Shown in pieces: positions 1 through 64,000 of a stretch of 64,000 nt of DNA. The notes under the pieces are model-generated. The model was not told where the DNA came from. It searched no databases and was given only the letters and a program-made list of their open reading frames with translations. The DNA is from Brachyhypopomus gauderio (taxonomy: Eukaryota > Chordata > Actinopteri > Gymnotiformes > Hypopomidae). Within the stretch, counting starts at the first letter, position 1. Each line of letters begins with the position of its first letter. The DNA is taken from the NCBI RefSeq assembly GCF_052324685.1, contig NC_135213.1, forward strand, positions 1,825,146-1,889,145. The letters run 5' to 3'. A program made the position numbers and the translations under genes.

Positions 1-937
1 GGTGTTTACACCATACAGGGCCTCTGGAATGATGAAGTCATTGCTACATACACAGTGTCCGTTAATGGTAGGTCTTGATTTGATATTACTGCCTCTCACT
101 ACAAATTACTGTGAGTGAAGTGTTGATATCTGTATAACTGTATAGTAATGATATATGTAATACTATGCAAAATATTTGTTGCATGGAGAATAACGTCACA
201 GGCCATCTTGTAGTCATTGCAGGTGGTGCACAGGTTGGTCTGTCTGGTCCTACAGTCTCGGGTGACTATTTTATCCAGCAGTAGCTGGTGATTGGCTCCT
301 CTGGTGATCTTGACAATGTCTTTCTGGGCTCCACACATGTATTGAGCCATGTGCCTATTCATCTTAGTCACAGTAATTCTTGACAGCATCTTCCATGTTA
401 TGTTGAGGCACGTTATTGACTGATAATTGGATGGAACCTCCCCTTTCTTGTTGTCCTTCAAGACCAGGACTGTCCGTTCTTCAGTTAAGGGTGGTTTAGA
501 TCCATTAGCTGTTGGTTCATTTGCACTGCCAGGTTCTCATAGAGTGCAGTTAACTTCACATCATCTGTGGAACCAAAGATAGCACCAAGTACCCCCTGAA
601 AGAAAACATGGACATACATTTCTTACTGAAAAAGTTGTACCTGGTCCCCAGGACAGTGAGGACAAGGACAGTCAGGACAGGATGGGTGAAACACAGACCC
701 TCAGAGAAGAGCTGAGGTCTTTAAGCCAATGGGGCGCCCCCTGTACTGGAGTAACATCAGAAAAATAACAGTGGTTAGAAACCAATTCAACAGTGATGAG
801 AGAAATAAAAACAATGCAATTACAGAACCACATTATTATGCACAGTTCACTATGTACATTTCATTCTCTCTCTCTTTTTCTCTGTCTCTACTACAGATAA
901 GTTGGGCCCAGGTACCGTGATGCAACCTGGTGTCTAA
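1..937 (+). CDS. Ig-domain gene, 3' part (end of third Ig exon and last exon)
   Basis: Exon end at 1-67, followed by donor GTAGGT; last coding exon 897-937 after acceptor CTACAG. The phase-1 junction gives a short tail (DKLGPGTVMQPGV) and a TAA at 935-937. The visible part of the Ig domain ends in the strand with GVYTIQ and ATYTVSVNG; at this site copies B and C have ATYTVTVNG. The tail has no hydrophobic stretch, so the product would be secreted or the coding end shortened. The 3' UTR continues to the AATAAA at 1455-1460. The intron holds a LINE fragment. The rest of this gene lies upstream of the window. Confidence 0.7.
186..560 (-). mobile_element. Non-LTR retrotransposon reverse-transcriptase fragment (A)
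   Basis: The minus-strand translation contains GEVPSNYQSITCL, KMNRHMAQYM and a TRGANHQLLLDKIVTRDC block. These resemble the finger/palm part of LINE reverse transcriptases (PSNYRPITL and KAYD-type motifs). Only about 120 residues remain and the catalytic YADD region is absent. The open frame is a relic, not a gene. It sits antisense in the last intron of the Ig gene. LINE clade not assigned. Confidence 0.65.
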
Positions 938-1454
938 GAGACGAGACTGCAAGTTCAACAAGCTGAGCTACTGATAACCACCGAGGATGTATCTTAATTA
1001 CTGCGTCTGCCACTCAAAGTAATAATGTTATGTTTATGTCGGGACTGTTTTCATAGCAAGGTCATCTGAAATGTGTGTAACCTATTTTAGCATGGTTTGC
1101 TGGACAAAGGCTTGGCAGATCTTTTTGTTGAAGAATCGGATTGTGTTCATGGTGTAGGTTGACCAAGCTTGCTTGATTACTCACTATGAAAGGATTTAGA
1201 TGTTATTTCTATGATTGTTTTGATTATGTGTCATTATTTTGAATGGATCTTTAGCTATTCTTTGCCATGGTGACTGCTTGTGAGACATGCATCAAGGCAA
1301 GGAGGTGATAACTCCTCATCCACACCTTATCATCCATCTCCTGTCTCTCTCCCCATCTATTCCCTCCCTCAACATCTCCCGATTCTTTGTTTGATCTTAT
1401 TCCTGTGACGAACTACCTGTTTGATTATCTCCCTGCTTTCTGACCAAAACATGA

Positions 1455-1460
1455 AATAAA
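1455..1460 (+). promoter_or_regulatory. Polyadenylation signal AATAAA of Ig gene (A)
   Basis: AATAAA lies about 520 bases after the Ig stop codon and is the first canonical signal downstream of it, so the 3' UTR would run from 938 to roughly 1480. From 1480 to 2035 I see no gene or recognisable element. Confidence 0.55.
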
Positions 1461-2043
1461 CAGAGACAGAGGATCAATACAGACTGCTGACTCATTATTG
1501 TCAACTGTAGAATTTACAGGCACTGTGACTCTTCTTTATCTACCTGGATCATGTTTACCTTCTCATAACATGGCAGTGTGCATAGACGCAGTGGCTCACA
1601 ACTCTCCATTCTCTTCTTCCATTGTCTTTGTTCCTGTGGATTTAAAAAAGTATTTAAAAGTTTGAGTTAAACACTGACACAAGTGAATTCACATACTTTG
1701 GGTACTTTGTATAGCTATTTTGTTAACCATCATGAAATAAATCATAAGGTAACTTCATGAAATAACTTTCCCACAAGTACGAATTGTTAACATTACCAAT
1801 GAAATACTAAGAAAACATATTTTAACAAGACAGAAAGGGGGAAAACATTGGGGTGTAGATGCATTTATTTTTGCTGTTTTGAATGTGTTGTGCTTTGAAA
1901 CCAGCTCTCCTCTGGCTAAATATTAATCGTGTTCTTAGTTGCTTTGAGCTCTGTGCACTTCTGAGATCCGTTATAAGTTTGCTAATGTTCAGAATGCTTC
2001 TCTTCTGGAAGGTTCCATCCTGGTTGGGTAATGTACTCTGAAA

Positions 2044-3019
2044 TAGTGATGTAACATTTGAAGCGATGCCTCGGAGTCTGTAACGAGCAAAAAGGGGCGT
2101 GCCAGATGAAGCCCCGATTCGAGGCGTGTGTCATTACCGTAAAAATCATGTGACTGATGACAAACGAGGCTTCGGATTCAGTGAGCTACGTCATTGTTTC
2201 ATTTTGAGTGTCACAACCACATAAAGGGGGTTTGAGCCTTGCGGCTCTTTGTGGGTTTTAAGTTGGTGTTGTGAGAGGTGTGCATTGGTTAATTAGTTAG
2301 AGTTAGTGGTTAAAGTTCTGTTATAAAATAGATTAGATCAGCTATTATTTATTATTCGTATTATTATAGACTTTAAGCTAGTTGTAAGCTAGGTAGGCTT
2401 CTAAGGCGTCTAAGAAAAGGAATCGACTCAACCCCAACACTGTTAAAAAGCTTCTTTTAAAAAAATAAAAATGAGTAATTTATATTTGTTCCATCTGTTG
2501 CAGTTTCCTGTCTTTCAGTTCCATAAGCACTCTTGCACTCCCAGTTCCACAAGCATTTATTTGAAGTATTTATTTTACGTGTTCAACATCACATCACTCA
2601 AATAATATTTCCATGTAAAAACACACTTTTATATTCATTGGGACATGGCAAAAATGTTTTATTTTATACACAGACATTCCAGTTTTCTCTGACTCAGAAT
2701 TAATTGATAGGGCAATCATGGCCTGGTGGTTAGGGAACTGGTCTTGTGACCGGAGGGTCGTGGGTTCAATTCCCAGACCTGAGGCCATGACTGAGGTGTC
2801 CTTGAGCAAGGCCCTTAACCCTCAATTGCTCACTTGTATAAAAATTAGATAAAAATGTAAGTTGCTCTGGATAAGAGCGTCTGCCAAATGCCATAAATGT
2901 AAATTGAGTCTGTCATATATACTTTTGCACAGCAGCGAGGCTTCGGGTAATGAACCTTTTGGTGAACCTTTGAGCTGGAAAGCCCCATTGGTTCATGAAG
3001 CCTCGTTTTGCCATCACTA
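2044..3019. mobile_element. Non-autonomous hAT element (A) with 8-bp target-site duplication
   Basis: The ends are TAGTGATG at 2044 and CATCACTA ending at 3019, an 8-bp perfect inverted repeat that continues imperfectly inward with a CGAGGCTTC-like segment. Both sides are flanked by the 8-base direct repeat CTCTGAAA (2036-2043 and 3020-3027), the size expected for hAT elements. No transposase is encoded. A SINE is nested inside at 2708-2901. Confidence 0.85.
2708..2901 (+). mobile_element. tRNA-derived SINE, V-SINE/HAmo-like (A)
   Basis: A Pol III A-box-like segment (GGCCTGGTGGTTAGGG) and B box (GGGTTCAATTC) are followed by the conserved fish SINE centre (CTTGAGCAAGGCCCTTAACCC) and tail (CTCTGGATAAGAGCGTCTGC). 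AATTGA flanks both sides (2702-2707 and 2902-2907), probably the target duplication. The SINE entered the hAT element after that element inserted. Confidence 0.8.
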
Positions 3020-3027
3020 CTCTGAAA

Positions 3028-3928
3028 CAATGAGGCAGAAACAGAACTACACTTCAACACTAGTAGCCAAAAAGAGAAACACAAAGGAGGAAGGCAAACT
3101 TGTCTTTAGATTTCAAAGAGTAAAATAAAATCAAAGAGACAACAACCGTGCAAGTCTCTTTAACAAGTGCGTTCAAGTGAGCTTCTTATAAAGGCTAATG
3201 AACAGGTGTGGCTCATCTAGCCTGATTAACCCATCGGCTCCCTCTGGTGGCCGATAGCAGTCTAGCCAACCCTTACATTGTCACTATCTTTCACTTGAGT
3301 TGTGCTACATCCCTGGTTCCAAAAAAACTGATGGAGCGCAAGATGGTTTTCAATAGCACCAAGGTATACAGATCCATGAACCACAAGGGTTCTGGTTTCT
3401 GTATATTTTATGTTCGTGGCTTATTTCTTTTCTGGCATTCTGCTAAAGTAAAAAAGTCACACTCTACCTGTCCTCTCCAGAGTGCCAAAACCACTCTGTA
3501 CTTGTGGTCTCTCCAAGTAGTCTGTAGACTGGTCAGTCTAGATACTAGCATCTCAATTATATTTGGAAATAACAGCTTCATCATTATCTGCAGTCCAGGG
3601 GTCTCATGTACAAACGGTGCGTACGCACAAAAACATTGCGTACACTATGTTTCACGCAAACGGTCAGATGTAGGAAATGTGATTTTCATCAATTAACGAC
3701 ACTTAGAGGTGATGCATAAAATACAACTATTAATACGCTTTTTATCACATTATCTAATGGTTATTAATTTTCAAAACGCCCAATCTTAACGTCTTCACAT
3801 TCTCTCATGTTTCGTCCTGGAATTACAAGAGGCTCATATTTGTTAACGTAATACAAGAGAACTGTTCAGTCAGACAGCTATTTGTTGTGAAACGAAGTAG
3901 TTACAATTTCAACATTTTAATGTACTTT
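3028..3928. other. No convincing gene; repeat-rich spacer (A)
   Basis: A 149-codon frame is open here in all three copies, but it has no recognisable domain and an erratic composition. Around 3600-3660 there is a GTGCGTACGCAC palindrome and CGTACAC motifs of the kind seen in fish interspersed repeats. I see no splice-supported exon or RNA gene. Confidence 0.5.
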
Positions 3929-4289
3929 AGCCTAAATTCCAGCACTTTTCAAACCTGAAACACAAAGCAACATCAAAATGCGTCAGGTAAATATTCATTC
4001 CCCTTTTTTCGAGGGGTGTTTCTTTATACTACCACATATCGTTTCGGACAACATTGCAAAGTCATATTTATGTTTGATGCCTGGTGTATATATACGGTCT
4101 CTGGTCAGGTAAAATGTTCTTTCACCGGTTTTGCAAGGGTTTTTTATTCTCCACTGCCACCTATCGCCACCTATCGTTTCGGAGAACACTGCGGTGACGC
4201 TCGCGAAAGTATAAACGCCTACACCGTTTGCGCAGGGTCGCGCGAGGTGGGCGGAGTCACGCGCTACGGTCACTAGCGAAAGTATAAAC
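3929..4289. repeat. Dispersed repeat with GC-rich end, upstream of zinc-finger gene (A)
   Basis: A segment starting AGCCTAAATTCCAGCA, through GAGGGGTGTTTCT and CCACATATCGTT, to the repeated motif GCGAAAGTATAAAC is related to 11892-12090 in the same unit, so it is an interspersed family. The 3' part (about 4185-4290) is CpG-rich and lies directly before the candidate first exon of the zinc-finger gene, so it may contribute promoter sequence; that part is inference. Copy C has lost about 100 bases of it. Confidence 0.6.
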
Positions 4290-4295
4290 CGCTAG

Positions 4296-4544
4296 ATGAA
4301 TCCACGTACGCAGCAGTCGGTGCGTGCGGGAGAGTTTAAAAGATTGAGTATTAATCTTTTTACACGAGTATTCCTCAAAATCAATACCAGCGTTGGTATC
4401 GATATTTGGATCTATCAGCACACCTACCATCACCATCGGACATTACAGACCACAGGTTTCCTTATTCTCAATATCAACATCGAGCGTTTAGTGGAGTTGC
4501 GCCTATTGTCTCCTGTTTGGAAGTGTTGGACTACTGGTTGACCT
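4296..4544 (+). other. Candidate first (non-coding) exon of zinc-finger gene (A)
   Basis: A CpG-rich segment is followed by a perfect splice donor (CCT|GTAAGT at 4545). The position, about 2 kb before the finger exon, fits a 5' UTR exon. The transcription start is unknown, so the left edge is only the start of non-repeat sequence. The following intron (4545-5829) shows no gene. Confidence 0.4.
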
Positions 4545-5829
4545 GTAAGTACTTAACTTAGTAATACGAAACACTAACACCTTTTAACCAAATCTTAACC
4601 AGACTATTTTGTTCGCTCCGTTACCTCACGGTTGAACCTCGTGTCTTGGCAAAGTTGGTCGAAAATTCAACGTGTTAAACTGTTTTTATAATGGATGTTC
4701 TAGCGCAAACTAACACAGCCAGATAACGTAGCTACTTATTTGATACTATACGAATATAATTCCTGTTTGATTATTTTGTTTAGTAGCTCAGTGGTTCCTG
4801 TTACAAAGATAAAAGCTTATATGCTAGTTATATTGTACGGTTTTATTACAGTAGCTTTAATGTACAATTTAATTGATTTTATGCTGTGATAGTGGATGTA
4901 TTGTAATGTTACATACATTTGATTTAGTTTGGTTATTCATTGAAGTATTTTTACGTTTAGGTGAAGTCCTATAGATGGATATATACTGGTGTACTTTTCC
5001 TAAGCACAATAACATTTTTGTAGAAGCTTTGACGCCCCCTCAGGAACTCCATTTGAAAATGTTTACTGTGTATTGTCTCCCCACCTCCGCATTGAAATGT
5101 AATTTACGCTCTTGATTTCTATTTTCCCATTGTTAATCGGTTTCTTTTTTTGTAAATATCCATGGCACGATAGAAAATGATCTCTGAAGGAGTCTTGTAA
5201 ATAGTCACCCTGCAAGATCCCTTGTCTTTTTCAAATCAGAATTCTTACCATTTATCTATGTTTCAGAGCAAACAAAATAAATTGTGGGAACAACATTTTT
5301 GAAGCTTGCATGTTAATGTTGTCACCCTGAGTGCATGTAGTCTTGGTAAAAGTCGTAGTGATCTGTGAGATCGGCATTTGAGTTTTCAACCCATCTGTCA
5401 TCTTCCCCAGTTGTTTATACATTGTTATTTATCAGTGACAGCCAATATGAGATCAAATATACATTTTACTAAAACATTATGTTGGTGTTTATAGGAAGCT
5501 AGGGTTAGGGGTCCGGACCGGGCGACAATATGCGGCCTGCCAGCACAGTATAAAATGCCCTTATACAAAAAAGCTATTTTATATTTCACCAGAAGATGGT
5601 AGTAGGTCTCGCCTATATTGTAGATCTCAAACACTTTTTACAGCTTTTACAGATGCGCTGTAAAAATGACATGGCATTTAATAAGAAATGGCATGGAGAT
5701 CTATGTTGAGGAACAGTTCGAATAAAGTAGATGTGTCGATCAACATCACATGTGCATGTTTTACTTTGTATGCCATTTTTAATAAATGTGAAGTGTGGAA
5801 ATGTAAAATTTTGTTCTATTCATTTTCAG

Positions 5830-5889
5830 TCCAACATAAGACAGCTTCTTCAACATTTAACAGTGAGACATTTGAGATCTTCTGAAGAG
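5830..5889 (+). other. Candidate second exon (5' UTR) of zinc-finger gene (A)
   Basis: Sixty bases bounded by acceptor TTTTCAG and donor GAG|GTGAGT. Read in the phase required by the finger exon it contains a TGA, so it would be untranslated. The following intron (5890-6583) contains two imperfect AT-rich repeats with AACGTGATTTTCAA and no gene; it ends in the pyrimidine-rich acceptor TCCTCTAG at 6583. Confidence 0.4.
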
Positions 5890-6534
5890 GTGAGTTATAT
5901 TCTGCGACTGATACATTTGTCAGTATAATCCAGATAAATATGCAACAGTTTAAAGCACACACACAGCCTACAGGTAGCCTGTAGGCCCAATTGTACCTTT
6001 TGGATTTGGATACATAATGTAGCCTTGTTTGTTTTTGGGTCTTTGAAGAGGCTCCCGATCTTGCTACACACACAGGCTGAGTTATACATCCTTTTACACA
6101 GTATTAACACAGTATCTCCCAATCTCATTATACACACACCGGCTGGGTTATAGACCTTTCTGAACAGGACAGTAACTCTGCCATGGAGTTATAATGCTGC
6201 CAAAACATAGTAAACAAACGGGACATATTCCGCAAAAATACTATTTGCAAGCAAACATAACGTGATTTTCAATTGAAAAACGCAACTTACAAATTCAAAA
6301 CGCTTTAGTTGCATACAAACACAACGTGATTTTCAAATGAAAACCATGACTTAAAAATACAAAATCCGATTTGTTGTAAATTCATATGTGACTTTCAAGC
6401 AAATACACAGCAACTTTCTAATACATCACACTACACGTACAAATACGTACGTACAAAAAATGTCCTTTGTGGATCATGTGACTTTTTGCATACTTTTAGC
6501 AGGAGTAATCGTGTGCACAGGTTCCTTGTCATGA

Positions 6535-8644
<2,110 letters not shown>

Positions 8645-8646
<2 letters not shown>

Positions 8647-8799
8647 ATTAAAATGTAGCTATAAAATGGTGCATCTGCATTTGTGGATCACGTTGTTTTT
8701 TTGTTCGTTTCCTCTCGCGCATTTTGGGGTTTGAGACTTTCCTTACGCATTTCTGCACCCGATCCACACACAAATGCACCACTCCATTCACAAAGGTGG
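8645..8799 (+). repeat. Left terminal inverted repeat remnant of integrase/HECT transposon (A)
   Basis: From AAATTAAAATG to CACAAAGGTGG this is the reverse complement, with few mismatches, of 16514 to about 16665 at the other end of the element. Only the inner half remains; the outer half, kept in copy C at 56766, was deleted together with the end of the zinc-finger gene. Confidence 0.85.
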
Positions 8800-8812
8800 T
8801 CGACAGATTACA

Positions 8813-9836
8813 CCGGTCAACAACTTTGGGCTTTGGGCTAGTTTAAGCTTCTGAGGGGCGGGTTTTACACAGATTTTGTGCGGGATATTTTTGTAGGACC
8901 TGGCAACCCTGCTCCCGCTACGTTCAGTGTTGAGCGCGTTGTTAAAGGAGAGGCAGCATGAAGCAACAGAAGCGGCAGAAAGGGGGTGCGGAGAAGTTGC
9001 GCACGAAGAAATTGAAGAGTCTCAATGTAGATGCTACAAAATGTGTAAAAATCACAGACATGTTCGCTGCTGTAGCCTCCGAGATCCTCTGTAGGTGAAG
9101 ACAGCAGCAGCAGACAGGGAGAGCAGCAGCCAGAGATGCAGGCTTGTGAAAGAGAAACGAGGGACAGACTGAGCGGGCAAGTGTAGTACGTAAGCAGGTA
9201 GTAACGTTAGGATAACACAGGGACTTTATTACATGAGAATGATGAGCAATGGCGATTGATTAGTATCAATATTAATTGGTATTTGCATACTTCCCAAAAT
9301 CTGGCAGCCACGCGCCCTTATTCTGATAAAATAGCAAATGGTCAAGACTGAGAAGTGTTGGACGAGCAGCAAGTGTCCATTTTAGGCTATCATAGCATTT
9401 TAGATATTTAGGTTAAAGGTGTGTTGAAAGGCTGTTATAGTAGTTTGTATTTGTAGCCTTTGCTGTGGTTCAACGTGTTTTAAAACCTCAAACAATTGAA
9501 ATTACAGATTTTAAAACTTATAAATGATAAATAAATTGCAAAAGATATACCCACACTGAATAAGAGTAAAACGGTGTCAAAAGACATTAGAAGAATTAGA
9601 ATTGAGCTGTTATATCAGAGATATTCAGAAAATACATATTAGAGATGATAATATGCTAAGATTAATTAACGCTAAGATTGAATCCAATGACTTTAACCAG
9701 TAATTTTTTTAATTAATTTTTTCTACGTCATACTTCACATACATAAATTACAAGTCAGTTGTGCTCCGCTAATTATGAGGGGCCGGTCTAAACCAAAAAT
9801 GCCAGGGCCGATTTTTTTTGTCCCAGTCCAGCCCTG
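8813..9836 (+). mobile_element. hAT-like transposon remnant nested in the larger element (A)
   Basis: An ATG at 8958 opens a lysine-rich start (MKQQKRQKGGAEKL, TKKLKS) like the first exon of fish hAT transposases of the ZMYM1/DUF4371 type. The frame stops at 9096-9098; copy C keeps it open. The right edge (9777-9836, GGGGCCGGTCTAAACC to CCAGTCCAGCCCTG) matches the familiar fish hAT end that reads CAGGGCTGGACTGGGAC on the other strand. No matching left end or catalytic part remains. The interval 9100-9776 has no other gene. An AATAAA near 9530 could serve the fused zinc-finger transcript. Confidence 0.5.
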
Positions 9837-10113
9837 ACTACAACACATATCGTAAGCTGGTAACCAAGTAAAAGTTATATTCCAGTTAAATCAGTTCATT
9901 GATCACCATGTTTTTTTTGCCTGTTTCTGATGTATGATCAGCATATTTTACACCTTGACCTTGTAAGACTTGCTGTAATTTTGCCTCAAACCATCTATCA
10001 GACAAACTAACTGCTTTTTAGCAATAATAGAAAATGTTTTCTCTCTTTTTGTTAATTGTATTTCTGTTATGTATAAATTAATTGTTGTGCTTTTGTTGTT
10101 GCTCCATTTCTAG

Positions 10114-10944
10114 CAGCTGTTAAAACAACACACCCTGGAGAGATTATATGACCGGGTGGTACATGCTTTACAACAAACAACACTTGATGTTGATTATCTG
10201 GAGTTTGTATGTAGGCAAGAAATAGTTTTTCTTGATGCTGTGTCACAGAACATTCAAGTAACCCATGATGTTAAACAAAAGCTAAGAGAGCTACACAACA
10301 ATTCAGAGTTATAGAGACAACCAAGACCTGCGTCCTGTGGTTCAAGTTGAAAAAAGAAACAAGACTGGACGGCCCCAGATAATAATACCTACTGAACACC
10401 TTGCTCATCTCCTTGAAATTGGGCTGCCTGTAACTACAATTGCAAGACTGTTAGTGTCTCATGCTACTCTGTTCAGAAGAATGGCTGAAAACAACCTTTC
10501 CATCAGAGGAATGTACAGTACTTACACAGATGCTGAACTAGATGAACATGTCACGGACCAAAGAAACAATGCCACATGCTGGATATAGATTAGTAAAGGG
10601 GACTCTGGAAGCACAGGGACACCGACTACAATGGGATCGTGTCAAAGCATCAATGCATCGTGTGGACAGTCTAGGGATTTTGTCGAGAATGACACAATTA
10701 GGATGCATCATCAGGCGAACATACTCCATGCCCTGCCCCAAATATCTAGTACACATAAACCATAAGCTCATCAGGTAAACGGTCATTATGTGTATGAGAC
10801 ACTGCATAGTAGACATAGTAGTATTTTATGTATGGTTTTCTTGTTTCCAGTTTACTGTGTAGCTACCATTTAATTGTCCGTCCGTCTGTCCCCAACAGGT
10901 ATATTATAGTCATTTTTGTTGGTATTGATGGCTTTTCACGAAAG
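10114..10944 (+). pseudogene. rve/DDE-type integrase remnant (A)
   Basis: Blocks in order: an N-terminal helical part (QLLKQHTLERLYDRV), an HTH-like block (TGRPQIIIP, TTIARLL, FRRMAENNLSIRGMYST), a pre-catalytic block (GYRLVKGTLEAQGHRLQW, ASMHRVDSLGILSRMTQLG, RRTYSMPCPKYLVHI) and an exon 10899-10944 (YIIVIFVGIDGFSRK) with acceptor CAACAG and donor GTGAGC. This is the layout of the integrase-core proteins often found in fish genomes. The frame is broken at about 10315 and 10570. A 6-base deletion relative to copy B removes the first catalytic Asp (VHINHK instead of VHIDTNHK). The downstream D and E regions are absent. Non-functional. Confidence 0.7.
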
Positions 10945-11094
10945 GTGAGCAAAACATTTGCCATCATCTCAATTTTATTTACATTTAAATCAGCAATTCT
11001 AAGTCAGTCACTATAAATCAATCTCTAAATCATGATAAAATTTACTTCCTCTTTTAATTTGGAAAAAAACAACAAACTATTGTGTCGCTGACTT

Positions 11095-11790
11095 ACTGTG
11101 CATTCACACCGAAAGCGACGAGAGCGAGACGAGAGCGACACGGCGACCGGAAGTCATTCATTTTCAATGAGAGTGAGCGACACCCAGCGACACGGCGCAA
11201 AGTGAGTGATTCGAGCGATGCGAACAAGTTGAGCTTGGCTCAACTTTATGCAAATGAGCAGTGACGCGCGGCGGCGACTACCAATCAGAAAGTATGTTTG
11301 CACCCTCCTCCGAAACCGCACCTCTGACTTTGGTTCCTACTGATTATTTGTTCCGATTGCAAAATGGAGGAAAGATTAATAGTGGCTGTCTCTGGATGTC
11401 CCGCACTTTACGATGTTTATTTTTGGAGGGAATACTGTTCATTTGTTAAAAAAATCTGCAATAAATGAGCGTATACCCTATTATTGGTTATGATTTTTAA
11501 AATTCCTGTTTGATCTTCGGGTCTGGGGTAAAAAGTAAAAAAAAATACATAAACATTTTAGGTTTATATACTATATGTGTTTTATACACACACTATGTTT
11601 TATACACGCACTCCTTTATAATCGTGTGTCCTGTAATCAATAGATTAAAATAAATACTGCATCCTGCTTTAAAAACGTGATTTGCATATTTGTCACGTGC
11701 TGCATGCAGGCGTGATGTTGGACACGCCCCCACGCGACGCGATGCTGGCGACGGAGAGCGATTTTATCGCTTTCGGTGTGAACGCACAGT
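11095..11790. mobile_element. MITE-like element with MADF-start relic, PIF/Harbinger-like (A)
   Basis: The inverted ends ACTGTGCATTCACACCGAAA and, on the other strand, ACTGTGCGTTCACACCGAAA match over about 24 bases. Inside, an ATG at 11364 opens MEERLIVAVSG, then PALYD, the start typical of MADF-domain accessory proteins of fish PIF/Harbinger elements; the frame then degenerates. This suggests an internal-deletion derivative. I could not identify a clear target duplication. Confidence 0.6.
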
Positions 11791-11891
11791 GAGGCGCACA
11801 AATGTTAATAACAAGCCAATCCGTTTATATAAATTACTTTTAAATGATTTACGTGTGTTTTATAAGTGTTTTAAGTGCAGAAGTGCATTTT

Positions 11892-12090
11892 AAGCCTAAA
11901 TTCCAGCAATTTACAAACCTGAAACACAAAGCAATTTTAAAATTCGTCAAATGTTCATCCCCGTTTTTGAGGGGTGTTTCTATATACCACATATCGTTAC
12001 GCACAACGCTGCACAGAATGTGACGCGTCAAGTTTAAACGCTTCCGCCGTCCGCGGAGCTGCGCGCTACGGTCATTCGCGAAAGTATAAC
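11892..12090. repeat. Dispersed repeat, second member in the unit (A)
   Basis: Shares AAGCCTAAATTCCAGCA, the CCTGAAACACAAAGCAA block, GAGGGGTGTTTCTATA and a GCGAAAGTATAA end with 3929-4289. It is shorter, with a different internal CpG-rich segment. Confidence 0.6.
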
Positions 12091-12204
12091 TAGCTTTTAG
12101 CTTTATGGAGACGCAGAAAGGCATCGCTAAAAGGGAGAGCTCTTTTGTGATTTAGGAAGTCTGAATGTGGATCTTGTGTTTAAAAAATGTCTTTTTATAA
12201 AATT

Positions 12205-12573
12205 ATTTGTTCAATAACTATTTGTTCCGCCAGGATCCGGCTCAAATTAAGCCCTGGGTAGGCCAGATCCATTTTACAGTGAATACACTGCACTACGTTG
12301 TCCACCTTGCGCAGCGAAAAATGGTCCCACACTTTTGACATTTTTGCCCTTTTACGGACACCGCTATCTTCATTTTGCGCCATTTCCATCAAAACAAATC
12401 ACGCCGCCTTAAACCTGTGCGTCAGTTATAACAGTCCGTGTAAAACAATGATACCGGAGCTGCGCAGTAGTACAAAGCGGGATTTTAAATATTTAAAAAA
12501 GATGGTGACATATGCCTCGAGTATTTTTTGTAATCGAATTACTCGAGTTACTCGAAGAATCGTTTCAGCTCTA
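12205..12573 (-). mobile_element. hAT 5' end with truncated BED zinc finger (A)
   Basis: Read on the minus strand it starts with TAGAGCTGAAACGATT, a common fish hAT end. About 160 bases later MEMAQNEDSG leads into KVWDHFSL and CIHC, the first half of a BED finger (W and F aromatic residues and the first CxxC). The second half and the transposase are missing. Confidence 0.6.
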
Positions 12574-12659
12574 ATGTCAGATCAAGACATCTTGCACTTA
12601 CAATACATGAATACCTGAATACAAAATATAGACTATTGTATTAAATATATACAAACCAA

Positions 12660-15600
12660 AATTAAGTTTAAATCCATGTTTTAATTTGGCGATAGCAGAC
12701 GACAGGATATGTCTTGTAACTCCCGAACTAATTGCAGCATCCCCTATAAAATTGTAAAATGTTATAATAATGTTAATGTGCAAATTCACAGAAATTATTT
12801 TCTTCAGTTTTTTTTCTTAAATGAGTTTCCATATAACGACAAAGCGTGCTGTAACCTTAACAGTAACCACAATCACTGAGATTCGTAGAACACAGTGGTA
12901 TAAATTGCAGTGTTTAAAGGTTGACATTCTTAAATATTCAATTTTATATTTAAACCTATACCTTGAATGTGGCAGCGAAAAGGTGCTGCCCATCTGCTTT
13001 TCTGATGACTTTCCTTGTAAAAAGAAATGAGGGACCTATCACGCTCTTCATCATTATCCCTGGAATCCAACATCAGTAACAGAAAGGGTTGACTCTGTCC
13101 TTGTCGCCTCAGTTGCTCAAGGAACAGGCGAACAGTTTCCTTTTGGTCTTCAACTGTTTTCCATACTTGAGGAACACAAAAACAAGTTTAAAACTCATAC
13201 TTTTGTCTCTGCACAATATATCTAATCTTCAGTTTCAAGGCTGAGTGGTTTATTTATGCAAAAGCTGGCTTCCAATCAAAGCATTTTTTAAGAATGCCAG
13301 ACATAAGACAATATACCAATGTACATTCTTAAGCTTCAGACAGAAATATATATGATTAAGCATAAAATACCTTACATTAAGGTGTCCTTTGTGTTTAGAA
13401 CAAAGCAATGACTGTAAATCTATGCTTAAACTGGACACATCAACCACATTGTCCAGAAATGACTTTTATTCAGGCAGCTACTCTGATGACAGCATGTTTT
13501 TGTATGTTTTTAACATATTATTTTTTATCAACTCCAAGTTCCCATATACAGTTACATTCTCAACATCATAATATTATACTTACAATCTACTTCTGGACTT
13601 GAAGGAGCTTCTGAAAGAGAAGATGGTCCTGGGCGTTCCATGTCAGATATGCTGACAGTGAATGAACTTCAAACAAAAAATATGGCATTGTTCATGATAC
13701 AGTAAAGAACCACGGCATTAAACAAATAACTGCACATTCTAACATGTTTTTCCTGTTACCTGTGTTTTTAATGTTTTCCTTCGGATTACTGTACTTGTAG
13801 ATACCATGGGTCTGCCTTACAATTACGAACACTGGAATTGTCCTACACTGCAGTGACATTTTATGTACATTGTCCCGTTTTGGTCAGTTGCATGTAATTA
13901 CAGCACAAATATTTTTTCATACCCTGGAGACAATATTCTTTTCTTATTGGCTTGCAAGTGTGCAATGATTCTGTACAACAGCACACCCCAATAGCTGTTA
14001 TATCTTTTATAACTAAGCATATATTTAAACACATTAATATTACCTCTCTGCACAAACACTGCCATGGTAAGGAAGTACCGACATAGGGAACTCCTTCTGG
14101 CATATAGGACATATCTGCACAGAAATAGATACAATGCAAAAATACACATAAGAGGCATTTACAATTAAATGAAAACACATGTGAATAACACAAATAATCA
14201 GACAATATTACCCCATGGCTGCTTTTGGGAAGCTCAGTTTCTGTAGCATTTTCCACCAGCTCCTCTGAAGTCTCAAGCACTTCTCTGTCCTCCACAATAA
14301 CAGTACCAGTCTGATCCTTTAAATACATTAAGTTCATAGGGTTAAAATGTTCACACTCAACTGCAGTGAATACATATGCAATGAAGAGACTACAGGCTAC
14401 AAAAAAGCTATATTAAAAACTTCTAAGACTCCTACATGAACAAACTTTAGATGAACATGCTGGTCTACAGTTTACTAAAATCTTTTCCAAAAGTTTGAGT
14501 AAAATTAAGCAACTAGAGTCCCTGTTAAAAATATTTACTGTGATTTCATGCAACCACTGATTAAAAGCTGTTCATTTGAATTAAAGGTTTTTCTTGAGAT
14601 TACTTATTTGTTATGTAATGCTTTAGAATGTGTGGGAAATTTGATCTAAATTTAAACTGTAAAAAAAAAGCAGTGAACACACATGTTATAGGGGAAAAAC
14701 AAATTAAGTTAATAACAAAACACAACTAACATTTGTTGTTTGTTGACACTCTTCAGCATGTAGAGCCAACATTTGCAGTGGCATGGTGCTATTACAGCTC
14801 ACACAGGGAACCTGTGGCATTTTTGCAAATTCTGCTGTATGGAAGAGGCTCAGTGTCCATCTCCTCTTGTAGGGGCGCCAAAAACAAAACATTCTTGCCA
14901 CTGTTTGAAACAGAGCGAAGCTGCCGACCAGAGTAGCCTTCTGTGTCCATGGGAATTACTGAAAACTTCCTTTGGCCGTTTCCTCCTGGATTATAAAAAA
15001 ATATTGAGAACATAAACAAACCAAGGACACTAACAGTTTTACATCCTTTTTAAAAAACCCCTATTCATACCTGTTGCTTTGTAGAACATCCATCGTCCTT
15101 GAAGTGGGCAAAGTTTGAGAAACTCCTCCTCCAATAGTGTAACAATCTAACAACATATACAAAAATAAAGACTAAATAATCTAACGTGGAGTTTGTAGAT
15201 GAAACAGGTCTAACCACATATATACAATCAGAACTCCAAATTAAAATACCTTTCAAAATATCAAATGATATGTATCATATGTGTAATTAATTACCTCTTT
15301 ATGACTGAAGTCTTCTGGAACTGTAATCACCCTTTTCCTAACCCTGCACTGGCAAGTTCTAGTTCTTTTGAAGCCTTAGGGGTCAAAGAAGTAGGGGCTG
15401 GCAGGACATAAACTGTGAGGTCTGTGTGCTTGGATGAAATGGTCCGAGAAGAGCTACAAAACCGGCCTTTACCCTTTTTTGCTCCTGTTTTTGAATTAAA
15501 CATTAGGAAATTGCCTTTGAAAAAGAGACAACAGAGTGAGTCATTAGACTTGATTACTGCTGTTGGATACAGAAAATAATCCAGACTACAAATGTTAGTT

Positions 15601-16399
15601 TGCAAACTTAACATTTTATCTTACCTCTTTAAAGCCTGGTTGATTGTAGAAGTGGAGCTGCTAAGGCTGGTACTGCTGGATGAAGAAGCAGAGGTGTTGC
15701 TAGGAGACATAGTGGTATTAGCTGAGAAACATGGAGGCCTGACTGATGTGTTAACTGAGCTGTTACGGGTGGATGAAAACTCTCTTGAAAGGGCTGTAAC
15801 TAGGGCCTGAGCCATCGTCTCCACCATGTTCTGAAAAGCATATAACACTGTTAAAATGTCCATCCTATTATTATGTGAAACTGTGAATATGTTTGATGCA
15901 AACATCACTATATAAGGTTTGAACAACTGATTTTATTTGAGCCACCCATGTTCAACTTCCTAGTACATGATCATCTAAAAAATATCTGAGCTTTTTCAAG
16001 TTAATGGTGAACACAGAATGGCTTAACTTTCGTTACCAACACCTACTAACAGCTAGCATTATAGCATTACAAGTAATAATAATTAATTATTAATTCGCAA
16101 CATTAAAAAATCCCAATAATTAACAATTGGGTCTACATTTTTTTTTTGCAGTTACAACACAAATGTACAATACAAGTATGGGCCATGCAAATTTAAGGAA
16201 CTAATGCACTGGTTATTTTTGCGTTTCACTATGATAGCTAGCAGCATAAACGATGGAGTTAACCTAGCTAAAATTAGGCCCACTAACATGTTAAACAATT
16301 TTCATGTGTAAACATATGGTTTATTACATAACGACTACAGATGATTGTTTTGCTCACTGTAGAATTCTCATTTAATGATGATGAAGGTTGACTCGCCAT
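12660..16399 (-). pseudogene. Zinc-finger/HECT ubiquitin-ligase-like transposon gene, 3'-truncated (A)
   Basis: Minus-strand exons in order: MASQPSSSL (ATG at 16399, donor GTGAGC), a Ser-rich exon 15625-15830 (MAQALVTALSREF), 15300-15490, 15066-15115 (RWMFYKATGG), 14745-14985 (SVIPMDTEGYSG, SNSGKNVLFLAPLQEE, then CVSC...H...C), an acidic exon 14214-14318, 14047-14113 (CPIC...H...C), 13595-13660, 12965-13165 (VEDQKETVRLFLEQLRRQG, RSLISFYK) and 12660-12743 (GDAAISSGVTRHI). The two C-x2-C-x11-H-x3-C motifs fit RAD18-type ubiquitin-binding fingers. The last exons match the start of the HECT domain in fish G2E3-like proteins. The catalytic-Cys lobe is gone, replaced by repeats. Frame breaks near 15337 and 14840 confirm decay. 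Exon edges without stated sites are approximate. Confidence 0.6.
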
Positions 16400-16513
16400 G
16401 CCGCTGTCCTGGGTGTCTGACTGGTTGTTACTGAGCTGTAAGCTGGGAGCGCCGCCATTCACAACCACAGTGAAACTAAACAGCGCCCCTTGTGGTGGCT
16501 TGTTCACTTGTTG

Positions 16514-16872
16514 CCACCTTTGTGAATGGAGTGGTGCATTTGTGTGTGGATGGAGAAATGCGCAAGGAAAGTCTCAAAACCCAAAATACGCGAGAGGAAA
16601 TGAACAAAAAAACAATGTGATCCACAAATGCAGATGCACCATTTTATAACTAAATTTTTATTTTGAGACTTAAGCTTTTAAAAAATATGCAAGTAAATAT
16701 AAATGAAACATATTCAGTTTCACATACAAATTATGATGTATTTATAAAAGTTGAACAGTGTTTGTACAAATTTCAGGTTGTGAGACACAAAATGAAATGT
16801 ATTTATTTGTGAACAGTGAAATGTATTTGTGATATATGTGTAATTTGTGGATTATCATTTACACATTTGTAA
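16514..16872 (-). repeat. Right terminal inverted repeat of integrase/HECT transposon (A)
   Basis: This 359-base segment is the reverse complement, with few mismatches, of 56766-57110 in copy C, from CCACCTTTGTGAATGG to CACATTTGTAA. Opposite orientation on either side of the integrase and HECT-like blocks defines the element boundary. I found no target duplication beside it. Confidence 0.8.
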
Positions 16873-17617
16873 GGAGTTTTGAGACCAATTTCTGCTGACT
16901 TTAGATACACTGTCGAGCCAGGACTAACACACTGTGACACCTGTGAGAGAAATTATTCCTACATATCCAGCAACCACAGGCACTGGTAGAGTTTTATTGT
17001 CTCTCAGATCAGTATCTTTATTAATCTATTAAAACGGGAACAGTGATATTTTCACAGCAATTATGTAAATACATTTGGTTACATTGCATTTTTATTATTT
17101 TCCACTCCAGGCAAAAGTAATTGGGATCACATTTTCTAATATTTCATTTTCAAATTATGCTGTAGGTGTAGCTCATCATGAATACAGTTCTAGGCTGAAA
17201 TAACTTGAAAGCTCATAACTGTGCTCACATGATCTGTGGGTAATTTCCTGTTCCAACACATTTTGCGTTCACTCTTTTAAAAAGTCTTCAGAGACCTTTA
17301 TCCTTAACCAGGAACGATTATGATTTTTTTCTTAAACCAGAAGATGTCATGGGTTCTTCCATGAGCAAAAATGAAGTATTTTAATTGATACATACAAAAT
17401 ATGTTAAAACCATTTACACCCATACCACCAAGTCCTTTTATACAGTTTTGTTTTGTAGATATTGTAAGGAGGTTTTACTCAGTGTAAGGCCAACACTATT
17501 GTTAGTGTAACAATAAGGTGTTGTGTAAGTGAAAGCACAATACTAATGTAAATGCACACCCAAAGCCAAAGCACAAAATGCTGTTTGTGTGTGACTAAGT
17601 GCTTTGTGTTTCTGCAG
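16873..17617. other. Spacer before Ig exons, no gene seen (A)
   Basis: About 745 bases between the transposon end and the first Ig exon. I looked for a signal-peptide exon (ATG, hydrophobic run, donor) and found none. It ends in the acceptor of the Ig exon at 17617. Confidence 0.5.
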
Positions 17618-19666
17618 ATCTTTCTGGAGTGTCCCAGACTGTTGTAGAGGTGAAGCTTCATGATGCTGCTACTCTCCCCTGTAATCAGACGTGTTCTGGT
17701 TCGATCAGATGGACTGTGTCCCATATGTTTCATGATATTCGGGCTTTTTGTGGCGAGACATCATGCCGGCCAAAGGAGGGATTTCACATGTCCCATGATC
17801 AGTACCTGAAGGGAGATTTCTCCCTCACCATCACTAATGTTGATTACACAAAGAGCGGCCGGTACACATGTGAGTGTGGTAGTGTAAAGATCTGTGATGT
17901 GAGACTACGGATTGAACGTAAGTAATCCTTTACTGGGACTGTCCTGTTCGTAATTCTGATGGAACAGTATGTAAGAACAGCCTTTAGTGTTTTGAGTTTA
18001 GAGATTTAGTGAAAAGGCTGTGTGGCTGCAACATGTTCATACATTAAAGAGTCGATATAAACACATTACATGTATTTGTGTCTGTGTATCCAGCTCTCGG
18101 TTTGGCTGTTCATGTGAAGCCTGGACAATCTCTCGTCATGGACATGTCCGTGTTAGACCCAGTGGAGGTGTTTTTTACCAAAACTGGTGATGCCAATCCA
18201 AACACTGTCAGACTGTGTGATATCAAGGGACGTAAAGTTTGGTGTAACTTTCATAATGAGAAAAAGAACAGAGCATCCTTCAGTTCCAGCCTGCAGCTGA
18301 AGGGCTTGAAAGAGTCTGATAATGGTGTGTACACCATACAGGATGCCATTTCCAAGGAGGTCTTGGCAACGCACAGGGTGAATGTAAACGGTGGGTCTTG
18401 GTTTGGGTTACCTATCTCATTACAGTCTCCTGTTCGGTCAGAGATGTGCTTCCATAAACCGACATTTTTTTATAATTTTTACTTTTCATGGGTTAATTGC
18501 GTCTTTGCTTGTTTTCCCCTCAGCTTCCAGTGTCCAGTCTGAAGAAACCTTCACCCTGCAATGGCCTTCATACGTGCTAGTGATGTATGTGTCATATAGG
18601 AAGGCTGATAGTGACCTTGAAAACCCTGACTGGATGTGTATGATGACAAGGTTTGGCAATGACTGTAATGAGAAGATAGTGATGTTCAGTTCCAGTCTGC
18701 AGCTGAAGGAGACGAAGGAGTCTGATAGTGGTGTTTACACCATACAGGGCCTCTGGAATGATGAAGTCATTGCTACATACACAGTGACCGTTAATGGTAG
18801 GTCTTGATTTGATATTACTGCCTCTCACTACAAATTACTGTGAGTGAAGTGTTGATATCTGTATAACTGTATAGTAATGATATATGTAATACTATGCAAA
18901 ATATTTGTTGTATGGAGAATAACGTCACAGGCCATCTTGTAGTCATTGCAGGTGGTGCACAGGTTGGTCTGTCTGGTCCTACAGTCTCGGGTGACTATTT
19001 TATCCAGCAGTAGCTGGTGATTGGCTCCTCTGGTGATCTTGACAATGTCTTTCTGGGCTCCACACATGTATTGAGCCATGTGCCTATTCATCTTAGTCAC
19101 AGTAATTCTTGACAGCATCTTCCATGTTATGTTGAGGCACGTTATTGACTGATAATTGGATGGAACCTCCCCTTTCTTGTTGTCCTTCAAGACCAGGACT
19201 GTCCGTTCTTCAGTTAAGGGTGGTTTAGATCCATTAGCTGTTGGTTCATTTGCACTGCCAGGTTCTCATAGAGTGCAGTTAACTTCACATCATCTGTGGA
19301 ACCAAAGATAGCACCAAGTACCCCCTGAAAGAAAACATGGACATACATTTCTTACTGAAAAAGTTGTACCTGGTCCCCAGGACAGTGAGGACAAGGACAG
19401 TCAGGACAGGATGGGTGAAACACAGACCCTCAGAGAAGAGCTGAGGTCTTTAAGCCAATGGGGCGCCCCCTGTACTGGAGTAACATCAGAAAAATAACAG
19501 TGGTTAGAAACCAATTCAACAGTGATGAGAGAAATAAAAACAATGCAATTACAGAACCACATTATTATGCACAGTTCACTATGTACATTTCATTCTCTCT
19601 CTCTTTTTCTCTGTCTCTACTACAGATAAGTTGGGCCCAGGTACCGTGATGCAACCTGGTGTCTAA
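17618..19666 (+). CDS. Ig-domain protein, three Ig exons plus tail (spans units A and B)
   Basis: Exons 17618-17917, 18094-18390, 18524-18796 and 19626-19666, all joined in phase 1 with GT-AG sites (donors GTAAGT, GTGGGT, GTAGGT); the stop is TAA at 19664-19666. Together they encode about 303 residues after an unseen leader. Domain 1 is V-like: LPC, then IRW, then KSGRYTC, giving the canonical Cys-Trp-Cys pattern with extra cysteines that could form a second bond. Domains 2 and 3 keep the SSSLQLK...SD.GVYTIQ strand but lack the canonical cysteine pair. No transmembrane segment is visible. The family resembles fish Ig-superfamily surface or secreted immune-type proteins, but I cannot name it. 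It depends on an upstream start exon not found in the unit, so expression is uncertain. Confidence 0.7.
18915..19289 (-). mobile_element. LINE reverse-transcriptase fragment (B)
   Basis: Same insertion as at 186-560, so it predates the duplication. One visible codon change near its end (HTTNIL here, HATNIL in A and C). Confidence 0.65.
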
Positions 19667-20183
19667 GAGACGAGACTGCAAGTTCAACAAGCTGAGCTAC
19701 TGATAACCACCGAGGATGTATCTTAATTACTGCGTCTGCCACTCAAAGTAATAATGTTATGTTTATGTCGGGACTGTTTTCATAGCAAGGTCATCTGAAA
19801 TGTGTGTAACCTATTTTAGCATGGTTTGCTGGACAAAGGCTTGGCAGATCTTTTTGTTGAAGAATCGGATTGTGTTCATGGTGTAGGTTGACCAAGCTTG
19901 CTTGATTACTCACTATGAAAGGATTTAGATGTTATTTCTATGATTGTTTTGATTATGTGTCATTATTTTGAATGGATCTTTAGCTATTCTTTGCCATGGT
20001 GACTGCTTGTGAGACATGCATCAAGGCAAGGAGGTGATAACTCCTCATCCACACCTTATCATCCATCTCCTGTCTCTCTCCCCATCTATTCCCTCCCTCA
20101 ACATCTCCCGATTCTTTGTTTGATCTTATTCCTGTGACGAACTACCTGTTTGATTATCTCCCTGCTTTCTGACCAAAACATGA

Positions 20184-20189
20184 AATAAA
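20184..20189 (+). promoter_or_regulatory. Polyadenylation signal of the Ig gene spanning A/B
   Basis: AATAAA about 520 bases after the stop at 19664-19666, at the position equivalent to copy A. Confidence 0.55.
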
Positions 20190-20772
20190 CAGAGACAGAG
20201 GATCAATACAGACTGCTGACTCATTATTGTCAACTGTAGAATTTACAGGCACTGTGACTCTTCTTTATCTACCTGGATCATGTTTACCTTCTCATAACAT
20301 GGCAGTGTGCATAGACGCAGTGGCTCACAACTCTCCATTCTCTTCTTCCATTGTCTTTGTTCCTGTGGATTAAAAAAAGTATTTAAAAGTTTGAGTTAAA
20401 CACTGACACAAGTGAATTCACATACTTTGGGTACTTTGTATAGCTATTTTGTTAACCATCATGAAATAAATCATAAGGTAACTTCATGAAATAACTTTCC
20501 CACAAGTACGAATTGTTAACATTACCAATGAAATACTAAGAAAACATATTTTAACAAGACAGAAAGGGGGAAAACATTGGGGTGTAGATGCATTTATTTT
20601 TGCTGTTTTGAATGTGTTGTGCTTTGAAACCAGCTCTCCTCTGGCTAAATATTAATCGTGTTCTTAGTTGCTTTGAGCTCTGTGCACTTCTGAGATCCGT
20701 TATAGGTTTGCTAATGTTCAGAATGCTTCTCTTCTGGAAGGTTCCATCCTGGTTGGGTAATGTACTCTGAAA

Positions 20773-21748
20773 TAGTGATGTAACATTTGAAGCGATGCCT
20801 CGGAGTCTGTAACGAGCAAAAAGGGGCGTGCCAGATGAAGCCCCGATTCGAGGCGTGTGTCATTACCGTAAAAATCATGTGACTGATGACAAACGAGGCC
20901 TCGGATTCAGTGAGCTACGTCATTGTTTCATTTTGAGTGTCACAACCACATAAAGGGGGTTTGAGCCTTGCGGCTCTTTGTGGGTTTTAAGTTGGTGTTG
21001 TGAGAGGTGTGCATTGGTTAATTAGTTAGAGTTAGTGGTTAAAGTTCTGTTATAAAATAGATTAGATCAGCTATTATTTATTATTCGTATTATTATAGAC
21101 TTTAAGCTAGTTGTAAGCTAGGTAGGCTTCTAAGGCGTCTAAGAAAAGGAATCGACTCAACCCCAACACTGTTAAAAAGCTTCTTTTAAAAAAATAAAAA
21201 TGAGTAATTTATATTTGTTCCATCTGTTGCAGTTTCCTGTCTTTCAGTTCCATAAGCACTCTTGTACTCCCAGTTCCACAAGCATTTATTTGAAGTATTT
21301 ATTTTACGTGTTCAACATCACATCACTCAAATAATATTTCCATGTAAAAACACACTTTTATATTCATTGGGACATGGCAAAAATGTTTTATTTTATACAC
21401 AGACATTCCAGTTTTCTCTGACTCAGAATTAATTGATAGGGCAATCATGGCCTGGTGGTTAGGGAACTGGTCTTGTGACCGGAGGGTCGTGGGTTCAATT
21501 CCCAGACCTGAGGCCATGACTGAGGTGTCCTTGAGCAAGGCCCTTAACCCTCAATTGCTCACTTGTATAAAAATTAGATAAAAATGTAAGTTGCTCTGGA
21601 TAAGAGCGTCTGCCAAATGCCATAAATGTAAATTGAGTCTGTCATATATACTTTTGCACAGCAGCGAGGCTTCGGGTAATGAACCTTTTGGTGAACCTTT
21701 GAGCTGGAAAGCCCCATTGGTTCATGAAGCCTCGTTTTGCCATCACTA
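20773..21748. mobile_element. Non-autonomous hAT element (B)
   Basis: TAGTGATG and CATCACTA ends with CTCTGAAA on both sides, as in copy A; inherited by duplication rather than a new insertion. Confidence 0.85.
21437..21630 (+). mobile_element. tRNA-derived SINE (B)
   Basis: Same A and B boxes, fish SINE core and flanking AATTGA as in copy A. Confidence 0.8.
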
Positions 21749-22658
21749 CTCTGAAACAATGAGGCAGAAACAGAACTACACTTCAACACTAGTAGCCAAA
21801 AAGAGAAACACAAAGGAGGAAGGCAAACTTGTCTTTAGATTTCAAAGAGTAAAATAAAATCAAAGAGACAATAACCGCGCAAGTCTCTTTAACAAGTGCG
21901 TTCAAGTGAGCTTCTTATAAAGGCTAATGAACAGGTGTGGCTCATCTAACCTGATTAGCCCATCGGCTCCCTCTGGTGGCCGATAGCAGTCTAGCCAACC
22001 CTTACATTGTCACTATCTTTCACTTGAGTTGTGCTACATCCCTGGTTCCAAAAAAACTGATGGAGCGCAAGATGGTTTTCAATAGCACCAAGGTATACAG
22101 ATCCATGAACCACAAGGGTTCTGGTTTCTGTATATTTTATGTTCGTGGCTTATTTCTTTTCTGGCATTCTGCTAAAGTAAAAAAGTCACACTCTACCTGT
22201 CCTCTCCAGAGTGCCAAAACCACTCTGTACTTGTGGTCTCTCCAAGTAGTCTGTAGACTGGTCAGTCTAGATACTAGCATCTCAATTATATTTGGAAATA
22301 ACAGCTTCATCATTATCTGCAGTCCAGGGGTCTCATGTACAAACGGTGCGTACGCACAAAAACATTGCGTACACTATGTTTCACGCAAACGGTCAGATGT
22401 AGGAAATGTGATTTTCATCAATTAACGACACTTAGAGGTGATGCATAAAATACAACTATTAATACGCTTTTTTATCACATTATCTAATGGTTATTAATTT
22501 TCAAAACGCCCAATCTTAACGTCTTCACATTCTCTCATGTTTCGTCCTGGAATTACAAGAGGCTCATATTTGTTAACGTAATACAAGAGAACTGTTCAGT
22601 CAGACAGCTATTTGTTGTGAAACGAAGTAGTTACAATTTCAACATTTTAATGTACTTT

Positions 22659-23020
22659 AGCCTAAATTCCAGCACTTTTCAAACCTGAAACACAAAGCAA
22701 CATCAAAATGCGTCAGGTAAATATTAATTCCCCTTTTTTCGAGGGGTGTTTCTTTATACTACCACATATCGTTTCGGACAACACTGCAAAAGCCTTTACG
22801 TTTGATGCCTGGTGTATATATACGGTCTCTGGTCAGGTAAAAATGTTCTTCCACCGGTTTTGCAAGGGTTTTTTATTCTCCACTGCCACCTATCGCCACC
22901 TATCGTTTCGGAGAACACTGCGGTGACGCTCGCGAAAGTATAAACGCCTACACCGTTTGCGCAGGGTCGCGCGAGGTGGGCGGAGTCACGCGCTACGGTC
23001 ACTAGCGAAAGTATAAACCG
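22659..23020. repeat. Dispersed repeat upstream of zinc-finger gene (B)
   Basis: Counterpart of 3929-4289. Around 22785-22800 it has a short replaced segment (CAAAAGCCTTTACG) shared with copy C but not with A. The preceding spacer (21757-22658) has no gene. Confidence 0.6.
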
Positions 23021-23024
23021 CTAG

Positions 23025-23279
23025 ATGAATCCACGTACGCAGCAGTCGGTGCGTGCGGGAGAGTTTAAAAGATTGAGTATTAATCTTTTTACACGAGTAT
23101 TCCTCAAAATCAATACCAGCGTTGGTATCGATATTTGGATCTATCAGCACACCTCTACCTACCATCACCATCGGACATTACAGACCACAGGTTTCCTTAT
23201 TCTCAATATCAACATCGAGCGTTTAGTGGAGTTGCGCCTATTGTCTCCTGTTTGGAAGTGTTGGACTACTGGTTGACCT
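23025..23279 (+). other. Candidate first exon of zinc-finger gene (B)
   Basis: Ends at the same CCT|GTAAGT donor; a 6-base insertion (CTACCT duplicated) separates it from copies A and C. The following intron (23280-24564) has no gene. Confidence 0.4.
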
Positions 23280-24564
23280 GTAAGTACTTAACTTAGTAAT
23301 ACGAAACACTAACACCTTTTAACCAAATCTTAACCAGACTATTTTGTTCGCTCCGTTACCTCACGGTTGAACCTCGTGTCTTGGCAAAGTTGGTCGAAAA
23401 TTCAACGTGTTAAACTGTTTTTATAATGGATGTTCTAGCGCAAACTAACACAGCCAGATAACGTAGCTACTTATTTGATACTATACGAATATAATTCCTG
23501 TTTGATTATTTTGTTTAGTAGCTCAGTGGTTCCTGTTACAAAGATAAAAGCTTATATGCTAGTTATATTGTACGGTTTTATTACAGTAGCTTTAATGTAC
23601 AATTTAATTGATTTTATGCTGTGATAGTGGATGTATTGTAATGTTACATACATTTGATTTAGTTTGGTTATTCATTGAAGTATTTTTACGTTTAGGTGAA
23701 GTCCTATAGATGGATATATACTGGTGTACTTTTCCTAAGCACAATAACATTTTTGTAGAAGCTTTGACGCCCCCTCAGGAACTCCATTTGAAAATGTTTA
23801 CTGTGTATTGTCTCCCCACCTCCGCATTGAAATGTAATTTACGCTCTTGATTTCTATTTTCCCATTGTTAATCGGTTTCTCTTTTTGTAAATATCCATGG
23901 CACGATAGAAAATTATCTCTGAAGGAGTCTTGTAAATAGTCACCCTGCAAGATCCCTTGTCTGTTTCAAATCAGAATTCTTACCATTTATCTATGTTTCA
24001 GAGCAAACAAAATAAATTGTGGGAACAACATTTTTGAAGCTTGCATGTTAATGTTGTCACCCTGAGTGCATGTAGTCTTGGTAAAAGTCGTAGTGATCTG
24101 TGAGATCGGCATTTGAGTTTTCAACCCATCTGTCATCTTCCCCAGTTGTTTATACATTGTTATTTATCAGTGACAGCCAATATGAGATCAAATATACATT
24201 TTACTAAAACATTATGTTGGTGTTTATAGGAAGCTAGGGTTAGGGGTCCGGACCGGGCGACAATATGCGGCCTGCCAGCACAGTATAAAATGCCCTTATA
24301 CAAAAAAGCTATTTTATATTTCACCAGAAGATGGTAGTAGGTCTCGCCTATATTGTAGATCTCAAACACTTTTTACAGCTTTTACAGATGCGCTGTAAAA
24401 ATGACATGGCATTTAATAAGAAATGGCATGGAGATCTATGTTGAGGAACAGTTCGAATAAAGTAGATGTGTCGATCAACATCACATGTGCATGTTTTACT
24501 TTGTATGCCATTTTTAATAAATGTGAAGTGTGGAAATGTAAAATTTTGTTCTATTCATTTTCAG

Positions 24565-24624
24565 TCCAACATAAGACAGCTTCTTCAACATTTAACAGTG
24601 AGACATTTGAGATCTTCTGAAGAG
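24565..24624 (+). other. Candidate second exon of zinc-finger gene (B)
   Basis: Identical acceptor (TTTTCAG) and donor (GTGAGT) to copy A; 60 bases, untranslated in the phase needed. Confidence 0.4.
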
Positions 24625-25269
24625 GTGAGTTATATTCTCCGACTGATACATTTGTCAGTATAATCCAGATAAATATGCAACAGTTTAAAGCACACACACA
24701 GCCTACAGGTAGCCTGTAGGCCCAATTGTACCTTTTGGATTTGGATACATAATGTAGCCTTGTTTGTTTTTGGGTCTTTGAAGAGGCTCCCGATCTTGCT
24801 ACACACACAGGCTGAGTTATACATCCTTTTACACAGTATTAACACAGTATCTCCCAATCTCATTATACACACACCGGCTGGGTTATAGACCTTTCTGAAC
24901 AGGACAGTAACTCTGCCATGGAGTTATAATGCTGCCAAAACATAGTAAACAAACGGGACATATTCCGCAAAAATACTATTTGCAAGCAAACATAACGTGA
25001 TTTTCAATTGAAAAACGCAACTTACAAATTCAAAACGCTTTAGTTGCATACAAACACAACGTGATTTTCAAATGAAAACCATGACTTAAAAATACAAAAT
25101 CCGATTTGTTGTAAATTCATATGTGACTTTCAAGCAAATACACAGCAACTTTCTAATACATCACACTACACGTACAAATACGTACGTACAAAAAATGTCC
25201 TTTGTGGATCATGTGACTTTTTGCATACTTTTAGCAGGAGTAATCGTGTGCACAGGTTCCTTGTCATGA

Positions 25270-28135
<2,866 letters not shown>

Positions 28136-28137
<2 letters not shown>

Positions 28138-28290
28138 ATTAAAATGTAGCTATAAAATGGTGCATCTGCATTTGTGGATCACGTTGTTTTTTTGTTCGTT
28201 TCCTCTCGCGCATTTTGGGGTTTGAGACTTTCCTTACGCATTTCTGCACCCGATCCACACACAAATGCACCACTCCATTCACAAAGGTGG
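28136..28290 (+). repeat. Left inverted-repeat remnant of integrase/HECT transposon (B)
   Basis: Same fusion junction to the zinc-finger frame as copy A (GAG|TAAATTAAAATG). Confidence 0.85.
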
Positions 28291-28313
28291 TCGACAGATT
28301 ACACTGGTCACCA

Positions 28314-28337
28314 CCCCCCCCCCCCCCCCCCCCCCCC
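28314..28337. repeat. Poly-C tract
   Basis: 24 consecutive C. At the same point copy A has no tract (CACCGGTCAAC) and copy C has 16 C followed by TCCCCCTTCCCCC. Length may be affected by sequencing error. Confidence 0.8.
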
Positions 28338-29351
28338 GGTCAACAACTTTGGGCTTTGGGCGCTTCTGAGGGGCGGGTTTTACACAGATTTTGTGCGGGA
28401 TATTTTTGTAGGACCTGGCAACCCTGCTCCCGCTACGTTCAGTGTTGAGCGCGTTGTTAAAGGAGAGGCAGCATGAAGCAACAGAAGCGGCAGAAAGGGG
28501 GTGCGGAGAAGTTGCGCACGAAGAAATTGAAGAGTCTCAATGTAGATGCTACAAAATGTGTAAAAATCACAGACATGTTCGCTGCTGTAGCCTCCGAGAT
28601 CCTCTGTAGGTGAAGACAGCAGCAGCAGACAGGGAGAGCAGCAGCCAGAGATGCAGGCTTGTGAAAGAGAAACGAGGGACAGACTGAGCGGGCAAGTGTA
28701 GTACGTAAGCAGGTAGTAACGTTAGGATAACACAGGGACTTTATTACATGAGAATGATGAGCAATGGCGATTGATTAGTATCAATATTAATTGGTATTTG
28801 CATACTTCCCAAAATCTGGCAGCCACGCGCCCTTATTCTGATAAAATAGCAAATGGTCAAGACTGAGAAGTGTTGGACGAGCAGCAAGTGTCCATTTTAG
28901 GCTATCATAGCATTTTAGATATTTAGGTTAAAGGTGTGTTGAAAGGCTGTTATAGTAGTTTGTATTTGTAGCCTTTGCTGTGGTTCAACGTGTTTTAAAA
29001 CCTCAAACAATTGAAATTACAGATTTTAAAACTTATAAATGATAAATAAATTGCAAAAGATATACCCACACTGAATAAGAGTAAAACGGTGTCAAAAGAC
29101 ATTAGAAGAATTAGAATTGAGCTGTTATATCAGAGATATTCAGAAAATACATATTAGAGATGATAATATGCTAAGATTAATTAACGCTAAGATTGAATCC
29201 AATGACTTTAACCAGTAATTTTTTAAATTAATTTTTTCTACGTCATACTTCACATACATAAATTACAAGTCAGTTGTGCTCCGCTAATTATGAGGGGCCG
29301 GTCTAAACCAAAAATGCCAGGGCCGATTTTTTTTGTCCCAGTCCAGCCCTG
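28338..29351 (+). mobile_element. hAT-like transposon remnant (B)
   Basis: Start exon 28473-28613, with the same premature stop as copy A, and the GGGGCCGGTCTAAACC...CAGCCCTG end at 29292-29351. Confidence 0.5.
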
Positions 29352-29628
29352 ACTACAACACATATCGTAAGCTGGTAACCAAGTAAAAGTTATATTCCAG
29401 TTAAATCAGTTCATTGATCACCATGTTTTTTTTGCCTGTTTCTGATGTATGATCAGCATATTTTACACCTTGACCTTGTAAGACTTGCTGTAATTTTGCC
29501 TCAAACCATCTATCAGACAAACTAACTGCTTTTTAGCAATAATAGAAAATGTTTTCTCTCTTTTTGTTAATTGTATTTCTGTTATGTATAAATTAATTGT
29601 TGTGCTTTTGTTGTTGCTCCATTTCTAG

Positions 29629-30462
29629 CAGCTGTTAAAACAACACACCCTGGAGAGATTATATGACCGGGTGGTACATGCTTTACAACAAACAACACTT
29701 GATGTTGATTATCTGGAGTTTGTATGTAGGCAAGAAATAGTTTTTCTTGATGCTGTGTCACAGAACGTTCAAGTAACCCATGATGTTAAACAAAAGCTAA
29801 GAGAGCTACACAACAATTCAGAGTTATAGAGACAACCAAGACCTGCGTCCTGTGGTTCAAGTTGAAAAAAGAAACAAGACTGGACGGCCCCAGATAATAA
29901 TACCTACTGAACACCTTGCTCATCTCCTTGAAATTGGGCTGCCTGTAACTACAATTGCAAGACTGTTAGTGTCTCATGCTACTCTGTTCAGAAGAATGGC
30001 TGAAAACAACCTTTCCATCAGAGGAATGTACAGTACTTACACAGATGCTGAACTAGATGAACATGTCACGGATCAAAGAAACAATGCCACATGCTGGATA
30101 TAGATTAGTAAAGGGGACTCTGGAAGCACAGGGACACCGACTACAATGGGATCGTGTCAAAGCATCAATGCATCGTGTGGACAGTCTAGGGATTTTGTCG
30201 AGAATGACACAATTAGGATGCATCATCAGGCGAACATACTCCATGCCCTGCCCCAAATATCTAGTACACATAGACACAAACCATAAGCTCATCAGGTAAA
30301 CGGTCATTATGTGTATGAGACACTGCATAGTAGACATAGTAGTATTTTATGTATGGTTTTGTTTCCAGTTTACTGTGTAGCTACCATTTAATTGTCCGTC
30401 CGTCTGTCCCCAACAGGTATATTATAGTCATTTTTGTTGGTATTGATGGCTTTTCACGAAAG
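29629..30462 (+). pseudogene. rve/DDE-type integrase remnant (B)
   Basis: Acceptor TTTCTAG before 29629. It carries the same two frame breaks as copy A. Unlike A it keeps VHIDTNHKLIR, so the first catalytic Asp is present; the exon YIIVIFVGIDGFSRK follows after a short intron and ends at donor GTGAGC (30463). No second Asp or Glu region follows, because the sequence passes into the MITE at 30612. Confidence 0.7.
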
Positions 30463-30902
30463 GTGAGCAAAACATTTGCCATCATCTCAATTTTATTTAC
30501 ATTTAATCAGCAATTCTAAGTCAGTCACTATAAATCAATCTCTAAATCATGATAAAATTTACTTCCTCTTTTAATTTGGAAAAAAACAACAAACTATTGT
30601 GTCGCTGACTTACTGTGCATTCACACCGAAAGCGACGAGAGCGACACGGCGACCGGAAGTCATTCATTTTCAATGAGAGTGAGCGACACCCAGCGACACG
30701 GCGCGAATAGACTCTATGCACAAAGTAGTCCCTACGTATTTCCGCCTAAAAACCAGCCAGTTTGCCGACTTCCGGTGCGGCGTTTTCAGTAGCAAATAGC
30801 TTGTTCGGTGGTGAGTGCGGTTTCTATTTGAACACATTTTACCATTTTTTTGTAAATGTTTTTTTCACAGTTGTTACCTATTAGCCCACAATTCTACTGA
30901 AC

Positions 30903-32723
30903 ATGAGCTTAAGACCGTTTAAAAAGCAGCGATGTATTGGCTCTACAGCAGAACATTGCTGTGTACCCCTGTGTGAGGCTTCTGCTAAGTACAATACTGT
31001 GCTTAGCTTTCATACTTTTCCGGTGGATAAAGATTTACGTAAAACATGGATTGTAAACATTCGACGGGACAGTTTTACTATTACCAACCATACAAGGGTG
31101 TGCAGTCGACATTTCCTTCAAGAGGATCTAATTGAACCACCAAAAACTAACGGACGTCGGACACTTCGCAAGGGAGCTGTTCCAGTTTTATTTCAATGGA
31201 ACAACTACAGTGTTCCAGTATCGAGACCAAGCGTTTGGCAAAGGAGAAAACGTCCATCTGATGAACCTCTGGGTGAAGAGGAACCAGTGGAAGAGAATCA
31301 CCTGTTTGAACATGACTATTGCGCTGTCCCCGATCCCGCAGCCCTTGATCTGGCACTCCAGCAGACTGATGAGCTGCGTGAAGAGGTAGAGAGGTTACGG
31401 TCTCAAATAGAAGATTTATCCGTAAGACAGCGGTTCTGTTTGAGGAGATTTGCATCTTCTGACGAAGACATACGCTTCTATACAAGGTAGGTTAAACGTG
31501 ATGTATGCATAGCTACCATACTCAACCAAGATACTGTATGTGCTTAGTCCTAATTCACGAGCAATACCCCTTTGATGTTTAAAAAGAGGGCTGCTTCCTA
31601 GTAATACAAAGTAAGCAAGTGTTCAAAATGGCTCATTCCTTGAATCAACCCAATACTGATGCAGAGGTTCTAGTTAAGAATAACTTTTTCCAGAAGCTGG
31701 TTTGAAGATGATTTAAGCCAGTGTTTTTTTTCTACAACACAGGTTTGCAACATACAACCATCTAATGGCATTTTGGAGCCTTATAGAACCATCAACGGGC
31801 AAAATGTTGCGTATCACCAGAGCAAGAGCGGCATCCAAGAAGAATCAAGACATCATTCCTTGTCCTGCAGTAAGTCTAATAAACTACATGAACTAATGTC
31901 ATTTCTAAATGATTTTGTTCACAGAGATAAGATTTATGCATCAAACATATTTATCATTTTCCAGACACAATCCCTGCAACCCATAGATGAATTTTTTTTA
32001 TTTATGAACTACCTCTCCCTGGGACTGAAACAGAGGGACCTGGCCCACAGATTTAACATCAGTCAATCCACTGTGAGTCGAATTCTGGTAACATGGGCAA
32101 ATTACTTGTACACAGTGCTTGGGGCTGTGTGCATATGGATGTCACAGAAAGCAACCAAGGCTCACCTACCAGAAGAATTCAAGGACTATGCAGATACACA
32201 GGTCATCCTTGATTGCACAGAACTGCGTTGTCAAACACCATCTTCTCTTCTCCTGCAAAGTGAAGTGTTCTCAAGCTACAAGTCTCATTGCACTTTCAAG
32301 GGCTTGGTTGGCATGGCACCTCATGGTGCTGTCACTTTCGTCTCTGCCTTGTACGCAGGTTCTATCAGCGACAAACAAATTTTGAAGGAGTCAGGGATTG
32401 TGCAGTTGCTAACACAAGAGATGGCCATAATGGTGGACAGAGGCTTTCTTGTGGATGACTGTGTGCCATGTAAAGTCCACAGACCTGCTTTCCTGTCCAG
32501 CAGATCCCAGATGCCAGCCTCTGAGGTCAGGGAGACACAGTCAATTGCACGACTTCGGGTTCACGTGGAGCGCCTGATACGCAGGGTGAAGCAGCACAAG
32601 CTTTTTGACACAGTTATCCCTCTGAGCATCACAGGAACTGTTAACCAGTTTTACACTGTTGCGTGTCTACTAGTGAACTACCAGAATGGACCTTTAGTAA
32701 AAGAATGGGCAAAAGGTCAGTAG
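30903..32723 (+). CDS. THAP-domain DDE transposase (ISL2EU-type), apparently intact
   Basis: Exons 30903-31486, 31743-31869 and 31965-32723; GT-AG junctions (GTAGGT, GTAAGT) join in phase and total 490 codons including the stop. Residues about 20-95 form a THAP zinc finger (CCVPLC, VCSRHF, KGAVPVLF) that would bind the element ends. A leucine-rich coiled coil (ALQQTDELREEVERLRSQI) follows near 150-170. Exon 3 has a helix-turn-helix (LAHRFNISQSTVSRIL) and a DDE_Tnp_4 nuclease fold with D320 (VILDCTEL), D395 (MVDRGF) and E439 (HVERLIRR). It catalyses cut-and-paste transposition in this family. No stop or frameshift is seen, so recent activity is plausible. Confidence 0.8.
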
Positions 32724-33563
32724 ACAAAGTTTACACACAAACAGCAAAGCAATTTAAAAAGTGAATCTATAAATATATAATTTAGAAGATACTGATGATA
32801 TTACATGTTTGTTTTGCTATTTAACTTTGATTACCAAATTGTATACTGTGTACTTATGGAGGAATTAAGACTAATTAGATTTACAGGCCTGCACTTCTGA
32901 CTATTCGATTTGTTTTAAAGTCAAACAGCAGCATTTGATATTACATATTACAAAAATATAAAAGATTTTTATTTACACACAATACTGTACAATCATCAAA
33001 TCTACTTATACAATGTTCTGTTCTACCCATGTATCAATACTAAAGTTTATCATTCAAATTAGAATGTTACTCAAAGTTCAAATATTACAAATAAACCTTT
33101 ACACACACCATTGCATGTATTTCTGTAGTATTATTCCCCATACATGTATGTAGTATTGATCGTACCTTAAAAATAATCAATGATTAAATGTAAGTTTTAC
33201 ATTTCATCATGTGTATTTTGAAGAAACAAAAGTAATTGTGTGGAAAAAATGAATAACTTGTGTACACATTATGAACTCTGCATTACATGAAAACATGTTT
33301 TATATGTTAATGAACTAAGAGGCAACAAAATAAACACTGAAACAATTCTTTCCTGATGAACAACAAAAACATGACATTATGTCATACAGGTAAACCAGGT
33401 AAGTATTTAACGAAACAGGATTACTTAACAATATAACCATTTTTAATAAATAATTAAGCGTACCAATAGGGGGGGGGGCCTTACTGGGAAGTCCTCAACT
33501 CTGGGCTTATGTGGTGTATCTACATATGAGCCATTATATCAACACATCTTTGAAGAAAGACAC

Positions 33564-35998
33564 TTATGCAGATAAATGTAAAAAAAAAAAAAATCTGACT
33601 TCTCTTATTGTCTTTCTCACTTGGCTATCAATGTGAATTCGCTCAATGAATATGTCATCATGTGTATAAACCACAAAGTCACACCATTTCAGCCCTGAGA
33701 TCAACAGCTGTCCCTGAATTTGCCAGTAATAGGCATGCTGGTGCTTCAGAGCAAGGGTGCCATTCATAGCACCAAGGTAAGTGCAGTCAACATAACTCCT
33801 GATATTTGGGCATTTAACCTCTACAAGGCCATAAGGTGGGTACTCTCTGGGATCATAAATGAGACCATCAGGAGAGGCCCCCAACCAAGGAGCATCTGGG
33901 TGTACAAGAAAACCACAAGGTGAGAAGTTGACATTTCTCAAGCCACAGTACTCTTCCACAGCAGCAGTCTCCATTGCCAGCCCCCGTCTCATGTCAGCTG
34001 TCTGGTGAGTGCCCTTCAAAATTCTTAGATTTTCTGCTGAACTCCACCCCCTGACGTGGCAAATCTCTCTGAAGCGTGAAGCTGTCACGCGTGGCTTCCG
34101 TAGTTCATGCCACTCTCGGGATGAACTCTGTGACCTTGTTGCCTTCTCAATCTGGTTAGCGATCTCAGGTGTTACTGCCAATGAAATCAGGTGTAACATC
34201 TCCTGCTCACTGGGTACAAATGTGCACTGAGATTGCTCAAGATGGTAGTCCTTCAATGGCAAAAGTGGTGGAGGTGGAGCATCCTTATGTCGTGTGATGT
34301 GCGGGGATTTCTTTGCTGGCTGCTGATAAGAAAGCACACTACCTGCTTGAACTTTACCAAAGGCTGAGTCAACCAATGGTATACCGGGAGACATGTCCAT
34401 TGTTGTAATCATCGGTGCAACATCCTTCTTGAAACCAGCATATACCTCTGCCACTCGAAGCACTGAAACATCAGGCAGATCCCCAGTCACAGCTTTGAAG
34501 ACTGTGCTCCTGCGTAAAACACAAAACAAAACAAATTCTACCAAGCACAGTCTGTGTATATGTTTTTACATTTGTTGTATTTTACTGAAATTCAAAGTCA
34601 GAATTAAAATGATATATATTTTATATCTTGCCTCACCTCCTCAGCCACTTTCCTCTCTTCATGTCTTGCTGAAACAATTGCCATACTTTCCACAGGGCCT
34701 GGTTTTATTCCCTGGCAATATAAAAATAAACAAAAACATGTAAATAAGGTAAAATTACTTAAAACTTCACTATTCAAAAAGTTTTCAAACAGGCATACCA
34801 TTGTTCGAGGTTTGTGCCAAGCCTGCTCCTTCTCTGTGCAGCTACGGACTGGAGGAACTGCATGTATTCCCAGCTGGGAATAATGTGCTGTCTGGTACAG
34901 TAAAGCAACAGCATGGTTGCATAAAACTGTTCCAGCAACACAAGAGCACTGACAGTGTGTCAAAATCACAGGCTTGGAGTCCTTTAACACAATCTGCAAG
35001 AGAATGGTAAATATACAAAAAAAAGACATACTGCATAGTAAGTGAACAAGTGATATGAGCTAAGTGAGTTATATGTAATGAATAATATTTCACACATCAA
35101 TAAGACAACAGATTATCAAAAACAGTTTAAAGCAGTTTCTTGAAGATTAAGGATTTGATTTCACAGTCACAATACAGAAATTCTCTTGTTCTACTCCCTT
35201 ATCAACACCATACCCTTTGTGTTATGTTTACTATATGTTTACAGGTTACTTTGTATAAATTCCTCCATCCTGAAACTAGCATCAACCTGATAATACAAAA
35301 AAGCTAAAGACATGGTCTTAGAGTTGGCTTATTATATTGGCACTTATAAGAACAGGATTATTTATTCCAATGGTCTTCAAGAAACTGTTTTAATCACATT
35401 AATAAAACATAATCAAATAATTTAGCTAAACTTTCTCTTTTATTCTGTCGCTAACTAGAAGCCTACTCTCAAACTGTGTGGCTTCTCCGTCTTTCTCATC
35501 GAACGATAGCATATCGCCCTTACGCTGACCTCTCCTGTCACCTGTTCTTTATTAGATACTGAGAAATGAAGGAAAACGCATGTGAATAACAACAGTTACT
35601 GAAATAATCAAGGTCATAGCGTTACCTCTGCTACAAAAACACTGCATAACCTAAATACTAATGTTAAGGTAAGGTTAGCTGACCCGCTAATACAACTTAG
35701 ACTTCACATACTTAGATAGCATCTTTTACCAGCAGTTTCAAAAGCTTGTTTGAGTTTTATTCCTGCATATAAAATGTAAGTATAGTAAAAGTATTAGTAA
35801 AGCCAACTAGGAACTTTGAGGTTCGAATAGCTAGTTGCCTAACTTACCTTCATAGTTGTCGATGTAGCTTGAGACATAAAGCTTGAAGCCTTTCTCTCTC
35901 TTGCTGGTCGAAGAAACCGATGTAATTCTAACGATCCGGTGAACGTCGTTAATGGTAAAATTTGGAAGGTCTCGTAAACACCTCGTGTAAAAAGACAT
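33564..35998 (-). CDS. YqaJ-type nuclease with SWIM zinc finger (ISL2EU-type accessory gene)
   Basis: Minus-strand exons: 35848-35998 (MSFYTRCLRDLP, donor GTAAGT), 34799-34993 (SWIM motif CQCSC...LCNH), 34637-34711 and 33564-34509. The last carries the YqaJ/RecB-like nuclease motifs WHELRKPRVTASRF, GLAMETAAVEEY, SPDGLI, LVEVKCP and YYWQIQGQLL, that is D...ExK plus the Q motif of the PD-(D/E)xK fold. It probably processes DNA during transposition, as proposed for the family; that role is inference. The C-terminus runs into a T-rich tract (FFFF) and may be altered. An exon between the first two could be missed. Convergent with the transposase gene. Confidence 0.7.
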
Positions 35999-36193
35999 CT
36001 TAATTAAAGAGATGTAGACCGGACGGCAGCTGCTGACGGCTCGTAACAACCGCTACCGGAAGAAAGTGGGCTGGCTCAGGTAAACCCGGAAATAGTGCGT
36101 GCATGTAGTCTATAGGCCCTTTTCACACTTCCGCATTTTTTCTTCCGGAAGCTCTCGTTGCAGGGTAAAGTTACTTCCGTTACACATTAAACA

Positions 36194-37138
36194 ATGGCAG
36201 AGTCCAATAACAAGAGCTTTTGCAGTGCACCAGGGTGCTCGATCTCGAAGCAAAAACAGTCGTATCTCAGTTTCTATGGTTTTCCGGCTGACGACGAGCA
36301 GAAAAGAAAATGGGTTTGTGCAATTAGGAGGGATGAAGGGGAAAACTTTGTGATACGGAGCATCTTTGTGTGTAGCCAGCATTTCACTGCTGCAGACTAC
36401 ATAGCAGGAAGCTCGCGGCTAAAAGTTGGTGCTGTTCCCTGTTACTGTTCCCAGTACTGTTACTGTCCCCGGTACTGTTACTGTTCCCAGTACTGTTACT
36501 GTCCCCGGTACTGTTACAGTTCCCAGCCGGTTTCAGTGGAACAGTTGCTGTCCGCGTTTGAAAGATCAAGCTCTCGGCTGGGAGTACACGTACGTCCGCT
36601 AGCATCTAGCTGTTACCCGCTAGCATCTAGCCCCGGTTCGCTAGCTTCTAGCCGTCATCCGATAGCTTCTAGCCGTCATCCGATAGCTTCTAGCCCCGGT
36701 CCGATAGCATCTAGCCCCAGTCCGATAGCATCTAGCCCCGGTTCGCTAGCTTTTAGCTCCGGTTCGCTAGCTTTTAGCCCCGGTTCGCTAGCTTCTAGCC
36801 GTCATCCGATAGCTTCTAGCCGTCATCCGATAGCTTCTAGCCCCGGTTCGCTAGCTTCTAGCCCCGGTTCGCTAGCTTCTAGCCGTGATCCGATAGCTTC
36901 TAGCCGTGATCCGATAGCTTCTAGCCCCGATCCGATAGCTTCTAGCCCCGATCCGATAGCTTCTAGCCCCGATCCGATAGCTTCTAGTCCCGATCCGATA
37001 GCTTCCAGCCCCGATCCGATAGCTTCCAGCCCCGATCCGATAGCTTCCAGCCCCGATCCGATAGCTTCCAGCCCCGATCCGATAGCTTCTAGCCCCGATC
37101 CGATAGCTTCTAGCCGTGATCCGATAGCATCTAGCTAG
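36194..37138 (+). CDS. THAP-domain protein with heptapeptide minisatellite tail
   Basis: Residues 1-85 are a THAP zinc finger: FCSAPGC, FYGFPADDEQKRKWV, VCSQHF and a VGAVP motif where GAVP(S/T)LF is usual. This is followed by a Cys/Tyr-rich repeat (YCSQYCYCPR, 30-bp units), a QPVSVEQLLSAFER segment, then about 25 heptads of the SPDPIAS type up to the stop. The tail is encoded by a 21-bp minisatellite kept in frame. No catalytic domain. Could be a binding-only relic of a transposase; expression is unknown. Confidence 0.55.
   Translation: MAESNNKSFCSAPGCSISKQKQSYLSFYGFPADDEQKRKWVCAIRRDEGENFVIRSIFVCSQHFTAADYIAGSSRLKVGAVPCYCSQYCYCPRYCYCSQYCYCPRYCYSSQPVSVEQLLSAFERSSSRLGVHVRPLASSCYPLASSPGSLASSRHPIASSRHPIASSPGPIASSPSPIASSPGSLAFSSGSLAFSPGSLASSRHPIASSRHPIASSPGSLASSPGSLASSRDPIASSRDPIASSPDPIASSPDPIASSPDPIASSPDPIASSPDPIASSPDPIASSPDPIASSPDPIASSPDPIASSRDPIASS
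36595..37136 (+). repeat. 21-bp minisatellite inside a coding frame
   Basis: About 25 units of GATCCGATAGCTTCTAGCCCC and variants. A shorter 30-bp repeat (TACTGTTCCCAG/TACTGTCCCCGG) lies just before at about 36436-36525. The sequence at about 36530-36590 returns inverted at about 37140-37245, so the array sits between inverted repeats. Confidence 0.85.
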
Positions 37139-37425
37139 AAAAGAGCAAGCTCTCGGCTGGCAGTACACCACGAACATCTACTAGTCGAGAGTTTGCTCTT
37201 TCAAATGCGGACAGCAACTGTTCCACTGAAACCGGCTCTGAAACTAGTTGTGATCCGCTAGCATCCAGCTCTGCTCGGTAGCATCCAGCTCTGACCATCA
37301 CTTTGCTGTCGACTATATTGGACACTGAATAAACAATAACACGTAATAACTTGGTGTGTGTCATGAACTTTATTGATACTGATGTAAACCAAACAATCAA
37401 TAGCTGACGTCCCTTGGCTTGCTAA

Positions 37426-37761
37426 AGCTGGGCGTACACTGTACGATATTTTAAATCATGTACTCGGCTCCAGCTCAAACTACGACTAAATCGCAGGGAG
37501 AGTCCGCTCGTGGAGCTGCTTCAACAGTGCGATACTCTCACGAGGAGCGATTTGAATTTCAAACATGTTTGATATTCTTGCGACGCTGCGATTTCTGATC
37601 GGGAGTTGGTCGTGAGGTGTGAATTGCTCCTCGTTTACCTGTGTAAACTATACGATGCACGACACGCGATTGAGCCGAAACTCAGCCCGATCGCAAAAAT
37701 AGTCGCACGAGTGAAAAATCGGCTGAAAATGGGCCAAAAATCGCACAGTGTACGCCCAGCT
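37426..37761. mobile_element. 336-bp MITE with TAA target duplication
   Basis: The ends AGCTGGGCGTACACTGT and, inverted, ACAGTGTACGCCCAGCT are perfect over 17 bases. TAA flanks both sides (37423-37425 and 37762-37764), as expected for PIF/Harbinger-type elements. It is nested inside the second ISL2EU-like element. Confidence 0.8.
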
Positions 37762-38860
37762 TAACCTAGCTAGATATTGTTAACTAAAGCTGTCAGTATC
37801 ATTTGTAATATTATAATATATATCATAATAATATAGACTGTTTTACCACTCCGTAGGATGACTAATGGAACCAGCTATACCTTAAATAATAGTTACCTAG
37901 CTAGTGCTAGCTGGTGTTAGCTTACCCTGGTATAAGTGAATAAATTATTCTACAAACAATTTGTAGCCACTATTTAACTTGGAACCGTTCGTTGTTGAAT
38001 GTTCTCCAACGATACTGGAAACGTATTTAAAATTCAGTCTCGGCAGCGACGACAGGGATGAAGTAAACACACGCTCCATGCTGAGGTGAATTGACAACAA
38101 CTATCTTCTGCGAGTACCGGAACTTGTTTTACCCGGCGGTGACGTATTTCCGTTTTGGGCCTATTGAGTGATTCGAGCGATGCGAACAAGTTGAGCTTGG
38201 CTCAACTTTATGCAAATGAGCAGTGACGCGCGGCGGCGACTACCAATCAGAAAGTATGTTTGCACCCTCCTCCGAAACCGCACCTCTGACTTTGGTTCCT
38301 ACTGATTATTTGTTCCGATTGCAAAATGGAGGAGAGATTAATAGTGGCTGTCTCTGGATGTCCCACACTTTACGATGTTTATTTTTGGAGGGAATACTGT
38401 TCATTTGTTAAAAAAATCTGCAATAAATGAGCGTATACCCTATTATTGGTTATGATTTTTTAAATTCCTGTTTGATCTTCGGGTCTGGGGTAAAAAGTAA
38501 AAAAAATACATAAACATTTTAGGTCTATATACTATATGTGTTTTATACACACACTATGTTTTATACACGCACTCCTTTATAATCGTGTGTCCTGTAATCA
38601 ATAGATTAAAATAAATACTGCGTCCTGCTTTAAAAACGTGATTTGCATATCTGTCACGTGCTGCATGCAGGCGTGATGTTGGACACGCCCCCACGCGACG
38701 CGATGCTGGCGACTCGGCGACGGAGAGCGATTTTATCGCTTTCGGTGTGAACGCACAGTGAGGCGCACAAATGTTAATAACAAGCCAATCCGTTTATATA
38801 AATTACTTTTAAATGATTTACGTGTGTTTTATAAGTGTTTTAAGTGCAGAAGTGCATTTT

Positions 38861-40314
38861 AAGCCTAAATTCCAGCAATTTACAAACCTGAAACACAAAG
38901 CAATTTTAAAATTCGTCAAATGTTCATCCCCGTTTTTGAGGGGTGTTTCTATATGTGACGGGTAGGACCCGTCTAATGGCATTCAGTTCCCCTCCAGACC
39001 GTTTAGTGGCAACACCCATAGTGTCGGGGGTTGACGTTCGTCATGCGCAGTACGGCAGTAGCGACGTAATTCGCTGATTGGTCGTGCCTTTATATTCTGC
39101 CAGCCCTGCGGAAGAATGATTTGGTGTTTGGTGTGGTGCATATCGGTGGTTTGAGCTCGGCGCTGTGTCTGGATTTTATTGAGTAAGTTCACCTTAGTGA
39201 TTTGCGGTATTGCTAAGGTTGTATATTACTAAACTGATGTGTTGGTTAATGTTTTATAGATCGAAAGCTGTTCCAGTGAGTTTTAGAAGAGCACATTTTT
39301 AATACAGTGTCAAGAGACTTTATGAATTGGGGAAACAAGACGGTCGTAACAAGCCTGACGCGTTCTAGGTTGGTATGCTGGGAATTTGTAGTGTCTGTAA
39401 ATGTAATTATTAGATTTATTCATACTGATATAATTTTTATTTCATTAGACACGAATTCCTAGCAGAGGAATACCATAGCACTACCTGCTGACAACAGACC
39501 GGTCCCAGTGAACAAGTGTTTGAAGTTACATCAGCACCAGTCGCTGTTTTGTTATATTGGTTTTTTTTGTGTCCGCTTGTTTGTCCTTTGTATGGTACAA
39601 TTTTATTGTATTGGCCATCATTTCTGCCCTGTATTCTGATGTCAATTGGTGTCGTTGTATCATGAGCCTTGAGTAATCTCACTTCCTAAGTGAGATTGGA
39701 AGCTGACGGAAGAGTATATTTTTAACTAGAATAAATAATTGTAGCTTTTATTCTGTGACATTTAATAACTTGGATAGTAATGTTGTTTTTTCGTTCTTTG
39801 TTTATTTTCTCCAAAGGTGCTGTTGGTGGAATGCGGTACAGTGTGGGGGTTGTGTGATAGTTTGCAGTGGTTGTGTGGGGTTATTTGACTTTATTAGAGT
39901 GTGGTGGTTTTATTGCACATAATAACTTGCTGTGAACTATTGGTCCATGTTTTAGGGTGAAGCCCTCCACCGGAGTTGTGTGTCCACCACAGTAGCCTGG
40001 AGATTGTTTGTTATTTTTATTTTAAAATAAACATTGTTATTGTTGCCCTCTACTTGGTCGCCGTCTCTGCTCATTCAGTTGAGACCCCTGCGAGTGGGGA
40101 AGGGTTGCCCAAGTGATTGGGGGTGTATACCGGGGTGAGGTGGTTCTGCCAGGTTGCTGTGATTGTCCTGGGCTAAATTGGTACACCTCATTGCCTGTGT
40201 TACATATATACCACATATCGTTACGCACAACGCTGCACAGAATGTGACGCGTCAAGTTTAAACGCTTCCGCCGTCCGCGGAGCTGCGCGCTACGGTCATT
40301 CGCGAAAGTATAAC
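38861..40314. repeat. Dispersed repeat split by solo LTR (B)
   Basis: Left part 38861-38953 and right part 40205-40314 together match 11892-12090 of copy A. The LTR entered at TTTC-TATA-TACC. Confidence 0.6.
38954..40204. mobile_element. Solo LTR of an LTR retrotransposon
   Basis: 1251 bases starting TGTGACGGGTAGG and ending GTGTTACA (TG...CA), flanked by the 4-base duplication TATA (38950-38953 and 40205-40208) of the uninterrupted copy A site. It includes a TATA-like TTTATATT near 39090 and AATAAA near 40026 ahead of the 3' end, as in an LTR read on the plus strand. No gag or pol coding remains. A Gypsy-like origin is a guess from the 4-base duplication. Confidence 0.7.
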
Positions 40315-40428
40315 TAGCTTTTAGCTTTATGGAGACGCAGAAAGGCATCGCTAAAAGGGAGAGCTCTTATGTGATTTAGGAAGTCTGAATGTGGATCTTG
40401 TGTTTAAAAAATGTCTTTTTATAAAATT

Positions 40429-40797
40429 ATTTGTTCAGTAACTATTTGTTCCGCCAGGATCCGGCTCAAATTAAGCCCTGGGTAGGCCAGATCCATTTTA
40501 CAGTGAATACACTGCACTACGTTGTCCACCTTGCGCAGCGAAAAATGGTCCCACACTTTTGACATTTTTGCCCTTTTACGGACACCGCTATCTTCATTTT
40601 GCGCCATTTCCATCAAAACAAATCACGCCGCCTTAAACCTGTGCGTCAGTTATAACAGTCCGTGTAAAACAATGATACCGGAGCTGCGCAGTAGTACAAA
40701 GCGGGATTTTAAATATTTAAAAAAGATGGTGACATATGCCTCGAGTATTTTTTGTAATCGAATTACTCGAGTTACTCGAAGAATCGTTTCAGCTCTA
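40429..40797 (-). mobile_element. hAT 5' end with truncated BED finger (B)
   Basis: Counterpart of 12205-12573; one visible change (AEQIVT for AEQIVI) near its inner edge. Confidence 0.6.
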
Positions 40798-40883
40798 ATG
40801 TCAGATCAAGACATCTTGCACTTACAATACATGAATACCTGAATACAAAATATAGACTATTGTATTAAATATATACAAACCAA

Positions 40884-43800
40884 AATTAAGTTTAAATCCA
40901 TGTTTTAATTTGGTGATAGCAGACGACAGGATATGTCTTGTAACTCCCGAACTAATTGCAGCATCCCCTATAAAATTGTAAAATGTTATAATAATGTTAA
41001 TGTGCAAATTCACAGAAATTATTTTCTTCAGTTTTTTTTCTTAAATGAGTTTCCATATAACGACAAAGCGTGCTGTAACCTTAACAGTAACCACAATCAC
41101 TGAGATTCGTAGAACACAGTGGTATAAATTGCAGTGTTTAAAGGTTGACATTCTTAAATATTCAATTTTATATTTAAACCTATACCTTGAATGTGGCAGC
41201 GAAAAGGTGCTGCCCATCTGCTTTTCTGATGACTTTCCTTGTAAAAAGAAATGAGGGACCTATCACGCTCTTCATCATTATCCCTGGAATCCAACATCAG
41301 TAACAGAAAGGGTTGACTCTGTCCTTGTCGCCTCAGTTGCTCAAGGAACAGGCGAACAGTTTCCTTTTGGTCTTCAACTGTTTTCCATACTTGAGGAACA
41401 CAAAAACAAGTTTAAAACTCATACTTTTGTCTCTGCACAATATATCTAATCTTCAGTTTCAAGGCTGAGTGGTTTATTTATGCAAAAGCTGGCTTCCAAT
41501 CAAAGCATTTTTTAAGAATGCCAGACATAAGACAATATACCAATGTACATTCTTAAGCTTCAGACAGAAATATATATGATTAAGCATAAAATACCTTACA
41601 TTAAGGTGTCCTTTGTGTTTAGAACAAAGCAATGACTGTAAATCTATGCTTAAACTGGACACATCAACCACATTGTCCAGAAATGACTTTTATTCAGGCA
41701 GCTACTCTGATGACAGCATGTTTTTGTATGTTTTTAACATATTATTTTTTATCAACTCCAAGTTCCCATATACAGTTACATTCTCAACATCATAATATTA
41801 TACTTACAATCTACTTCTGGACTTGGAGCTTCTGAAAGAGAAGATGGTCCTGGGCGTTCCATGTCAGATATGCTGACAGTGAATGAACTTCAAACAAAAA
41901 ATATGGCATTGTTCATGATACAGTAAAGAACCACGGCATTAAACAAATAACTGCACATTCTAACATGTTTTTCCTGTTACCTGTGTTTTTAATGTTTTCC
42001 TTCGGATTACTGTACTTGTAGATACCATGGGTCTGCCTTACAATTACGAACACTGGAATTGTCCTACACTGCAGTGACATTTTATTACATTTTATGTACA
42101 TTGTCCCGTTTTGGTCAGTTGCATGTAATTACAGCACAAATACTTTTTCATACCCTGGAGACAATATTCTTTTCTTATTGGCTTGCAAGTGTGCAATGAT
42201 TCTGTACAACAGCACACCCCAATAGCTGTTATATCTTTTATAACTAAGCATATATTTAAACACATTATATTACCTCTCTGCACAAACACTGCCATGGTAA
42301 GGAAGTACCGACATAGGGAACTCCTTCTGGCATATAGGACATATCTGCACAGAAATAGATACAATGCAAAAATACACATAAGAGGCATTTACAATTAAAT
42401 GAAAACACATGTGAATAACACAAATAATCAGACAATATTACCCCATGGCTGCTTTTGGGAAGCTCAGTTTCTGTAGCATTTTCCACCAGCTCCTCTGAAG
42501 TCTCAAGCACTTCTCTGTCCTCCACAATAACAGTACCAGTCTGATCCTTTAAATACATTAAGTTCATAGGGTTAAAATGTTCACACTCAACTGCAGTGAA
42601 TACATATGCAATGAAGAGACTACAGGCTACAAAAAAGCTATATTAAAAACTTCTAAGACTCCTACATGAACAAACTTTAGATGAACATGCTGGTCTACAG
42701 TTTACTAAAATCTTTTCCAAAAGTTTGAGTAAAATTAAGCAACTAGAGTCCCTGTTAAAAATATTTACTGTGATTTCATACAACCACTGATTAAAAGCTG
42801 TTAATTTGAATTAAAGGTTTTTCTTGAGATTACTTATTTGTTATGTAATGCTTTAGAATGTGTGGGAAATTTGATCTAAATTTAAACTGTAAAAAAAAAG
42901 CAGTGAACACACATGTTATAGGGGAAAAACAAATTAAGTTAATAACAAAACACAACTAACATTTGTTGTTTGTTGACACTCTTCAGCATGTAGAGCCAAC
43001 ATTTGCAGTGGCATGGTGCTATTACAGCTCACACAGGGAACCTGTGGCATTTTTGCAAATTCTGCTGTATGGAAGAGGCTCAGTGTCCATCTCCTCTTGT
43101 AGGGGCGCCAAAAACAAAACATTCTTGCCACTGTTTGAAACAGAGCGAAGCTGCCGACCAGAGTAGCCTTCTGTGTCCATGGGAATTACTGAAAGCTTCC
43201 TTTGGCCGTTTCCTCCTGGATTATAAAAAAATATTGAGAACATAAACAAACCAAGGACACTAACAGTTTTACATCCTTTTTAAAAAACCCCTATTCATAC
43301 CTGTTGCTTTGTAGAACATCCATCGTCCTTGAAGTGGGCAAAGTTTGAGAAACTCCTCCTCCAATAGTGTAACAATCTAACAACATATACAAAAATAAAG
43401 ACTAAATAATCTAACGTGGAGTTTGTAGATGAAACAGGTCTAACCACATATATACAATCAGAACTCCAAATTAAAATACCTTTCAAAATATCAAATGATA
43501 TGTATCATATGTGTAATTAATTACCTCTTTATGACTGAAGTCTTCTGGAACTGTAATCACCCTTTACCTAACCCTGCACTGGCAAGTTCTAGTTCTTTTG
43601 AAGCCTTAGGGGTCAAAGACGTAGGGGCTGGCAGGACATAAACTGTGAGGTCTGTGTGCTTGGATGAAATGGTCCGAGAAGAGCTACAAAACCGGCCTTT
43701 ACCCTTTTTTGCTCCTGTTTTTGAATTAAACATTAGGAAATTGCCTTTGAAAAAGAGACAACAGAGTGAGTCATTAGACTTGATTACTGCTGTTGGATAC

Positions 43801-44628
43801 AGAAAATAATCCAGACTACAAATGTTAGTTTGCAAACTTAACATTTTATCTTACCTCTTTAAAGCCTGGTTGATTGTAGAAGTGGAGCTGCTAAGGCTGG
43901 TACTGCTGGATGAAGAAGCAGAGGTGTTGCTAGGAGACATAGTGGTATTAGCTGAGAAACATGGAGGCCTGACTGATATGTTAACTGAGCTGTTACGGGT
44001 GGATGAAAACTCTCTTGAAAGGGCTGTAACTAGGGCCTGAGCCATCGTCTCCACCATGTTCTGAAAAGCATATAACACTGTTAAAATGTCCATCCTATTA
44101 TTATGTGAAACTGTGAATATGTTTAATGCAAACATCACTATATAAGGTTTGAACAACTGATTTTATTTGAGCCACCCATGTTCAACTTCCTAGTACATGA
44201 TCATCTAAAAAATATCTGAGCTTTTTCAAGTTAATGGTGAACACAGAATGGCTTAACTTTCGTTACCAACACCTACTAACAGCTAGCATTATAGCATTAC
44301 AAGTAATAATAATTAATTATTAATTCGCAACATTAAAAAATCCCAATAATTAACAATTGGGTCTACATTTTTTTTTGCAGTTACAACACAAATGTACAAT
44401 ACAAGTATGGGCCATGCAAATTTAAGGAACTAATGCACTGGTTATTTTTGCGTTTCACTATGATAGCTAGCAGCATAAACGATGGAGTTAACCTAGCTAA
44501 AATTAGGCCCACTAACATGTTAAACAATTTTCATGTGTAAACATATGGTTTATTACATAACGACTACAGATGATTGTTTTGCTCACTGTAGAATTCTCAT
44601 TTAATGATGATGAAGGTTGACTAGCCAT
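40884..44628 (-). pseudogene. Zinc-finger/HECT-like transposon gene, 3'-truncated (B)
   Basis: Same exon series as copy A, from ATG at 44628 to the GDAAISSGVTRHI exon (start 40967). It shares the frameshift before the CVSC finger and the break after AGLGK, so these predate the duplication. Differences from A are single substitutions and short indels (a 5-base gain at about 42086). Confidence 0.6.
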
Positions 44629-44742
44629 GCCGCAGTCCTGGGTGTCTGACTGGTTGTTACTGAGCTGTAAGCTGGGAGCGCCGCCATTCACAACCACAGT
44701 GAAACTAAACAGCGCCCCTTGTGGTGGCTTGTTCACTTGTTG

Positions 44743-45101
44743 CCACCTTTGTGAATGGAGTGGTGCATTTGTGTGTGGATGGAGAAATGCGCAAGGAAAG
44801 TCTCAAAACCCAAAATACGCGAGAGGAAATGAACAAAAAAACAATGTGATCCACAAATGCAGATGCACCATTTTATAACTAAATTTTAATTTTGAGACTT
44901 AAGCTTTTAAAAAATATGCAAGTAAATATAAATGAAACATATTCAGTTTCACATACAAATTATGATGTATTTATAAAAGTTGAACAGTGTTTGTACAAAT
45001 TTCAGGTTGTGAGACACAAAATGAAATGTATTTATTTGTGAACAGTGAAATGTATTTGTGATATATGTGTAATTTGTGGATTATCATTTACACATTTGTA
45101 A
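44743..45101 (-). repeat. Right terminal inverted repeat of integrase/HECT transposon (B)
   Basis: Counterpart of 16514-16872. The spacer that follows (45102-45844) again contains no recognisable leader exon. Confidence 0.8.
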
Positions 45102-45844
45102 GGAGTTTTGAGACCAATTTCTGCTGACTTTAGATACACTGTCGAGCCAGGACTAACACACTGTGACACCTGTGAGAGAAATTATTCCTACATATCCAGC
45201 AACCACAGGCACTGGTAGTTTTATTGTCTCTCAGATCAGTATCTTTATTAATCTATTAAAACGGGAACAGTGATATTTTCACAGCAATTATGTAAATACA
45301 TTTGGTTACATTGCATTTTTATTATTTTCCACTCCAGGCAAAAGTAATTGGGATCACATTTTCTAATATTTCATTTTCAAATTATGCTGTAGGTGTAGCT
45401 CATCATGAATACAGTTCTAGGCTGAAATAACTTGAAAGCTCATAACTGTGCTCACATGATCTGTGGGTAATTTCCTGTTCCAACACATTTTGCGTTCACT
45501 CTTTTAAAAAGTCTTCAGAGACCTTTATCCTTAACCAGGAACGATTATGATTTTTTTCTTAAACCAGAAGATGTCATGGGTTCTTCCATGAGCAAAAATG
45601 AAGTATTTTATTTGATACATACAAAATATGTTAAAAACATTCACACCCATACCACCAAGTCCTTTTATACAGTTTTGTTTTGTAGATATTGTAAGGAGGT
45701 TTTACTCAGTGTAAGGCCAACACTATTGTTAGTGTAACAATAAGGTGTTGTGTAAGTGAAAGCACAATACTAATGTAAATGCACACCCAAAGCCAAAGCA
45801 CAAAATGCTGTTTGTGTGTGACTAAGTGCTTTGTGTTTCTGCAG

Positions 45845-47926
45845 ATCTTTCTGGAGTGTCCCAGACTGTTGTAGAGGTGAAGCTTCATGATGCTGCTACT
45901 CTCCCCTGTAATCAGACGTGTTCTGGTTCGATCAGATGGACTGTGTCCCATATGTTTCATGACATTCGGGCTTTTTGTGGCGAGACATCATGCCGGCCAA
46001 AGGAAGGATTTCACATGTCCCATGATCAGTACCTGAAGGGAGATTTCTCCCTCACCATCACTGATGTTGATTACACGAAGAGCGGCCGGTACACATGTGA
46101 GTGTGATAGTGTAAAGATCTGTGATGTGAGACTACGGATTGAACGTAAGTAATCCTTTACTGGGACTGTCCTGTCTTGTTCATATTTCTGATGGAACAGT
46201 ATGTTAGAACAGCCTCTACTGTTTTGAGTTTAGAGATTTAGTGAAAATTCAGAGGAGTGTTGAAGGATGTGTGGCTGCAACATGTTCATACATTAAAGAG
46301 TCGATATATACACATTACATGTATTTGTTTCTGTGTATCCAGCTCTCGCTTTGGCTGTTCATGTGAAGCCTGGACAATCTCTCGTCATGGACATGTCCGT
46401 GTCAGACCCAGTGGAGGTGTTTTTTACCAAAACTGGTGATGCCAATCCAAACACTGTCAGACTGTGTGATATCAAGGGACGTAGAGTTTGGTGTAACTTT
46501 CATAATGAGAAAAAGAACAGAGCATCCTTCAGTTCCAGCCTGCAGCTGAAGGGCTTGAAAGAGTCTGATAATGGTGTGTACACCATACAGGATGCCATTT
46601 CCAAGGAGGTCTTGGCAACCCACAGGGTGAATGTAAACGGTGGGTCTTGGTTTGGGTTACCTATCTCATTACAGTCTCCTGTTCGGTCAGAGATGTGCTT
46701 CCATAAACCGACATTTTTTTATAATGCATGTATAATTTTTACTTTTCATGGGTTAATTGAGTCTTTGCTTGTTTTCCCCTCAGTTTCCAGTGTCCAGTCT
46801 GAAGAAACCTTCACCCTGCAATGGCCTTCATACGTGCTAGTGATGTATGTGTCATATAGGAAGGCTGATAGTGACCTTGAAAACCCTGACTGGATGTGTA
46901 TGATGACAAGGTTTGGCAATGACTGTAATGAGAAGATAGTGATGTTCAGTTCCAGTCTGCAGCTGAAGGAGACGAAGGAGTCTGATAGTGGTGTTTACAC
47001 CATACAGGGCCTCTGGAATGATGAAGTCATTGCTACATACACAGTGACCGTTAATGGTAGGTCTTGATTTGATATTACTGCCTCTCACTACAAATTACTG
47101 TGAGTGAAGTGTTGATATCTGTATAACTGTATAGTAATGATATATGTAATACTATGCAAAATATTTGTTGCATGGAGAATAACGTCACAGGCCATCTTGT
47201 AGTCATTGCAGGTGGTGCACAGGTTGGTCTGTCTGGTCCTACAGTCTCGGGTGACTATTTTATCCAGCAGTAGCTGGTGATTGGCTCCTCTGGTGATCTT
47301 GACAATGTCTTTCTGGGCTCCACACATGTATTGAGCCATGTGCCTATTCATCTTAGTCACAGTAATTCTTGACAGCATCTTCCATGTTATGTTGAGGCAC
47401 GTTATTGACTGATAATTGGATGGAACCTCCCCTTTCTTGTTGTCCTTCAAGACCAGGACTGTCCGTTCTTCAGTTAAGGGTGGTTTAGATCCATTAGCTG
47501 TTGGTTCATTTGCACTGCCAGGTTCTCATAGAGTGCAGTTAACTTCACATCATCTGTGGAACCAAAGATAGCACCAAGTACCCCCTGAAAGAAAACATGG
47601 ACATACATTTCTTACTGAAAAAGTTGTACCTGGTCCCCAGGACAGTGAGGACAAGGACAGTCAGGACAGGATGGGTGAAACACAGACCCTCAGAGAAGAG
47701 CTGAGGTCTTTAAGCCAATGGGGCGCCCCCTGTACTGGAGTAACATCAGAAAAATAACAGTGGTTAGAAACCAATTCAACAGTGATGAGAGAAATAAAAA
47801 CAATGCAATTACAGAACCACATTATTATGCACAGTTCACTATGTACATTTCATTCTCTCTCTCTTTTTCTCTGTCTCTACTACAGATAAGTTGGGCCCAG
47901 GTACCGTGATGCAACCTGGTGTCTAA
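45845..47926 (+). CDS. Ig-domain protein, three Ig exons plus tail (spans units B and C)
   Basis: Exons 45845-46144, 46343-46639, 46784-47056 and 47886-47926, same splice phases as the previous copy; stop at 47924-47926. Coding differences visible by eye: TDVDYTK for TNVDYTK and CECDSVK for CECGSVK in domain 1, ALAVH for GLAVH and SVSDP for SVLDP in domain 2, VSSVQ for ASSVQ at the start of domain 3. The intron between domains 2 and 3 is open in the domain 2 frame, so unspliced reading would give a longer open frame; the acceptor CCCCTCAG at 46783 argues for splicing. Confidence 0.7.
47175..47549 (-). mobile_element. LINE reverse-transcriptase fragment (C)
   Basis: Third copy of the same fragment, in the last intron of the Ig gene. 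Confidence 0.65.
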
Positions 47927-48499
47927 GAGACGAGACTGCAAGTTCAACAAGCTGAGCTACTGATAACCACCGAGGATGTATCGGATCCTTTCAGCACAAC
48001 ATTGTCCAATTAGGAGTGTTTATCATGTTACTGACTTCTTAATTACTGCGTCTGCCACTCAAAGTAATAATGTTATGTTTATGTCGGGACTGTTTTCATA
48101 GCAAGGTCATCTGAAATGTGTGTAACCTATTTTAGCATGGTTTGCTGGACAAAGGCTTGGCAGATCTTTTTGTTGAAGAATCGGATTGTGTTCATGGTGT
48201 AGGTTGACCAAGCTTGCTTGATTACTCACTATGAAAGGATTTAGATGTTATTTCTATGATTGTTTTGATTATGTGTCATTATTTTGAATGGATCTTTAGC
48301 TATTCTTTGCCATGGTGACTGCTTGTGAGACATGGATCAAGGCAAGGAGGTGATAACTCCTCATCCACACCTTATCATCCATCTCCTGTCTCTCCCCCCA
48401 TCTATTCCCTCCCTCAACATCTCCCGATTCTTTGTTTGATCTTATTCCTGTGACGAACTACCTGTTTGATTATCTCCCTGCTTTCTGACCAAAACATGA

Positions 48500-48505
48500 A
48501 ATAAA
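48500..48505 (+). promoter_or_regulatory. Polyadenylation signal of the Ig gene spanning B/C
   Basis: AATAAA after a 3' UTR that is 56 bases longer than in the other copies because of the segment at 47983-48038. Confidence 0.55.
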
Positions 48506-49082
48506 CAGAGACAGAGGATCAATACAGACTGCTGACTCATTATTGTCAACTGTAGAATTTACAGGCACGGTGACTCTTCTTTATCTACCTGGATCATGTT
48601 TACCTTCTCATAACATGGCAGTGTGCATAGACGCAGTGGCTCACAACTCTCCATTCTCTTCTTCCATTGTCTTTGTTCCTGTGGATTTAAAAAAGTATTT
48701 AAAAGTTTGAGTTAAACACTGACACAAGTGAATTCACATACTTTGGGTACTTTGTATAGCTATTTTGTTAACCATCATGAAATAAATCATAAGGTAACTT
48801 CATGAAATAACTTTCCCACAAGTACGAATTGTTAACATTACCAATGAAATACTAAGAAAACATATTTTATCAAGACAGAAAGGGGGAAAACATTGGGGTG
48901 TAGATGCATTTATTTTTGCTGTTTTGAATGTGTTGTGCTTTGAAACCAGCTCTCCTCTGGCTAAATATTAATCGTGTTCTTAGTTGCTTTGAGCTCTGTG
49001 CACTTCTGAGATCCGTTATAGGTTTGTTCAGAATGCTTCTCTTCTGGAAGGTTCCATCCTGGTTGGGTAATGTACTCTGAAA

Positions 49083-50058
49083 TAGTGATGTAACATTTGA
49101 AGCGATGCTTCGGAGTCTGTAACGAGCAAAAAGGGGCGTGCCAGATGAAGCCCCGATTCGAGGCGTGTGTCATTACCGTAAAAATCACGTGACTGATGAC
49201 AAACGAGGCCTCGGATTCAGTGAGCTACGTCATTGTTTCATTTTGAGTGTCACAACCACATAAAGAGGGTTTGAGCCTTGCGGCTCTTTGTGGGTTTTAA
49301 GTTGGTGTTGTGAGAGGTGTGCATTGGTTAATTAGTTAGAGTTAGTGGTTAAAGTTCTGTTATAAAATAGATTAGATCAGCTATTATTTATTATTCGTAT
49401 TATTATAGACTTTAAGCTAGTTGTAAGCTAGGTAGGCTTCTAAGGCGTCTAAGAAAAGGAATCGACTCAACCCCAACACTGTTAAAAAGCTTCTTTTAAA
49501 AAAATAAAAATGAGTAATTTATATTTGTTCCATCTGTTGCAGTTTCCTGTCTTTCAGTTCCATAAGCACTCTTGTACTCCCAGTTCCACAAGCATTTATT
49601 TGAAGTATTTATTTTACGTGTTCAACATCACATCACTCAAATAATATTTCCATGTAAAAACACACTTTTATATTCATTGGGACATGGCAAAAATGTTTTA
49701 TTTTATACACAGACATTCCAGTTTTCTCTGACTCAGAATTAATTGATAGGGCAGTCATGGTCTGGTGGTTAGGGAACTGGTCTTGTGACCGGAGGGTCGT
49801 GGGTTCAATTCCCAGACCTGAGGCCATGACTGAGGTGTCCTTGAGCAAGGCCCTTAACCCTCAATTGCTCACTTGTATAAAAATTAGATAAAAATGTAAG
49901 TTGCTCTGGATAAGAGCGTCTGCCAAATGCCATAAATGTAAATTGAGTCTGTCATATATACTTTTGCACAGCAGCGAGGCTTCGGGTAATGAACCTTTTG
50001 GTGAACCTTTGAGCTGGAAAGCCCCATTGGTTCATGAAGCCTCGTTTTGCCATCACTA
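49083..50058. mobile_element. Non-autonomous hAT element (C)
   Basis: Same ends and CTCTGAAA flanks as A and B. Confidence 0.85.
49747..49940 (+). mobile_element. tRNA-derived SINE (C)
   Basis: Same SINE; the A-box region differs slightly (CATGGTCTGGTGG). Confidence 0.8.
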
Positions 50059-50968
50059 CTCTGAAACAATGAGGCAGAAACAGAACTACACTTCAACACT
50101 AGTAGCCAAAAAAAGAAACACAAAGGAGGAAGGCAAACTTGTCTTTAGATTTCAAAGAGTACAATAAAATCAAAGAGACAACAACCGCGCAAGTCTCTTT
50201 AACAAGTGCGTTCAAGTGAGCTTCTTATAAAGGCTAATGAACAGGTGTGGCTCATCTAGCCTGATTAGCCCATCGGCTCCCTCTGGTGGCCGATAGCAGT
50301 CTAGCCAACCCTTACATTGTCACTATCTTTCACTTGAGTTGTGCTACATCCCTGGTTCCAAAAAAACTGATGGAGCGCAAGATGGTTTTCAATAGCACCA
50401 AGGTATACAGATCCATGAACCACAAGGGTTCTGGTTTCTGTATATTTTATGTTCGTGGCTTATTTCTTTTCTGGCATTCTGCTAAAGTAAAAAAGTCACA
50501 CTCTACCTGTCCTCTCCAGAGTGCCAAAACCACTCTGTACTTGTGGTCTCTCCAAGTAGTCTGTAGACTGGTCAGTCTAGATACTAGCATCTCAATTATA
50601 TTTGGAAATAACAGCTTCATCATTATCTGCAGTCCAGGGGTCTCATGTACAAACGGTGCGTACGCACAAAAACATTGCGTACACTATGTTTCACGCAAAC
50701 GGTCAGATGTAGGAAATGTGATTTTCATCAATTAACGACACTTAGAGGTGATGCATAAAATACAACTATTAATACGCTTTTTTATCACATTATCTAATGG
50801 TTATTAATTTTCAAAACGCCCAATCTTAACGTCTTCACATTCTCTCATGTTTCGTCCTGGAATTACAAGAGGCTCATATTTGTTAACGTAATACAAGAGA
50901 ACTGTTCAGTCAGACAGCTATTTGTTGTGAAACGAAGTAGTTACAATTTCAACATTTTAATGTACTTT

Positions 50969-51229
50969 AGCCTAAATTCCAGCACTTTTCAAACCTGAAA
51001 CACAAAGCAACATCAAAATGCGTCAGGTAAATATTCATTCCCCTTTTTTCGAGGGGTGTTTCTTTATACTACCACATATCGTTTCGGACAACACTGCAAA
51101 AGCCTTTACGTTTGATGCCTGGTGTATATATACGGTCTCTGGTCAGGTAAAAATGTTCTTCCACCGGTTTTGCAAGGGTTTTTTATTCTCCACTGCCACC
51201 TATCGCCACCTATCGTTTCGGAGAACACT
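50969..51229. repeat. Dispersed repeat upstream of zinc-finger gene, 3' CpG part deleted (C)
   Basis: Matches 3929-4189 and then jumps at GAACAC|TAGACGAATCC straight to the candidate first exon, losing both GCGAAAGTATAAAC motifs and the CpG-rich stretch between them. Confidence 0.65.
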
Positions 51230-51234
51230 AGACG

Positions 51235-51480
51235 AATCCACGTACGCAGCAGTAGGTGCGTGCGGGAGAGTTTAAAAGATTGAGTATTAATCTTTTTACA
51301 CGAGTATTCCTCAAAATCAATACCAGCGTTGGTATCGATATTTGGATCTATCAGCACACCTACCATCACTATCGGACATTACAGACCACAGGTTTCCTTA
51401 TTCTCAATATCAACATCGAGCGTTTAGTGGAGTTGCGCCTATTGTCTCCTGTTTGGAAGTGTTGGACTACTGGTTGACCT
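51235..51480 (+). other. Candidate first exon of zinc-finger gene (C)
   Basis: Same donor (CCT|GTAAGT). Its upstream CpG-rich sequence is deleted, so if that was promoter the expression of this copy may differ. The following intron (51481-52765) has no gene. Confidence 0.4.
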
Positions 51481-52765
51481 GTAAGTACTTAACTTAGTAA
51501 TACGAAACACTAACACCTTTTAACCAAATCTTAACCAGACTATTTTGTTCGCTCCGTTACCTCACGGTTGAACCTCGTGTCTTGGCAAAGTTGGTCGAAA
51601 ATTCAACGTGTTAAACTATTTTTATAATGGATGTTCTAGCGCAAACTAACACAGCCAGATAACGTAGCTACTTATTTGATACTATACGAATATAATTCCT
51701 GTTTGATTCTTTTGTTTAGTAGCTCAGTGGTTCCTGTTACAAAGATAAAAGCTTATATGCTAGTTATATTGTACGGTTTTATTACAGTAGCTTTAATGTA
51801 CAATTTAATTGATTTTATGCTGTGATAGTGGATGTATTGTAATGTTACATACATTTGATTTAGTTTGGTTATTCATTGAAGTATTTTTACGTTTAGGTGA
51901 AGTCCTATAGATGGATATATACTGGTGTACTTTTCCTAAGCACAATAACATTTTTGTAGAAGCTTTGACGCCCCCTCAGGAACTCCATTTGAAAATGTTT
52001 ACTGTGTATTGTCTCCCCACCTCCGCATTGAAATGTAATTTACGCCCTTGATTTCTATTTTCCCATTGTTAATCGGTTTCTCTTTTTGTAAATATCCATG
52101 GCACGATAGAAAATGATCTCTGAAGGAGTCTTGTAAATAGTCACCCTGCAAGATCCCTTGTCTTTTTCAAATCAGAATTCTTACCATTTATCTATGTTTC
52201 AGAGCAAACAAAATAAATTGTGGGAACAACATTTTTGAAGCTTGCATGTTAATGTTGTCACCCTGAGTGCATGTAGTCTTGGTAAAAGTCGTAGTGATCT
52301 GTGAGATCGGCATTTGAGTTTTCAACCCATCTGTCATCTTCCCCAGTTGTTTATACATTGTTATTTATCAGTGACAGCCAATATGAGATCAAATATACAT
52401 TTTACTAAAACATTATGTTGGTGTTTATAGGAAGCTAGGGTTAGGGGTCCGGACCGGGCGACAATATGCGGCCTGCCAGCACAGTATAAAATGCCCTTAT
52501 ACAAAAAAGCTATTTTATATTTCACCAGAAGATGGTAGTAGGTCTCGCCTATATTGTAGATCTCAAACACTTTTTACAGCTTTTACAGATGCGCTGTAAA
52601 AATGACATGGCATTTAATAAGAAATGGCATGGAGATCTATGTTGAGGAACAGTTCGAATAAAGTAGATGTGTCGATCAACATCACATGTGCATGTTTTAC
52701 TTTGTATGCCATTTTTAATAAATGTGAAGTGTGGAAATGTAAAATTTTGTTCTATTCATTTTCAG

Positions 52766-52825
52766 TCCAACATAAGACAGCTTCTTCAACATTTAACAGT
52801 GAGACATTTGAGATCTTCTGAAGAG
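52766..52825 (+). other. Candidate second exon of zinc-finger gene (C)
   Basis: Acceptor and donor unchanged from A and B. Confidence 0.4.
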
Positions 52826-53470
52826 GTGAGTTATATTCTGCGACTGATACATTTGTCAGTATAATCCAGATAAATATGCAACAGTTTAAAGCACACACAC
52901 AGCCTACAGGTAGCCTGTAGGCCCAATTGTAACTTTTGGATTTGGATACATAATGTAGCCTTGTTTGTTTTTGGGTCTTTGAAGAGGCTCCCGATCTTGC
53001 TACACACACAGGCTGAGTTATACATCCTTTTACACAGTATTAACACAGTATCTCCCAATCTCATTATACACACACCGGCTGGGTTATAGACCTTTCTGAA
53101 CAGGACAGTAACTCTGCCATGGAGTTATAATGCTGCCAAAACATAGTAAACAAACAGGACATATTCCGCAAAAATACTATTTGCAAGCAAACATAACGTG
53201 ATTTTCAATTGAAAAACGCAACTTACAAATTCAAAACGCTTTAGTTGCATACAAACACAACGTGATTTTCAAATGAAAACCATGACTTAAAAATACAAAA
53301 TCCGATTTGTTGTAAATTCATATGTGACTTTCAAGCAAATACACAGCAACTTTCTAATACATCACACTACACGTACAAATACGTACGTACAAAAAATGTC
53401 CTTTGTGGATCATGTGACTTTTTGCATACTTTTAGCAGGAGTAATCGTGTGCACAGGTTCCTTGTCATGA

Positions 53471-56350
<2,880 letters not shown>

Positions 56351-56765
56351 CTACATGGGATCTGCAGTAAACGGTAGTGGGAGACTCTGAGGACAGACGT
56401 TTGAACATTTCCTCATCAGCCATGAATGATTTTAGTTTACTTATGTTTTCACTCTCCATGGCCAGCAGGGTAACTGGAGTATTCACATGCATCGGTGTCC
56501 CTGCTTGGTTATGAATGATATCAGTTTGTTAGTGTAAATGTGGATCGGCACATAAGAGATAGTAGTTGGTAATTGGAATATGACAAACGTTACAGGATAA
56601 CAATACAGAGGCAGAGATTCTCACAAGTCTTTGATCTCAAGTCCAAGTCAAGTCCCAAATATTTGAATGACACTGCAGTCGCAAATCACTTTATAGTTGT
56701 AATGGTCTGTTATGTATGGAAAGAGATTTGTATATCTCAAAGAGATTTGAGATTTTCGAAACAGC

Positions 56766-57110
56766 TTACAAATGTGTAAATAATAATCCACAAATTACAC
56801 ATATCACAAATACATTTCGCTGTTCACAAATACATTTCATTTTGTCTCACAACCTGAAATTTCTTAAACTTTTATAAATACATCATAATTTGTATGTGAA
56901 ACTGAATATGTTTCATTTACCTTTACTTGCATATTTTTTAAAAGCATAAGTCTCAAAATTAAAATGTAGCTATAAAATGGTGCATCTGCATTTGTGGATC
57001 ACGTTGTTTTTTTGTTCATTTCCTCTCGCGCATTTTGGGGTTTGAGACTTTCCTTACGCATTTCTGCACCCGATCCACACACAAATGCACCACTCCATTC
57101 ACAAAGGTGG
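56766..57110 (+). repeat. Left terminal inverted repeat of integrase/HECT transposon, full length (C)
   Basis: TTACAAATGTGTAAAT through CATTCACAAAGGTGG, reverse complement of the right ends in A and B over about 345 bases with small indels. It shows where the element entered, about 430 bases beyond the zinc-finger polyadenylation signal. The matching right end for copy C is outside the window. Confidence 0.8.
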
Positions 57111-57159
57111 TCGACAGATTACACTGGTCACCCCCCCCCCCCCCCCTCCCCCTTCCCCC

Positions 57160-58180
57160 GGTCAACAACTTTGGGCTTTGGGCTAGTTTAAGCTTCTGAG
57201 GGGCGGGTTTTACACAGATTTTGTGCGGGATATTTTTGTAGGACCTGGCAACCCAGCTCCTGCTACGTTCAGTGTTTAGCGCGTTGTTAAAGGAGAGGCA
57301 GCATGAAGCAACAGAAGCGGCAGAAAGGGGGTGCGGAGAAGTTGCGCACGAAGAAATTGAAGAGTCTCAATGCAGATGCTACAAAATGTGTAAAAATCAC
57401 AGACGTGTTCGCTGCTGTAGCCTCCGCGTCCTCTGTAGGTGAAGACAGCAGCAGCAGACAGGGAGAGCAGCAGCCAGAGATGCAGGCTTGTGAAAGAGAG
57501 ACGAGGGACAGACTGAGCGGGCAAGTGTAGTACGTAAGCAGGTAGTAACGTTAGGATAACGCAGGGACTTTATTACATGAGAATGATGAGCAATGGCGAT
57601 TGATTAGTATCAATATTAATTGGTATTTGCATACTTCCCAAAATCTGGCAGCCACGCGCCCTTATTCTGATAAAATAGCAAATGGTCAAGACTGAGAAGT
57701 GTTGGATGAGCAGCAAGTGTCCATTTTAGGCTATCATAGCATTTTAGATATTTAGGTTAAAGGTGTGTTGAAAGGCTGTTATAGTAGTTTGTATTTGTAG
57801 CCTTTGCTGTGGTTCAACGTGTTTTAAAACCTCAAACAATTGAAATTACAGATTTTAAAACTTATAAATGATAAATAAATTGCAAAAGATATACCCACAC
57901 TGAATAAGAGTAAAACGGTGTCAAAAGACATTAGAAGAATTAGAATTGAGCTGTTATATCAGAGATATTCAGAAAATACATATTAGAGATGATAATATGC
58001 TAAGATTAATTAACGCTAAGATTGAATCCAATGACTTTAACCAGTAATTTTTTTAATTAATTTTTTCTACGTCATACTTCACATACATAAATTACAAGTC
58101 AGTTGTGCTCCGCTAATTATGAGGGGCCGGTCTAAACCAAAAATGCCAGGGCCGATTTTTTTTGTCCCAGTCCAGCCCTG
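57160..58180 (+). mobile_element. hAT-like transposon remnant (C) with open start exon
   Basis: The frame 57303-57530 is open here for 75 codons (MKQQKRQKGGAEKL to RETRDRLSGQV) because GCCTCCGCGTCC replaces the GCCTCCGAGATCC of A and B. This supports C as the less decayed version. The hAT-type end is at 58121-58180. No catalytic exon. Confidence 0.5.
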
Positions 58181-58457
58181 ACTACAACACATATCGTAAG
58201 CTGGTAACCAAGTAAAAGTTATATTCCATTTAAATCAGTTCATTGATCACCATGTTTTTTTTGCCTGTTTCTGATGTATGATCAGCATATTTTACACCTT
58301 GACCTTGTAAGACTTGCTGTAATTTTGCCTCAAACCATCTATCAGACAAACTAACTGCTTTTTAGCAATAATAGAAAATGTTTTCTCTCTTTTTGTTAAT
58401 TGTATTTCTGTTATGTATAAATTAATTGTTGTGCTTTTGTTGTTGCTCCATTTCTAG

Positions 58458-59939
58458 CAGCTGTTAAAACAACACACCCTGGAGAGATTACATGACCGGG
58501 TGGTACATGCTTTACAACAAACAACACTTGATGTTGATTATCTGGAGTTTGTATGTAGGCAAGAAATACTTTTTCTTGATGCTGTGTCACAGAACGTTCA
58601 AGTAACCCATGATGTTAAACAAAAGCTAAGAGAGCTACACAACAATTCAGAGTTATAGAGACAACCAAGACCTGCGTCCTGTGGTTCAAGTTGAAAAAAG
58701 AAACAAGACTGGACGGCCCCAGATAATAATACCTACTGAACACCTTGCTCATCTCCTTGAAATTGGGCTGCCTGTAACTACAATTGCAAGACTGTTAGTG
58801 TCTCATGCTACTCTGTTCAGAAGAATGGCTGAAAACAACCTTTCCATCAGAGGAATGTACAGTACACAGCAAATTCAGAAGTGTTAAATTTCCAGTGTTG
58901 GTGTTGCCTGTTAAAAATACAACACCAACAAGTGTTAATTCAACACTTGTTTACTCTAGATAGTGTTTTTTCCCCAAAAGAGTTGGTGTTATTCCGGGGA
59001 GTTAAATTTGTTTAACTCTGTATGGTGTTGAGTTTAAAATCAACACCTGACAGAGTTTCTCCCAGAATTCCTACGTATCCTATGTAGCTCACGCCCACCA
59101 AATTTTTTTATGTTTTAAAGCGATTTAAAGAGTATATAAACTTCAACTTTTAACACTATAGTTTTTTTCACATCAGAATATTTTGACGGCACCCGAGGAA
59201 GACAGACGGCACCCCAGGGTGCCGCGGCACCCTGGTTGAGAAACGCTGGTCTACAGCACAAGCAGTTTCAAGTGTGATTGTCGTCAGATTTTTGCTGCAA
59301 GTTTTAATGAGGTGTTTTAATAAAAATTGTTTTTGAACAAGAAAATGTTTTGTTGCATGTTTTAATTGTAAGTGACTTTAAATAATAATAGTAGAAACAA
59401 TGAAATAAGTTTAACACTGGAAAGAATAGTTTTAGTTACACTTACCAAGTGGAGTAAAAATAACACTTTAAGTGTTAAATGACCCCGAGTGTTAAATGTA
59501 AACAACACTAGCCAGAGTAACATTGTACACTGCAAGAGTTATTTATTAACACTATTTATTGTAAAATTAACACTGAAAATGTAACACTTCTATCAGAGTA
59601 AATTTTACTCTCTGTAGAGTGGGACCATATAAGCTCCCGAATAGTGTTAAAATCAACACTTTAAGTGTTAATATAACACTGCCAGTTTTACTGTGTACTT
59701 ACACAGATGCTGAACTAGATGAACATGTCACGGATCAAAGAAACAATGCCACATGCTGGATATAGATTAGTAAAGGGGACTCTGGAAGCACAGGGACACC
59801 GACTACAATGGGATCGTGTCAAAGCATCAATGCATCGTGTGGACAGTCTAGGGATTTTGTCGAGAATGACACAATTAGGATGCATCATCAGGCGAACATA
59901 CTCCATGCCCTGCCCCAAATATCTAGTACACATAGACAC
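58458..59939 (+). pseudogene. rve/DDE-type integrase remnant split by two insertions (C)
   Basis: Blocks as in B. The frame after RGMYST is cut by the TA-flanked MITE (58865-59695), resumes at CTTACACAGATG, and ends at VHIDT where the hAT element starts at 59940. The catalytic Asp codon is the last part kept. Confidence 0.7.
58865..59695. mobile_element. 831-bp MITE with TA target duplication (C only)
   Basis: The ends CACAGCAAA and, inverted, CACAGTAAA are flanked by TA (58863-58864 and 59696-59697); the empty site is visible in A and B. The interior is packed with AACACTT/AGTGTTAA motifs in both orientations, so it could fold extensively. A segment near 59190-59250 (GGTGCCGCGGCACCCTGG, GAGAAACGCTG) resembles another fish repeat nested within it. 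TA duplication suggests a Tc1/mariner-type mobiliser. Confidence 0.75.
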
Positions 59940-60079
59940 CAGGGTTTCCCCCAGGATTTCCTTGAAGGTGCGGTGGCAGGACCCCCCGGTTGGAAACCGA
60001 TAATTTATATCACGTTAATGATATCACGATATAACACAATTACACATGTTTCCAGTTATTTTCTTTATTTCCAACACAT

Positions 60080-63000
60080 TCAGTGGCACATCTGGCAGGC
60101 TGGCTCAGAGCATTTAATCCTCCTGGATTTTTTAAAGAACAGCTCTAAGGCCTTCTGGTATGGGAACTCAAGGACTGAAGGTCCATTAATACTGATACGC
60201 ATGCACGCAGCCAGGTGCTCCCCCTGTAGCCTGTTTCTCAGGTCTGTTTTCACCTATTATGAATACATACATGAAGGCTTCATCAATGAAATGCCCAATG
60301 TTACGGAGTGTGTATTTTATTATAAAAAATTAAAGTGATACTTACCCTATTCATCGTAGAGAAATCTCTCTCACAATTAACACTGGAGACAGGCACCATC
60401 AAGGCTATTGCTGCCAACTTACTTAATGAGGGGTATAGCTGGGGCCACTCCTCATGCTGAGATGCCAGCTTTGTAAGAATGTGGAGCTGATCCATATCCT
60501 GAGAGAGAGAGAGAGAGAGAGAGATCATTACCCTTACATTGTGAATACTGGAGGATTTTGTCAAGTAGGGCAACTAGGCATTTTCATCTCTTCTACCTGA
60601 AAAGCTCCAACAACCAAGTGGTGTTTGAATGATTCCCATTCCTGGAGAACCACATGTTCTGGTTGTTGAGGTAGGAATTTTTGTGAAAGTATTTGGAGGT
60701 TTGAGGTGCAATTTTCCAAATCTGAAGGTGCTGCTCCAAAGATGTGGAAGGCACCCAGTATGTCTAGGTTCTCAAACCTTCTGTCCAGGTTGTTGAGCAG
60801 GCCATCTAGATAAGGATCCATCACCTAAATATGAAAGGAAATTACCATTTTGTACAGTTCTGAGTCCGTCTCATATGAAGTGAATCGATTTAATAAGAAC
60901 GCCTTATTTACAAATGTTGATTGGTTGATTTGAAACCAGAAAAATAGGACCTGTCTCTGGAATCTTGACCAGAAGTCATCACCGCCCTCAAGGCTGACCC
61001 TGCCTCTCCTATCTCTCTCCTCATGGCTTGCAATATCAAAGCCTCCCAAACCAGCAGGATTGTGCAGGTTGCTGTGGAACTCGGCCAGACATGACCCAGG
61101 GGGCTGCTGATTCCCAGCCTCTTTTATTGCCCTTATGGCGGCCATTGCAACTGGAACCTGAGAAAATAGAATATTCCATCTACCAATAGCAGTATCTGTG
61201 AAGCCTAGCACTTGCTTTATTACATAAAATGGTTATTAAAATTATTACCTACTCTTTACTTGCCAAAAAGTTGACCATTTCTTTTTGGAATACCTTTGAC
61301 AGGCGGGCTAAATGGGGCAACACATCGGCCTGGAGGTGCAGTGCTGCCACAAACCTGAAGGTGGCTGTAGGGCACTTATTCACCTATACCTCCTCAGCCA
61401 ATGCGGATAGTACAGACGGCAGGTTCCGCTGAAGGCTCTGTATGGCCAGGTGCTGAGAGAGCCACCGTGTGTCTTTCACTTCCTGATTATATTAAAATGT
61501 TAAAGGTTACATATTTATGCTGTAGACAAATGTAACCATGTTGACATTGTGTTTTTATTTTCTCCCTCACCGTAACTTTCAAGTCTTTCAGGCCTAAAAG
61601 GCCACTGGCAGCTAACAGAACTTCAGTTCTATTCGCACTGTTGTGAAAGTACAAGTGGAGCTGCTGCAAATGGTCCCTAAAAGTTGCCATGTACTGCACT
61701 CCCATTGTGGCATCGCGGCAGGCCAGAGCCAACCGGTGAGCTGCACAGGCAACATGGACAACCCAAGGGTAGTCGTCCTGCAGCAGCTTTGCCACCCCAT
61801 TCTGTCTCCCTATCCAATACAGGTAGAGAGAGTAAATCATGGCATGCAACAGTTATGACTGATGTTCATACGTGCTCATTTTGGACACAGAGACTCATTG
61901 TTATACTTCCACCTACATTTTTCACAATTATTCCTTTAATTGTGTAAGATTGTTCTGTATTCTAGATAGCTGGAACTTACCAGTCATTACAGCAGCGCCA
62001 TCTGTGCCTAGGCCATACAATTGGGCAGTTGGAATGTACTTTTTGTGCAGCACATCCTTAACAGCTCTCACAATTGTGACAGCCTTTCCATCTGGGACCC
62101 TAACAATGTCTAGGAACTGACTGAACAGCTGTCCCTCTTTGTCTGCATACCTGGGAATATTTGCAAACAATATCAGTAGCAGTAGCTATTTTATCTTACT
62201 AATTTTCTGTCAATAATTAATTCCTCCCTAATTCAGCCCTCCCTGAAAAAGACTACCTTATGTGCAGATCCAATTGTCTTGTCACAGATACATCTGTACT
62301 TTCATCCAGCTCCAGTCCAATAGCCATACTGGTCTGGATTTCCTGCAGAATGGGCTCTTCAACCACTGACGCCAAAATCTCTAACATCTCATCAATAATG
62401 TGGTGAGAACGGTAATTGGCGTTTTTCCCTATCTATATTGTGAGAGTAGAATATTTTGAAGATAGAGATGGTTACTACAAGTATAATTTGCCTATAGAGT
62501 ATGTGGATTAACAAAGTCCAAAATAAGTCACCTTTAACTTCTTGAAGTAATCACATCCCAACAATTCCGCAAGATCTAGAAGATCTGCGTAGTTGGTGTG
62601 ATGTGCTTGTTCTTTCTTCACAAGATGGTACAAGCATTTAAATCCACCAATGACAGCCTCATGCTCCAGAATAACATTTGGCTCAAATGCAGCGGGAAGT
62701 GAGGAACCTGCACACAATTTAACTGTCAATATTGCAATTCTGCACGGACATGGAAAGAAGGAAAAATGAGGGATATCATAGCAGTGGCATTGCCTTGTGC
62801 GAGCGCTGCATGACACTGCACACTCCGCTTGTGGTGCTCTGACCCCATGTGCCTGTCTAAATGGTCAGACCTGTAGACGAAGCACCCCACTTCAATAAAT
62901 GGTCTTTTAGTTTGGCCAGTTTTTGACGTTTGCTTATGTTTGCGACATAGACGACAGAACATCCCTGTAGGTAAACAGCAGTGATATTCTTATTGCTACT

Positions 63001-63330
63001 AACATAAATGAATGAAGGAATTTGTTCTATTAAAGTATCCACACAGGTTTAAGTCAAGTGGACTCCAGTAAATTCAGCATTATCGGCAGCAGCAACAAGA
63101 AGCAGCAAAATACAACACAATACTTGCCATGATCAGTGTTATAAAGCCATGTTTTGAATCTAGGCTTGTCAACCCATGTTGGGTCCCAGCCTGAGGCCCT
63201 GTGTTTGCCTGTCTTTTGGTTTTGGTTGGTTGGTTTGCTCTTTTCCCTCTCTTCTCTCTGCACATCTGATTTTGCTCTTGACTCTCCTTGTTCTAGGCTG
63301 CATTCTCCGCCTCCACTACTGCTACTACCT
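60080..63330 (-). pseudogene. hAT transposase, ZNF862/KIAA1586-like, multi-exon
   Basis: Minus-strand exons include 63128 to about 63330 (ASGWDPTWVDKPRF), an exon starting at 62964 (MFCRLCRKHKQT, DHLDRHMGSEHHK: TTF-type zinc finger), 62260-62440 (GLELDESTDVSVTRQLDLH), 61930-62150 (LYGLGTDGAAVMTGK), 61580-61830 (HVACAAHRLALAC), 61260-61480, 60597-60824, 60346-60498 (SSVNCERDFSTMNR) and 60080-60253 (TDLRNRLQGEHLAA). This is the full order of a hAT transposase up to its C-terminal dimerisation region. A TAG at 61384-61386 breaks the frame after LAEEV. The first intron listed has a GC donor. Probably inactive, recently decayed. Confidence 0.65.
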
Positions 63331-63825
63331 GCCTAAAATGTTCATTTCAAAACATTACATGGTGAAATGGGATGACAAATTATATTTACTGTTAACAGTA
63401 GGCCTACTTCACATAAGATACAATGTGTGACTACTATGACTACTGTTACTGAGTGGTACTGTTGTGTAAGTGTTCATCATTTGAAGACATTTAGCAAAAG
63501 GGGAAGGTGTTTATCATTTCAATTAAGATGGACATGGTGAAATGAAAGTTGGGAATTTTTACAGCACGCATACTATTAAATGATTTATCCCCGCCATTAT
63601 CACTGCGCTGGCTATAATGACGTGATTAAGCAGGGTAGCACAAAGTAGACATAAATGCGGTCAACAAGCCAAACAAGAGAAGGCGGTGCTGAAAGGCAAT
63701 ACGCGTGCGCACACACACACATTTTAATCAGTCTTATTTTTAACGGCTGTGTTATATGGAGTCAAATTAGGGTCTTTAATGGTGACGAAAAAAAAATAAT
63801 ATCGCAAATATAAGATTAGCATTAT

Positions 63826-64000
63826 GCATTTTACGTTCCTAATTTGTTTCTGCAATACTTTCCCTCTTTTGCGTTTCTTTCTTTTCTTTGCGTTTCATAT
63901 TTTATGTTGCTGCTTTTTTTTGCAATACTTTCTCCCTTTTGCATTTCTTTCTTTTGTTTGCGCGTCACTGCTTTTCTTTGCGTCTCGCATTTTACGTTCA
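63826..64000. repeat. Degenerate T-rich tandem repeat at window end
   Basis: Repeated segments of the form GCATTTTACGTTC, GCAATACTTTC and TTTTGCGTTTCTTTC, roughly 75 bases per period. It may be a subterminal repeat of the hAT element; its right edge is outside the window. Confidence 0.45.

Follow-up and report, generated by a model that had tools for sequence, protein, structure and literature searches.

The 64,000 nt stretch of the Brachyhypopomus gauderio genome analysed here (the window) contains inverted repeats around the remnants of two genes, an integrase gene and a HECT ubiquitin ligase-like gene. A preliminary description had proposed that both are carried by one DNA transposon, arguing from boundaries shared among the copies in the window, and could not place this element in a named superfamily. 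Do the two genes belong to a single element, and if so, to what kind? Very probably, the window contains degraded copies, multiplied by segmental duplication, of a cut-and-paste transposon of the IS3EU/GingerRoot type, with a transposase gene and a converging gene for a finger-HECT ligase.

Truncated copies within the window

The element is represented in the window by three units, A, B and C (Table 1). Inverted repeats had been described at 56766-57110, 16514-16872 and 44743-45101, and they are present at these positions. Their reported length of about 350 bp proved too short, since the ends extend further in the window (Table 1) and the repeat of a copy elsewhere in the genome, termed C14, measures 428 bp. 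Neither 8645 nor 28136 is a true element end; both mark truncations at a zinc-finger array, and the fragments that begin there cover repeat positions 238-392 only.

As described, an integrase remnant lies on the plus strand (10114-10947) and a HECT gene with two exact zinc fingers on the minus strand. In unit A, an exon search modelled on C14 recovered three of the 7 integrase exons (I1-I3) and nine of the 15 HECT exons (H01-H09), whereas integrase exons I4-I7 and HECT exons H10-H15 were not found; the 3′ halves of both genes are gone. The window copy thus retains only the start of the HECT domain (H08-H09), as had been noted. In the first catalytic motif of the unit A integrase, two residues including the aspartate are absent, and positions 11086-12573 have no match to C14. 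The copies are indeed broken and interrupted by nested insertions, for example in unit B. Unit C extends beyond the window, where its HECT gene and its right repeat (G000:C3:1896356-1896770) are located.

Table 1. Positions of element parts and foreign insertions in the 64-kb window.
Feature	Position	Strand	Comment
Unit A, left terminal inverted repeat fragment	8645..8799	+	Covers repeat positions 238-392; truncated at zinc-finger array, without outer end
Unit A, integrase N-terminal part, helix-turn-helix region (exons I1-I2)	10114..10775	+	Frame breaks; exon search; domains assigned on C14 copy
Unit A, integrase exon I3 remnant	10894..10947	+	Exon search
Unit A, foreign insertion with own inverted ends (ACTGTGCATTCACACCGAAAGCGA..)	11095..11790	.	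Not part of the element
Unit A, HECT domain start	12655..13166	-	Exons H09 (12655-12744) and H08 (12960-13166); exon search
Unit A, HECT-gene 5′ exons H01-H07	13582..15827	-	In order: 15624-15827, 15295-15503, 15069-15143, 14731-14986, 14212-14316, 14043-14117, 13582-13653; exon search
Unit A, second C-x2-C-x11-H-x3-C finger (CPICQKEFPMSVLPYHGSVC)	14052..14111	-	Exact pattern
Unit A, first C-x2-C-x11-H-x3-C finger (CVSCNSTMPLQMLALHAEEC)	14746..14805	-	Exact pattern
Unit A, right terminal inverted repeat	16479..16893	+	Outermost 7 bp (TATGG side) missing
Unit B, truncated left repeat	28136..28290	+	Segmental duplicate of that of unit A
Unit B, nested insertion that carries THAP, DDE_Tnp_4 and YqaJ genes	30707..38165	.	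Not part of the element
Unit B, right terminal inverted repeat	44708..45122	+	Aligned to C14 repeat
Unit C, left terminal inverted repeat	56756..57110	-	Most complete left repeat in window; outer 18 bp unmatched
Unit C, integrase exons I1-I2	58458..59940	+	Split by insertion at about 58866-59695

Alignment within the 64-kb window revealed that units A, B and C are tandem segmental duplicates with 97-99% identity, which rules out counting them as independent copies. The boundaries common to these units, on which the association had been based, are therefore not independent evidence. Because the window copies are one truncated insertion that was multiplied, the window by itself is no proof that the two genes are paired. 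It is the copies on other contigs that supply independent evidence.

Copies elsewhere in the genome

When the window repeat was used as a genome query, 32 matches were obtained. One copy, C14 (G000:C14:9066380-9079765; 13,386 bp), carries both genes tail-to-tail between its inverted repeats, both of which scored 100% identical to the query end. Its termini read TATGG...CCATA, and the 6-bp target duplication GCAGAC is found on either side. In an exon-by-exon search, C14, C7, C5, C20 and C38 as well as window units A and C showed the integrase and HECT genes in one common order. These represent six independent insertions that have both genes in the same order and orientation and repeats in common (C38 with the right repeat only, within the stretch examined, and C7 without its outer left end). 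Elements with the same ends and both genes, which the preliminary description had named as a check, thus exist elsewhere, though all seven focal copies examined are damaged, with at least one exon broken or missing in each.

The less damaged copies reveal a common plan: long terminal inverted repeats ending in TATGG...CCATA, a multi-exon gene for a D-D-E transposase and, converging on it from the opposite strand, a multi-exon finger-HECT gene. Seven reading frames in a further part of C14 (10.4-11.7 kb) gave no Pfam match, and we therefore claim no third gene. Repeats that flank a single gene had been named as an observation that would speak against the pairing. The exon search of repeat-bearing stretches found no copy with both ends and only one of the two genes; several such stretches carry neither, as in the 20 kb inward of an intact left end on C8.

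A second family, approximately 50% diverged from the focal family, carries the same two genes. Its copy on C1 (G000:C1:42842715-42853091) has TATGG ends (TATGGAAAGG..) and inverted repeats that are 99% alike over 222 bp. The copy encodes an rva_4 domain, a HECT domain (C-terminal part 1.5e-07) and one finger with C-x2-C-x11-H-x3-C spacing. TTTAAA is present at both flanks as a 6-bp duplication, which is less clean than GCAGAC because it lies in AT-rich sequence, the flanks of which are inverted across 15 bp. A second suggested check, a duplication of fixed size at several loci, was borne out in part. The 6-bp duplication occurs in two of the four copies with both outer ends, namely C14 (one of three focal copies) and the second-family copy, and is absent from C5 and C20, which have both outer ends, mismatched flanks and internal rearrangements.

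The HECT gene and its linkage to the integrase

The product of the opposite-strand gene in C14 matches the Pfam HECT domain (PF00632; 3.5e-17, 63.5 bits against a cut-off of 23.9). Its catalytic-cysteine motif aligns with that of HUWE1, which is also the best solved structure (E 0.0088). Two exact C-x2-C-x11-H-x3-C fingers occur in C14, C7 and window units A and C, and this pattern appears 0.02 times per base-shuffled 13.8-kb copy. The only Pfam matches of the fingers, XAF1_C and zf_C2HC_14, are both below threshold; we take their spacing to resemble that of RAD18-type (UBZ4) ubiquitin-binding fingers. The gene is likely to encode a HECT ubiquitin ligase. It shares the HECT domain and catalytic-cysteine motif with HUWE1, UBR5, E6AP and other HECT ligases, but is very distant from them, carries C2HC fingers and is borne by a transposon.

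Linkage of the two genes was counted with 150 of 184 integrase matches and all 139 HECT matches, with only the best candidates scored. Of the 79 HECT-like loci, 49 have a listed integrase locus no more than 15 kb away, where 0.37 would be expected at random, and all 49 pairs are arranged tail-to-tail. These pairs include copies of one another and comprise, by our grouping on shared scores, about six multi-copy families and 14 others. The other 30 HECT loci lack such a neighbour among the listed integrases, and 74 of 124 integrase loci among the matches listed have no HECT locus within 15 kb. The combination nonetheless recurs across families, in keeping with the earlier proposal of one transposon. 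Because the pairing recurs in related but distinct elements, the HECT ligase seems to be a permanent component of the transposon rather than a chance passenger.

The HECT gene might instead be a passenger, taken up a single time in an ancestor and of no use to the element since. The N-terminal part of the gene is unconstrained among focal copies (pooled pN/pS 1.18), and no HECT gene is listed close to many of the listed integrase entries (by a classification made by hand, 31 of 32 with a single exon and 45 of 94 split by introns). In contrast, pooled pN/pS is 0.42 for the HECT domain, alongside 0.32 for the integrase; these values derive from five comparisons, all against C14, with few differences and decayed copies, and whole-gene HECT values range from 0.13 to 1.47 among pairs with a defined value. 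Moreover, the catalytic-cysteine motif is kept in both families despite only 50% identity of the main HECT block, and the orientation is fixed at every linked locus. Capture of useless cargo is therefore unlikely, since an unused gene should have decayed across the divergence of the two families.

Classification and possible function

The C14 integrase product matches Pfam rva_4 (2.8e-67, above the curated cut-off), and its exons contain the acidic motifs HIDTNHK, RADQGGEN and VERLWRD; the spacing from the second D to E is 34 by hand count in the uninterrupted frame of another integrase entry, L062. A weak match to Pfam rve (6.7e-05, below its cut-off) might instead point to another integrase-bearing class, such as Ginger1, Ginger2/Tdd, Polintons or retrovirus-like elements. 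Polintons (Mavericks), which carry genes for polymerase B, a packaging ATPase and capsid, also have 6-bp duplications and long inverted repeats. However, the two C14 gene products and the seven further frames, which make up part of the element's frames, gave no Polinton-type Pfam match. Upstream of the rva_4 domain are helix-turn-helix matches below cut-offs, with no zinc-domain match in Pfam, and searches of viral contigs with integrase and HECT profiles confirmed no relative, by which a viral origin was also rejected. Ginger1, as described in the consulted parts of PMC2836005, has TGTNR ends and a 4-bp CCGG or CCGT duplication, neither of which is seen here. Membership in any of these classes is thus very unlikely.

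The termini and duplication length instead fit IS3EU/GingerRoot, so that a named group can be suggested after all. In the portions of PMC10045372 and PMC12730594 available to us, these elements have TA..TA ends (TAYGG..CCRTA in TET-bearing fungal members), target duplications usually of 6 bp and a D-D-E transposase that resembles an integrase but lacks an HHCC motif; in the TET-bearing fungal members additional genes are present, one of which (an alpha-kinase) is opposite the transposase. The present element is alike in each of these respects, with TATGG..CCATA ends and 6-bp duplications at C14 and, with the palindrome caveat, at C1 (C5 and C20 show no match). It is set apart from these descriptions by the length of its inverted repeats (428 bp in the focal and about 222 bp in the second family) and by an opposite-strand gene for a finger-HECT ligase in place of an alpha-kinase or TET/JBP dioxygenase. 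Styx of Zymoseptoria, also fungal, is a proposed IS3EU derivative that likewise acquired coding sequences beyond the transposase, and the terms ubiquitin and HECT are absent from the main text of that paper (PMC10853768). Ginger1 also combines an integrase-type transposase with ubiquitin-pathway chemistry. There, according to the same parts of PMC2836005, an OTU or Ulp1 protease domain at the transposase C-terminus removes ubiquitin or SUMO, whereas the ligase here is a separate opposite-strand gene that looks able to attach ubiquitin.

One pattern-based scan of a bacterial and archaeal collection yielded a single confirmed integrase relative, which comes from a sponge-symbiont MAG and lies on a contig of 3.7 kb. 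Its integrase gene is in several pieces, no HECT-domain exon was convincingly matched on this contig, and a bacterial source was set aside because this relative is most simply read as sponge DNA.

Although the window copies are broken and nested and some loci list only one of the genes, accidental nesting or adjacency of separate integrase and HECT transposons is most improbable, given six separate insertions with common repeats, order and orientation, a single pair of ends and one target duplication around both genes in C14 and the second family, and the 49 tail-to-tail pairs, where chance would link 0.37.

For a single IS3EU/GingerRoot-type element, the transposase would bind the repeats, excise the element and join it to a target staggered by 6 bp. 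The ligase may act in trans and aid persistence of the element. It could tag a host protein of silencing or repair, guided by its fingers to chromatin that bears ubiquitin or to stalled DNA, or it could tune the level of the element's own transposase; we favour the former. Tentatively, we propose that a subgroup of animal IS3EU-type transposons encodes a finger-guided ubiquitin ligase as a selected part, which may remodel host ubiquitin marks for transposition or evasion of silencing. This would parallel the TET/JBP enzymes of fungal IS3EU elements, and the fast-changing N-terminal part would be the face exposed to an arms race against its targets in the host.

Relative to the IS3EU/GingerRoot elements described in the sources consulted, the new feature is the finger-HECT ligase gene opposite the transposase. 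In the literature searched, to which Repbase does not belong, we found no report of an integrase-HECT transposon pairing and no paper mentioning both IS3EU and HECT; the term HECT is absent from the main text of a coelacanth paper (PMC4255032). Annotators should be aware that a number of the HECT-like gene predictions in fish genomes may be transposon genes. A transposon gene that is apparently able to attach ubiquitin has kept a fixed arrangement through deep divergence, and its role would be testable through its substrate.

Copies of the element and the genes they carry

The window (G000:C3:1825146-1889145 of the 796.5-Mb Brachyhypopomus gauderio genome, G000) is built of tandem units, in each of which the element comes after a C2H2 zinc-finger array. 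In self-comparison, positions 1-8638 match 18730-27373 at 99% and 1-993 match 46990-47982 at 99.9%, and element parts are 97-99% alike between units. Self-comparison and genome repeat searches confirmed the inverted repeats where the preliminary description had placed them. The boundaries that it took as shared among copies do recur in the units, but units A, B and C (left repeats at 8645, 28136 and 56756) hold one insertion that was multiplied together with its surroundings, and they are therefore counted once. The left repeat is cut off against the zinc-finger array at 8645 and 28136, and the right repeats of the window lack the outermost 7 bases.

Other features of the tandem units (window positions)
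Feature	Positions	Content	Remarks
Nested insertion, 7.5 kb	30707-38165 (unit B)	THAP gene, DDE_Tnp_4 transposase, opposite-strand YqaJ exonuclease gene	Also a further THAP frame whose tail is long and repetitive; resembles ISL2EU-type elements
Zinc-finger arrays	6535-8646, 25270-28137, 53471-55597	Near-identical 84-bp C2H2 repeats	Length varies across units; open frames of 703, 955 and 708 residues
Similar frames repeated in tandem units	18048-18807 and 46297-47067		Profile test of the second frame: weak immunoglobulin-domain matches, below cut-offs

Searches of the genome returned 32 matches to the window repeat and 34 to the 428-bp repeat of a copy on contig C14 (G000:C14:9066380-9079765), many of them fragmentary, and 20 repeat-bearing stretches were extracted for study. 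The C14 copy, which serves as our reference, is 13,386 bp long, has ends (TATGGAAAGAAATTAGTCTC..) that are inverted relative to each other, and is flanked on both sides by GCAGAC. Its HECT gene (about 15 exons, left to right, 1249-6143 of the joined locus) converges with its integrase gene (about 7 exons, right to left, 9404-6761); exon limits are models from splice signals, scored in part, with the integrase outside the scored portion. The same gene order is found in the copies on C14, C7, C5, C20 and C38 and in window units A and C. These seven copies with both genes represent six independent insertions, and in each of the seven one or more exons are broken or missing. The C7 copy is without the outer left end, the C38 copy has only a right end within the 10-kb stretch examined, and the C5 and C20 copies, with both outer ends present, are internally rearranged, and in each the left and right flanks do not match. 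A piece of HECT exon H08 lies in a tandem repeat with 64-bp spacing in the C38 copy (L020 2393-2845).

The pairing of genes proposed in the preliminary description thus recurs at six insertions, but some repeat stretches hold neither gene. No exon of either was found within the extracted lengths from C4, C8 (20 kb), C18 (n=2), C1, C20:5.92 Mb, C3:5.76 Mb and C3:1.907 Mb (a 2-kb stretch), so the repeat copies include solo, non-autonomous or decayed ones; a single 36% exon match in the C4 stretch was discounted. The C8 repeat (L018 from position 288, L019) has a clean left end (TATGGGAAG..) with neither gene's exons in the 20 kb inward, and we class it as solo or non-autonomous. The C3:1.907-Mb repeat is part of another tandem unit; there, genome searches located the two genes outside the 2-kb stretch (HECT, 95%, at C3:1913274; integrase, 93%, at C3:1910048).

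Predicted products and classification

The C14 integrase matches Pfam rva_4 (Integrase core domain; 2.8e-67), with helix-turn-helix matches below cut-offs upstream of the core. The HECT product matches Pfam HECT (3.5e-17), aligns with HUWE1 and retains the catalytic-cysteine motif. Its gene also encodes two C-x2-C-x11-H-x3-C fingers, a spacing that we take to be that of RAD18-type ubiquitin-binding fingers; no Pfam finger model matched them at cut-off.

The preliminary description could name no superfamily. IS3EU/GingerRoot elements are described as having TA..TA ends, usually 6-bp duplications and no HHCC motif (PMC10045372), and fungal TET-bearing IS3EU elements as having TAYGG..CCRTA ends and an alpha-kinase gene opposite the transposase (PMC12730594). 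Our element matches IS3EU/GingerRoot in termini and duplication length as given there (PMC10045372, PMC12730594), two features that would place it in this group; the Ginger1 ends and duplication described in PMC2836005 are unlike its own. A literature search returned no paper with both IS3EU and HECT, and the integrase-HECT pairing is undescribed among the matches listed, as judged by titles and abstract openings. Repbase reports and most subscription journals lay outside this search, so curated IS3EU entries carrying a HECT gene may exist.

Viral contigs yielded no confirmed relative. One integrase relative, 61% identical (L062 2956-3291), lies on a small contig assigned to a Cycloclasticus sponge symbiont. 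This contig is probably host sponge DNA inside a bacterial MAG, and the relative hints at a wide spread in animals.

Linkage of the two genes and a second family

The best 150 of 184 integrase matches and all 139 HECT domain matches, from searches that score best candidates only, were grouped into loci on the basis of contig, strand and a gap of <12 kb; loci within 15 kb were considered linked. Among the matches listed, 49 of 79 HECT loci are linked to an integrase locus (0.37 expected under random placement), every one tail-to-tail. These loci are partly non-independent, forming by shared scores about six multi-copy families (6, 12, 5, 4, 4 and 4 loci) plus 14 others. For the other 30 HECT loci the 15-kb range contains no listed integrase, and 74 of the 124 integrase loci are without a linked HECT locus among the matches listed. 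When integrase entries were sorted by hand, a listed HECT partner was absent from 45 of 94 intron-split entries (three of these are the window units, which lack the HECT C-terminal exons) and from 31 of 32 single-exon entries. From these counts, the ligase gene seems tied to the intron-bearing integrase subgroup, though not to its every member.

Five HECT loci (C26:3038802, C27:352831, C50:1226996, C19:12906757 and C2:28553926) form one close group with no listed integrase within 15 kb; either this is a HECT-only family or its integrase is absent from the listed matches. An integrase group of similar loci without a listed HECT partner, distinct from the single-exon class, includes C2:29527207, C26:1792921, C14:1672322, C18:1305828, C14:16243245, C9:25501880 and others.

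In a copy of a second family (G000:C1:42842715-42853091; 10,377 bp), the ends read TATGGAAAGGAAGC.., the inverted repeats agree at 99% over 222 bp, and TTTAAA flanks the element on either side. The target duplication of fixed size by which the preliminary description proposed to check its pairing is present here and at C14, but not in the unmatched C5 and C20 flanks. Because the AT-rich flanks of the second-family copy are inverted over 15 bp around TTTAAA (G000:C1:42842700-42853106), this duplication is weaker evidence; the copy lies in the middle of an AT-rich palindrome, possibly through target preference or chance. Its integrase matches rva_4 and the C-terminal part of its HECT gene matches Pfam HECT (1.5e-07), with no Pfam match to the other HECT pieces tested singly. 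It has one finger, spaced as in the focal family; its main HECT exons (H09-H12 and H15) are 44-57% identical to their focal counterparts, and the main HECT block is 50% identical.

Possible role of the predicted ligase

Pooled over five comparisons, each of which includes C14, pN/pS was 0.32 in the integrase and 0.42 in the HECT domain (21.7 synonymous, 30.3 nonsynonymous changes), whereas the N-terminal part of the HECT gene gave 1.18 (11.3 and 43.8); the changes are few and the copies decayed. Values for single HECT-domain pairs lay between 0 and 0.72 (one was undefined), and for whole genes the highest values among all usable pairs were 1.47 (HECT) and 1.01 (integrase). As a sign of selection, this pattern may be read as suggestive only.

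What the sequences show are the ends, the duplicated targets at two loci and the two coding regions in their fixed arrangement. In elements of this family, a D-D-E transposase cuts at the ends and joins them to a 6-bp staggered target; the predicted ligase would be made from the element and act in trans. There is roughly an even chance that it serves counter-silencing or repair help, taken jointly. Control of the element's own transposase is a doubtful alternative, and it is quite unlikely that the HECT gene is an unused passenger. The Ginger authors propose that repair factors may be activated by ubiquitin-pathway domains, either while transposition proceeds or afterwards (PMC2836005), and TET/JBP enzymes carried by fungal transposons are believed to aid escape from silencing (PMC12730594). 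A predicted ligase with ubiquitin-binding-like fingers would be compatible with either help in repair or escape from silencing.
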